A stretch of 64,000 nucleotides of DNA from Limonium bicolor. Its lineage: Eukaryota > Streptophyta > Magnoliopsida > Caryophyllales > Plumbaginaceae. The position numbers were made by a program, and so were the translations under genes. The notes beneath the pieces were generated by a model that was not told the DNA's origin, did no database searches, and saw nothing but the letters and a program-made list of their open reading frames with translations. Below, one piece after another: positions 1 to 64,000 of this stretch (its first letter is position 1; each line of letters begins with the position of its first letter). The stretch is from contig CM041776.1 in the NCBI GenBank assembly GCA_023374045.1, positions 323,169,925 to 323,233,924 on the forward strand, read 5' to 3'.

Positions 1-468
1 TCAGTTTCCAGCACTAGTGGAGGAGAACCAGCTTCGCCAGTGATCGGGCTGAGCGTGGTACAATTGGACCAACTGGTGCACTATCTCCAACACAAAGGCA
101 ACCCCAGTGAGAAACAGCATAACTTTGGAGATTTTTTAGGTAAGTTCTCGCCTGTGAAATCCATAGTTACGAATGCTACATGCTTAGTAAATGACTTAAG
201 AAATTGCTGGATAATTGATACTGGTGCTACTGAGCATGTAACTGGAAATAAGTTAACCCTTAGAGATCTTGAATCTTTAACTTACAAGAAAGAAATTACA
301 CTACCTGATGGGGACAAAAAGAACGTTTCTGGTGTGGGAAATTTGGTATATGATGGTGTTACATGTTTGAAAAAGGCCATGTTCGTTACTGCATTTATAT
401 TCAACCTTATTTCTGTTGGAAAACTAGTGAAAGATCTGGGTACCTCAATTGTTTTCTGTGATGATTAA
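1..468 (+). pseudogene. copia Gag C-terminus and aspartic protease
   Basis: The protease active-site motif WIIDTGATEHVTG is seen about 75 residues into the frame, with the catalytic Asp in DTGA. It is followed by the usual LPDGDKKNVSGVGNL stretch and the ISVGKLVKDLG end. Upstream residues are a low-complexity Gag tail. The frame continues from before base 1, so the Met at 40 is internal. A TAA at 466-468 separates it from the GAG-pre-integrase domain. Confidence 0.85.
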
Positions 469-498
469 TGTGCTTTACAGGACTGTGAAAACAGAAGT

Positions 499-1260
499 TT
501 GACTAGGATTAGGAAACAAAATTCTGGTTTATATTTTCTTGATATTCCTGCTTTACAAAGTTGTGTTCTGAATAGGGAAAAAACATCATGTGTTAGCTTT
601 TCTGATTGTAGCGAAGTAGAAAGAAATGATAGAACAGAAAATCTGCTCTTATGGCACAGTAAACTAGGACACATTCCTGTAAAGAAACTTGTGAAATCAG
701 AAAAATAAAAGGAGTTCATTCTAACACTGTTGTTCCTTGTACCATTTGCTATAAGGCCAAGGCTAAAAGAATTAAATTTCCCAAATCCACTATCAAAACT
801 AAAGAACCTTTTGAGTTGCTTCACTTAGACATATGCGGTCCTATGAGAACTGAAAGCTCAGAGGGTTTTAAATATTTTCTCACCATTGTTGATGACTACA
901 CTAGAGGAACCTGGATCAACTGTCTAAAACATAAATCTGAAGCAACACAAAAGATCAAAGATTTTATTATTTTAGTCGAAAAACAAATGGATAAAAAGGT
1001 GAAAATCATTAGAAGTGACAATGCCAAGGAACTTGGCAAGTCACGAGAAGGTGCTGATTTCTTTAGGAATAAAGGAATCATTCAGCAAACAAGTTGCTAC
1101 CACACACCCAGCAGAATGGGGTGGTAGAACGAAAACAAGGTCACATAATGGAAGTAGCAAGAGCCTTTTTATTTCAATATGGCCTAGAAGATAAATACTG
1201 AAATTTTTGTGTTGAACATGCTGCCCATGTGATAAATAGGCTTCCTAGTAGATAGATAAA
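499..1260 (+). pseudogene. copia GAG-pre-integrase and integrase
   Basis: LLWHSKLGHIPVKKLVKS (about 649-704) is the GAG-pre-integrase signature. The integrase catalytic core starts near 816 with LLHLDICGPM (first Asp), followed by IVDDYTR and then IRSDNAKE (second Asp, about 1010-1030). The third acidic residue (QQNGVVERKQ type, about 1103-1138) is present only after a frameshift near 1112. Further stops occur near 707, 1199 and 1252. The C-terminal portion to about 1970 is recognisable only as degraded linker. Confidence 0.8.
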
Positions 1261-1980
1261 ATGAGTCCATTTGAGAAACTCTACCACACAAAGCCAAACT
1301 ATAGTGACCTTAAGAATTTTGGCTCCTTGTGCTATGCTACAAACACTTCTGCAAACAAGAGAAAGCTAGAGTCTAGATCCTCTGTTTGCATCTATCTTGG
1401 CATGGGCAGCAATACAAAAGGTCATAGTCCTTAATATTGAAACTGGACAAATAAAAATTAGTAGGGATCTCACCTTTTTTGAAAATATCTATCCCTTGAG
1501 AGACAGCCACTGGAATCAGTATGGCATGAGAACAGAACCTCTCCTTTAGACACTCCACAAGAATACAACAAGGCTCAGTTTGACCTGCCTGAAAGGGAAA
1601 CTCAAAAACAAAAAAGGACAGAAAACGATATTCCTACTTTCATCCACATACCTGAAACTACAAATTCTACAAAAACTGGTGAAACAGAATCACATACCCT
1701 TTCTGAAAATGAAAATACCCCTACTCATCTAGAAGGTGACACTCTTAGAAGATCCACACGTGTTACAAAACCACCAATCAGATTCCAAGACTACGTATGC
1801 ACCACAAGTTCTGATCATGATGACCTTTTCTGTACCATCATAGCCAATAGATTAACCTCAGAGAAAACAAATCATAGTGATCAAAACATAAACAACCTAA
1901 CTGATATCACCCCCTCTAATACTATCTTCATCTGTGCTTTACATAGCAGCTCTGGGGAAGTTTCAAATCAGTTAGAAAAC

Positions 1981-3522
1981 TTGCAAGAACCTCAAAATTA
2001 CACCACTGCTAGTCAAGATCCTAGGTGGGTTAGTGCCATGAATGAGGAGTTTCTAGCTTTAAAAAACAACAATACATGGTCTATAGTTGACCTTCCTAAA
2101 GGCAAGCGTGCTATCAGCTGCAAGTGGGTCTACAAGACCAAGCTTAAGGCGGATGAGACACTTGAAAGGTTCAAGGCCAGACTTGTGGTTCGTGGTTTTA
2201 CCCAAAAATATGGTTTGGACTATGAGGAAACTTTTCCCCCAGTGGTAAAACTCACCACAGTTCGAGCCCTCATTATAATTGTCATACAGAAAGGTTGGAT
2301 CCTTGATCAATTGGACGTAAACAATGTCTTCCTACATGGAGATTCACATGAGGAAGTGTACATGAAAATACCCGAGGGTTTAATGGTTCAAGGAGAAAAC
2401 AAGGTTTGCAAGTTACACAAATCACTTTATGGTCTAAAACAAGCTTCTAGACAATGGTACGAGAAGCTTGCCAAATTTCTTATGAGTTTAGGCTTTACCC
2501 AGTCCCAAAATGACTATTCTCTGTTTATAAAAAGAAAAGGAAGCAATGTCTTGTTTCTAGGCATTTATGTAGATGACACTTTGGTTATAGGAAACAATGA
2601 AAAGGAGGTAAAGTTTCTGAAAAAACAATTAGACAGAGAGTTTAAAATAAAGGACTTAGGAAGGCTTAACTTCTTTTTAGGGATGGAATTTCTGGAAACA
2701 AAACAAGGTATCATCATGACTCAGCAAAGGTATATAAAACAGATCTTAACATATTTTGATATGCTAAACTGCCGCAGTTCTATTACACCTCTACAATAGA
2801 ATCTGAAACTATATAATGACTCAGGTGCCCAGTTAGACAATCCTACTGTATACAGGAGTATTGTAGGGAAATTAAATTTTCTAACAAATACAAGACCAAA
2901 TATTTGTTACACAGTTCAATATCTGAGTCAATTTCTACAAAAACCTACCACAGATCACCTAAAAGCTGCTTATCATACTCTATCTTATGTGAAAGGAACC
3001 ATTGGATACAGTTTATTTTTCAACAAAGAACTGGTCTATGATTTAGTTGCTTTTTGTGATTCTGATTGGGCTTTATGTCCAATAACAAGAATATCAATAT
3101 CAGGTTATTATATCCAACTAGGAGAATGTCCTCTGAGTTGGAAATCCAAAAAACAAGTTTCCATAGCCTTATCCTCTGCTGAGGCAAAATCTAGGGCTAT
3201 GAGATATGTAACTAGTGAACTCAGCTGGCTAAGCAGACTGATACATGAGCTAGGCATAACATACATCAATCCAATTCCCTTAAACTGTGATAACTTAGCT
3301 GCAATCCACATCGCTAGGAATCTGATATCTCATGAAAGAACTAAACATATAGAATTAGATTGTCATTTTGTCCATGAGAAATTGTAGGCAGGATTGATCG
3401 ATGTTCAGCATGTCCCAAGCAATCAGCAACTAGCTGATATCGTGACAAAGTGCTTAACAGGTAAGGCTTACAAGAAAAGTCTCTCTTCTCTCGGCCTACA
3501 ACAGCAGCAGAACAAAGATTAA
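1981..3522 (+). pseudogene. copia reverse transcriptase and RNase H
   Basis: The RT region opens with PRWVSAMNEEF, NNTWSIVDLPKG and CKWVYKTK, runs through YEETFPPVVK, LDVNNVFLHGD and YGLKQASRQW, and has the catalytic YVDDTLVIG box near 2567-2593. A TAG at 2797-2799 interrupts it. The same frame continues through VGKLNFLTNTRPN. RNase H shows its acidic residues in FCDSDWA, SSAEAK and NCDNLAA (about 3050-3300). A second in-frame TAG lies at 3385-3387, after which homology continues to a TAA near 3522. The two stops are the main damage, so inactivation is relatively recent. Confidence 0.9.
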
Positions 3523-3553
3523 AATTCTTCATCACTTCAGATTTGTAATCTTT

Positions 3554-3890
3554 GAGGGGGGGGTGTGGAATTACATATAGTTTGTATCTAGGTTATCATT
3601 CTGTAATGTTATATTATAGTTTGTATCTTAGGACAATATTGTAATTCTAGTTTGTATCTAGGGTCTATTTTGTAATTCCCCTTTTTCTCAATATTGACCC
3701 GTCTCCCTGCTCACCCAATTTCACTACTTCTTTGAAATCCCTAGACTAAGATCTTGATAGTCACGACTCTCATTCTGCAGTATTCTTGTTTCTCGATTCT
3801 CCTTCTTCCAATAATAGTTTTCTCTCATTTTCTTCCGCATCTATCTTGTAAATCTTGACAAAGCCTCGTATCTTACCCTTTTTCTATTAT
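3554..3890 (+). repeat. copia polypurine tract and 3' LTR
   Basis: A purine run GAGGGGGGGG (3554-3563) is followed directly by TGTGGAATTACA, the expected TG start of an LTR. The first 110 bases of the LTR carry three irregular repeats of TAGTTTGTATCT (near 3577, 3617 and 3650), each followed by a TGTAAT motif at similar spacing. The 3' end of the LTR cannot be fixed without its 5' partner. Confidence 0.75.
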
Positions 3891-3968
3891 ATATAATAAC
3901 TTGGCATTTCTTTTGGTTGGAATATCTAATTCAGGTGCGAATATTAGCAAGCCTGTAGAAGTTGTGAT

Positions 3969-4468
3969 NNNNNNNNNNNNNNNNNNNNNNNNNNNNNNNN
4001 NNNNNNNNNNNNNNNNNNNNNNNNNNNNNNNNNNNNNNNNNNNNNNNNNNNNNNNNNNNNNNNNNNNNNNNNNNNNNNNNNNNNNNNNNNNNNNNNNNNN
4101 NNNNNNNNNNNNNNNNNNNNNNNNNNNNNNNNNNNNNNNNNNNNNNNNNNNNNNNNNNNNNNNNNNNNNNNNNNNNNNNNNNNNNNNNNNNNNNNNNNNN
4201 NNNNNNNNNNNNNNNNNNNNNNNNNNNNNNNNNNNNNNNNNNNNNNNNNNNNNNNNNNNNNNNNNNNNNNNNNNNNNNNNNNNNNNNNNNNNNNNNNNNN
4301 NNNNNNNNNNNNNNNNNNNNNNNNNNNNNNNNNNNNNNNNNNNNNNNNNNNNNNNNNNNNNNNNNNNNNNNNNNNNNNNNNNNNNNNNNNNNNNNNNNNN
4401 NNNNNNNNNNNNNNNNNNNNNNNNNNNNNNNNNNNNNNNNNNNNNNNNNNNNNNNNNNNNNNNNNNNN
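3969..4468. other. assembly gap, 500 N
   Basis: Exactly 500 N. The fixed length indicates a scaffolding placeholder, not a measured distance. The copia fragments on either side are different elements: the RT block just after the gap is a diverged paralogue of the RT at 2240-2400. Confidence 0.99.
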
Positions 4469-5110
4469 GTTATAAAGCTTACAACTGTTAGAGCCTTAAT
4501 CATCTTAGCCAATAAAAGGGGCTGGATAATGGACCAGTTATATGTTAATAATGCATTCTTCCATGGTGAGTTAAAGGAGGATGTTTACATGCAGATTCCC
4601 TAAGGTTGTTCTGTCAGCGGAAGAATAAGGTTTGTAAATCAAATAAATCCTTGTATAGCCTCAAACAGGCTTTAAGGCAATGGTATGACAAACTTGGGAC
4701 TTTTTTTGAAAACCCAAAATTATGAGTAGTCCGAGAATGACTGCTCTCTGTTTACAAAGAAAACTCATGGAAAAATTTATCTCGGTGTATATGTAGATGG
4801 TGTCCTCATTATTGGGAACGACAAAAAAAAGACAAACTAAAACTCAAGTTACAACAAGAGTTCAAGATCAACGATCTCTCGGCATATTACATTATTTCCT
4901 TGGTATGGAGTTTCTTGAAACTAATGACTATTTAATCATGTCCCAAAGAAAATATGCTTTGCAACTTCTACAGGAGTATAACATGTAGGATTGTTGCACA
5001 TCTATCTCTCCTTCAACTCAATCAGGAGCTGGACAGAGACACAGAGAGAATTGCTATAGGATCTAACCATATATAAGAGATTTATAGGGAAGTTAAACTT
5101 CTTGACTTTT
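4469..5110 (+). pseudogene. second Ty1/copia RT fragment, heavily decayed
   Basis: Across shifting frames one can read TVRALIILANKRGWIMDQL, NNAFFHGELKEDVYMQIP, SLYSLKQALRQWYDKL, a YVDG version of the YVDD box (about 4784-4800, with the second catalytic Asp replaced), LHYFLGMEFLETNDYLIMSQ (about 4886-4945) and a final GKLNFLT near 5090. Stops and frameshifts are frequent. The fragment starts at the gap and ends abruptly where the L9-like sequence begins. Confidence 0.85.
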
Positions 5111-5113
5111 AGA

Positions 5114-5525
5114 AAAAGAAGTAGCTCGCAAAATCAACTGACCTTCTTCTCAATCTCACCCAAGAAATTACGAATCTCGATACCCCTGTTAGAACTGGTG
5201 ATGCTAGCATTGATGGGAAAGTGAGCATAGACCATCCTCATCTTGTACCGATACCTTTGGTGACACCGGTGATCAGATTCTCAATATGACTAATAACTGC
5301 CCGGATGGAAGCAGTGGTCTTCCTCTTACCAAACCAGGCGTCGATCTTTAGCCGCTTATTTCCGGTCTCCTCGTCGTTGATCAGCTTAAAATCGAGGTTC
5401 ATCAGATGCTTGAAGTTGCGAATTAGCTAACCATGGGAGCCTTCCACCTCAATGACTTTGGGTTTGATCTTAATGTCGATCCCCTTATGAATCTCCATTG
5501 TCTCCGACGTCAAAACGGTCTTCAT
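5114..5525 (-). pseudogene. RPL9: 60S ribosomal protein L9 (uL6) copy, 3'-truncated and broken
   Basis: On the minus strand an ATG at 5525 opens MKTVLTSETMEIHKGIDIKI, followed by [49 protein letters not shown] and [13 protein letters not shown]. After a frameshift it continues [16 protein letters not shown] and [14 protein letters not shown]. This follows the N-terminal two thirds of eukaryotic L9, a large-subunit protein of about 190 residues. There is an in-frame TAG after VEGSHG (near 5430) and a frameshift near 5250. No intron interrupts the first 130 or so codons. Homology stops after EKK at a GTCAGT that could be a splice donor, next to the copia fragment. It may be a truncated gene copy or a retrocopy, and it cannot encode L9. 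Confidence 0.88.
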
Positions 5526-5830
5526 GTATGCGTCTTGTCTCTTCGAATCTCCAGCAATTAGGTGGCCGCGGGAGAGCTGACGTCACAGTGAGAAACCTGT
5601 TGGATTAAAGTAAGTGGACTCTGTTTCGTTTACGAGATGAGTTTTAACTTTTAAGAGAGTCGCGATTGTATCTGCCCGACTTCGAAGCCCTAATCACGCA
5701 TATTATTTTATAAGTGGGCTGGCGGCTGGCCCGTAGATAGGCTGACGAAAGCCCATGTCCTCTACTTTCGGTACTCTTCACTGTCCATCTCATTATGATA
5801 TGAGACTCAATAAAGCCCATATTTGAAATG
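5526..5830 (-). promoter_or_regulatory. promoter-like region of the L9 copy
   Basis: Upstream of the minus-strand ATG there is a TATA-like stretch (CTTATAAAATAATA, near 5704-5717), a TTAGGGCTT motif near 5690, and several GGCCCA/TGGGCT-type elements (near 5716, 5730, 5752 and 5815). Site II (TGGGCY) and telo-box-like elements are typical of plant ribosomal protein gene promoters. Their presence argues that the L9 fragment came with its own upstream DNA. The TSS is unknown. Confidence 0.45.
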
Positions 5831-6935
5831 AAATCGATGGCTCTGAACTAGAAGACTAATTTTTCTCCCAATATATCAAAATCGTAACAAACAAGTGATC
5901 TCTCATCGATTCGCTCGAGTTGTGAATTATTTTTTTATCATAGCAAAGAGACACTAGATAAAAAGAAGAGCTAGGACCTAAAGAAAGAAAGTGCATATAC
6001 ATTAGTATTATTTTTAAATTACATTGTTACTTGGGAACTAAGGGGATATTTGGACCGCGGAGGGGTAATATAATAGAATCAGAAAACCGTGTGTGAGATT
6101 GACTTATGTACATTAAAGTGGTATGTATTGGGAGTTGGAACGCTTTTTGGGATAAAAGTTTAGTTATAGAAAAAGATGGTTGGTACAGCAAATCGAGAGC
6201 TTTGATTGTTGGGTGGCAGTCCGACTGCTAGTGCTCCAGCTGGGAGTGGGTCAAGTACGTACCTTAGATGGGCAAGGCAAGGATGAATGAGATTCCGGCT
6301 CATTCCGCCTTTGAAAATTGAAATGACTGTTGACTGAAACAGAGATTTCTTCATTGATAATCAACATCATGTGTGTTTCTGGTATTATGTGCATATTAGT
6401 TTTCCACGGAGATAATGGAGCCAGCCATAGGAACCGGCGATTATAGTCACTTTTGATGCACTAGTAGACTTGGTTGGAATATACTTAACAATAACGTTCA
6501 TCTAGATCCTAACAAACAAGTTCAGTGTAATTATCTCCAACCGGTCTCAAGTTGAAATTTAATTTGTATCATTTCTCTTGTCCATAAGCATGACAACTCG
6601 TTGACGATGAATCCACAAGTACCATAAAAATTGACCAAAGATTCAAAGTAATAAGCACGAAAAAAAAAAATCAATAGGTATTAAGACAACATGTAATGTA
6701 TGACGTTCGATCAAGCAAACATTCTAATAGACTAAGTTCATGAAATTAATTCTCAAAATACACATAATAATTTAGAATGCGCTCAATAGTATAGTAGTAG
6801 GGAATCAGGTTACAACTTCGGCCCTGCAACCGCGCATAAATAAGTTAAACATGCATGAGGATAGGAAGAGTAACAAAAGACATAAAGTAACTGGGAAAAA
6901 GATGTACTTATAAAAAAACTAGGAAGAAGATGTAA
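5831..6935. other. spacer, no gene recognised
   Basis: AT-rich intergenic sequence. Translations in all frames are short and unlike known proteins. No terminal inverted repeats or target duplications were found by eye. Confidence 0.6.
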
Positions 6936-7990
6936 GTGGTGTTGTTAACTCCATTGTTTTTCAGGAATCTCAATGTTTCAGAGGGTCTCTCGGCCTTGTT
7001 TTATCTATATGTTTTCTTAATCCTAATAGTCAATCGTCAATCCCGGGGAAGCCCTATTAGAGTGCCAGTGTCTATTCGGAAGCCGGAGGGGAGTAAGGTG
7101 GGGGATCTTGATCCAATTGCGGATGAAAGTGCAAGGATTGACCACGTTGAGTTACTGGAAGATAGTAAGGACTGTGGTAAGTCTATCAGTCATGATGTGT
7201 GTTAGGTCGTCGCGGTAGGCTTGGGTGTGCTGAGGTTGATGCAGGTGTTAGTCCTACTAGGAGAGGTACCGACGATCCCCCTGTGATCAGATGGAGGCGG
7301 GAGGGGGAAGGTGAAGACCTTAGAAACCTTTTCGATGATCATTTTAGTAGGCCGGGGTCTGAGCCGATCGGCCCTCAGGCTCATTGATGGAGGATGACTT
7401 AGAGGATATGGCCTATTGAGCCTTTTCGAGGACCCGGAATTCCCCTGGGTTCGAACCAGCTAGAGATCCTTCCATTTTGGGACATGACCCTGAGGAGAGC
7501 TGTTAAAGAGGAAGCAAGACAAACTCTCATCTTTGCCAAAAAGTCGGATGCACCGTCCCTAACGAGAAGCTTACCCTATCCAATTATGAAAAGATCATTC
7601 GAGAATAGAAAGCGAGCTTTCGGCGGAGTAGTCACTTCGAGAGTGAAGAATCAAAAGAGGAGTCTGATAGATGCTCTAGGAGTACATCCAAAGAAAAGGG
7701 CAAGAGACTTCGTGGGGCTAGACCCCTAGGTTTTGGTAAGTTTGCACGAGTTAGTAAGGTGGTCATGCGGGGCAAGAAGAAAGCTAAGTAGATTTAAGGG
7801 TCCCTCTTAGCTAGTAAGATTAGTAGGGCTAGAAAGGATTTACATGCAGGTTAGAGTCCCTTTCAGTATCGTTTTTTACATATGTCTTTGTTCTTGTATT
7901 TTCTCCAAATGGTTCTTCAGCGGGAAAGGCATCATGCCTCAGTACTGCTATGTAAGCTGGACAACCAGCCAATTATCAAAAAAAAAAATC
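6936..7990 (+). other. possible retroposed sequence ending in poly(A)
   Basis: This block is clearly more GC-rich than its surroundings. It has several short open stretches (6936-7202, 7199-7387, 7484-7729) rich in Arg, Lys, Asp and Glu, and ends near 7979-7989 in a run of A after a 3'UTR-like segment. That shape fits a 5'-truncated non-LTR element or processed transcript. I do not recognise the protein, and no reverse transcriptase motif is visible. Flanking target duplications were not identified. Confidence 0.35.
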
Positions 7991-8004
7991 TGAAATAATG
8001 TCTG

Positions 8005-8792
8005 TAGGCTTATTTGCTAGATATAGAACTAAGAAGAGATATTTATTATCGGCACGGTCACCTAATCCACGTTTAAACATTCTCATAGACAAAGATCATG
8101 CAATATGCTGAAGCTTACCTGAAAGAGGCGATCGACCTATCCCCATTATTTCGAGGTGAGTTACTTTTGTTTTCTGGGATATCTCTACAAAGTGTGTTCA
8201 TGTCCTTGGAATATAAGTCTTCCAATTTCCGTAACTTTTGTAGAGATTCGAAATATATAGAGCAAATAGGAGAATATCTACTACTTCTTAAGATCACAAG
8301 GGTTTTTTTTATTTTTGTATCTTCATACAGAAAGAGATGCACAAATGGTAACTCTACGTTTCGTCGGTAAAAAAAACCTTGATTTTTTTTGTGATTCACA
8401 CACTGCAGTATCCGATTGATCATGGCTTTTATTCAAAAGATTCTTATGTAACCCGTGCGTGGTGTGTATATCCTATAGCTTCTCAATTCACTACGAATAC
8501 CAGAACATGCTATATACAAACAATGTCGGACGGAAGCATAGAATTTGGTATATATACGTTCAGCGTGAGCGATTCTAATCTACTGTCTTTTTTTTTTAGA
8601 ACAAACTATGTTGAATATACCGATCGATTAGGCTGCTTGGATGTAGTTATATTCCAATTGATTCACATTCACTCACACAACTTTAAAAAAGTATCCGCAG
8701 CCGGCCAACACGGAAAAGCAAAAGTAATGAAAGAAAGTGAAGATGGGAATAAAGTGAAGAAAGTAACCTTAAAATATGTATATAGCAATTGA
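8005..8792 (+). other. unrecognised open stretches
   Basis: Two adjacent open stretches (8098-8370 and 8379-8792) and a preceding one (about 8005-8110) translate without matching a family I know. The stretch YAEAYLKEAIDLSP resembles a TPR helix by chance composition only. A GTGAGT at 8154-8159 could be a splice donor. Homopolymer runs (T8-T9) lie inside, which argues against conserved coding sequence. Most likely non-coding or a relic. Confidence 0.25.
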
Positions 8793-9880
8793 AAGTGATT
8801 TGTTGCTTTGTTTTTTTGGCCTTTACCTGCTTTAGTTTTCAAAGACTAGCGGCTGAAGAGGTCAATCACTTATTATGATTTTTGGAAATTTCATCAAATT
8901 TAATTAAAGTTTTATTTTGGTTTTATCATTATATGTTTTTAAAGCAACATAGAATAACATCGAATTTTTGTTGTTGTATCAGGAATACCATTTTGTTTGT
9001 TGCTTGGTTAATTCTATTGTTAACATCATTGACAAAAGTCTAAACTACTCCTCATATTAGTTAACCAAATACTATTTTGTTTGTCCACTTTTTTACTGTA
9101 GATGTGTATGCGACTGAAATTAATGGGAAATTCATACTTTTGCTAAGAGCGTTTGGCAGATGGAATTAATTAAATAGTGGACAAAATGGAAGTTGATGAT
9201 ATAAGGAAAAACTGATGTAATTTTGTTCCATTTCTAAACACAAGGTGATAAAAAGGGAATAAAGCCTTGACCCAATGACTTTTCTATGACATTTCCTTAT
9301 AAATTTTATATATCTAGCACCTTTTTTTGCTTTTTTCTCTGCTCTTGTTCTTTGTGCCCTTCTAATTCTCTAATTGTTTTATTTTGGGGTTTCCACTTAC
9401 CAAAGCTTCGCTCACGGACAGTAATGGCGCAGTTGTTTTTATGAAGGCAGAAATGTAGTAATGCAGATTCCATTAAATTGAAACATGAAAATTAATTAAT
9501 TAAGGAAAAATAATGCTCAGCCTTCTTCACTTATTGAAAGTCTATTTAATGCTCTGCCTTTTTCACTTATTGAAAGTTTATTTTTTTTAGACAGGGTAAT
9601 GAAAATTATAAGCAATGTGTTTAAAATTTTGGTAATTAATAAGAAGATTTTACTTTTCTGTATATTATTGAAATAATTATTAAATATATTTTATATTTAA
9701 AAAGTTTAACAAATTATTCTAGAACTACTATGTCGTTAAAAATTTATATTCAATTACGGTAATTAATAAATTATTTTACTGCTCTAAGAATTATTTGAAT
9801 TTTCAATATTTTATCATATAATAATAATACTTATTTTTATCATGTATTTTAATATGTTTTTATATATTATTTGAGGTTTA
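8793..9880. other. AT-rich spacer up to the duplication edge
   Basis: No gene seen. The only clear structure is a 36-bp direct duplication at 9511-9582. Alignment with the right arm can be followed down to about 9880, where the right arm runs into a gap, so the true edge of the duplicated segment could lie further left. Confidence 0.6.
9511..9582 (+). repeat. 36-bp tandem duplication
   Basis: Two adjacent copies (9511-9546 and 9547-9582) begin TAATGCTC and share CTTATTGAAAGT, differing at about three positions. Non-coding. Confidence 0.8.
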
Positions 9881-10106
9881 TAAAATTTTGAACATGTGAC
9901 ATATAATGAATTTTCAAAATAGGTTATTAACTAACTGGGATACTATTATTTTTTATTCCACTCGTCAATGACTTTTCATAAATTTTAACAAAATTTTAAT
10001 AAAATTTTTGAACTTTCTATTTTTTTTAATGGTATTTCTTGAAATAGACCCAAAATAGTGACATATTATAAAATTTCCTAAAAAGATAGTATATATGATC
10101 AGGAAT

Positions 10107-10362
10107 GGAGGTGAAGGTCGGTATATCAATTAGGGGCGGACCAAAGCGGGTTCCTGTGGGGTCCCTATAGTTATTCTAATAATAAAAAAGATATATGTTT
10201 AAAGTATAGTTTTAATAAAATAAAATTAGTAAAAGACTGAAGTTGGTAATAATTTAGTAGTAGAGGCATGTTCTTATATGTGAGGTTGTAATGCTCAATA
10301 AAATTATAACCACACATTTATATATCTTCACATTAATTCGACGTCTAGGTCTGCCATTGTAT
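10107..10362. mobile_element. about 255-bp insertion present only in the left arm
   Basis: The right arm joins the flanking sequences directly (near 43175-43195), so this block was inserted or lost. It contains AGGGGCGGACC near its start and GGTCTGCC near its end, a short imperfect inverted pair like that of a right-arm block at 40815-40985. Probably a small non-autonomous element. The family is not determined. Confidence 0.5.
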
Positions 10363-12315
10363 ATCATGATTTCAGCAGTGCATTTTGTTCCCAATATTAA
10401 CCATATATTACTGTATTAGCCAATAAAAGATGTAGCCATGCTCGTACGTGCGATTCATTGCTCTCTTTTCATTATCTTATCATTGCTGGGTTGCGATGCG
10501 AGGTTGAGGATATTTTGCAATTTGTGGGCCGTATATAACGAATGTTGAAGGAAAAGCAGTTCTACATCGATCTATATATAACTAACCGGTACAATCATGC
10601 ATTTTCGCCTCCTTTCTCGAGGTTTTTTTTTTTTTTTTGATAAAGGCATAGTAAAAACAAACCCAAATCAACCAAAGATCTTTTGACTTCTATATATTAT
10701 GCAAGTGCAACAAACTTTGTATAACAATCTATGCAAGTTGACTCTACCACTATTATTATATTGATTTATTTTACAATTTCGTTCTAATTTTGCTAAGTTA
10801 CTCATTTTTGAGTGTTTAGTTAAAAAACTCTGTTTCTCTCCCACGTTTTTACAATATAGTCTCATTTTTTAGAGCGATTACTCGTGGCTTAAGTCCCTCA
10901 TTTTAATTTGTCGCCACATAACCACACCCGAATAGAAGTCAGATTCTTAATCTTAAACCCCTAACATGCATCAACATGCATTAATGATCTATCATCTCTA
11001 GGAGCACACTATACGCGATATGGCCAATAATTTCTATTATTTATATATTTATGATTTAACTTTTATCTCTTCTGGTTTTGGATCACAACACACTATTACT
11101 ATTATACCCCTACTTCAAATTCCAAATGATCACGTTTCTAGTTTCGGTTATATGCACCTGCTTTTTACCCATCCAATCCATACTAATATTGCTCCTACCG
11201 GTACCGAAAATTTTAAGGAACTTTTTCTCATGTCAAAAGAAAAAAAAAAGGAACTAGCGGGAATATGCGGATATATGGGCCAAAATCTGAACGTCAAAGC
11301 TTAGCCCATTCCAATGAAAATGTTCGATCTACTGTGACAAAATATACTTATATACTAACTTCTATCAATACATCAAACTTTATACTTGTATTATCTTCCA
11401 CCAGAGGCGCATGTTTAAATGTAGTGGAAAAGAAACCCCCACAAGACCAAAACAGCTTCATTAAAGAAGAATGCTCCACAAAAAAAAAGGCATATATAGT
11501 GAAAGAAGGACAAAACCGAAAGGGGATGGATGGTGGGAAAAAGACGACCTTATCTTATTCACAGAAAGAAAATGTACATGATTTATAGATAACAGTGATG
11601 ATAAAGTGGTCTGTATTATTGGGGTAAACAAAATGTGTGGATATACGGTATTAAACAAATGAGTGGACAATATATATAACATACTGTAGGCGGTAGCTCA
11701 TATTATATGGTCGCTCCTAGAATTGTGTTACGTCCCGTAACCGGGTATGGAAAATGAAACTAGCTTTTTTACGAACTTTTTCCCCATTCAAACAAAGCTG
11801 AAAAGGACATACACAGAAAAAGACTCAATCGACACAGGTCTCTGGCCCAAGCCCACATATATGGATCGGTTAATTGATTTTCTACGGAAATATGAATACA
11901 CGCATATATATATATATATATATAGCTACCTACGTCCCTTCCCCTTAATTTGGTCAATTTTGGGAACAAAACAAACCTTGTGCCAATTGAAAAATGTAAG
12001 CATTTTTTATTTGTTGCAAGTAATAAAAAATGTAAGCATTTTAACCGCGTGTATATATATATAGCTACCCTCCCTTTTTAGTACTTTTCTCTTTACACAA
12101 AAAAACCACCCAAAATAGTAAAATTACTTGGTCTAGCTAGCAAGAAGTATCGTATTGATCTCCACAACATCAGGTAATAGAAATTACTTTAATTCGTTCA
12201 AACTAATTTGATCAAATTGAACTAATTGGACATGAGGAGACGCATAACCAACTTGAAACACTTTTCCCTTTCAAAAAAGAAAAACTTGAAACACTTTTCA
12301 ACATGGCTAGGAAAG
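10363..12315. other. spacer shared by both arms
   Basis: AT-rich non-coding sequence, matched in the right arm at about 40260-43170. It contains poly-T runs, a (TA)n tract near 11905-11925 and no recognisable protein. Open stretches at 11020-11588 and 11747-12064 are not preserved in the right arm and look like chance. Confidence 0.6.
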
Positions 12316-12317
12316 TA

Positions 12318-12552
12318 CTCTCCCCGTCCCTTCTTGACCGTCCTCTTCACTATTTGGACTTGTCGTTTGACTTCAATATTTAACATATAAGATGATATAA
12401 TTTTATAAATCTAAGTTTTGTAGTAGATTCCTTAGGTCATAAACTATACATTACAAAAATTAATTTTATAAATTATTTTATAATATGTTTAATATTGAAG
12501 TGAAAAAACGTGCCAAAAAACAAACAGGACAGTCAAAGTGGGACGGAGGTAG
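12318..12552. mobile_element. Stowaway-type MITE, left arm only
   Basis: A 235-bp element bounded by CTCTCCCCGTCCC and GGGACGGAGGTAG, matching the CTCCCTCCGTCCC-type inverted ends of Stowaway (Tc1/mariner-derived) MITEs. It is flanked by TA on both sides (12316-12317 and 12553-12554). The right arm has the empty site with a single TA (near 40253-40256), which fixes the boundaries. Confidence 0.9.
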
Positions 12553-12554
12553 TA

Positions 12555-14337
12555 TAAAAAGGCAGATTAAAATATAATGTAAAGTTTGCATAAGTAACTT
12601 GAAACACTTTTCAAGATTGTTGTTGAACTTTGAGTTTTTAGTTAAGAATGAAGTAAATTTATCCATGTATGGGTCATGTATGCTTTAAATAAGATTCTTT
12701 TGTAGAGTTAGAATTAATAAATTTGCAATGTGCGCATAACTTGAAATTAATTGTCATCATGTAAAATAGTTTATTTTGCATGGAAATTTATAGACAAAAA
12801 CATACATACGTAGGGATTCAAATCATGTATTGTTAAGCTAATAGTAATTGACACTGGATTAATGTAATTCATAAATATGGATAAAATAAAAAAGAAGAAT
12901 TCTTTCAACAAATATTAAGATAAATATCATATATCGTGCGACATATATATACAATAGTATAAATTGAGTCGATTAACTTAAAAGGAAAAGGAGATAGTTA
13001 TAAGAAGAAAAAAATATTATAAATGTAAATGTCTAGAAATATTTGGATGTTGGTATAATTATTAAGACTGCAGCTATTATATCTATAAACTATGTATGTT
13101 ATAGCTATCGTATAGTAATATATAGAAAGGAGTAAAGCTACACCACCGCTTTGGAGACCTAGGATAACAACGAGGAGAAAATTAAGGAAAACAATAATAC
13201 AAAATCATAAGTATGCAAATATCAATGATCAACCAGGTTACAAAGGCTTGTACGCAACCACTAATTTACCATTTCTTTCTTGACATTCCATAAAATAAAA
13301 ACCGGGCCCGGGACCTAGAATATTGACGACAGGCCTCCTTTTCGCTTTTTCAAAGTGCTCAATCAACATTTTTTTAGGTATTGCTTGTATACACATATGA
13401 GCATAATAATAAGATTTTTTTTGTAAATATAATAGTACAAAGAAATCACCCCACTAAAAGGAAATCAGACAAAGCTGGATTATACATGAATCCAGAGAGG
13501 ACTTCCCTAAAAAAGAAACCGTACAGAACCGATATACTACCGACGGACCACAGTATAACGAACAAATCTGACCGACCCGAACCAACAGTACTAAGATACG
13601 GGTATCTTGGGCCCGAATCCAACTTCCCTCTCTTACGCGATTATACATCTTTTTCTGGAAGAATTATCTTCCCTACCTTCATTCATGGCATTGGCCTCTT
13701 TTAAAAATGATTGATCACTTTATTATACTATTACATCAACCGACAGCGGTTTGACTTTGTCACACACCCCTGCTGCAACGTCGTGAGGACACTTGACACA
13801 AATATCTTGCTAAATCTTCTCCTCAAACGTTGCTTAAACAGCCCGACCCGAATTACCATATTTCCACTAGTTTACTACTACTCAAAACACCCTTTTCTCC
13901 CATATCCTGTTGTATTTCACTCAATGAAGCCCGAATTCAGCTGCACTGAACCTAAATTGAATCATGAGCTGCGTATCAAAGTCTTTGGATGCTTCTCTGT
14001 TACTTCTGTCGAAAGTATGAACTAAAAAGTTTGAAACTATACATTTCCATCTCCGTACATAATGTAACCTACAACCTCCAAGTTTATGTAACAATGTCGC
14101 ACATTAGTTGTTGTTTGTATATCTCCCCTGTCATCTTGTCTCGATTTACAACAATCCAACACTTCAATAAGTATATCCACACAATACTAAAATTTGTTGT
14201 TCTCAATTGTAATTAAGGGTTCATTATACCTTATGTGCTGGGAGGAAAATGATTGAATCTAATTACTACACTATTACTATGACTATCATGTTTTGGTTTG
14301 GTTTGCATTACACTACGTTTTCATGCATTGAGGATTG
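12555..14337. other. spacer shared by both arms
   Basis: No gene recognised. A moderately conserved stretch (13380-14216, right-arm equivalent 38545-39427) contains open frames in both arms, but their translations are hydrophobic, lack known motifs and differ by frame-breaking indels. It may be regulatory DNA or a decayed element. Confidence 0.5.
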
Positions 14338-14354
14338 GGTACTCCTTTCTCATG

Positions 14355-14540
14355 TTTTTTTTAGATAAGTTGGCTTGTATTGCATTATCTCAATTGTTAC
14401 AGTTTGGCATCAGGTATTACATTAGGATAGCAACAACTAAGCAGTAGCATATAAGAAGATTGTGTTATTCCCTACCTTTCTTACCTCATTAAAACCTCCT
14501 TAGGTAAGAACCCTATCGGAAAAGCCTAAAGAGGAAAAAT
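14355..14540 (-). mobile_element. SINE-like retroposon with 17-bp target duplication
   Basis: A 186-bp block is flanked by perfect copies of GGTACTCCTTTCTCATG (14338-14354 and 14541-14557). On the minus strand it ends in a short A-rich tail (ATCTAAAAAAAA). Long target duplication plus A tail is the signature of LINE-mediated retroposition. The same insertion is in the right arm, so it predates the divergence of the two arms. The family is unknown and no pol III A/B boxes were confirmed. Confidence 0.65.
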
Positions 14541-14557
14541 GGTACTCCTTTCTCATG

Positions 14558-15395
14558 TGTTGAAGTGACCTATAAGTGAAGTTATGATATGAAGGGTCAT
14601 TAAAGTTCTTAGTTTTGAGCACATTACTATAGTACAAAATAATCTATGTTTAAAACAAGACACCTATTTTGACGGCATATTGTCAACTTTTTGAAATTAT
14701 CGGGGCATATTATGAACTTAATTAAATTTTAAAAAATAGCCGTTATAAAAAAACCAAACTTAAAGTAAATTATGTCAAAGCAAAATGGTCATTCTCTATG
14801 GATGTTAATGACACAGTTAACGTCCATCAGTGAACAGGATACATTGTGAATTCTGACCTTTGAAACCAGGGTACATCACGCATTATGAAATTTTTTTGTG
14901 ACATATTGTGAATTTTTTTTTAACAAATAAGGAATGCAATAAGAACATATCTAACTCCTTAATCATAAGTAACTAAGCTCAAATCAGGTGTGAACCACAT
15001 ATAAAGAATGCATTACTAATTCCAAACACATACCACCCGTTTAATCTAAACCCAAACCATTTGGGGGATCATATAAAGTAGGACTTAGGGTGTTTAGATA
15101 TTTTCTAGAAATAGGTGATTTAGAATACTTTGGCTGACTTTGTGAATATTTATCGAGATGGTTACTCTTAATAAGAAAATAAAAGAAAAAGTATATAACG
15201 CTTGTCGGATTAGCGACCAATTATATATGTACATATTAATGTATTAGTAGTGGATAGTTCTTTTTATTTAAGATGGATTATGGGTTGGTATTTGTGTTTT
15301 TTAATTCGGGGAATTATTTTCAGGTCCTAGTGAATCAAAATACTTTTACGGTTTAATAAGGTGCATTTTTAAGTTGAGTAAGATGCGCTCATAAA
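14558..15395. other. AT-rich spacer shared by both arms
   Basis: No gene seen. The right arm carries a 2.5-kb insertion at the position equivalent to 15103-15111, TTCTAGAAA, which is present once here as the empty target site. Confidence 0.65.
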
Positions 15396-16708
15396 TTCGA
15401 CTGTGCAGCGAGTTTGTACCTGAGCTAGGAGTGGGAAGTTGATTTGGCAGTCCAGTCAGCTGCTGACTGGATTGTTTTACTGATTGGGTTACCTTTTTAC
15501 TATATTAATTTTAAATGGTTGTAACTTTAATATATAAGTCCAAAATGAAAAAAAATTATACCACTGTTCATCTAAATTCAAGCTCTTCAAAACAAAACCA
15601 GGCATGGATATTTTGATAACTTTGAAAAAAAAACTATTTTACATGTGCATAATGATACATTAAAATGATAATATGATTCATTAATTTTGATATTATGATT
15701 CATTAAAATTAATATTATCATTCATTAACTAATAAGTGGTGAATTAGATTACAAATTTCGGAACCCATAAAAAATCATTATTGTTTTAGAGTATTATTAT
15801 TGTTGTATGGTGTATTTTAAACGTTATACGATGAATCATGTATTTTTCATACATACCAAATATTGTTTTGTGTTGTATTATTGTATAAATTTTTTTATTT
15901 TCATATGTTTGCGATGATACACTAAAATGAAAAATATGATTTATTGATATTAAAATTCATTAAAACTGATATTATGATTCATTAACTAATAAGTGGTGAA
16001 TTAGATAACAAACTCCGGAACTGATAAAAAATCATTATTGTTTTTAGTGTATTATATTGTATTGTAATGTATTTTAAACCTTATATGGTAAATCATGTAT
16101 TTTTCTTACGTATCAAATATTGTTTTGTGTTGTATTATTGTTTAAAATATTTTATTTTTATATGTTACTGATGATACATTAAAATTATGGTATGATTCAT
16201 TAAATTAGATATTATGATTCACTGAAATTAGTATTATGATTATTACCTAATAAGTGGTGAATTAGATAACAAATTTCAGAACAAATACTGAATCATTATT
16301 GTTTTGTGGTGTATTATTAATGTTATATGTTGTATTTTAAACTGTATGTGGTGAATCATAAGTGTCGTGGATATATGTTGATATGTATATGTAACTAACA
16401 TAAATTTTAAACTTGTCAAAACATACCCATGATTGGTCTTGTTTTAAAGAGTTTGAATTTAGATGAACAATGGTGCAAATTTTTTAAATTTTGGACTTAT
16501 AGTTTAAAAGTTACAATAATTTAATGACAATGAAATATTATTTATTCCTTTGATTTGTGGAAATCATTGAATCTGTTTATTCCCGTCGCTGTTGGCTGTT
16601 CGCTTCAATCTAAGATGCTGAAAAAACGTTGACATGGCAATTATTTTTCCAGCATAGCATGTGGCTGCACCAACTTAGGTGCAATCGTCCCGCACAATCG
16701 CTGGACTG
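15396..16708. mobile_element. non-autonomous element with long subterminal inverted repeats, left arm only
   Basis: The right arm passes straight through this position (near 34885-34895), so about 1.3 kb was inserted. Sequence near 15565-15625 (TGTTCATCTAAATTCAAGCT and onward) recurs inverted near 16405-16475. The outer ends (GCAGCGAGTTTGTACC and the complement of CACAATCGCTG) are weakly inverted. The interior has three diverged direct repeats of about 300 bp built on GATTCATTAA, TAATAAGTGGTGAATTAGAT and CATTATTGTTTT. A clear target duplication is not visible. Subterminal similarity to the right-arm element suggests the same Mutator-like family. Confidence 0.65.
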
Positions 16709-18743
16709 TTAAATAAGATACATTTTTGAAACGTGTTTACATATAAAAATATAAAGTTTGTTAAATCATAATCATGATTAATATTGTTTCAAGAAACATT
16801 ATTATAATAAACAATAGTATATATTTTTATATTTCACTTATATCTGTAAAAGTATAAAACTTGTAAGAATTTGTGTATAATTAGAACTAAAATAAAAAAA
16901 AATCTCATAACAAGTGTAAATTCTGTTTATTTTACTTCTTTCCTTCTTTGAAGTGAATTAGCTTATTTTGAGTATATATATATAAACCTCTAAATTCATA
17001 GTATAGTTACAAAATTAGAAGTAATAATACAAAATTAATAAATTTGAAACTACACATATTTCTTATTAGAAACTCTAAATTATATATATTTTTGATAACT
17101 TGTAACTTTTTAGAATTCATAATTAAAAAATAAAAAAAAGCAATAGAATAAATGTTAGGATTTATACATATTACCATGTTTGAATTATAATAAATATTTA
17201 GTTTTGGACGTTTCTTATTTGAAGCACTGTATGTTTTTGTTCAGTGACGTGTAACTAACTACGCACATAAGTCTTCGGTTACAAAATGCATATTTATTTT
17301 ATTTATTTTTTTTATTTGATTACGCGCGGAATCTACCTTCTGCGTTAGTGCAACTGCAGGATATGAGCCGCTTCAACCGTGTTGATGGTGACGTGCTCCT
17401 GTTCTATCTGTGCTATGATTACTTGCAACAGTAATTTTTGTAGCTTCCTCGCAGGATCCTGGTAGTTTCGGCCAGTAACGACCTTCGAAGGGTGTTATTA
17501 TTGCCATTCTTGCCCTTCACCGCGTACCGACAACAAATAACATCACGCTTCTGAGCGAACGAAATATAATACTCTTGAAGCTACCTAAGACAAATTTAAC
17601 GCCTTCGAGTTTTTTTTTCAAAAAGAAAAATCACCTTGAGTTGAGTCATGAATTATAAATATATTCTCTTATTTTAATTATATTTATTATTTGTATATAG
17701 TTTGATTTCAATATTTAATGTATATAAGATAAAATAATTTTTAAAATTTAAATTCTGTAAATGATACTTACATTTTAAATTATATATTATAAAATTTAAT
17801 TGTATGAAATTATTTTATCTTATATGTTTAACAATAAATAGAAATATTCCATAAATCAAATAAAACAGTGTAAAATATTTTATTATATATTTAATTCCTC
17901 TCACATAATACTCTTATTAGGTTATATTTTTATATGAACTGTACCTACAATTTCTCTCTTTCATCCATCTCTATTCTAAATTAATCTTTCTGGTGATCAA
18001 TTTATTCTAACCGACCTACATAAATATTCATAAATCAAATCCTCATAGTTTTTCTCAAAGAATATAGTTTTAAATAGAAAAAGAGTGTGAGTGGAATTAT
18101 GTTTTTAGTATAATATAGTGTGACAATATGATATCTAACATATAAAAAAATAAATTATAAATTAATATCCAACCAAATATATTTATAGTTTTAATTTTCA
18201 CTATCTGGAATCATTACACAAAGGGATCAATATGTGAACAATTTGATGTGTTAAAATTATAATATGTTGAGGCTTTAGATTAATTTTAATGAGTTAGGAT
18301 AACAATGCAAAAAGGTCTCGATTATTTTTCGTGAGGACAAACTTTAATTAGTGTTATAATAGATATGCTATTAAATTATAAACATCAATTAAACTTACTT
18401 GAAATTAGATATTATATTACAGTATATAAATAAAAATAAATAACTTAAAATATAGTGATTTCTAAAATATGAGTTTGAGATACAAGACAAAATTACAATT
18501 GATATGATAATATATAAATAATTCATTATATTATAAGACAATTAATGCAACTCATGAATCGGGTGTGTTAATGAATGATAACTTAGTTTTTTATTTATTA
18601 TTTTATCATTTATTTTCTGTCGAAATAATGTATAAAATAATTGTTTTATAGGAGATAAAAACCGATATTAACTTATATATAATGTAATTTAAAATTTAAC
18701 AAAAAATAGTAATGAAGTATATTTGCTCTTTCTATTGAAATAA
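16709..18743. other. AT-rich spacer upstream of the NAC gene
   Basis: Very AT-rich with no coding potential. A GC-richer block at 17320-17560 is conserved in the right arm (34220-34460). Inverted A/T-rich segments at 17640-17860 resemble an old MITE shared by both arms. Confidence 0.55.
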
Positions 18744-18905
18744 GGGTATCCACAATAACAAGAGTGGATTCCACTCCCAAAATAATAATATTTTATTCTT
18801 CTCTCTCTCTCAATCTCTCTCAACTTTTGCTAAACCCACTCACACAACTTCTCTCCTCCATATCATATTTTATCTTTTTATTTTACTAGTTTGGAGTGGA
18901 TGTCC
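18744..18905. mobile_element. Tourist/Harbinger-like MITE near the NAC promoter
   Basis: Ends GGGTATCCACAAT and the complement GGACATCCACTCC are inverted and lie between TAA trinucleotides (18741-18743 and 18906-18908), matching the 3-bp target preference of PIF/Harbinger elements. The right-arm copy is 207 bp. It sits about 370 bp upstream of the NAC start codon. Family assignment is inferred from termini only. Confidence 0.6.
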
Positions 18906-19277
18906 TAAGTCCAGGCCAGCTACTGGTCAAGCGGTCAAGCGACTGAATCGACCAAAAGGGTAGTAAGGGGAATTCCTGTAGGAAACCAACGCGGCTAAGT
19001 CATCGTATTTCGACATCGACGTTGAAGGATCAGCCCCGTTTCAGTGTTCATTTCTTTCTTTTTCGCATTCTCACAAGTGAACTGCTATCTTTCTTCTGTT
19101 TCTCTTTTTCTCAGCTGTATCGTTTTACTCTCTATTCTTACTCAGCGCTCTACAGGGAATCCCTAGAGAACGAATACAAAGACAGAAATCCAGTCTTTTA
19201 ATTCAGAAAACAATTGGTGAAGCTCTAGAGTCGCGGTTGAGAACTTTTATTTTGATCTGTGGCCTCCCGAGTGCAAG
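18906..19277 (+). promoter_or_regulatory. promoter and 5'UTR of the NAC gene, left copy
   Basis: This 370-bp interval between the MITE and the ATG is strongly conserved between arms. It includes a pyrimidine-rich TTTCTTTCTTTTTCGC-type leader typical of plant 5'UTRs. No convincing TATA box was fixed, and the transcription start is not known. Confidence 0.4.
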
Positions 19278-22200
19278 ATGGGGAGTTCTCCGTACGGAAA
19301 TCTACCTTTAGGTTTCAGATTTCGACCGACCGATGTCGAGCTAATTGACCACTACCTTCGTCTTAAAATCAACGGGAACGACAAAGATGTTAGTGTTATC
19401 AGGGAAGTTGATGTCTGCAAGGTCGAGCCTTGGGATTTACCTGGTGAGATCATTTGCTCTTTTTTTTCCGGCGCTTAATACCTTCGATGGAGTCCGTTTC
19501 TGTTTGGTGGTTGAAAACTTCGTCAATCGATGATCAAAAACTCCAAGTTGTAATTTCCTCTGTTTAAGTTTCTCCTTGATTCATGTTAAAGATGCTGATC
19601 CGAAAGAGTCGTGACAAAAAAAAAAAAATTAAAATTTAACATCCGAGGGATCTGCTTTACATGCTTCTGCGGGAGAGTTTCTGGGTCGGATTACTGATAT
19701 TTCCCCCTTTTGCCTGCCCTCCATCGATGAATCTGAGAAACTTTATTTAATAAGGTGTTAGGGTTTTCTACAGTCACCCATCTACTGCTATACGATTTTT
19801 GTGCTGATTTGTCCGTCGGGATGGTACTAATTCACGTTCATGGATATGCTTTTGTTGATCAGTTGTAACAGCGTTTGCTACTAATAATTTTAGCTCTACA
19901 ATTGTGTCTTTGATATACTCTTGTTTTACTGAGAGTTCCGTAATTTTTCTTGTCCAGCTTTGTCAGTCATACAGTCACATGATCAAGAGTGGTTCTATTT
20001 CTGCCCTCGAGACCGCAAGTATCCTAATGGTCAGAGATCCAATCGGGCCACTGAAGCTGGCTACTGGAAAGCTACTGGGAAAGACAGGAGAATAGTTTCA
20101 AGGACATTGGGTTTGATAGGAATGAAGAAAACCCTTGTTTTTTACACGGGCCGGGCTCCCAAAGGAAAGAGAACCCATTGGGTCATCCACGAGTACCGCC
20201 CTACAATCAAGGAGCTTGATGGCACTCAACCTGGACAGGTATTCTGATTGTTCCCATTTCACTGTCAGTGCCTGCTTCTGTCCCGTCATATGAGCTATTT
20301 GGTTGAAGAGTTGGTGTATTATGATGTGTGCTGATTTTACAAGCCAACTGAAATGCATCTTTCCAAATTGTTCCATGTCTTGAATAAACTTTAATTTGTT
20401 AAAACTATGATGTGTAGAGCATCATCTGAACATACCTCAGGCTGTAGTTCTATTTTGAGGTGCGTTTTTTAAATCAGGAAATTTTTGAGATAAAATGTGC
20501 TCGACACATTCGGCTGTGCTAACTGCCTTTTGCTGACTTTGTATACAACTCCTTTCAGGGTGCTTTTGTTCTATGTCGCCTGTTCAAGAAAAGTGATGAG
20601 AAGAAACAGCCTGATGATGATGATGGTTCTGTCCTTGATGAGGGTGAAACAATTGTCTCTTCTCCTTCTGCCACTAATAATACTCCAGCTGGAGATTTAC
20701 CATCAGATCCAGCTTTACTTCAACCATCTTCTCAATCCCGTGGAGAAATGCAGTTGAGCCCATGAGTACTGATAATAAGGTTCCCCAATTTTCTGATGGA
20801 ACTATATCTGACTCTGTCACACCTCTTCCATGCCATAGCAACAGCTTCAATGTCTCTGGAGAAGAAGCTCAGATGAACAAAATAACCACTCCTGAGGTGA
20901 GAAAAACAATTGATATCTCTCATGGTGTGCTTACTTTATGAGGGATTGAGGTGTATCTTACCTTGGTCTTTGATTTAATACAATGCTATGCAGGTGAATT
21001 CACAGATTGATGAGGTCATGAACTACTTCTATGTTCCACCAGAAAAAGGGCCACTGCCGCTGAGGAAGGCAGGACTAGGACTGGCTGAAATGGACCAGCT
21101 CTTCTATGATCCCACCTTTGGAATGCAGAATGGTGTCAACGATGATCAGGATATTTCTGCATTTCTCAATTCTGTTCTTGTTAATCCAGGGGATGACTTT
21201 TCTGAAATGTGGAGTGAAAATCCTCTTCCAGAAAACATCTGGAAGAATTTTGAAGATGTATCTTCAAATAAAGTTAAAAAGGAGAGTGGCTCTTGTAGTG
21301 GTTCAGATGTTGAAGGAGCTCAACCTCAGGTAGTTTAAGTTTTTTTTTTTTAAAAAAAAAAATTAGTAGCACGATTACTCTTTGGTTAATTGCTGGACAG
21401 TTGATTGCTGTTTGTAAATTCATGCACAGTGTCTCTACTCTAGGGGTTCATACTAAATGAGAGCTACTGTTAGAGCCTACGCTTTTCAGAGGCCAAAATA
21501 ATGTCTACTATTTTTTGATAGTTCTCAATCATATTTACATTATTCGTTCAATGCATCAATAATAAAGTCTATACTTGAGTGTTTGTTTTTATAAATATCA
21601 GGTTTCTGGATCTCTTTTACTATGGACACGACTTCGATCAGCATTTTAATCTGCTAGTATTAAATCCCACTGTTTCCTTGCAGAACTATGTCGGCTTTCC
21701 CAGTCCTATTGACAACCAATATGTAAACGAGGCCGAAGGTAGTGCCTGTATCGAAGCTGACCCGCTGGAAGCTGATGACTTATTTTCGGATGCTGCTCTT
21801 GATAGGTTCTGTAATTCAAATGAGCTGTTGCATTCCCTTGCCTATCAACCAAATGCTACACCTAGTTTCGCAAACAGTGACCGCGGAATCAAGATTAGGC
21901 CTCGTATGCGACCAGGTGGTGTGGTATCTACCCCCGAGCCATACCAGGGAACTGCTAGCAGGAGGATTCGTTTACAGGTCGGACAAGCACATAGTAAGGG
22001 GCTGCAATCTGCATCTGAGACGAAGCCCATTGTCACTGAGGTGGATCTGGTGGCCAAAGTTGGAAAGGAAGAGGGTGCAAAGACTGAAACTAGGGATATC
22101 AAGTTTGAAGTGTCGGTCAGGAAGATGCAGAAAAAGAGGAATATGATTGCTAGATCTGTTAAATCTGTTGTTTGGTGGAAGCCCATCTCAGTCCGTCCTG

Positions 22201-22289
22201 TGGCTGCTCTTGGAGTCGTGGCTTTTGCTCTCATGTTCATAGCCATTCTGTACCTGAGGGATCGTCAGATGATACCATCACTTTCCTAG
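19278..22289 (+). CDS. membrane-tethered NAC transcription factor (NTL type), left copy, one frameshift
   Basis: Five exons with GT-AG introns: 19278-19443, 19958-20238, 20559-20896, 20994-21329, 21684-22289. The NAC DNA-binding domain covers about residues 8-165: [19 protein letters not shown] (A), [13 protein letters not shown] (B), [15 protein letters not shown] with [10 protein letters not shown] (C), [16 protein letters not shown] (D) and GAFVLCRLF (E). The acidic middle should be the activation region. A hydrophobic helix ([19 protein letters not shown]) lies near the C-terminus, followed by [10 protein letters not shown], so the protein should be anchored until proteolysis releases the N-terminal factor, as known for NTL proteins. 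Intended length is about 575 residues. Exon 3 lacks one G in a GGG near 20742 compared with the other arm and runs into TGA at 20763-20765. It is either a null allele or an assembly error. Confidence 0.92.
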
Positions 22290-22724
22290 ATAGGAGCTAG
22301 TTTTGTAGTGTAACTGTGTGCTTAGAACCGTAGAATCTTGTGCTATATTAGTAGTCCAGGGAGGGATATAGTTTTATCTTATCTTTTAGTTGGGCTTATT
22401 TATTATGGTGTTCACGCCGTGACCATGATATTTATATGACCCTTTTTGCTTTAGTATGTCTTGGATTTTGGTTTCTCAGCATCGTTGTATATCAGTATCA
22501 GCTCTCCCTTGTTTACTGTGTGTGGAGAGCTGCCCCTGCTGAGATTTGATCTTGTAAAGCATTCTTAGGAATGAAGGTGTTTTCCCTCTTGGGTAAAAAG
22601 GGTGGTCTTACTTTCAACATCGTACTTAAACATACGTATCTATTCGATTTGCAACCGAGTTTGGCAAGGTATTAATTACAAAGAGAATAGACATACGGAT
22701 TTATCTAACTGTATGATTTGAGGA
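22290..22724 (+). other. 3'UTR and downstream of the NAC gene
   Basis: Follows the TAG at 22287. It contains a GTTCACGCCGTGACC near-palindrome (about 22410-22424) and T-rich stretches fitting a plant 3'UTR. No clear polyadenylation site was fixed. Nearly identical in the right arm. Confidence 0.45.
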
Positions 22725-24650
22725 TCATAGGCCAATCAAGTTGGTAATGCAGCTTCGAGTTCAGATGGGAAGACGTCAAATTTGGGTAGAAGAGCAACAG
22801 CTTCGAAACACCAAACCTCAAAATATTTAGTGGCACAGGCACCGATACATGAGAGTAATTTAAGACAGTGGGCAGTTCTTAACTCAACTTTGGATAGTCT
22901 GATACTTAAAAGACAAGATTCGTCTACGGCAACGCTCCGGCACCCGATGGCTAAATGCAGGGGATAGTAACTCAACTTTTTTTTCTTCAACAAAGTTAAA
23001 ACTAAAATACAATTGATCGTTTATTTTCAGAATCAGTCAATGACAACAACTTGGCAAGGAATTGAGTGGTTGGTAAAGGATTTTTTTCAAACGTTTTTCA
23101 CGTCTACTAATCCAGATAGAGTTTTCATTTATGTGCCTGTGTGGAAAACGGAGTCCCTCTCGATTGTTATGCAGCAATGGTCTCCCATACACCAGCGAAG
23201 AAGTTGTTGCAGCATTTAAGCAAATACATCCCCAAAAAGCGCCAGCACCAGATGATATTAATGGCTTCTTCCTCAACTCTTATTGGCCTATTGTGAGTGA
23301 TGATTTCTTGAATACCACTCTAACTTTTCTTAATATAGATTCGTTTCCACAACGTCTGAACCATACACAACTAGTATGAATCCCTAAAAAGCCAGGAGCC
23401 ACTTCCATATCAGATTTCTGGTCAATCGCCTTGTGCAACACAATCTACATGGTTATATCCAAGACTATTGTCAATAGAATCACAACAATTACGCCCCATG
23501 TCATCTCCCACAAATTGCTTTTGTTCAAGGCAGGTTGATTAATGATTAGATTATGAATGCCCATGAGTTAAACCACATTATGAAGAAATCTAAAGCTTGT
23601 GTCCATGGATATTTTTTAGCTACAAGGTTGACATGTTAAAGGCCTTTGACAGAGTTGAGTGGTCTTTCATTCTGGATGTCCTCACTAGCATGGGCTTTCA
23701 TCTTAACTTGGTACATTTAGTTCGAAAGTGCATTACTACAGTCACAACAGCAATTCTCGTTAATGGCTTCCCAGGGCAAACTTTCCAACCACATAGATAC
23801 TTGCGTCAAGGTGATCCCCTTTCCCCTTTTTTATTTATCTACTGCATGGAGGTTTTATCCTCATTGCTTGCCTTAGATGTTGGTACCTATAATGGATTTC
23901 ATGTTTGAGGGCTTAATATACCTATCACGAGCCTCCTTTTTGCTGATGATTGTGTCATTTATGGTGAAGCCTCAACGCAGAATGTCCAGACCTTGTCTCA
24001 TATACTCGAAGACTTCAGATTTGCCTCTGGTCAATGTATATAAACCCATCTAAATTGGCGGTTATGTTCTCTACGGGTGTCCCCCCTTAAAGATCGATGG
24101 ATCAAAGGGAAGCCAGGGATCAACCATACCTTTGGAACTTACCCCTGCCTCTACAGCTTACAGGTAATGTCTCTTTGCTCATAAATCAAACTGCACAAAC
24201 ATGGAATGACCACCTTCTTCACCAATGGTTCCATCCGGATGATATAACACTAATTAAACTAATGCCATTGCACCACCCTGACTCCACTGATGATTTCTGG
24301 TATTTGGGACCCACAAAAGATGGCTCTTTCCCATCATATTACACTGACATCTACCATAACGTCTCATATACCGTGAGTTCCACACATTCAGATTTGGGCA
24401 CTAGCCTTAAGTGACTATGGAATGCGATCTTCCCCCTCGCATTAAGTTCTTCGATTGGAAGTTTTTACATGGCATACTTCCATGCAAAGCTTTACTGCAA
24501 GCAAGAATCAAGTCTTCGGAGGCTTCTTGCTATCTCTCGGGTAATACTGAAACATTGCTACATACTTTTACTTAATGCCTTACAGTTGCAAGACTTTGGG
24601 ATCTGCTCCCCCTCCTCAGACCTTCAGGCATACATACGGACGGTTCAGCT
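22725..24650 (+). pseudogene. LINE (non-LTR retrotransposon) ORF2 relic
   Basis: Read across several frames, this holds the order of a plant L1-like ORF2: RWLNAGDSNSTFFF (about 22945-22985), FKQIHPQKAPAPDDINGFF (23210-23270, the KAPGPDG region), VDMLKAFDRVEWSFILDVL (23625-23680), RQGDPLSPFLF (23805-23840), then LLFADDCVIYGEA near 23935-23970 with the catalytic ADD. The connection domain is readable near 24100-24400 and a zinc-finger RVT-like tail follows. Stops and shifts are frequent. The endonuclease domain is missing, so it is 5'-truncated. It starts about 430 bp after the NAC stop codon, and its first 600 bp are also in the right arm. Confidence 0.85.
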
Positions 24651-24654
24651 CCGC

Positions 24655-25050
24655 TTATTGATTTTAGGGAATCCGGTTAACTCGAAAAATCATTTAAGTT
24701 TTAATTTATTAATTTTTTAATTTTTGACTATAAAATAAAACTATACGGTTAATTATTAGATTTACCAAAACGAAGTGTACTATTATATAGTTAATAGTTA
24801 GAGTTATACTAAAACCAGCAAAATCTTACCAAAATCAACGTTAACCGGTTTAATAACGCACCAAAACCGGTAAACCGCACATTGTTTAATAATTATAAGA
24901 AAAAAACATATAAAGCTACTTCATTTCGGTTAACCGTTAAATCGGTAAAATCGCATCAAAACTACTGAATCTAAATGAACCGATTACGGTTATCAAATTT
25001 GACTAACCAAAAATCCGATAACCTGTTATGAAGACCCCTAGAGGGCCGCG
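24655..25050. mobile_element. hAT-like non-autonomous repeat (tentative)
   Basis: AT-rich with recurring GGTTAACC/CCGGTTAA motifs. The left end (TAGGGAATCCGGTTAACTCG) and the complement of the right end (TAGGGGTCTTCATAACAGGT) are loosely inverted. This resembles plant hAT-derived repeats with internal CCGGTTAACCG blocks. No target duplication was confirmed. Confidence 0.35.
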
Positions 25051-25407
25051 GCATAGTTTATACCCTTTTTCACATTTTGACTGTTATATTTTTACCCAAA
25101 AGACTATTACAAATGTACTAGAAAATACCTTAAAATGAGCCCACGCGTCCTCTTTGTAGTTAATGTTGTCAAGGTGTTCGCCAAAGATCCCTATAAACCC
25201 TTCCGAACATATCCATCATCGTTATGTGTAATAACATGTGGATGTTGTTCATAATTTGCCATTGTGATTTTGAAAACATTTTAAAGGATGGACAAAATAT
25301 CATTTCCGAAGCAAACTCGAGTACGCATAAGGATCCCTTATACAAGGGGCAGGTGTTTCACAATCTCTCAGAACTCCAGCAGTCCAGCTCCAACGTAATA
25401 TACGCAA
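25051..25407 (+). promoter_or_regulatory. upstream region of the ILR1-like gene
   Basis: 357 bp between the hAT-like repeat and the start codon. No defined TATA box or TSS was identified. A short upstream ATG near 25224 opens a stretch overlapping the start and is unlikely to be functional. Confidence 0.3.
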
Positions 25408-27304
25408 TTGAAAACAATGGTTGTTTCTTTCATCCCCTGTGTCTCTATTCTCCTACTACTCTCTATCAGCTTCCCAAATCCATTCTCCCTTGCCTTCTCC
25501 ACCTGCAATCTCTACCGCGATAAGGACTATGCGAGGGAGGTCATGGAGATGGCTCAGAGGGACAAACAGTGGTTGGTATCCATAAGAAGGCAAATCCATG
25601 AGAACCCAGAGCTCGGATTCCAAGAATTCAACACCAGTGCTCTTATTCGGAGTGAGCTCAGCAACCTTGGCATCTCCTACTCGTACCCGTTTGCGAAGAC
25701 GGGTATTGTTGCCCAAATCGGTTCTGGCTCTCGGCCAGTTGTTGCGCTTCGGGCTGATATGGATGCTCTTCCTATGCAGGTAAAAGGAAATAGAAAATCC
25801 AAAAATCAACTGAATTAGTGGAATCGTTTGCTTTTCCTTATCGACTGGCTCTGGGGAGCTTAAATGTTACAAATTTCTGTACTTCTTGTTTGTGAGGAAC
25901 GATCCATTGCACGGATGGTGAATATGCTTTCTTTTAATAAACACTGCTGGAAGAATGTGAAAATCTTTTTAGAGTAAAACCTTTGTTAGTCCCTGGGATA
26001 TAAGAAGTGGAATATTATATAATTTTGGGAAACAGGAAGGGAAATTGTTGAGTGGTGTAAAAGGTACTAGTCCAAGATCCACATGTAATTGTGGCGGCTG
26101 TGTTTACTAGATTTTTGATAATGATCGTGGCACATTGACCTTGTCTTAAGAGAGATAACAGTACAAAGTATCACATGAAACTGTGTTAACTACATGATAG
26201 CATTAGTCAAATAAAATTGTATCTTTACTAGCTTGAAAGAAAGACCATTTTCGTTGAGACAAATTTCTTCCACTGTGGAGCAAACAGGAGCTTGTAGAGT
26301 GGAAGCATAAGAGCAAGAATGATGGGAAAATGCACGCATGTGGCCATGATGCCCACACAACAATGCTTTTGGGCGCAGCTAAGTTACTGAATCAAAGGAA
26401 AAAACATTTGAAGGTCAGTTTGTGTTGCTGAATGACAATTCCATCAAATTGTCTGTCTCTTATAACTTTTGGTTTATGACTTGCATAATCTAGCGTTGTG
26501 CTGAGCTTCTTAGCAATTTCTTGCCGCATTTTTAGTTTGAAATGTTGGCAGATATGGTTCTCAATGGAGTGATCGATTCCTTCCTCATGGAAGTAATCAT
26601 CATATCTGTAACCGCTGCATATCTTTGTTTAACAAATGGAGCAATATGGAACTCCTGTTTATCCCCTGATTCTCATCATGTAGGTAAGTACCAAAATGCT
26701 GGACCACACACACATTTGTTAGGATCATTGTTCGGAATTAGCTGAAGGAAGGTTGATCAATTTTACTTGTTGACTTTGCATCTTAATTCCAGGCTTGTTA
26801 GGTTATGCAAATTTGATTTCTACTTTGCCATATATAGCATATCATAGTAGCAAATTACTCATTAGTGACAAATTTTAGGGAATATGAGCCCATTGTTTTC
26901 CAACATACTGGTGGTTTGTATCCTATTATCATCATAGGTAAATCCCTTCCTCTAGTTTCCTGTCTACTTATTTTATTACATAACTATAGGGTACCGTGAA
27001 GCTTCTTTTCCAGCCAGCGGAGGAAGGGGGAGCTGGTGCTTCTTACATGATAAAGGAGGGAGCTCTAAGTGATTCAGAAGCCATCTTCGCGATGCATATT
27101 GATTACTTACTACCCACTGGGTGCATATCATCTCGTCCAGGACCCATACTGGCAGCTACTGGCGTTTTTCAGGTGAGGATAGAGGGCAAAGGAGGACATG
27201 CTGCATTTCCTCATGCTACAGTGGACCCAATAATTGTGGCTTCTTCAGTAATCTTGGCATTGCAGCATCTCGGTTCAAGAGAAGCTGATCCTCTCGATAG
27301 TCAA
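25408..27304 (+). pseudogene. IAA-amino acid hydrolase (ILR1/IAR3-like, M20 family), 3' part lost
   Basis: Three exons: 25408-25779, 26288-26413 and 26990-27304, with in-frame GT-AG junctions, giving 271 residues of a family near 440. The family releases free auxin from amide conjugates, usually in the ER. Residues 4-30 are a hydrophobic signal peptide. Family motifs follow: [24 protein letters not shown] at the end of exon 1, the metal-binding ACGHDAHT in exon 2 (Cys and His ligands), and FQPAEEGGAGA (catalytic Glu), FAMHID and GKGGHAAFPH in exon 3. READPLDSQ at the exon 3 end resembles the IAR3 branch. Later exons with the last metal His and any ER-retention signal are absent. The following intron is entered by a gypsy LTR at 27515 and then a gap. 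The first 271 codons are intact, so insertion may be recent. Confidence 0.9.
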
Positions 27305-27514
27305 GTATGGCTTCCTCTTTCAAGCATGCTTTTGTCTGATAGGATGGACTCAGTTTGGTTTAGCTCGAACATGATTTGCAGTGTCTCCATAGTTGAGAGC
27401 AGTTCTTTTATTGGCTTTTTTAATCATTTGCTGAATTTTTCCCTCTCTTATCCTGATGTCAGTAGATGTGCTTTTCCAGTGCAAGGTAGTATTATTGAAT
27501 CAACCAAAAGTAAT

Positions 27515-27903
27515 TGAAATACCCCTAACATTTAAATAATTAAATCATGATAAAATATATTGTTTATGGGATTATTAAACCCTAAAGAGGATATAAAAAT
27601 CAGCGTTAGAAACGCACAAAAATTCCTTAAGGTACAAAAACATACGTTAAAGCCCGACCTTAAGTAATAAATTATAAGTAGAACAACATATAAAATCAAC
27701 ACAAGGATCATTATGTGACCTGGAGACACACACGAATCACAAGTTTTTGGAACGAGTAAAATACGAGATACCGGGAATTTCTTAAAGGCCCCTTAAGGCC
27801 CGAAAGTCCGGAAATACCATTAAATTAAATAAAGTATACACATATGTATAGTGTAAAATGCTTAATAATACCATAATGAACATTTAAGACAAAGTTATCA
27901 AGA
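27515..27903 (+). repeat. 5' end of a Tekay-like gypsy LTR inserted in the ILR1-like intron
   Basis: From TGAAATACCCCTAACATT onward this matches the LTR starts at 49082 and 60577, with small indels, until the gap. The five bases before it, GTAAT (27510-27514), are the predicted target duplication. Orientation is the same as the gypsy elements at 43929-64000. This is probably the 5' LTR of the first of those elements, now separated from it by a misplaced contig. Confidence 0.85.
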
Positions 27904-28403
27904 NNNNNNNNNNNNNNNNNNNNNNNNNNNNNNNNNNNNNNNNNNNNNNNNNNNNNNNNNNNNNNNNNNNNNNNNNNNNNNNNNNNNNNNNNNNNNNNNN
28001 NNNNNNNNNNNNNNNNNNNNNNNNNNNNNNNNNNNNNNNNNNNNNNNNNNNNNNNNNNNNNNNNNNNNNNNNNNNNNNNNNNNNNNNNNNNNNNNNNNNN
28101 NNNNNNNNNNNNNNNNNNNNNNNNNNNNNNNNNNNNNNNNNNNNNNNNNNNNNNNNNNNNNNNNNNNNNNNNNNNNNNNNNNNNNNNNNNNNNNNNNNNN
28201 NNNNNNNNNNNNNNNNNNNNNNNNNNNNNNNNNNNNNNNNNNNNNNNNNNNNNNNNNNNNNNNNNNNNNNNNNNNNNNNNNNNNNNNNNNNNNNNNNNNN
28301 NNNNNNNNNNNNNNNNNNNNNNNNNNNNNNNNNNNNNNNNNNNNNNNNNNNNNNNNNNNNNNNNNNNNNNNNNNNNNNNNNNNNNNNNNNNNNNNNNNNN
28401 NNN
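27904..28403. other. assembly gap, 500 N
   Basis: Exactly 500 N. The left contig ends inside a gypsy LTR, and the right contig begins inside an inverted LINE copy. The two ends do not belong to one element, so the join rests on scaffolding only. Confidence 0.99.
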
Positions 28404-29000
28404 AGAGTGGTATTCAAGAAATCATCACTCACAATAGGCCAATAAGAGTTGAGGAAGAAGCCATTAATATCATCTGGTGCTGGCGCTTTTTGGGGAGTAT
28501 TTGCTTAAATGCTGCAACAACAACTTCTTCGCTGGTGTATGGGAGACCATTGCTGCATAACAATCAAGAGGGACTCTGTTTTCCACACAGGCACATAAAT
28601 GAAAACTCTATCTGGATTAGTAGACGTGAAAAACGTTTGAAAAAAATCCTTTACCAACCACTCAATTCCTTGCCAAGTTGTTGTCATTGACTGATTCTGT
28701 GAAAATAAACGATCAATTGTATTTTAGTTTTAACTTTGTTGAAAAAAAGTTGAGTTACTATCCCCTGCATTTAGCCATCGGGTGCCGGAGCGTTGCCGTA
28801 GACGAATCTTGTCTTTAAGTATCAGACTATCCAAAGTGAGTTAAGAACTGCCCACTGTCTTAAATTACTCTCATGTATCGGTGCCTGTGCCACTAAATAT
28901 TTGAGGTTTGGTGTTTCGAAGCTGTTGCTCTTCTACCCAAATTTGACGTCTTCCCCATCTGAACTCGAAGCTGCATTACCAACTTGATTGGCCTATGATC
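28404..29000 (-). pseudogene. LINE ORF2 fragment, right-arm copy
   Basis: Reverse complement of about 22725-23320. It includes the PQKAPAPDDINGFFL block near 28440-28495 and the WLNAGDSNSTFF region near 28745-28785. It is cut by the gap at 28403, just before the catalytic RT domain. Confidence 0.85.
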
Positions 29001-29430
29001 CTCAAATCATACAGTTAGATAAATCCGTATGTCTATTCTCTTTGTAATTAATACCTTGCCAAACTCGGTTGCAAATCGAATAGATACGTATGTTTAAGTA
29101 CGATGTTGAAAGTAAGACCACCCTTTTTACCCAAGAGGGAAAACACCTTCATTCCTAAGAATGCTTTACAAGATCAAATCTCAGCAAGTGCAGCTCTCCA
29201 CACACAGTAAACAAGGGAGAGCTGATACTGATATACAACGATGCTGAGAAACCAAAATCCAAGACATACTAAAGCAAAAAGGGTCATATAAATATCATGG
29301 TCACGGCGTGAACACCATAATAAATAAGCCCAACTAAAGAAAAGATAAAACTATCCCTCCCTGGACTACTAATATAGCACAAGATTCTACGGTTCTAAGC
29401 ACACAGTTACACTACAAAACTAGCTCCTAT
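29001..29430 (-). other. 3'UTR and downstream of the right NAC copy
   Basis: Reverse-complement match of 22290-22724, with a few substitutions and indels. No separate gene. Confidence 0.5.
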
Positions 29431-32400
29431 CTAGGAAAGTGATGGTATCATCTGACGATCCCTCAGGTACAGAATGGCTATGAACATGAGAGCAAAAGCC
29501 ACGACTCCAAGAGCAGCCACAGGACGGACTGAGATGGGCTTCCACCAAACAACAGATTTAACAGATCTAGCAATCATATTCCTCTTTTTCTGCATCTTCC
29601 TGACCGACACTTCAAACTTGATATCCCTAGTTTCAGTCTTTGCACCCTCTTCCTTTCCAACTTTGGCCACCAGATCCACCTCAGTGACAATGGGCTTCGT
29701 CTCAGATGCAGATTGCAGCACCAGACTGTGTGATTTTCCGACCTGAAAACGAATCCTCCTGCTAGCAGTTCCCTGGTATGGCTCGGGGGTAGATACCACA
29801 CCACCTGGTCGCATACGAGGCCTAATCTTGATTCCGCGGTCACTGTTTGCGAAACTAGGTGTAGCATTTGGTTGATAGGCAAGGGACTGTAACAGCTCAT
29901 TTGAATTACAGAACCTATCAAGAGCAGCATCCGAAAATAAGTCATCAGCTTCCAGCGGGTCAGCTTCGATACAGGCACTACCTTCGGCCTCGTTTACATA
30001 TTGGTTGTCAATAGGACTGGGAAAGCCGACATAGTTCTGCAAGGAAACAGTGGGATTTAATACTAGCAGATTAAAATGCTGATCGAAGTCGTGTCCATAG
30101 TAAAAGAGATCCAGAAACCTGATATTTATAAAAACAAACACTCAAGTATAGACTTTATTATTGATGCATTGAACGAATAATGTAAATATGATTGAGAACT
30201 ATCAAAAAATAGTAGACATTATTTTGGCCTCTGAAAAGCGTAGGCTCTAACAGTAGCTCTTTAGTATGAACCCCTAGAGTAGAAACACTGTGCATGAATT
30301 TACAAACAGCAATCAACTGTCCAGCAATTAACCAAGAGTAATCGTGCTACTAATTTTTTTTTTTAAAAAAAAAAAAAAAAACTTAAACTACCTGAGGTTG
30401 AGCTCCTTCAACATCTGAACCAACAAGAGCCACTCTCCTTTTTAACTTATTTGAAGATACATCTTCAAAATTCTTCCAGATGTTTTCTGGAAGAGGATTT
30501 CACTCCACATTTCAGAAAAGTCATCCCCTGGATTAACAAGAACAGAATTGAGAAATGCAGAAATATCCTGATCATCGTTGACACCATTCTGCATTCCAAA
30601 GGTGGGATCATAGAAGAGCTGGTCCATTTCAGCCAGTCCTAGTCCTGCCTTCCTCAGCGGCAGTGGCCCTTTTTCTGGTGGAACATAGAAGTAGTTCATG
30701 ACCTCATCAATCTGTGAATTCACCTGCATAGCATTGTATTAAATCAAAGACCAAGGTAAGATACACCTCAATCCCTCATAAAGTAAGCACACCATGAGAG
30801 ATATCAATTGTTTTTCTCACCTCAGGAGTGGTTATTTTGTTCATCTGAGCTTCTTCTCCAGAGACATTGAAGCTGTTGCTATGGCATGGAAGAGGTGTGA
30901 CAGAGTCAGATATAGTTCCATCAGAAAATTGGGGAACCTTATTATCAGTACTCATGGGCTCAACTGCATTTCTCCCACGGGATTGAGAAGATGGTTGAAG
31001 TAAAGCTGGATCTGATGGTAAATCTCCAGCTGGAGTATTATTAGTGGCAGAAGGAGAAGAGACAATTGTTTCACCCTCATCAAGGACAGAACCATCATCA
31101 TCATCAGGCTGTTTCTTCTCATCACTTTTCTTGAACAGGCGACATAGAACAAAAGCACCCTGAAAGGAGTTGTATACAAAGTCAGCAAAAGGCAGTTAGC
31201 ACAGCCGAATGTGTCGAGCACATTTTATCTCAAAAATTTCCTGATTTAAAAAACGCAACAACTCAAAATAGAACTACAGCCTGAGGTATGTTCAGATGAT
31301 GCTCTACACATCATAGTTTTAACAAATTAAAGTTTATTCAAGACATGGAACAATTTGGAAAGATGCATTTCAGTTGGCTTGTAAAATCAGCACACATCAT
31401 AATACACCAACTCTTCAACCAAATAGCTCATATGACGGGACAGAAGCAGGCACTGACAGTGAAATGGGAACAATCAGAATACCTGTCCAGGTTGAGTGCC
31501 ATCAAGCTCCTTGATTGTAGGGCGGTACTCGTGGATGACCCAATGGGTTCTCTTTCCTTTGGGAGCCCGGCCCGTGTAAAAAACAAGGGTTTTCTTCATT
31601 CCTATCAAACCCAATGTCCTTGAAACTATTCTCCTGTCTTTCCCAGTAGCTTTCCAGTAGCCAGCTTCAGTGGCCCGATTGGATCTCTGACCATTAGGAT
31701 ACTTGCGGTCTCGAGGGCAGAAATAGAACCACTCTTGATCATGTGACTGTATGACTGACAAAGCTGGACAAGAAAAATTACGGAACTCTCAGTAAAACAA
31801 GAGTATATCAAAGACACAATTGTAGAGCTAAAATTATTAGTAGCAAACGCTGTTACAACTGATCAACAAAAGCATATCCATGAACGTGAATTAGTACCAT
31901 CCCGACGGACAAATCAGCACAAAAATCGTATAGCAGTAGGGGTGACTGTAGAAAACCCTAACACCTTATTAAATAAAGTTTCTCAGATTCATCGATGGAG
32001 GGCAGGCAAAAGGGGGAAATATCAGTAATCCGACCCAGAAACTCTCCCGCAGAAGCATGTAAAGCAGATCCCTCGGATGTTAAATTTTAATTTTTTTTTG
32101 TCACGACTCTTTCGGATCAGCATCTTTAACATGAATCAAGGAGAAACTTAACAGAGGAAATTACAACTTGGAGTTTTTGATCATCGATTGACGAAGTTTT
32201 CAACCACCAAACAGAAACGGACTCCATCGAAGGTATTAAGCGCCGGAAAAAAGAGCAAATGATCTCACCAGGTAAATCCCAAGGCTCGACCTTGCAGACA
32301 TCAACTTCCCTGATAACACTAACATCTTTGTCGTTCCCGTTGATTTTAAGACGAAGGTAGTGGTCAATTAGCTCGACATCGGTCGGTCGAAATCTGAAAC

Positions 32401-32434
32401 CCAAAGGTAGATTTCCGTACGGAGAACTCCCCAT
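29431..32434 (-). pseudogene. membrane-tethered NAC transcription factor (NTL type), right copy, broken in exon 4
   Basis: Exons on the minus strand: 32269-32434, 31483-31763, 30821-31159, 30392-30723 and 29431-30036. Exon 3 is 339 nt and open here, unlike the left copy. Exon 4 is 332 nt instead of 336: one A is missing near 30500, one near 30447, and two bases near 30427. The frame therefore fails after FSEMWSE, ahead of the transmembrane helix in exon 5. If expressed, the product would keep the whole NAC domain but lose the membrane anchor. Exon 5 differs from the left copy by a cluster of substitutions near 29720-29745. The same splice sites are kept. Confidence 0.9.
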
Positions 32435-32821
32435 CTTGCACTCGGGAGGCCACAGATCAAAATAAAAGTTCTCAACCGCGACTCTAGAGCTTCACCAATT
32501 GTTTTCTGAATTAAAAGACTGGATTTCTGCCTTTGTATTCGTTCTCTAGGGATTCCCTGTAGAGCGCTGAGTAAGAATAGAGAGTAAAAACGATACAGCT
32601 GAGAAAAAGAGAAACAGAGAGAAAGATAGCAGTTCACTTGTGAGAATGCGAAAAAGAAAGAAATGAACACTGAAACGGGGCTGATCCTTCAACGTCGATG
32701 TCGAAATACGATGACTTAGCCGCGTTGGTTTCCTACAGAAATTCCCCTTACTACCCTTTTGGTCAATTCAGTCGCTTGACCGCTTGACCAGTAGCTGGCC
32801 TGGTAGTGGCTCTGTGACTTA
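32435..32821 (-). promoter_or_regulatory. promoter and 5'UTR of the right NAC copy
   Basis: Reverse-complement equivalent of 18906-19277, including the pyrimidine-rich leader (purine-rich on this strand). Bounded upstream by the MITE at 32822. No TATA box was fixed. Confidence 0.4.
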
Positions 32822-33028
32822 GGGCATCTATGATGGTGTGAAAATCCACTCTAAACTAGTAAAATAAAAAGATAAAATATGACATGGATGAGAGAAGTTA
32901 TGTGGGAGTTTATTAACTAAGAATCCCAAAAATTGGGTGTCTTAGCAAAAGATGAAAGAGATTGTGAGGAGAAAAATAAAATATTATTATTTTGGGAGTG
33001 GAATCTACTCTTATTATTGTGGATACCC
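32822..33028. mobile_element. Tourist/Harbinger-like MITE, right-arm copy
   Basis: Same element as 18744-18905, flanked by TTA. It has about 40 extra internal bases (GAGTTTATTAACTAAGAATC and following), so the left copy carries an internal deletion or this one an insertion. Confidence 0.6.
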
Positions 33029-35169
33029 TTATTTCAATAAAAAGAGCAAATATATTTCACTACTATTTTTTGTTAAATTTTAAATTACATTATATATAAG
33101 TTAATATCGGTTTTTATCTGTCCTATAAGACAATTATTTTATACATTATTTAGACAGAAAATAAATGATAAAATAATAAATAAAAAAACTAAGTTATCAT
33201 TCATTAACACACCCGATTCATGAGTTGCATTAATTATCTTATAATATAATAAATTATTTATATATTTATCATATCAATTGTAAATTTTGTCTTGTATCTC
33301 AAACTCATATTTTAGAAATCACTATATTTTAAGTGATTTATTTTTATTTATATACTGTAATATAATATCTAATTTCAAGTAAGTTTAATTGATGTTTATA
33401 ATTTAATAGCATATCTATTAAACACTAATTAAAGTTGTCCTCACGAAAAATAATCGAGACCTTTTTGCATTGTTATCCTAACTCATTAAAATTAATCTAA
33501 AGCCTCAACATATTATAATTTTAACACATCAAATTGTTCACATATTGATCCCTTTGTGTAATGATTCCAGATAGTGAAAATTAAAACTATAAATATATTT
33601 GGTTGGATATTAATTTATAATTTATTTTTTTATATGTTAGATATCATATTGTCACACTATATTATACTAAAAACATAATTCCACTCACACTCTTTTTCTA
33701 TTTAAAACTATATTCTTTGAGAAAAACTATGAGGATTTGATTTATGAATATTTATGTAGGTCGGTTAGAATAAATTGATCACCAGAAAGATAATTTAGAA
33801 TTAGAGATGGATGAAAGAGAGAAATTGTAGGTATAGTTCATATAAAAATATAACCTAATAAGAGTACTATGTGAGAGGAATTAAATATATAATAAAATAT
33901 TTTATATTGTTTTATTTGATTTATGGAATATTTTTCTAATTTATTATTAAATATATAAGATAAAATAATTTTATACAATTAAATTTTATAATATATAATT
34001 TAAAATATAAGTATCATTATAGAATTTAAATTTTAAAAATTATTTTATCTTATAGTATTAAATATTAAAATCAAACATATATAAATAATAAATATAATTA
34101 AAATAAAGAGAATATATTTATAATTCATGACTCAACTCAAAGGTGATTTTTTCTTTTTGGAAAAAAAAAACTCGAAGGCGTTAAATTTCTCTTAGGTAGC
34201 TTCAAGAGTATTATATTTCGTTCGCTCAGAAGCGTGATGTTATTTGTTGTCGGTACGCGGTGAAGGGCAAGAATGGCAATAATAACACCCTTCGAAGGTC
34301 GTTACTGGCAGAAACTACCAGGATCCTGCGAGGAAGCTACAAAAATTACTGTTGCAAGTAAGTCATAGCACAGATAGAACACGAGCACGTCACCATCAAC
34401 ACGGTTGAAGCGGCTCATATCCTGCAGTTGCACTAACGCGCAGAAGGTAGATTCCGCGCGTAATCAAATAAAAAAGAAAAAAAAAATAGAATATGCATTT
34501 TGTAACCGAAGACTTATGTGCGTAGTTAGTTACACGTCACTGAACAAAAACATACAGTGCTTCAAATAAGAAACGTCCAAAAAATATTTTATTATAATTC
34601 AAACATGGTAATATGTATAAATCCTAACATTTATTCTATTGCTTTTTTTTATTTTTTATTAAAAATAAACAGAATTTACAATTGTTATGAGATTTTTTTT
34701 TATTTTAGTTCTAATTATACACAAATTCTTACAAGTTTTATACTTTTACAGATATAAGTGAAATATAAAAATATATACTGTTGTTTATTATAATCATGTT
34801 TCTTGAAACAATATTAATCATGATTATGATTTAACAAACTTTATATTTTTATATGTAAACACGTTTCAAAATGTATCTTATTTAATTATGAGCGCATCTT
34901 ACTCAACTTAAAAATGCACCTTATTAAACCGTAAAAGTATTTTGATTCACTAGGACCTGAAAATAATTCCCCGAATTAAAAAACACAAATACCAACCCAT
35001 AATCCATCTTAAATAAAAAGAACTATCCACTACTAATACATTAATATGTACATATATAATTGGTCGCTAATCCGACAAGCGTTATATACTTTTTCTTTTA
35101 TTTTCTTATTAAGAGTAACCTTCTCGATAAATATTCACAAAGTCAGCCAAAGTATTCTAAATCACCTAT
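33029..35169. other. AT-rich spacer, right arm
   Basis: Collinear with 16709-18743 and 15112-15395 in reverse. The 1.3-kb element found at 15396-16708 is absent, leaving its empty site near 34885-34895. No gene seen. Confidence 0.6.
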
Positions 35170-35205
35170 TTCTAGAAACGCAAATTCGAGCCTCGCGATG
35201 TCGCC

Positions 35206-36068
35206 TAGGGGTGGTAATTCGGGTTAATGGGTTGGGTTGAGGTTCACCTATACCCGATCTGATTAAAATTGTATTGACCCATACCCGACCCAATAATAAT
35301 CGGATTGCAAATCATCAACCCATACCCGACTCATATAAAATGATTAAACCCATACCCGACCCGTTTTACCCAACATAATTAGACTATACAGAATTTAAAA
35401 GACCTGAAATTAAATTTTTTATATGATTGCTCAAACGGAGTTACAAATGAATGAAATCATACATTCAATATGGTAGATCTTCCAGAGTTTTCATTATCCT
35501 CCGTCTTTTTTCTTTTTTCACATACATGTCGTGCTCAATAGCACTTAACAGAAGAAGGTGATGTGTACGCGCCTAGGCCAAATACAATTGTATTTTCTCA
35601 TTCAGAATATAGAATCAAAACATAGACAAAAATCTTCAGAGTACAGAAGAGATAAGACCACAATAGGAGCTGTGGAGGAGAGAGCAGTACACTGTCTTTC
35701 GACAATCCACATAACGAATACTCTTGTTTTTGCTTTATAAAGAAATACAACAAAGTAGTATTATCAAATAAACAACCTCTCATCAAAAGATACTTCATAA
35801 TCTGTATTATACTAATAGTAGGTTAACACTTACTTAGTAATATATTTATATTTTATCTAATTATTTATTATTATTATTTTTAATAAAATAAAATAAACGG
35901 GTCGGGTTGACTATGGGTTAGGACTTTGAACCCATACCCAACCCAAAAATTTAATAGGTAACCCATACCCGACCTAATAATTAAAGGGTCAATAATCGTG
36001 ACCAAACCCGCTATTTTCGGGTTGGGTATGGGTCGGGTTATCGGGTTGGGTAAAAATTGCCACCCCTA
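35206..36068. mobile_element. hAT-type non-autonomous element nested in the Mutator-like element
   Basis: Inverted ends TAGGGGTGGTAAT and ATTGCCACCCCTA (one mismatch) are flanked by an 8-bp duplication ATGTCGCC (35198-35205 and 36069-36076), as expected for hAT. The subterminal regions are packed with copies of ACCCATACCCGACC on one side and GGGTCGGGTT/GGGTATGGGT on the other, forming a large foldback of short repeats. No transposase. The open stretches near 35560-35800 are not recognised. Confidence 0.9.
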
Positions 36069-36365
36069 ATGTCGCCACCTTCTAATATGGAGATGGTGCC
36101 ACATGTCAATACTCTATTAGATGGAAATAAAGAAAAAAGATAAAAGAGAAATATGTGTATACACGCACACATGAGAGGAGAGAGAGGGAGGAGAGAGAAT
36201 TTTTTTATTTTTTTCAAAATGTCATAACTTACAAAATATAAGTGTAAAAATAAAACAAATTATACCATTATTCATCATTTTTCGTGCTCTTCAAAATAAG
36301 ACCAAACATGAATATGTTTGATAAATTTTAAATTTTTTATTTTTCATATGTACATATTTTTTAAT

Positions 36366-36840
36366 ATTCATTGTGAATCTTAAGTTTAAGAAAAGTGAAT
36401 CAAAGGGTGTTACAAAGTGAATCAAAGGTTGTTAAAAAGTGAATCAGATAGTTGCTTAAAAGTGAAAAAGAGGGTTAAAAAGTGAATCTCATAAATAGAG
36501 ATTGTTGACTAAAGTGATTCCGATTGTTTGACTAGTGTGAATCAGAGATTTTTGAAAAGTGAATCAAAGGTTGTTAAAAGTGAATCACAAGTTGTTACAA
36601 AGTGAATCAAAGTAATAAGTGTGAATCTCGTAAGCATAGATTAAGAGGTTTAAGAAATGTGAATCAGATGTGTTTATAAAATGAATCATGTGTTTAAGCA
36701 AAGAGAAGCAAATGTTTAAGAAAAGTGATTCTCGTAAGTAGAGATTGTGTTTAACTAAAGTGAAGAAGAGGTTTAAGAAAACTGAATCAAAAGTCTTTTA
36801 AAGGTGAATCAAAGGTTTAAGAAAAGTGAATATTTTGTTT
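36366..36840 (+). repeat. degenerate minisatellite of AAAGTGAATCA units
   Basis: About 475 bp made of irregular repeats of 18-25 bp around AAAAGTGAATCAAAGGTTGTT, with variants GTGAATCTCGTAA and GTGAATCAGA. Confined to the interior of the right-arm Mutator-like element. Confidence 0.8.
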
Positions 36841-36878
36841 AATACTAGTAAAAGTTAATCATACCACAAACTTATGCA

Positions 36879-37250
36879 AGGGTGGTTTTTATGGTGTTTT
36901 GGGGTGAGGTAGGGTAATCTTTTGGCATTAGTTCTACACTTTATAATGTCGTCACTACTCGACAGTTTTTTAGGGTTTGTGGACCCTAAACCCTGCACTA
37001 CAAACCATAAAAAAACGCCTTCGACGTTTTTAGCATTCCTAGGGTGGTTTGAGGGTGTTGGGTGGGGGGTAGGGTAATCTTTTTGGCATTAGTTCTACAC
37101 TTTATATTGTCGTCACTGGCTCGACAGTTTTTTAGGGTTTGTGGTTTAGGGTTTAGGGTCGTTAGACCCTAAACCCTATACTACAAACCATTAAAATGCC
37201 TTCGACGTTTTTAACTTACTATGGTGGTTTTTAGAGTGTTTGGGGTAAGA
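36879..37250 (+). repeat. tandem repeat of 160-180 bp with telomere-like palindrome
   Basis: Two units (36879-37040 and 37041-37220) and a third partial unit start with AGGGTGGTTT-like sequence and share GGGTAATCTTTTTGGCATTA, ATTGTCGTCACT and GCCTTCGACGTTTTTA. Unit 2 carries TTTAGGGTTTAGGG followed by GACCCTAAACCCT, an inverted pair of telomere-like repeats separated by about 6 bases. Confidence 0.8.
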
Positions 37251-37666
37251 TTCATTTTGTTAATGAATCAGGTTCATTTTATTATTAAAGAAGATTCATT
37301 TGGCTAATGAATAAGATTCACTTTAAAAATACATAATATACTCATTCTAAAATATAAAATTTTAAGTTTACCAAAACATATCCATGATGCATTTTGTTAT
37401 AAAGAGCACGAAAAATGATGAACAATGTTATGATTTTTTTTTATTTTTGCACTTATATTTTGTGAGTTATATCATTTTGAAAGAAAAGAATTATTTTCTC
37501 TCTCCTAATATTTCAACCCCCAAAACCCGTAGTTACACGCGTTTCTCAACTTTTTTTCCTTAATTTATTTTTCCTCATTAATTCCACCAACCATAGCTTG
37601 ACAAGTGGAGTTGTCGTCACACAGTACCGTGGCGCCTTCGCCACCCTCTCCGTTCCGTTCTAGAAA

Positions 37667-38209
37667 ATATCTAAACACCCTAAGTCCTACTTTATATGAT
37701 CCCCCAAATGGTTTGGGTTTAGATTAAACGGGTGGTATGTGTTTGGAATTAGTAATGCATTCTTTATTTGTGGTTCACACCTGTTTTGAGCTTAGTTACT
37801 TATGATTAAGGAGTTAGATATGTTCTTATTGCATTCCTTATTTGTTAAAAAAAAACTCACAATATGTCATAAAATTTCATAATTCGTGATGTACCCTGGT
37901 TTCAAAGGTCAGAATTCACAATGTACCATGTTCACTGACGGGTGTTAACTATGTCATTAACATGCCATAGAGAATGACCATTTTGCTTTGACATAATTTA
38001 CTTTAAGTTTGATTTTTTTTATAACGGCTATTTTTAAAAAATTTAATTAAGTTCAAAATATGCCCCGATAATTTCAAAAAGTTGACAATATACCGTCAAA
38101 ATAGGTGTCTTATTTTAGACATAGATTATTTTGTACTATAGTAATGTGCGCAAAACTAAGAACTTTAATGACCCTTCATATCATAAATTCACTTATAGTC
38201 ACTTCAACA
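37667..38209. other. spacer, right arm
   Basis: Collinear with 14558-15102 in reverse. No gene seen. Confidence 0.6.
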
Positions 38210-38226
38210 CATAAGAAAGGAGTACC

Positions 38227-38412
38227 ATTTTTCCTTCTTAGACTTTTCCCATAGGGTTCTTACCCTAGGAGGTTTTAATGAGGTAAGAAAGGTAGGGAAT
38301 AACACAATCTTCTTATATGCTACTGCTAAGTTGTTGCTATCCTAATGTAATACCTGATGCCAAACTGTAACAACTGTGATAATGAAATACAAGTCAACTT
38401 ATCTAAAAAAAA
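38227..38412 (+). mobile_element. SINE-like retroposon, right-arm copy
   Basis: Same insertion as 14355-14540, flanked by 17-bp repeats (38210-38226 and 38413-38429, one mismatch). It ends TATCTAAAAAAAA on this strand. Confidence 0.65.
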
Positions 38413-38429
38413 CATGAGAAAGGAGTACC

Positions 38430-40624
38430 CAAGCCTCAATGCATGAAAACGTGTAATGCAAAAAGCAAAACACGATAGTCATAGTAATAGTGTAGTAATT
38501 AGATTCAATCAATTTCCTCCCAGCACATAAGGTATAATGAACCCTTAATTACAATTGAGAACATCAAATTTCAGTATTGTGTGGATATACTTATTGAAGT
38601 GTTGGATTGTTGTAAATGGAGACAGGATGACAGGGGAGATATACAAACAACAACTAATGTGCAACATTGTTACATAAACTTGGAGGTTGTAGGTTATATT
38701 ATGTAAGGAGATGGAAATGTATAGTTTCAAACTTTTTAGTTCATACTTTCGACAGAAGTAACAGAGAAGCATCCAAAGACTTTGATACGCAGCTCATGAT
38801 TCAATTTAGGTTCAGTGCAGCTGAATTCGGGCTTCATTGAGTGAAATACAACAGGATATGGGAGAAAAGGGTGTTTTGAGTAGTAGTAAACTAGTGGAAA
38901 TATGGTAATTCGGGTCGGGCTGTTTAAGCTACGTTTGAGAAGGAGAAGATTTAGCAAGATATTTGTGTCAAGTGTCCTCACGACGTTGCAGCAGGGGTGT
39001 GTGACAAAGTCAAACCGCTGTCGGTTGATGTAATAGTATAATAAAGTGATCAATCATTTTTAAAAGAGGCCAATGCCATGAATGAAGGTAGGGAAGATAA
39101 TTCTTCCAGAAAAAGATGTATAATCGCGTAAGAGAGGGAAGTTGGATTCGGGCCCAAGATACCCGTATCTTAGTACTGTTGGTTCGGGTCGGTCAGATTT
39201 GTTCGTTATACTGTGGTCCGTCGGTAGTATATGACATATGTATATCGGTTCTGTACGGTTTCTTTTTTAGGGAAGTCCTCTCTGGATTCATGTATAATCC
39301 AGCTTTGTCTGATTTCCTTTTCATGAATATAGTGGGGTGATTTTTTTGTACTATTATATTTTAAAAAAATCTTATTATTATGCTCGTATGTGTATACAAG
39401 CAATACCTGAAAATGTTGATTGAGCACTTTGAAAAAGCGAAAAGGAGGCCTGTCGTCAATATTCTAGGTCCCGGGCCCGGTTTTTATTTTATGGAATGTC
39501 AAGAAAGAAATGGTAAATTAGTGGTTGCGTACAAGCCTTTGTAACCTGGTTGATCATTGATATTTGCATACTTATGATTTTGTATTATTGTTTTCCTTAA
39601 TTTTCTCCTCGTTGTTATCCTAGGTCTCCAAAGCGGTGGTGTAGCTTTACTCCTTTCTATATATTACTATACGATAGCTATAACATACATAGTTTATAGA
39701 TATAATAGCTGCAGTCTTAATAATTATACCAACATCCAAATATTTCTAGACATTTACATTTATAATTTTTTTTCTTCTTATAACTAACTATTTCCTTTTC
39801 CTTTTAAGTTAATCGACTCAATTTATAATATTGTATATATATATATATATGTATGTCGCACGACATAATATTTATCTTAATACTTTGTTGAAAGAAAATT
39901 CCTTTTTTATTTTACCCATATTTATTGAATTACATTATCCAGTATCAATTACTATCAGTTTAACAAAACATGATTTAAATCCCTACGTACGTACGTTTTT
40001 GTCGATAAATATCAATGCTAAATTAATAAACTATTTTACATGATGACAATTAATTTCAAGTTATGCGCATATTGCAAATTTATTAATTCTAACTCTACAA
40101 AATAATCTATTTAAAGCATACATGACCCATACATGAATAAACGTAGTTCATTCTTAACTAAAAACTCAAAGTTCAACAATCTAATAAGAAATATCATAGT
40201 AATGTATTGTTACTTATGCAAACTTTACATTATATTTTAATCTGCCTTTTTATACTTTCCTAGCCATCTTGAAAAGTGTTTCAAGTTAGTTATGCGTCCC
40301 TCATGTCCAATTAGTTCAATTTGATCAAATTAGTTTGAATGAATTAAAGTAATTTCTTTTACGTGACGTTGTGGAGATCAAATACGATACTTCTGTCTAG
40401 CTAGACAAGTAATTTTTACTATTTTAGTGTTGGTTTTTGTGTAAAGAGAAAAGTACTAGCACCGGCTGTTTAATTTGAGGAAAGGAGGGTAGCTATATAT
40501 ATGCCGCTAAAATGCTTACATTTTTTTATTACTTGCAACAAATAAAAAATGCTTACATTTTTCAATTGGCTCAAGGTTGGTTTTGTTCCCAAAATTGACC
40601 AAAGGGGTAGGGACGTAGGTAGCT
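38430..40624. other. spacer, right arm
   Basis: Collinear with about 11925-14337 in reverse, without the Stowaway MITE (empty site near 40253). Open stretches are short and not conserved in frame between arms. A (TA)n tract lies at 39832-39850. Confidence 0.55.
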
Positions 40625-41555
40625 CTAATGTATTAATTACTTAATAAAAACTCATGCAATCATAGACGGAAAACATTTAGGAAACAAGAGGCATCCACAC
40701 GTTACGCCAAATACACAGCTTGACAAATTTTAGAGTAATTTAACCCAGGGCCCCGGCAGTGAGACACACAGCCAACATGCCGGATGGCCACTCACCACCA
40801 CAAGGATGAGAGTGGACTCATACCACCAGAGGCGGACGCCGAAGGGGGTAGGGGGTATTGAAAATGTGTAAAATGTTCTTATGTATTTTTAGAAAAATGT
40901 AACATATTATAATATTTTAAAGAATAACAGTGTCCAAACAAAATTTTAGCCCCCTAAACAAAATTCATGGATCCGCCACTACATACCACTCACAGCAGAT
41001 AAGTTCTCCGGCCATCCCAAATCTCTTAACTTCGAACGTCAAGGTCAAAGGGGATCGCGCACCACTTGCAGCTCCTTCCCAAGTGCGCGGCCCAAGTACT
41101 AGTAACGCCAGTGCTCGGGTAACCACAAGGTTAACCCACATAGTTAGTGCAAGCACAGATGACCAGAGGGTGAGGGCATCGGCGAATACCAACACATTTA
41201 TCTCCACCCAATTCCAACTTATCCTCGTGCGAGCCACAAAGGCTCCAACGATATGCCGCCCGCACATTGGATAAGAATAACTAGTGACATACTGAGCTGA
41301 TGCCGCCAGCTCTCGGCTTCTGGGAAATAGGAGCTCGTACCGTAGTTCCAAAGCTCTATCCCCAATGAGCCCCCTTAGCTACCAGCACACCTGCAAGTTA
41401 GTTTAAAGAGCGTATAACAGAGAGAGACCGAGTCATCGCAACGTAGATACAAAAGGGCTACTTCTTTTATTGATTGAGATACAAGACCCGAAAACTTACA
41501 TTACATCATTAAATATAAATGAACTGTTTGTCTTTGTCATTACAAAAATTGGACG
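40625..41555. mobile_element. about 0.93-kb GC-richer insertion, right arm only
   Basis: Inserted in the (TA)n tract that is uninterrupted in the left arm (11905-11925). The block at 41000-41400 is notably GC-rich and has open stretches on both strands, but none resembles a known protein. A nested segment (about 40815-40985) starts GAGGCGGACGCC and ends GGATCCGCCAC, a short inverted pair seen also in the left-arm insertion at 10107. The 41455-41490 segment (TTATTGATTGAGATACAAGA) is of the kind seen in LTR ends. Family not determined. Confidence 0.5.
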
Positions 41556-43428
41556 TAAATATATACATGTTGTATTCATATTTCCGTAGAAAATCAATTA
41601 ACCGATCCATATATAGACGTGGGCTTGGGCCAGAGACCTGTCTGTCGATTGAGTCTTTTTCTGTGTATATCCTTTTCAGCTTTGTTTGAGATGAAAATCA
41701 AATGCACATGCTATAATATTAATAACTGAAAAGTAATACCCGCCTAACGGCTGCACGCATCCATTAGAAGGGGAAAAAGTTCGTCAAAAAGCTAGTTTCT
41801 TTTTGCATACCCGGTTACGGGACGTAACACAAGTCTAGGAGCGACCATATGAGCTACCGCTTACAGTATGTTATACTAATATATTGTCCACTCATTTGTC
41901 TAATACCGTATCCACACATTTTGTTTACCCCAATAATACAGACCACTTTATCGTCACTGTTATCTATAAAATCATGTACATTTTCTTTCTGTGAATAAGA
42001 TAAGGTCGTCTTTTTCCCACCATTCACCCCAAAGTCGGTTTTTTCCTTCTTTTACTATATATGCCTTTTTTTTGTGGAGCATTCTTCTTTAATGAAGCTG
42101 TTTTGGTCTTGTGGGGTTTTCTTTTCCACTACATTTAAACATGCTCCTCTGGTGGAAGATAATAGTGCTAGTATAAAGTTTGATGTATTGATATAAGTAA
42201 GTGTATAAGTATATTTTGTCACAGTAGATCGAACATTTTCATTAAAATGGGCTAGTTTTGACGTTCAGATTTCGGCCCATATATCCGCATATTCCCGCTA
42301 GTTCCTTTTTTTTTTCTTTTGACATGAGAAAAAAGTTCCTTAAATTTTTCGGTACCGGTAGGAGCAATATTAGTATGGATTGGATGGGTAAAAAAGCAGG
42401 TGCATTTAACCGAAACTAGAAACGTGATTATTTGGAATTTGAAGTAGCGGTATAATAGTGTGTTGTGATCCAAAACCAGAAGAGATAAAAGTTAAATCAT
42501 AAATATAAATAATAGAAATTATTGGCCATATAGCTATAGTGTGCTCCTAGAGATTATTGATCATTAATGCATGTTGATGCATGTTAGTGGGTTTAAGATT
42601 AAGAATCTGACTTCCATTCGGGTGTGGTTATGTGGCGACAAAATGGAGCTTAAGCCGCCAGTAATCGCTCTAAAAAACGAGTCTATATTGTAAAAAGAGA
42701 GGGAGAGAAACAGAGTTTTTTAACTAAACACTCAAAAAATGAGTAACTTAGCAAAATTAGAACGAAATTGTAAAATAAATCAATATAATAATAGTGGTAG
42801 AGTCAACTTGCATAGATTGTTATACAAAGTTTGTTGCACTTGCATAATATATAGAAGTCAAAAGATCTTTGGTTGATTTGGGTTTGTTTTTACTATGCCT
42901 TTATCAAAAAAAAAAAAAAAACCTCGAGAAAGGAGGCGAAAATGCATGATTGTACCGGTTAGTTATATATAGATCGATGTAGAACTGCTTTTCCTTCAAC
43001 ATTCGTTACATACGGCCAACAAATTGCAAAATATCCTCAACCTCGCATCGCAACCCAGCAATGATAAGAGAGCATTAATGAATCGTACGTACGAGCATGG
43101 CTACATCTTTTGTTGGCTAATGCAGTAGTATATGGTTAATATTGGGAACAAAATGCATTGCTGAAATCACGATATACCGGATCAACTCCATTCGTGATCA
43201 TATTTATCGTATTAGGAAAATGTATAAGATGTCACTATTTTTGGGCTAATTCAAGAAATATCATTGAAAAAAATAGAAAGTTAAGATATTTTAATAAAAT
43301 TTTCTCAAAATTATTAAAAGTCATTGACCGATATATATATATCTGTTAGTTAATAAACTATTTTGAAAATTCATCATCATCACAAGTTCAAAATTTATAA
43401 ACTTTAAATAATATAAAAGAATAAAAAC
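41556..43428. other. spacer, right arm, ending at a gap
   Basis: Collinear with about 9880-11900 in reverse, lacking the 255-bp block at 10107. A private stretch of about 75 bp lies near 41696-41770. No gene seen. Confidence 0.55.
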
Positions 43429-43928
43429 NNNNNNNNNNNNNNNNNNNNNNNNNNNNNNNNNNNNNNNNNNNNNNNNNNNNNNNNNNNNNNNNNNNNNNNN
43501 NNNNNNNNNNNNNNNNNNNNNNNNNNNNNNNNNNNNNNNNNNNNNNNNNNNNNNNNNNNNNNNNNNNNNNNNNNNNNNNNNNNNNNNNNNNNNNNNNNNN
43601 NNNNNNNNNNNNNNNNNNNNNNNNNNNNNNNNNNNNNNNNNNNNNNNNNNNNNNNNNNNNNNNNNNNNNNNNNNNNNNNNNNNNNNNNNNNNNNNNNNNN
43701 NNNNNNNNNNNNNNNNNNNNNNNNNNNNNNNNNNNNNNNNNNNNNNNNNNNNNNNNNNNNNNNNNNNNNNNNNNNNNNNNNNNNNNNNNNNNNNNNNNNN
43801 NNNNNNNNNNNNNNNNNNNNNNNNNNNNNNNNNNNNNNNNNNNNNNNNNNNNNNNNNNNNNNNNNNNNNNNNNNNNNNNNNNNNNNNNNNNNNNNNNNNN
43901 NNNNNNNNNNNNNNNNNNNNNNNNNNNN
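43429..43928. other. assembly gap, 500 N
   Basis: Exactly 500 N between inverted-arm spacer and the middle of a gypsy gag exon. The two sides are unrelated. Confidence 0.99.
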
Positions 43929-44253
43929 TGTGGAGGTGACCACCCAGGAGTGGACTGCCAAGGCAGGAAGGTCGAGTGCCGTTACTGCAAGAAGGGTCAC
44001 AGGGACTACGAATGTTTTTCTAACCCAGCAAGCCGTGTATACAAGGGAGGTAAGGGTTCACAGAGACCACCAGCCGCTGAGACTGGAGGATCCAGAGGAG
44101 GGCAGACACCTCAGACTAATACCTATACTAGGGGACCGGGAGGACAGCCATCCTCATCCGGGAGTCAAAAAGGGAAGGAGATAGTACCGGTTAGAAACAC
44201 CCTGTATACAGTGGGAACTCCAGGCGCCGAGACTAGCGCTCAGCGCGAATTCG
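43929..44253 (+). CDS. Gag zinc-knuckle exon, copy 1 (partial)
   Basis: The frame is open from the gap edge to the GT at 44254. It starts inside the first knuckle (CGGDHPGVDC) and contains the second, CRYCKKGHRDYEC: spacing C-x2-C-x3-H-x4-C, one residue shorter than the usual CCHC. A Gly/Pro/Ser/Thr-rich tail follows, to AETSAQREF. Such knuckles bind element RNA during particle assembly. This copy lacks the two-base insertion that breaks the same exon in copy 2, so it shows the exon in frame from knuckle to splice donor. Confidence 0.85.
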
Positions 44254-45206
44254 GTAAGCCTAGCACCTAGAATAAGAACATGATGTTGTGGATGTATGTT
44301 AATTATTACTCAGTCATTAAGACTTGTATGTGTGTTTCTGTGTGAAATAAAATCTGAAGAGACCTAATTTAGGAATCTCTCACTTAATAGGATGTTTCGA
44401 CATTTGTTTTCCCATACCTATGAGACCAAGAGCACCTGAGCCTATGAGCGAAGGTCGGGAACACCAAAAGAGTGCCAAGTACTTCGACCCGGCATGATCC
44501 TACTCAAGCAATATTTAGATTTAAATGAACAAAAAACATTGTAAATGTAGAAATTTGGGAGTAGGTCAGGGGGGATTTTATAATCCAGGATATAGTGGAT
44601 CAAAACTTAAATTGTATATGATGTGTATGGGTAAGGATTGGGATCCACAAACTAGGTTGTATAGTGAGGAAAGAAAGGTAGATGGGACACAATTCCTAGA
44701 ATACCTGATACTTTCCAAACCTTAGTGACTGAAGCGGTCAATTGCACAACAGTTAGAAACCAACCCCATTCCAGACATGAGAGCCAATATTTGTATAGCA
44801 AACTTCTATGAAAAAGGGGGGAAACTTGGGTTACACCAGGACCGGGATGAGTCTTTAGAACATTACCAAGGGGGTACCAGTCGTATCATTCTCCATAGGT
44901 GACAATGCTGAGTTTTTATACGGTGACCAGAAGAGGATGGACATGGCGAAAAAGATTATCTTAAAGTCAGGTGACGTGTTGATATTTGGTGGAGAATCGA
45001 GACTAGTTTACCATGGGATCAAGAGTATCAAGTTAAACACAGCCCCGTCAACCTTAGTGAACACTACCCATTTAAAACCTGGACGGTTAAATTTGACATT
45101 TAGGCAATATTGATGTAATTGGAGCTTGTATATGGGAATCGCTGGATTAATGAATGGCATTTTGCTACTTTGAGTTATTCACTATCTTACAAATTGTTAA
45201 CCCCAG
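44254..45206 (+). other. candidate spliceosomal intron C of gag-pol, copy 1, containing the AlkB domain
   Basis: The donor GTAAGCC directly follows the Gag frame, and the acceptor TTGTTAACCCCAG precedes the protease frame. The upstream exon ends one base into a codon, and the downstream exon supplies two bases, so joining restores an open frame into the protease. Inside, an AT-rich stretch (44280-44390) ends in a second acceptor, CACTTAATAG (44381-44390), just before the AlkB domain. Unspliced translation stops at TAG 44267-44269. Confidence 0.75.
44391..45113 (+). pseudogene. AlkB-like Fe(II)/2-oxoglutarate dioxygenase captured by the gypsy element, copy 1
   Basis: Family knowledge: AlkB proteins oxidatively remove methyl groups from nucleic acid bases. 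Seen here across small frame offsets: FDIC at the start, LRPGMILLKQYL, GGFYNPGY, MMCMGKDWDPQTR, ANICIANFYEKGGKLGL, HQDRDES with the HxD metal ligands (His codon 44834-44836, Asp codon 44840-44842), VPVVSFSIGDNAEFLYGDQ, SGDVLIFGGESRLVYHGI with the distal His (45012-45014), and the terminal PGRLNLTFRQY with both signature Arg. All catalytic positions are kept. The text resembles plant nuclear ALKBH1-like proteins more than viral AlkB. No internal intron is apparent, suggesting capture from cDNA. Frame offsets near 44478, 44700, 44745 and 44865 prevent one continuous frame as assembled. The TGA is at 45111-45113. Confidence 0.88.
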
Positions 45207-48200
45207 GCTTCGAGTCTAATGGTGGAGCGGTGCTGAATATACTGGACAAGACCGGGGCCAAGGATAAGGGGAAAGTTATCATGGGAACCTTTATGGTAAA
45301 TGGCGTAAGTGCATCGATACTGTTCGATTCAGGAGCGTCTCACTCCTTTATATCTTCTGCATCAGCAAGGAAGTTAGAGACAACCCCTGAACCTCTCTCA
45401 GATTTCCTAGTCACATTACCGACAAAGGAAAGAGTGAGGTGCACGAAACTACACACGGGAGTACGGATTAACATCATGGACGAAGAGTTTCATGCGGATT
45501 TAATTGAAATGGATAATTTAGGGTTCGACATCATCATGGGCATGGATTGGCTACAAAACAAGGGACGACTGCATTGTGCAGAACACCGATTACTACTGAA
45601 GAGCCCGAGAGGCAAAACGGTTTCATACCGCAGTATTCCAAAAGAACCTACCTTCAAGCTAGTATCTGCTATCACATTGGTAAAGAAGATGAAGAAGGGA
45701 CAGCCAGTCTATTTATGCTACGTCCAGGACTTGAGGCAAGAAGAGAAAACACAGACAGATATACCAGTCGTTTCAGACTTTCCGGATCTATTTCCTGAAG
45801 AACTACCAGGGATGCCACCCAAAAGAGAAGTGGAGTTCTCCATCGACTTATTACCAGGCACGGGACCAATTGCTAAAGCACCTTACAGGATGGCACCAGC
45901 AGAGATGAAAGAGCTGAAGATTCAGTTAGAAGATTTACTTGACAAGGGTTACATCAGACCTAGTGTATCACCATGGGGAGCACCGGTGTTGTTCGTGAAA
46001 AAGAAGGATGGTAGCATGCGACTATGCATTGACTACAGGGAGCTGAATGCAGTCACAGTGAAAAATAAGTACCCGTTACCACGGATTGATGATTTGTTCG
46101 ACCAATTAAGAGGCGCCACAGTTTTCTCGAAGATTGATCTGAGATCAGGATACCACCAGATACGGATAGCCGATGAAGACATAGAGAAGACAGCCTTCAG
46201 AACGCGCTACGGACATTACGAATTCACAGTTATGCCATTTGGATTGTCAAACGCCCCAGCTGTATTCATGGATCTTATGAACCGGTTGTTCAGGGAGCAG
46301 TTAGACTCATCAGTGGTTGTATTTATCGATGACATTTGGTATACTCTAAGACTAAGAACGAGCACGAGGTGCATCTGAGGCAAGTTTTGCAAACCATGAG
46401 AGAGAATCAGTTGTACGCCAAGCTTTCAAAATGTGATTTCTGGTTAGACAGTGTATCTTTTCTAGGGCATGTAATATCAGCCAGTGGAATATCTGTAGAC
46501 CCTGCGAAGATCGAGGCAGTTAAGACCTGGCCAAGACCAAAGACAGTGACAGATATCCGTAGTTTCTTGGGATTAGCTGGTTACTACAGACGATTTGTAC
46601 AGGATTTCTCCAAACTAGCAAAACCGATGACTAACCTGATGAAGAAAGATTCTCCATTTGTGTGGACAGCAGATTGTGAACAATCCTTTCAGATGCTGAA
46701 GGATTTACTGACGTCGGCACCGATACTCACTATACCAGAGGGGACCGACGGATTTGAAGTATATTGCGATGCCTCAGGAACAGGGATTGGGTGTACTTAT
46801 GCAGAATGGAAAAGTTGTTGCTTATGCATCACGACAGTTGAAGAAACATGAAGAGAACTATCCGACTCATGATCTAGAATTGGGAGCAGTTGTTTTCGCA
46901 CTGAAGATCTGGCGGCACTACCTTTACGGAGTGACAGTGACAGTTTATTCAGATCATAAAAGCCTTCAACATTTGTTCACTCAGAAGGAGCTTAACATGA
47001 GACAGAGGCGATGGGTCGAGTTTCTGAAGGACTACGATCGACCTCAGGTACAAGAGGGTAAAGCAAATGTAGTTGCTGATGCCCTGAGCCGTAGAGCCCA
47101 TTCCCTATTTGCCATGAGGAGACAACGCCTCATCGAGGAGATACGTTGTGCTCAGATTGGTGACCAATACATGAAAAATCAGACAGCAGTTGACTGACGG
47201 TATCTTTGAGAGACAGAAATATGATTTGTTCTTGGTGAAGATGGGTTGATCAGACTGAATGGCCGTTTATGCATTCCAGAGTCCAGCCCAGACTTGAAAG
47301 AAAAGATACTACAGGAGCTCATTGCTCATCACTATCAGTACACCCAGGGTCATCAAAGATGTATAAGGATTTGAAATTACATTCTGGTGGAGTGGTATGA
47401 AAAAGGATGTTGCAGACTTCGTGACGAGATGTATGACATGTCAGAAGGTGAAGTTTGAGCACCGGAGACCGGGCGGTTTAGTACAGCCGATGCCCATTCC
47501 ATATTGGAAGTTCGAGGATATATCCATGGACTTTGTAGTAGGTCTTCCACCGACTAGAGGAGGTGCTAACATGATATGGGTCATCGTTGACAGACTGACA
47601 AAGGTAGCTAAGTTCATTCCGATCAAGGACACATGGAAAGTCCCCAAGCTGGCAGATATTTTCCAGAGGGAGATTATCAGGTACCATGGTGTACCAAGTC
47701 TATAGTGTCAGACAGGATACAAGGTTTGTTTCCAGATTTTGGCAGCAGGTTCAGGAGGCATTGGGTACGAAGCTGAAGCTAAGTACAGCCTTCCATCCAC
47801 AAACAGATGGCCAGAGTGAACGAACGATTCAGACCTTAGAGGACATGCTTAGAGCTTGTGCCTTAGACTTCCAGGAAAGCTGGATAGATCGACTCCATCT
47901 GATTGAGTTTGCCTACAACAACAGCTATCATGCATCTATTCAGATGCCACCGTTTCAGGCATTGTACGGCAGACCATGTAGGACACCACTATGTTGGGAT
48001 GAACCCAGTGAGAATATCATCTTGGGCCAGAGTATCTAGACAATGAAAGAAGACATTGTACAAATACGCAAAAATATGAAGATAGCCCAGGACAGACAGA
48101 AGTCATATGCTGATGTTCGAAGGAGAGACCTTGAATTCGCAGTAGGCGATCGAGTCTTCCTCAGAGTTTCACCTATGAAAGGAATCTTTAGGTTTGGGCA

Positions 48201-48559
48201 GAAGGGCAAGCTTAGCCCGAAGTATGTAGGACCATACCTTATCACAGAGCGAGTGGGCCCATTAGCTTACAGATTAGACTTACCTGTTGAGCTTGGGAGA
48301 GTGCACAATGTATTCCACATTTCACAGCTTAAGCAGTATGTGCCTCATCCATCGCATGTTTTAGAGCCCGAGACACTCGAGCTAGATCCTACACTCAGAT
48401 ATGAGGAGACCCCAGTTCGCATCTTAGACTCCAAGACTAGGGAGACCAGGAACAAGACCATTAGAATGGTCAAAGTTCAGTGGTCAAATCATGATTGAGG
48501 AGGCGACATGGGAGTTAGAAGACTCCATGCGAGACAAGTATCCAGCACTTTTCGCTTAG
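45207..48559 (+). pseudogene. gypsy Pol (protease-RT-RNase H-integrase-chromodomain), copy 1, multiply frameshifted
   Basis: Protease: [13 protein letters not shown] near 45320-45358. [38 protein letters not shown] and VVFIDDI near 46314-46338, after which one T is missing and the frame breaks. RNase [12 protein letters not shown] (46760) and [12 protein letters not shown]. Integrase: [22 protein letters not shown], and [11 protein letters not shown] with the catalytic Glu. The chromodomain ([11 protein letters not shown] near 48460) is broken by a small deletion near 48495 and ends at TAG 48557-48559. Indels relative to copy 2 lie near 46335, 46794, 47040, 47115, 47175, 47228, 47315, 47385, 47697, 48035 and 48495. 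Non-functional as assembled, though the pattern fits uncorrected read errors. Confidence 0.92.
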
Positions 48560-49066
48560 CTTTGTGTATACTTGTGTGGGGTACGTGGGCGTAACCCTTT
48601 TTAAGGGGGGTAGAGCACCACATGCGACTTGCATATCTGCGGTCTATCTTTGGTTTGTACTTGGTTTTTGATTGGTTGTTGCGCATGTGTGCAATTGTTT
48701 GTATGAATATTTGGTTGCATTTTGCAACAATAAGTGTTGGTGTGTCCTATGTGACACTTGGTTGAATGATTTATGGAATTACTTATTTACCTTATGATAT
48801 GTTCATTTTTCCTACAATCACACAAGGGAATTACTGTCAAGGGTTTACGCCTCTGCACTCTGTAGGACTGAGGATTTGGTATTGCACTTGTGCAGTGAGG
48901 ACTTGTGGGATAGCTAGGAAGTATGGACACTCGTTGCTTCACAATTATTAAACTGTTTATACTGTTACTTCTACATACTACTTTGAATTGTGTACAAGGG
49001 ATAGATATGAGGAACTTGATTCCATAGGAATGCACTAGTATAAGTTATGACTTCGGGACGAAGTCC
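48560..49066 (+). other. gypsy 3' untranslated region, copy 1
   Basis: About 500 bp between the Pol stop and the polypurine tract, nearly identical to 60046-60560. No ORF conserved between the copies. Confidence 0.7.
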
Positions 49067-49081
49067 TTTTAAGGGGGAGAC

Positions 49082-52000
49082 TGAAATACCCCTAACATTT
49101 AAATAATTAAATAATGATAAAATATATTATTTATGGGATTATTAAACCCTAAAGAGAGTATATAAAAACTCAGGCGTTAGGAACGCACATAAAATTCCTT
49201 AAGGTCAAAAACATGCGTTAAAGCCCGACCTTAAGTAAATAAATTATATAAGCTATGAACAACATATAAAATCAACCAAGGATCATTATGTGACCTTGGA
49301 AACACGAATCCACAGTTTGAACTGAGTAAAAATACGAGATACCCGGGAATTCTCTTAAAGGCCCCTTAAGGCCCGAAAGTCCCGGAAATACCATTTAAAT
49401 TAAAATAAAGTATTACACCTCATTTAAAATGCTTAATAATACCATAATGAACATTTAAGACAAAGTTATCAAGATAAATTCTCAGTTAAAGACAAAATAC
49501 TCGGGGGAGTTTCTTAACGCTCCTTTTTGCTCGGTTAGCCCGAGAATTGTGTTCTAAGTGGGTATGACCCCATATAACCCAATGTAATACCTTAAAATAT
49601 TATTGTTGACTATAAACAATGTCAATAAACACTTGGAACACATAGCGACTAATTAATTCTTATAAAAATTTTTAAAGCACAAAACCGCACCTTCGGGTGT
49701 CATGAAAATGCGTTTTACGCAATTACCTTGAAGTTTTTGAGTAGCCATGAATTAATAGACTTAAAAGTGGATAAAATGACCATCTAAATTAATTGATGTC
49801 AGTACTAAATTCATTGTATAATAGGGGGCGATTTTTGGGACAAAAAGTTACCGAAAATCAGCATTTTTACCTTAAAACTTTCATCTTTTATCATATTAAA
49901 AATGTACCAATTAAATGCTGGAACCTATTATATATATTAATATGGTCTTAGTACAATATATTGTAACAAAAATCAAATTAAAAATCAAACCCATCTGGTC
50001 CTCCATTTCATGCGCCAATATAGGTGAATTTTAGACAATTTTGCTTCAAAAAAATTGTCTTATGATATTATAACTCACCAATTATGTACTATATAATTAT
50101 GTAACAAATAATTCTGGTAATATAGGCCCCATTCGATTTTCCCTGCAGAAAAATAATGAACATTAATTCATACCAAGACAAAGGAAATAAATCCAATCTA
50201 GCCTACACATTTGACTAGCTTTTAAACAAAATACAGATATATTGGCTCATGGCTGCCGATTTTGACATAAGTAAAAGGGAGCTTGATTGCTCCAATTGTT
50301 GGTCAATAAAACATATGCCTAACAAGACAAAAATCCATTGTTTCCTAGCCTATGCTGTCCGATTTTACAAGGAAAAAAGGGGTTTTAATTGCCTCATTTA
50401 TAATTCAAAAAACACTAACCTAACACACATTCTATCTTGTCTCCAATCAAGCAAAGAAATCAATTGTCATCTAGCATTATACCACCGATAATCATGAGCA
50501 AAAGAGGGACATGATTAGCTTGTTTATTGACTTCAAAAATTCAAGAAGACAACTATCATCTACTCCCTTTGTCTCCTAGCTTTTATTATCAAATAAATCA
50601 CCATTATCCCCTCTTGAATCAGCCGAAAATGTCCAATGAGATTTAAGCCAAATTCAGTCAATTAATCAGAAATAAGACATAAAATAATGCACAAAATAAT
50701 ACCAATTATTCCAAAATAATCATTGTTTCTCACCTTAATAAGCATACGAGAGCTTGCCTTCCCTTGCACATATCAACCGTGGTAAGCTCTCCCTTTCCTC
50801 CTCTCTTCTTCTTCTTCCTTGTTCATTCAATTCCTAAGAGCTACTAAGCTCCATTAATGGTGTTTTAATTCCTAACACCATTTTAATGTAATTTCCTAGT
50901 TAAATCAATCAAGTCTTGAAGCAAGAAATCATCCTAGCATTTCCTACAATTTTCGCCAAGCACATATGTTCCAAGGAGGTTCCTAAATTCAACAACAACA
51001 CAAGGAACAACAAGATCAAGTTAAGGTATATTTTCATGTTGAAAATCCTAGTAAATTACCTTAAGCAATTTTCGAAATATTAGAACTTCTAAATCCATGT
51101 TCTCTTCATTATTTCATGAAGGAAACTTGGATCTACAATCATCCCAAGGTGTACCAAAAATACCTTGTTAAATTCCTAAGGTAAACTCTTGTAAAAATTC
51201 CTACAAATATTATTTATAAATTCTTGTTAGAAGCCTAACAAATAAATCTCCTAATGTTTATAAGGGCCGAAAATTCTTCATCAAGGAAACATTTGGAGAG
51301 CTTGGAATTCAAGGAGAAATCAAGTACAAGAATTGTCTTGATTTAAGGAGTAAGTAAAACAATTAAGATTTATTAAACTTGAGTTTATTTTAAGCTCCAA
51401 TTTTGGTATAAAATTTTGTATAAACTCTACAAATATTAAGGCCGAAAAACATTGGAGTAAAATGTCAAGGAAATAATTTGTGGCATATAAGGTAAGGTTA
51501 TTACCTTATATATATTTATGTGTCACAAAAATTAATTATGCTACTCAAATAATTAAACCGAAATGCCTAAGAATAAAAGGTTCTATTTTGAGTTTATAAT
51601 CATTCTAAGTCATTAGCATAATTTTTAGAAGTGTTATATGGCTTACATACAATTATATGTATTTATTATAAGGTTTAAAGCAAGTTTTAAAACCTTTGGT
51701 GAAATAAATTGAAGCCGAGAGTAATATGTGAAATTTGGTGAGTTTTAACATATGTATAAGTGTATTAACTTATATTATAATTTTTGGGAATATTAAAAAT
51801 AGCTACAAGTATTTAAATGGCTATTTTGAATTATGTGGTTAAAATGTAAATTTTGAAAAGTATGGGTGTTTTAATTAATTACCGAGAGCATAAGGGGTAA
51901 TTTGGTGTATTTAAAGTATAATATAAGATAGGAATTTATATTATGAATTTTGGTAAATTTAAATAAGTGTTTAAGTTAAGAATAACATTTAATAAAGTTT

Positions 52001-54088
52001 TGGGGCTATTTTGTAATTAATTGAAAGTTTAAGGTTTTACCGAGAATATAAATGAATTTATGGGTATGTGAAGTATTAATTAAGAAATTAAGTCTTGGTC
52101 AAAGTGTTGACTAAAAACTTTGGGTTAAAATGATTTATGACATAAAATATTAAGTTTATAAAAGTTTTGGGGTGAATATGTAATTTAGAATATAGATAGA
52201 AAACCGAATTTAAATTGGGGCGGTTATGTAATTTGTGAAAATATAAGGGTATTTTCGGTATTTAAGAAAATTAAATATTAAAACTATAGTTTTAAGATAA
52301 TATGTAACTTATATATTTTAGGGATTTGTGAATAAAGGAAATGTTTACAAAAACGAAACTATAAATAAGTATATTATGATTTTCGAAAACTAATATAAAA
52401 TGTAATTATTAAAAACTATGTGGTTAATTAGTAAATTATAGAAGTTATATGGTTATTTGATAATTTATAAAGTTGTTGGGTACAAGATATAAATACCAAA
52501 GTATTAAGATGGTTTTGGTAATTTAAAGAAAGGATTAAGATTATGTAATACAATGTGTTATGATATTAAATGGAGAATAAAATAAGTTTATAAAATAAAG
52601 GTGGTTATAATATGAATAATTATGATATGATGTAGATGATAAGTGGAAATAATTATGGCTATATAATTAATGGGTTAAAGGTGTACCGTATAAATTCATT
52701 ATCACATGTGAACTCCACATAAAATGATGAACTGTTAGGTTATCTAGAACTACTGTTAAATAACAGGGGAAATAAATAACATACAGGGGCTAATATACAA
52801 GAATAAACCTGTGATAACTGTACTAAAGTATTTAGTAGACGGTTATATTAATAATACACGTTATTGTATGTAAATAACAGCGTACGGAAAGAGTTACTAA
52901 GGAATGCAAGCTAGCAATTACCCCGGTGAACGGTATGTTAATTGTGTGGTCTGAATGTCCTAAGGATTATCCTGAGGTCCAGACATTATGTGTTTAAATG
53001 TTTAAGAACGATATCTATGATTTTATGTGAATGTATTATACGTGGTGTTGCTTAAACTGTTGCGTTGTATTATACGCGAAAGTCCTGTGACTAAAAGTTT
53101 GTACATCTAAACTGTAAAAAGGAGACTAACTGACCTTCAGGTATTATGAACCTAACAAAGGTCTAACGTTATAGTCTTAATTTGAGTACTATGTTACTGA
53201 CAAAAAGGACTAACTTATTATGAGAGGAAATCCGGATCGTTTCGACTTTCTGGTTGCGCATCGTGATCACTACGAGAGACTTCAATGGGGAGTCACTCAA
53301 AGGAAATCCATCAGCCACATTCGGGGATGGCGGAATGCACTGCCGTTGGTGCACAGTTTCGACCGAACGGTCAATATTTATCCAGGGCCATAAGGTCAGC
53401 TGGTAACGGTTCCCTTGGAACCCAGTGAACATAATGTCAGTCTTTCACAGGTTATTAAATGGATGGTTAAAGGTTAAGGGTCATGAGACCCACTAACAAG
53501 TTCAATTGTTAAATATTTACATCTTGTCTGTGTGGATTATTGTTGATGTGTATATCATACACTTTGTTGCAGGTGGAATGTTATGTGATTGCTCAGTGTT
53601 TAGTATTTCTATTATCCTTGTAAACCGGATTATCTGTAACGAATCTAATATCAAGATGGCTAAAACGACTTAAGGAAATCTAGACGACTTAGGGCCACAT
53701 TTAGCATACCAGCATAGTTTGCTGAGCCCTTCATTGGGCCAAACATTTCAGGTCATTGAAGAATACACAAGCCGGAGTGCGGGAAAACAGGGTAGCAACT
53801 GTGTTTTAATAAACACCTGTCGTTATGTTATATACTCTATTTGGAGGTTGTTGTATTTTATTTAGTTGCTCATTTAGTTTGCATTTGGTCTGTAATAAGT
53901 AGTGTGCTCAGTATCTCTTCATCACAGCGTTGTTTAGTTGATGGATAGAGTTTGGATGCCTTGTTGCTCACAAGGGTGAGTAACGGCGTGTAACACCAAG
54001 TTTAGATAGTTTTAATTTCCGCTGCGACGCTATTTATTTTACTACGACTCGCGACGTTTATTATAGGTTTAGGATTAGGGGTGTTACA
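49082..54088 (+). repeat. gypsy LTR of about 5.0 kb, shared by copies 1 and 2
   Basis: Begins TGAAATACCCCTAA after a polypurine tract and ends TTAGGGGTGTTACA just before a primer binding site, so the ends are TG...CA with an inverted 8-10 bp match (CCCCTAA/TTAGGGG). It therefore serves as 3' LTR of copy 1 and 5' LTR of copy 2. Length is 5007 bp, at the long end for plant gypsy elements. It is AT-rich for most of its length, with a GC-richer block near 53225-53420. A TATAAAA lies at 49161. No conserved gene was recognised inside; an open stretch at 50249-50491 is shared in its first 30 codons by the LTR at 60577 but then diverges. Confidence 0.92.
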
Positions 54089-54092
54089 AAAG

Positions 54093-54104
54093 TGGTATCA
54101 GAGC
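54093..54104 (+). other. primer binding site for initiator tRNA-Met
   Basis: TGGTATCAGAGC, the standard plant LTR-retrotransposon primer site complementary to the 3' end of initiator methionine tRNA, lies four bases after the LTR end. A short hairpin (GCGGAGTACCGCTC region) follows. Confidence 0.95.
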
Positions 54105-54310
54105 GGAGTACCGCTCTGATGAAGGATACTGAGTCAAAAACAATGAGCATAGGAACATGGGATAACGGGGAACGCCTGTGAGGATTCGTAACTTAGAAGA
54201 AAACCCTAGGGATCTATATTTTTCTGCTAGCAGTTAACTTTACTTACTTGTTGTGATTGTGTGTAATACGGTGTATCACCGAGTAGTAATTATAGTATAT
54301 TATACTATAG

Positions 54311-55710
54311 ATGTCTGGAGGAAGAAGAAGAGGGGAGCAGGACGAGGTGGAGCCCCACCAGCTGATGTCCCGGAAATACCAGGCCTAGCAGAGGCCATGG
54401 CCGCCTTCGCCACACAACTAGGAGCACAAGTTGCAGGAGCCATACCCCACCCGCCACAGCCCAGGGAGACTAATTGGTTAAAGAGTGTGGTTGATGCACG
54501 AGTCCCAACATACTCAGGGGAACCAGACCCCGCCGCTCTGGAGAAATTCATCGTCGAGCACCAAAAAGCTTTCAGGGCCGTCAGGGTCCCAGAGAACCAA
54601 CAGGTTGACATTGCCGCGTATAACTTGAAAGATGCAGCCGATACTTGGTGGCGGTCGGTAGAGGACCACCATAGAGCCACACCAGACTTTGGGTGGACGG
54701 CGTTCGTGAATGTGCTACGAGAGAAATATTACCCCGAGCACTTGAAGCAGAGGAAGCGGCAAGAGTTTGAGACTCTACTCCAGGGGAGTCAGACGTCGAC
54801 CAATACTACGCGCGATTTACCAGCTTGCTTGATTTCATCCAGGAGTTGACTACTCCGATGTTGTGAAGATTCAGAAATTCAGGGGAGGTTTACAGTTCCG
54901 TATCCAGAGTGCAATGGGAGCAATCCGTTCAACACCATTCAAGAATGCTATGATGCAGCATCAGCAACTGAACTAATGATACAGTCGAGGGATGAAGCCC
55001 AGGGTAAAAGAGGAAAAATACGGAGGGACAAGAAGGTGGAGGGCCACATCTGGCGGATCCTACAAGAAGGGGAAGTAAGGAAACCTTTACTTAAGAGAAA
55101 CACCTATTTATTGCCTACACTTAGTTGGATCACTAACCTAAACCCTCTACAGGGGATTCTTTGATAAGAAGAAAGGGAAGAAGGATTTTCAAGGACAGAA
55201 GGCGAAGGAGCAGGTTCCTCGCCAGACCGGCACGGTCATAGATGCACAGCCGCTGAGATCGGCACCACCCAGGGGTAAGAATACCCACCTCTCATTAACC
55301 AAACATTCTAGCTATACCTTACTAAACCACGTTTGTGAACAGCGGGCAATAAGCCAACCCGGCGCCATTACTACTGTAAGCGCTGTGGAGGTGACCACCC
55401 AGGAGTGGACTGCCAAGGCAGGAAGGTCGAGTGCCGTTACTGCAAGAAGGAGGTCACAGGGACTACGAATGTTTTTCTAACCCAGCAAGCCGTGTATACA
55501 AGGGAGGTAAGGGTTCACAGAGACCACCAGCCGCTGAGACTGGAGGATCCAGAGGAGGGCAGACACCTCAGACTAATACCTATACTAGGGGACCGGGAGG
55601 ACAGCCATCCTCATCCGGGAGTCAAAAAGGGAAGGAGATAGTACCGGTTAGAAACACCCTGTATACAGTGGGAACTCCAGGCGCCGAGACTAGCGCTCAG
55701 CGCGAATTCG
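54311..55710 (+). CDS. gypsy Gag, copy 2, in three exons with small frame errors
   Basis: The likely start is the ATG at 54311 (MSGGRRRG), 206 bases after the primer site. A one-base offset near 54333 leads into GRGGAPPADVPEIPGLAEAM. The retrotransposon Gag domain follows: ARVPTYSGEPDPAALEKF, NLKDAADTWWRSVEDH, FVNVLREKYYPEHLKQRKR and, after an offset near 54785, DQYYARFTSLLDFIQE. Exons are 54311-55074, 55153-55274 and 55343-55710, separated by GT-AG introns that keep the frame. Exon 3 has two zinc knuckles, CKRCGGDHPGVDC and CRYCKK..HRDYEC; here two extra bases near 55450, absent from copy 1, break the second one. Gag forms the particle and binds the RNA. Confidence 0.85.
55075..55152 (+). 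other. candidate spliceosomal intron A in gag (78 nt)
   Basis: Begins GTAAGG, ends CCCTCTACAG, with a good plant branch-site match CACTAAC about 20 bases before the acceptor. The upstream frame SGGSYKKG ends two bases into a Lys codon. The downstream exon completes it and continues GFFDKKKGKKDFQG without a stop. Without splicing, the frame stops at once (TAA inside GTAAGG). Confidence 0.75.
55275..55342 (+). other. candidate spliceosomal intron B in gag (68 nt)
   Basis: Begins GTAAGAAT, ends TTTGTGAACAG, with TTACTAAAC as a possible branch site. The upstream frame (PLRSAPPR) ends one base into a codon, and the downstream exon continues AGNKPTRRHYYCKRC straight into the first zinc knuckle. 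Confidence 0.75.
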
Positions 55711-56674
55711 GTAAGCCTAGCACCTAGAATAAGAACATGATGTTGTGGATGTATGTTAATTATTACTCAGTCATTAAGACTTGTATGTGTGTTTCTGTGT
55801 GAAATAAAATCTGAAGAGACCTAATTTAGGAATCTCTCACTTAATAGGATGTTTCGACATTTGTTTTCCCATACCTATGAGACCAAGAGCACCTGAGCCT
55901 ATGAGCGAAGGTCGGGAACACCCGAAAGAGAGTGCCAAGTACTTCGACCCGGCATGATCCTACTCAAGCAATATTTAGATTTAAATGAACAAATAAACAT
56001 TGTAAACAAATGTAGAAATTTGGGAGTAGGTCAGGGGGATTTTATAATCCAGGATATAGTAGTGGATCAAAACTTAAATTGTATATGATGTGTATGGGTA
56101 AGGATTGGGATCCACAAACTAGGTTGTATAGTGAGGAAAGAAAGGTAGATGGGGCACAATTCCTAGAATACCTGATACTTTCCAAACCTTAGTGACTGAA
56201 GCGGTCAGATTGCACAACAGTTAGAAACCAACCCCATTCCAGACATGAGAGCCAATATTTGTATAGCAAACTTCTATGAAAAAGGGGGGAAACTTGGGTT
56301 ACACCAGGACCGGGATGAGTCTTTAGAGTCAATTACCAAGGGGGTACCAGTCGTATCATTCTCCATAGGTGACATGCTGAGTTTTTATACGGTGACCAGA
56401 AGAGGATGGACATGGCGAAAAAGATTATCTTAAAGTCAGGTGACGTGTTGATATTGGTGGAGAATCGAGACTAGTTTACCATGGGATCAAGAGTATCAAG
56501 TTAAACACAGCCCCGTCAACCTTAGTGAACACTACCCATTTAAAACCTGGACGGTTAAATTTGACATTTAGGCAATATTGATGTAATTGGAGCTTGTATA
56601 TGGGAATCGCTGGATTAATGAATGGCATTTTGCTACTTTGAGTTATTCACTATCTTACAAATTGTTAACCCCAG
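55711..56674 (+). other. candidate spliceosomal intron C of gag-pol, copy 2, containing the AlkB domain
   Basis: 964 nt, from GTAAGCC to GTTAACCCCAG, equivalent to 44254-45206 in copy 1. The junction is one base into a codon upstream and two bases downstream, giving an in-frame Gag-protease join. An internal acceptor (TTAATAG, ending at 55847) precedes the AlkB region and is also compatible with the Gag frame. Confidence 0.75.
55848..56581 (+). pseudogene. AlkB-like Fe(II)/2-oxoglutarate dioxygenase captured by the gypsy element, copy 2
   Basis: Same domain as in copy 1 and collinear over its full length, with HQD metal ligands (His codon 56302-56304, Asp codon 56308-56310), GESRLVYHG and PGRLNLTFRQY, and TGA at 56579-56581. 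The central part (MRANICIANFYEKGG to VVSFSIGD, 56245-56373) is one open frame. Offsets at the FDIC/LRPGM junction (near 55938) and after FLE (near 56167) are shared with copy 1. Those in GDMLSF (near 56373) and at ILVENRD (near 56453) are private, and copy 1 is intact there. The shared ones suggest the common ancestor, or the consensus used to build both, already carried them. Confidence 0.87.
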
Positions 56675-59600
56675 GCTTCGAGTCTAATGGTGGAGCGGTG
56701 CTGAATATACTGGACAAGACCGGGGCCAAGGATAAGGGGAAGTTATCATGGGAACCTTTATGGTAAATGGCGTAAGTGCATCGATACTGTTCGATTCAGG
56801 AGCGTCTCACTCCTTTATATCTTCTGCATCAGCAAGGAAGTTAGAGACAACCCCTGAACTTCTCTCAGATTTCCTAGTCACATTGCCGACAAAGGAAAGA
56901 GTGAGGTGCACGAAACTACACAAGGGGGTACGGATTAACATCACGAATGAAGAGTTTCATGCGGATTTAATTGAAATGGATAATTTAGGGTTCGACATCA
57001 TCATGGGCATGGATTGGCTACAAAAATACAAGGGACGACTGCATTGTGCAGAACACCGATTATTACTGAAGAGCCCGAGAGGCAAAACGGTTTCATACCG
57101 CAGTATTCCAAAGGAACCTACCTTCAAGCTAGTATCTGCTATCACATTGGTAAAGAAGATGAAGAAGGGACAGCCAGTCTATTTATGCTATGTCCAGGAC
57201 TTGAGGCAAGAAGAGAAAACACAGACGGACATACCAGTCGTTTCAGACTTTCCGGATCTATTTCCTGAAGAACTACCAGGGATGCCACCCAAAAGAGAAG
57301 TGGAGTTCTCCATCGACTTATTACCGGGCACGGGACCAATTGCTAAAGCACCTTACAGAATGGCACCAGCAGAGATGAAAGAGCTGAAGATTCAGTTAGA
57401 AGATTTACTTGACAAGGGTTACATCAGACCTAGTGTATCACCATGGGGAGCACCGGTGTTGTTCGTGAAAAAGAAGGATGGTAGCATGCGACTATGCATT
57501 GACTACAGGGAGCTGAATGCAGTCACAGTGAAAAATAAGTACCCGTTACCACGGATTGATGATTTGTTCGACCAATTAAGAGGCGCCACAGTTTTCTCGA
57601 AGATTGATCTGAGATCAGGATACCACCAGATACGGATAGCCGATGAAGACATAGAGAAGACAGCCTTCAGAACGCGCTACGGACATTACGAATTCACAGT
57701 TATGCCATTTGGATTGTCAAACGCCCCAGCTGTATTCATGGATCTTATGAACCGGTTGTTCAGGGAGCAGTTAGACTCATCAGTGGTTGTGTTCATCGAC
57801 GACATTTTGGTATACTCTAAGACTAAGGACGAGCACGAGGTGCATCTGAGCAAGTTTTGCAAACCATGAGGAGAATCATTGTATGCCAAGCTTTCAAAAT
57901 GTGATTTCTGGTTAGACAGTGTATCTTTTCTTGGGCATGTAATATCAGCCAGTGGAATATCTGTAGACCCTGCGAAGATCGAGGCAGTTAAGACCTGGCC
58001 AAGACCGAAGACAGTGACAGATATCCGTAGTTTCTTGGGATTAGCTGGTTACTACAGACGATTTGTACAGGATTTCTCCAAACTAGCAAAACCGATGACT
58101 AACCTGATGAAGAAAGATTCCCCATTTGTGTGGACAGCAGATTGTGAACAATCCTTTCAGATGCTGAAGGATTTACTGACGTCGGCACCGATACTCACCA
58201 TACCAGAGGGGACCGACGGATTTGAAGTATATTGCGATGCCTCAGGAACAGGGATTGGGTGTGTACTTATGCAGAATGGAAAAGTTGTTGCTTATGCATC
58301 ACGACAGTTAAAGAAACATGAAGAGAACTATCCGACTCATGATCTAGAATTGGGAGCAGTTGTTTTCGCACTGAAGATCTGGCGGCACTACCTTTACGGA
58401 GTGACAGTGACAGTTTATTCAGATCATAAAAGCCTTCAACATTTGTTCACTCAGAAGGAGCTTAACATGAGACAGAGGCGATGGGTCGAGTTTCTGAAAG
58501 ATTACGACATCGACCTCAGGTACAAAGAGGGTAAAGCAAATGTAGTTGCTGATGCCCTGAGCCGTAGAGCCCATTCCCTATTTGCCATGGCAGGAGACAA
58601 CGGCCTCATCGAGGAGATACGTTGTGCTCAGATTGGTGACCAATACATGAAAACTATCAGACAGCAGTTGACTGACGGTATCTTTGAAAGACAGAAATAT
58701 GACTTTGTTCTTGGTGAAGATGGGTTAATCAGACTGAATGGCCGCTTATGCATTCCAGAGTCCAGCCCAGACTTGAAAGAAAAGATACTACAGGAAGCTC
58801 ACTGCTCATCACTATCAGTACACCCAGGGTCATCAAAGATGTATAAGGATTTGAAATTACACTTCTGGTGGAGTGGTATGAAAAAGGATGTTGCAGACTT
58901 CGTGACGAGATGTATGACATGTCAGAAGGTGAAGTTTGAGCACCGGAGACCGGGCGGTTTAGTACAGCCGATGCCCATTCCATATTGGAAGTTCGAGGAT
59001 ATATCCATGGACTTTGTAGTAGGTCTTCCACCGACTAGAGGAGGTGCTAACATGATATGGGTCATCGTTGACAGACTGACAAAGGTAGCTAAGTTCATTC
59101 CGATCAAGGACACATGGAAAGTCCCCAAGCTGGCAGATATTTTCCAGAGGGAGATTATCAGGTACCATGGTGTACCGAAGTCTATAGTGTCAGACAGGGA
59201 TACAAGGTTTGTTTCCAGATTTTGGCAGCAGGTTCAGGAGGCATTGGGTACGAAGCTGAAGCTAAGTACAGCCTTCCATCCACAAACAGATGGCCAGAGT
59301 GAACGAACGATTCAGACCTTAGAGGACATGCTTAGAGCTTGTGCCTTAGACTTCCAGGAAAGCTGGATAGATCGACTCCATCTGATTGAGTTTGCCTACA
59401 ACAACAGCTATCATGCATCTATTCAGATGCCACCGTTTCAGGCATTGTACGGCAGACCATGTAGGACACCACTATGTTGGGATGAACCCAGTGAGAATAT
59501 CATCTTGGGGCCAGAGTATCTAGCAAATGAAAGAAGACATTGTACAGATACGCAAAAATATGAAGATAGCCCAGGACAGACAGAAGTCATATGCTGATGT

Positions 59601-60045
59601 TCGAAGGAGAGACCTTGAATTCGCAGTAGGCGATCGAGTCTTCCTCAGAGTTTCACCTATGAAAGGAATCTTTAGGTTTGGGCAGAAGGGCAAGCTTAGC
59701 CCGAAGTATGTTGGACCATACCTTATCACGGAGCGAGTGGGCCCATTAGCTTACAGATTAGACTTACCTGTTGAGCTTGGGAGAGTGCACAACGTATTCC
59801 ACGTTTCACAGCTTAAGCAGTATGTGCCTCATCCATCGCATGTTTTAGAGCCCGAGATACTCGAGCTAGATCCTACACTCAGATATGAGGAGACCCCAGT
59901 TCGCATCTTAGACTCCAAGACTAGGGAGACCAGGAACAAGACCATTAGAATGGTCAAAGTTCAGTGGTCAAATCATGATGTTGAGGAGGCGACATGGGAG
60001 TTAGAAGACTCCATGCGAGACAAGTATCCAGCACTTTTCGCTTAG
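56675..60045 (+). CDS. gypsy Pol (protease-RT-RNase H-integrase-chromodomain), copy 2, nearly intact
   Basis: After the intron C acceptor the frame enters [11 protein letters not shown]. One base is missing near 56741, then it is open to 57869. Protease has [14 protein letters not shown] has [25 protein letters not shown] and the catalytic FIDDILVYS (57800-57826). Three one-base deletions near 57850-57880 give a brief stop before the same frame resumes at 57879. RNase [31 protein letters not shown] and VVADALSR. Integrase: HHCC finger ([16 protein letters not shown]), then [14 protein letters not shown] and GQSERTIQ as the DDE triad. A frame offset near 59520 precedes the terminal chromodomain ([20 protein letters not shown], then [15 protein letters not shown]). 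A chromodomain targets integration to chromatin with specific histone marks. Confidence 0.92.
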
Positions 60046-60576
60046 CTTTGTGTATACTTGTGTGGGGTACGTGGGCGTAACCCTTTTTAAGGGGGGTAGA
60101 GCACCACATGCGACTTGCATATCTGCGGTCTATCTTTGGTTTGTACTTGGTTGTTTGATTGGTTGTTGCGCATGTGTGCAATTGTTTGTATGAATATTGG
60201 TTGCATTTTATGCAACAATAAGTGTTGGTGTGTCCTATGTGACACTTGGTTGAATGATTTATGGAATTACTTATTTACCTTATGATATGTTCATTTTTCC
60301 TACAATCACACAAGGGAATTACTGTCAAGGGTTTACGCCTCTGCACTCTGTAGGACTGAGGATTTGGTATTGCACTTGTGCAGTGAGGACTTTGTGGGAT
60401 AGCTAGGAAGTATGGACACTCGTTGCTTCACAATTATTAAACTGTTTATACTGTAATACTTTGGACATACATACATTTGAATTGTGTACAAGGGATAGAT
60501 ATGAGGAACTTGATTCCATAGGATACACTAGTATAAGTTATGACTTCGGGACGAAGTCCTTTTAAGGGGGGTAGAC
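60046..60576 (+). other. gypsy 3' untranslated region and polypurine tract, copy 2
   Basis: Non-coding, matching 48560-49081. It ends with the tract TTTTAAGGGGGGTAGAC (60560-60576), which primes plus-strand synthesis and directly precedes the LTR. Confidence 0.8.
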
Positions 60577-63500
60577 TGAAATACCCCTAACATTTAAATA
60601 ATTAAATAATGATAAAATATATTGTTTATGGGATTATTAAACCCTAAAGAGAGTATATAAAAACTCAGGCGTTAGAAACGCACATAAAATTCCTTAAGGT
60701 CAAAAACATACGTTAAAGCCCGACCTTAAGTAAATAAATTATATAAGCTATGAACAACATATAAAATCAACCAAGGATCATTATGTGACCTTGGAAACAC
60801 GAATCCACAGTTTTGAACTGAGTAAAAATACGAGATACCCGGGAATTCTCTTAAAGGCCCCTTAAGGCCCGAAAGTCCCGGAAATACCATTTAAATTAAA
60901 ATAAAGTATTACACCTCATTTAAAATGCTTAATAATACCATAATGAACATTTAAGACAAAGTTATCAAGATAAATTCTCAGTTAAAGACAAAATACTCGG
61001 GGGAGTTTCTTAACGCTCCTTTTTGCTCGGTTAGCCCGAGAATTGTGTTCTAAGTGGGTATGACCCCATATAACCCAATGTAATACCTTAAAATATTATT
61101 GTTGACTATAAACAATATCAATAAACACTTGGAACACATAGCGACTAATTAATTCTTATAAAAATTTTAAAAGCACAAAACCGCACCTTCGGGTGTCATG
61201 AAAATGCGTTTTACGCAATTACCTTGAAGTTTTTAAGGAGCCATGAATTAATAGACTTAAAAGTGGATAAAATGACCATCTAAATTAATTAATGTCAGTA
61301 CTAAATTTATTGTATAATAGGGGGCGATTTTTGGGACATAAAGTTACCGAAAATCAGCATTTTTACCTTAAAACTTTCATCTTTTATTATATTAAAAATG
61401 TACCAATTAAATGCTGGAACCTATTATATATATTAATATGGTCTTAGTACAATATATTGTAACAAAAATCAAATTAAAAATCAGACCCATCTGGTCTCCA
61501 TTCCATGCGCCAATTTGGGTGCATTTTAGACAATTTTTGCTTCAAAAATTGTCTTATGATAATGTAACTCACCAATTATGTACTATATAATTATGTAACA
61601 AATAATTCTGATAATATATGACCCCATTGTCGATTTTCCCTGCAGAAAATAATGAACATTATTCATACCAAGACAAAGAAAATAAATACAATCTAGCCTA
61701 CACATTTGACTAGTCATTTAAACAAAATAATACAAGTAGATATATTGGGTCCTTTGTCATATGGCTGCCGATTTTGACATGGGTAAAAGGGAGCTTGATT
61801 GCTCCAATTGTTGGTCAATTAAACATATGCCTAACAAGACAAAAATCCATTGTTTCCTAACCTATGCTGCTGTCCGATTTTTACATGGAAAAATGAGTTT
61901 TAATTGCCTCATTATTAAGTCAATGAACATCAACCTAACATACATCATCTCTTGTCTTCAATCAAGCAAAAATCTGTTGTCCTCTAGCACATTAATCAAC
62001 CGTAAAAGACATGAGAAATCAAAGACTAGACAATTGGAAAATCAAAAGAGAAAGCAATTATCTACTTCCTTTGTCTCCTAGCTTTTATTATCAAATAAAT
62101 CACCATTCATCCCCTCTTGATTCAGCCGAAAATCAGTCCCAATTTGGAGACTTTTGTAGTCAAGGTTCTAGTCAAATTAATCAAAAAAAATAAGACATAA
62201 AAATAATGCCATAAACTTACCAATTATTTCCAATCTTATTCCTTCTCCTTCTTGTCATAAAACACCACCGTAGCCTTCATTTCTTCTTGCCCTCACCCAC
62301 CGAATTGGTAAGCCTATCTTGCTTATTCCTTTCTTCTTCCTTTGTTCATTTAATTCCTAAGAGCTACTAAGCTCCATTAATGGTGATTAAATTCCTAACA
62401 CCATTTTAATGTAATTTCCTAGTTAAATCAATCAAGTCTTGAAGCAAGAAATCATCCTAGCATTTCCTACAATTTTCGCCAAGCTCATATGTTCCAAGGA
62501 GGTTCCTAAATTCAACAACAACACAAGGAACAACAAGATCAAGTTAAGGTATATTTTCATGTTGAAAATCCTAGTAAATTACCTTAAGCAATTTTCGAAA
62601 ATATTAGAACTTCTAAATCCATGTTCTCTTCATTATTTCATGAAGGAAACTTGGATCTACAATTATTCCAAGGTGTACCAAAAATACCTTGTTTAATTCC
62701 TAAGGTAAACTCTTGTAAAAATTCCTACAAATATTATTTATAAATTCTTGTTAGAAGCCTAACAAATAAATCTCCTAATGTTTATAAGGGCCGAAAATTC
62801 TTCATCAAGGAAACATTTGGAGAGCTTGGAATTCAAGGAGAAATCAAGTACAAGAATTGTCTTGATTTAAGGAGTAAGTAAAACAATTAAGATTTATTAA
62901 ACTTGAGTTTATTTTAAGCTCCGAATTTTTGGTATAAAATTTTGTATATAACTCCTACAAATATTAAGGCCGAAAAACATTGGAGTAAAATATCAAGGAA
63001 ATAATTTGTGGTATATAAGGTAAGGTTATTACCTTAAGATATATATTTATGTGTCACAAAAATTAATTATGCTACCCAAATAATTAAACCGAAATGCCTA
63101 AGAATAAAAGGTTCTATTTTGAGGTTATAATCATTCTAAGTCATTAGCATATTTTTTAGAAGTGTTATATGGCTTACATATAACTATATGTATTTATTAT
63201 AAGGGTTAAAGCAAGTTTTAAAACCCTTTGGTGAAATTAAATTGAAGCCGAGAGTAATATGTGAAATTTGGTGAGTTTTAACATATGTATAAGTGTATTT
63301 ACTTATATTATAATTTTTGGGAATATTAAAAATAGCTACAAGTATTTAAATGGCTATTTTAAGAATTTATGTGGTTAAAATGTAAATTTTAAAAAGTATG
63401 GGGTGTTTTAATTAATTACCGAGAGCATAAGGGGTAATTTGGTGTATTTAAAGTATAATATAAGATAGGAATTTATATTATGAATTTTGGTAAATTTAAA

Positions 63501-64000
63501 TAAGTGTTTAAGGGTTAAGAATAACATTTAATAAAGTTTTGGGGCTATTTTGTAATTAATTGAAAGTTTAAGGTTTTACCGAGAATATAAATGAATTTAT
63601 GGGTATGATGAAGTATTAATTAAGAAATTAAGTCTTGGTCAAAGTGTTGACTAAAAACTTTGGGTTAAAATGATTTATGACATAAAATATTAAGTTTATA
63701 AAAGTTTTGGGGTGAATATGTAATTTATGAGAATATAGATAGAAAACCGAATTTAAATTGGGGCGGTTATGTAATTTGCGAAAATATAAGGGTATTTTCG
63801 GTATTTAAGAAAATTAAATATTAAAACTATAGTTTATAAGATAATATGTAACTTATATAAAATTTTAGGGATTAAATTGTGAATAAAGGGAAATGTTTAC
63901 AAAAAACGAAACTATAAATAAGTATATTATGATTTTCGAAAACTAAAGGGTATAAAATGTAATTATTAAAAACTATGTGGTTAATTAGTAAATTATAGAA
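60577..64000 (+). repeat. gypsy 3' LTR of copy 2, cut by the window end
   Basis: 3424 bp matching the first part of the 5007-bp LTR at 49082. Identity is high except for a block at about 62100-62345 (against 50595-50830 in the other LTR), where sequence and length differ strongly. By comparison the LTR should end about 1.6 kb beyond the window. Confidence 0.92.

What the first reader, a model, noticed from the sequence alone, without database searches (positions are those of the whole stretch)
55711..56674. An AlkB-type nucleic-acid demethylase domain carried by a Ty3/gypsy chromovirus
Between Gag and protease both elements carry a nearly complete AlkB domain with the HxD pair, distal His and the C-terminal RLNLTFRQ Arg signature all present. 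The flanking text (LRPGM, GGFYNPGY, WDPQTR) follows plant nuclear ALKBH1-like proteins. AlkB domains are known in cellular genomes and in some plant positive-strand RNA viruses. I know of no described LTR retrotransposon with one. Presence at the same place in two copies means it was amplified with the element. A demethylase could act on element RNA or DNA methylation (N6-methyladenine, 1-methyladenine), which host silencing or RNA decay may read. That function is inference.
Basis: partly seen in the sequence, partly recalled or inferred. Interest (0 to 1): 0.93.

Follow-up and report, generated by a model that had tools for sequence, protein, structure and literature searches.

The report
Demethylase gene inside a retrotransposon's intron
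A family of jumping genes in this plant carries its own copy of a DNA/RNA demethylase gene, tucked inside a segment that appears to be spliced out of its message, and the gene bears the marks of natural selection for a working protein, which points to a mobile element erasing chemical marks on nucleic acids for its own benefit.

Summary
55711-56674 is exactly a GT..AG intron between gag and pol of a chromodomain-bearing Ty3/gypsy element, and it encloses an ALKBH1-type AlkB gene of about 228 codons. Both window copies are frame-broken and share one LTR, so they do not prove amplification. The genome does: all 40 scored matches, the two window copies among them, span the segment, and 13 of the 40 have an open AlkB frame. 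Codon position 3 varies about three times more than positions 1 and 2; dN/dS is 0.19 among open copies. Six intron-free copies are joined exactly at the predicted splice sites; one is nested among AlkB-bearing copies, the footprint expected of a spliced and reverse-transcribed RNA. "No described LTR retrotransposon with AlkB" is wrong: orchid Ogre-like Gypsy elements carry an ALKBH5-type domain (PMC9289625). The present case differs in element lineage, AlkB subfamily and position, so it is most likely an independent capture. Substrate, expression of AlkB and a possible Gag-AlkB splice form are unproven.

The parts
55711..56674 (+). Intron between gag and pol (copy 2), GTAAGC...TTAACCCCAG; removal joins gag and pol in phase 1
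   Evidence: Donor GGTAAGC in 38 of 40 copies, TTAACCCCAG in 40 of 40; 6 intron-free copies with exact junction
55901..56581 (+). AlkB (ALKBH1-type) gene, ATG to TGA; frame broken in this copy
   Evidence: PF13532 and PDB 5xeg matches of pieces of the two copies; ATG present in 40 of 40 and codon signature reaches it
55725..55727 (+). Stop codon TAG that ends Gag when the intron is retained
   Evidence: Conserved in 40 of 40 aligned copies; 39 of 40 when read at a fixed offset
55833..55847 (+). Possible second 3' splice site (TCTCTCACTTAATAG|G) that would fuse Gag to AlkB in frame
   Evidence: AATAGG kept in 39 of 40 copies; 40 of 40 copies stop-free from it to the AlkB ATG in the fusion frame, 0 of 40 in the other two. 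Use unproven
44254..45206 (+). The same intron in copy 1
44444..45113 (+). AlkB gene of copy 1; frame broken, C-terminal 84 codons readable at 44859-45110
54253..55727 (+). gag of copy 2 (frame broken): capsid-like domain and zinc-knuckle-like text
   Evidence: PF03732 1e-8 on 54238-54846; knuckle-like text read, no Pfam match for it
56675..60045 (+). pol of copy 2: protease, RT, RNase H, integrase, chromodomain (frame broken)
   Evidence: PF08284, PF00078, PF17917, PF17921, PF00665; PF00385 6.8e-6
54093..54104 (+). Primer binding site TGGTATCAGAGC (initiator tRNA-Met type, name recalled)
49082..54088 (+). LTR shared by the two tandem copies, about 5.0 kb, TGAAATACCCC...GGGGTGTTACA
   Evidence: LTR pairs of 5.1-5.2 kb in 4 of 10 other copies looked at
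60564..60576 (+). Polypurine tract AAGGGGGGTAGAC
60577..64000 (+). 3' LTR of copy 2, cut by the window end
43929..49081 (+). Internal region of copy 1, truncated inside gag by a scaffold gap

Best explanation
A family of chromodomain-bearing Ty3/gypsy elements has captured an intronless ALKBH1-type AlkB gene and keeps it, under purifying selection, inside an intron between gag and pol. Shown by sequence: the splice sites and their conservation, precise intron loss in a copy nested among intron-bearing ones, the conserved reading frame, and amplification. Inferred: spliced RNA makes Gag-Pol; unspliced full-length RNA, which is also the genome to be copied, makes Gag (stop just inside the intron) and is the source of AlkB, either by re-initiation or by a Gag-AlkB splice form. 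AlkB would then remove methyl marks (N6-methyladenine or 1-methyladenine in RNA, or 6mA and alkyl lesions in single-stranded cDNA) from the element's own nucleic acid, helping it past host decay or silencing.
For: All 40 scored genome matches, window copies included, span the segment: 39 at query 1-964, one at 2-964. 13 of 40 with an open frame, each exactly 210 codons from the MILLK Met. Substitutions per site at codon positions 1, 2, 3 of 0.042, 0.042, 0.119 over all 780 pairs, against 0.093 in the non-coding 5' part of the intron. Variable columns (minor count 2 or more) 30, 33, 86 (p 2e-9) against 20, 13, 13 in the 5' part of the intron (p 0.34). Omega 0.186, 95% 0.126-0.265; PR-RT 0.12 in 11 copies. 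Splice sites conserved although exon bases 2 to 4 before the donor vary. Exon ends (90 + 120 bases) joined are stop-free in phase 1 in 25 of 40 copies, 0 of 40 in phases 0 and 2. Six intron-free copies with exact junctions, one nested in an AlkB-bearing subfamily with 100/97 support and nearly identical to it over 1199 columns. HxD and distal His in 13 of 13 open copies. Best PDB match 5xeg at 6.6e-79, titled OsALKBH1. LTR pairs with 0.8-1.7% mismatches in 4 of 10 copies looked at.
Against: No transcript or protein data were available. Both window copies and 27 of 40 in all lack a full open AlkB frame. The codon skew is weaker in the first third of the gene (0.060, 0.054, 0.096), and the non-coding tail after the AlkB stop is nearly as low in substitutions (0.052) as codon positions 1 and 2, though rich in gaps. 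Several ATGs lie between the gag stop and the AlkB ATG (sequence), so simple re-initiation is doubtful. No enzymatic test; substrate inferred from relatives. Five of the six intron-free copies form a separate lineage and may never have had the intron. The 40 copies are the best-scoring of 5037 candidates, one family, not a random sample, and related, so p-values overstate independence. The string GRLNLTFR is exact in 11 of 13 open copies.
Confidence: 0.77

Rival explanations
1. Passenger: the AlkB segment is a host fragment carried along without function, amplified only because the element is active.
For: Both window copies and 27 of 40 scored copies in all lack a full open AlkB frame; gene fragments in LTR elements are known (recalled).
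Against: Threefold codon-position skew in all copies, and in the broken ones by themselves, absent in the adjoining non-coding part; omega 0.19; of five close relatives from other sources, all without the intron, P0106 has the full 210 codons and P0107 196 (P0001 and P0108 end early, P0002 is partial).
Confidence: 0.06
2. The intron itself is what is selected, as a device that sets the Gag to Gag-Pol ratio; the AlkB protein is secondary or acts on host RNA or DNA rather than on the element.
For: Splice sites and the TAG in the intron are among the most conserved features.
Against: Codon-level constraint on AlkB shows selection on the protein as well.
Confidence: 0.2
3. Assembly artefact: the segment and the tandem arise from draft scaffolding and mixed haplotypes.
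For: Scaffold gaps at 27904-28403 and 43429-43928, inverse near-copies on both sides of the first, copy 1 begins at a gap; single-base indels typical of long-read drafts.
Against: The same segment, bounds and flanks recur at 40 places; three further pairs at 11.6 to 11.7 kb spacing; target-site duplications CTATG, GTAAC, TTTAG read by eye in 3 of the 4 copies with full LTR pairs.
Confidence: 0.02

Closest known systems
Phalaenopsis AlkB-bearing Gypsy elements (Gypsy_Pa_2799, PMC9289625)
   Same: Plant Ty3/gypsy element with a PF13532 AlkB domain, catalytic residues kept, amplified to high copy
   Different: That one is Ogre/Tat, 25.5 kb, tRNA-Arg primer, gag-pol in one ORF, AlkB of the ALKBH5 type at the C-terminus of a separate 565-aa ORF2. 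Here: chromodomain element, Met-type primer site (type recalled), ALKBH1-type AlkB of about 228 codons inside an intron between gag and pol
Plant nuclear ALKBH1 (rice OsALKBH1, PDB 5xeg; proteins named DNA N(6)-methyladenine demethylase ALKBH1C/1D-like)
   Same: Best sequence match (6.6e-79); the model of relative P0106 fits 5xeg at TM 0.92
   Different: Element version has no introns, lacks about 10 residues of one loop, carries its own signature (KRMD.A.KI.LKSGDVL) and forms a separate clade
Ogre and EVADE/ATCOPIA93 introns (review PMC12786077, passages only)
   Same: LTR retrotransposons with a functional intron that makes alternative messages
   Different: In the passages seen neither is described as carrying a protein-coding gene of host origin inside the intron; other lineages
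AlkB domains of plant RNA viruses (Alpha-/Betaflexiviridae, Closteroviridae; as cited in PMC9289625)
   Same: Mobile or viral genome with its own AlkB
   Different: RNA viruses, AlkB inside the replicase (recalled); not compared by sequence here

Membership tests
AlkB-type 2OG-Fe(II) dioxygenases (PF13532) | Profile match over the domain | tested here: met
   4 of 7 pieces of the window copies; 228-codon open copy 2.3e-47 over profile 1-194
AlkB-type 2OG-Fe(II) dioxygenases (PF13532) | HxD, distal His, C-terminal Arg motif | tested here: met
   HxD 13 of 13, distal His 13 of 13, exact GRLNLTFR 11 of 13 open copies
AlkB-type 2OG-Fe(II) dioxygenases (PF13532) | Enzymatic demethylation | not testable with these tools
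   none
Plant ALKBH1-like (OsALKBH1) group | Closest to OsALKBH1, not to ALKBH5/9/10 | tested here: met
   5xeg best; no ALKBH5 among the 21 sequences at E up to 1e-3; in the fold search of relative P0106, ALKBH5 only at TM about 0.5 and 14-15% identity among the 50 rows shown. ALKBH9/10 were not compared directly
Plant ALKBH1-like (OsALKBH1) group | Sits inside the green-plant set in a tree | tested here: met
   100/99 fork between green plants and the Acidobacteriota rows, the only bacteria included; the element clade is separate from angiosperm genes (87/84, below the 95 mark), origin inside them not rejected (p 0.379)
Ty3/gypsy chromovirus | gag, PR-RT-RH-IN order and chromodomain | tested here: met
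Ty3/gypsy chromovirus, Tekay lineage | RT/RH/INT phylogeny within Tekay | not tested
   Long LTR, Met-type primer site and chromodomain fit (recalled); no reference tree was built
Orchid Gypsy_Pa_2799 family | Ogre/Tat backbone, ALKBH5-type domain in ORF2 | tested here: not met
   Chromodomain present, ALKBH1-type domain, intron location; sequences of the orchid element were not compared directly
Intron-containing LTR retrotransposons | Intron removed precisely in vivo | tested here: met
   Exact GT..AG loss in a copy nested among intron-bearing copies; RNA itself not seen

The most novel reading that the evidence does not exclude
The intron is a three-way switch. No splicing gives Gag and genomic RNA; splicing to the far site gives Gag-Pol; splicing to a second, nearer site (55847|55848) gives a Gag-AlkB fusion that is built into the particle with the RNA. 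AlkB, made only when its intron is not removed in full, strips adenine methylation from element RNA and thereby favours retention of its own intron: a mobile element with a built-in epitranscriptomic feedback loop. Support: second site kept in 39 of 40 copies, divergence falling from about 30 bases upstream of it, 40 of 40 copies open in the fusion frame and none in the other two frames. A search for copies with that partial splice did not complete.
Probability: 0.25. Interest if true: 0.93.

Novelty: new variant of a known kind. Interest (0 to 1): 0.82.

Why it matters
A second capture of an AlkB eraser by a plant LTR retrotransposon, most likely independent (different element lineage, different AlkB subfamily, different position), turns the orchid case from a curiosity into a pattern: adenine methylation, or repair of alkylated nucleic acid, is probably a real barrier for plant retroelements. 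Placing the gene in an intron that must be kept for genomic RNA but removed for Gag-Pol suggests a way to couple the eraser to replication. Because the rice relative of this AlkB is reported to act on 6mA in single-stranded DNA (PMC10469495, passages), it also makes testable whether retroelements fight DNA as well as RNA adenine methylation.

Tried and rejected
Tried without result: AlkB piece and pol piece in IMG/VR (none), AlkB piece in phages (none). The clade alignment gave 3 loci in IMG/VR (33-37% identity, no titles) and 70 in GTDB genomes (29-47%, all 70 titles name bacteria). Using contig lengths to link the five sister proteins to retroelements: none of the 120 pol hits listed (of 7963) lay on contigs of 26621, 23054 or 9956 bases, so whether those five are element-borne is unknown. 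No call names the host species (2.92 Gb, C1 to C8 plus small contigs).

Considered and rejected: recent capture from the plant's own ALKBH1-type gene (that gene keeps two introns and the full loop, and falls with angiosperm genes, though that fork has only 84/52); bacterial origin; AlkB as mere passenger; all intron-free copies as one lineage (AU p 1.8e-66), although five of six may be ancestral.

Unanswered: search for copies with a Gag-AlkB partial splice (all 'busy').

Full report
WHAT IS THERE. The window is draft plant sequence with three 500-N gaps. 43929-64000 is one contig. Its first 8.5 kb repeat from 55384 to the window end at 96% identity, with 222 mismatches and 78 indel events. 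The repeat is a tandem of one retrotransposon: an LTR of about 5.0 kb (49082-54088, TGAAATACCCC to GGGGTGTTACA) is followed by a TGGTATCAGAGC primer site (54093), gag, pol with chromodomain, a polypurine tract (60564) and the next LTR (60577). Copy 1 has no 5' end because the contig starts inside gag.

THE DOMAIN. Between the gag stop and the protease both copies contain AlkB text, but in neither is the frame open: one frame over 55848-56582 holds 16 stops and the domain is read only in pieces. Of 7 pieces given, 4 match PF13532, and the C-terminal piece matches PDB 5xeg at 3.1e-30. The frame breaks differ partly between the copies.

THE GENOME. The genome holding the window (2.92 Gb, 2686 contigs) was searched with 55711-56674. 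All 40 scored matches, the two window copies among them, span the segment (39 at query 1-964, one at 2-964), on C1, C2, C3, C5, C6 and C7, at 88-100% identity; the first look had 5037 candidates and only the best 40 were scored. A protein query made of a plant ALKBH1 last exon gave 150 scored matches of 35041 candidates: four host-type exons on C3 (69-82% identity) and 146 others at 60-65%, which I take to be of element type by their identity (12 of them coincide with places). 66 of the 146 have an open frame of at least 228 codons; two of those 66 show one stop inside the match. I fetched all 40 copies. 13 of 40 have an open AlkB frame, each exactly 210 codons from the MILLK methionine. An ATG 54 bases upstream is present in 40 of 40, and the coding signature reaches up to it (0.027, 0.013, 0.111 per site at positions 1, 2, 3), so the gene is probably 228 codons.

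SELECTION. Over all 780 pairs of the 40 copies, broken ones included, substitutions per site are 0.042, 0.042 and 0.119 at codon positions 1, 2, 3, and 0.093 in the non-coding 5' part of the intron. Among the 27 copies with a broken frame, in 84 distant pairs, the values are 0.058, 0.051, 0.165. By thirds of the gene the skew is weaker first (0.060, 0.054, 0.096) and strong later (0.028, 0.044, 0.129; 0.038, 0.028, 0.136). Columns with a minor count of 2 or more number 30, 33 and 86 (chi-square p 2e-9), against 20, 13 and 13 in the 5' part of the intron (p 0.34) and 7, 8 and 4 in the tail (p 0.5). Among the 13 open copies omega is 0.186 (95% 0.126-0.265); the 5 closest pairs give 0.35. For the PR-RT stretch of 11 open copies it is 0.12. 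The AlkB protein has been under purifying selection in the lineages that make new copies. Against a simple reading, the non-coding tail after the AlkB stop is also low (0.052 per site), with 8% gapped cells. Copies are related, so these p-values overstate independence.

THE INTRON. 55711 is GTAAGC and 56674 ends TTAACCCCAG. Donor GGTAAGC is kept in 38 of 40 copies and the acceptor TTAACCCCAG in 40 of 40, while the exon bases 2 to 4 before the donor vary strongly (per-column divergence 0.26 to 0.43). Joining 90 + 120 bases of exon in phase 1 is stop-free in 25 of 40 copies, in phases 0 and 2 in 0 of 40. The gag frame, if unspliced, ends at a TAG 15 bases inside the intron, conserved 40 of 40 by alignment (39 of 40 at fixed offset). 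A query of the two exon ends joined found 6 contiguous matches among 40 scored rows (34 rows were half matches; 2897 candidates). All 6 are joined exactly at the predicted sites and contain no intron or AlkB sequence in the fetched stretch; in 4 of 6 the longest open frame crosses the junction (276 codons in L135). In a tree of exon flanks (46 rows) L135 sits inside an AlkB-bearing subfamily (100/97) and is nearly identical to it over 1199 columns; the other five form a separate lineage; one clade for all six is rejected. L135 is best explained by reverse transcription of a spliced RNA. The other five may be ancestral or may have lost the intron the same way.

WHERE THE GENE CAME FROM. A search with the AlkB C-terminus and then with an alignment gave five closest proteins (P0001, P0002, P0106, P0107, P0108) from other sources, all reading through the place where plant genes have an intron (LHQ|D) and all lacking about 10 residues of a loop. 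With the window's C-terminus they form one clade, 100/99; with six open copies the support is 87/84, below the usual mark. The plant's own ALKBH1-type gene (L134) matches in three blocks with breaks at EQV|K and LHQ|D, keeps the loop and falls with angiosperm genes (fork 84/52, weak). An origin of the element clade inside angiosperms is not rejected (p 0.379). Whether the five sister proteins lie in retroelements could not be tested. A model of P0106 (best of five, pLDDT 89; the others 84, 65, 38, 34) has 5xeg, titled 'The structure of OsALKBH1', as best match (TM 0.92, 52% identity); ALKBH5 entries come far lower among the 50 rows shown (TM about 0.5, 14-15%).

ACTIVITY OF THE FAMILY. Of 10 copies whose flanks were fetched, four have LTR pairs aligned over 5.1-5.2 kb, with 51, 64, 86 and 42 mismatches; four have partial pairs; two show no LTR pair. 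Target-site duplications read by eye: CTATG, GTAAC, TTTAG; none clear in the fourth. At a recalled rate of 1.3e-8 per site per year these are insertions of about 0.3 to 0.7 million years. Three further pairs at 11.6-11.7 kb spacing are among the 40 places, the length of one LTR plus internal region, so LTR-sharing tandems probably recur; their LTRs were not looked at.

MECHANISM. Shown: conserved intron, precise loss, conserved AlkB frame. Inferred: spliced RNA for Gag-Pol, unspliced RNA for Gag and genome, AlkB from unspliced or partly spliced RNA. A second 3' splice site is plausible at 55847|55848: an upstream CTAAT, pyrimidine-rich TCTCTCAC, AG (39 of 40 keep AATAGG); 40 of 40 copies stop-free in the Gag-fusion frame, 0 of 40 in the others; divergence falls from about 30 bases upstream of it. 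The frame argument over 53 bases is modest by itself. Substrate: rice ALKBH1 is reported to have 6mA demethylase activity on ssDNA (PMC10469495, passages), so ssDNA intermediates are as likely as RNA. A listing abstract (PMC8948141) reports that ALKBH5 overexpression promotes intron retention on HPV16 E6 mRNAs; that is the only support I have for the feedback idea.

KNOWN WORK. PMC9289625 (abstract, introduction, methods, results and discussion read) describes AlkB-bearing Gypsy elements of Phalaenopsis: Ogre-like, ALKBH5-type, separate ORF2, in vitro m6A demethylation. Apart from the two Phalaenopsis it found the domain in none of the 121 genomes screened; by its own account the screen is poor for low-copy families. 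PMC12786077 (passages) says plant LTR elements generally lack introns, with Ogre and EVADE as exceptions. PMC6317226 (term search and passages) has no occurrence of AlkB in its main text. Searches for an AlkB-bearing chromovirus or an AlkB in an LTR-element intron showed nothing further in the listings. Preprints and most subscription journals are not in that library.

VERDICT. The headline of the finding (AlkB in an LTR retrotransposon) is known in kind. This one is a new variant: chromovirus, ALKBH1-type, inside a gag-pol intron, under purifying selection, most likely captured independently.

Noticed in passing
window 10359-23321 and 28404-43177: Inverse near-copies (seven blocks at 86-99.7% identity) on contigs flanking the 500-N gap 27904-28403; likely misplaced haplotigs or an inverted duplication.
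   Followed up: partly
window 27515-27903: Third LTR start of the same family (90-91% identity, many indels), cut by the scaffold gap; a separate insertion with its own flank.
   Followed up: partly
G000 C7:197146314/197158008, C2:351211476/351223165, C2:189838131/189849773: Element pairs at 11.6-11.7 kb spacing, the length of one LTR plus internal region, as in the window: 4 pairs among 40 places, probably LTR-sharing tandems.
   Followed up: partly
L136-L140 (G000 C8:103.63-103.71M, C1:212.08M, C6:237.56M): A related element lineage without the AlkB intron, partly clustered on C8; ancestral state or a later loss is undecided.
   Followed up: partly
window 56582-56674: The stretch between the AlkB stop and the acceptor is also low in substitutions (0.052 per site over 780 pairs) although it holds indels, perhaps branch point and splicing signals.
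   Followed up: partly
L004-L009: Acidobacteriota AlkBs at 41-47% identity to the element clade over nearly full length were the best bacterial matches, and the only bacteria put into the trees.
   Followed up: partly
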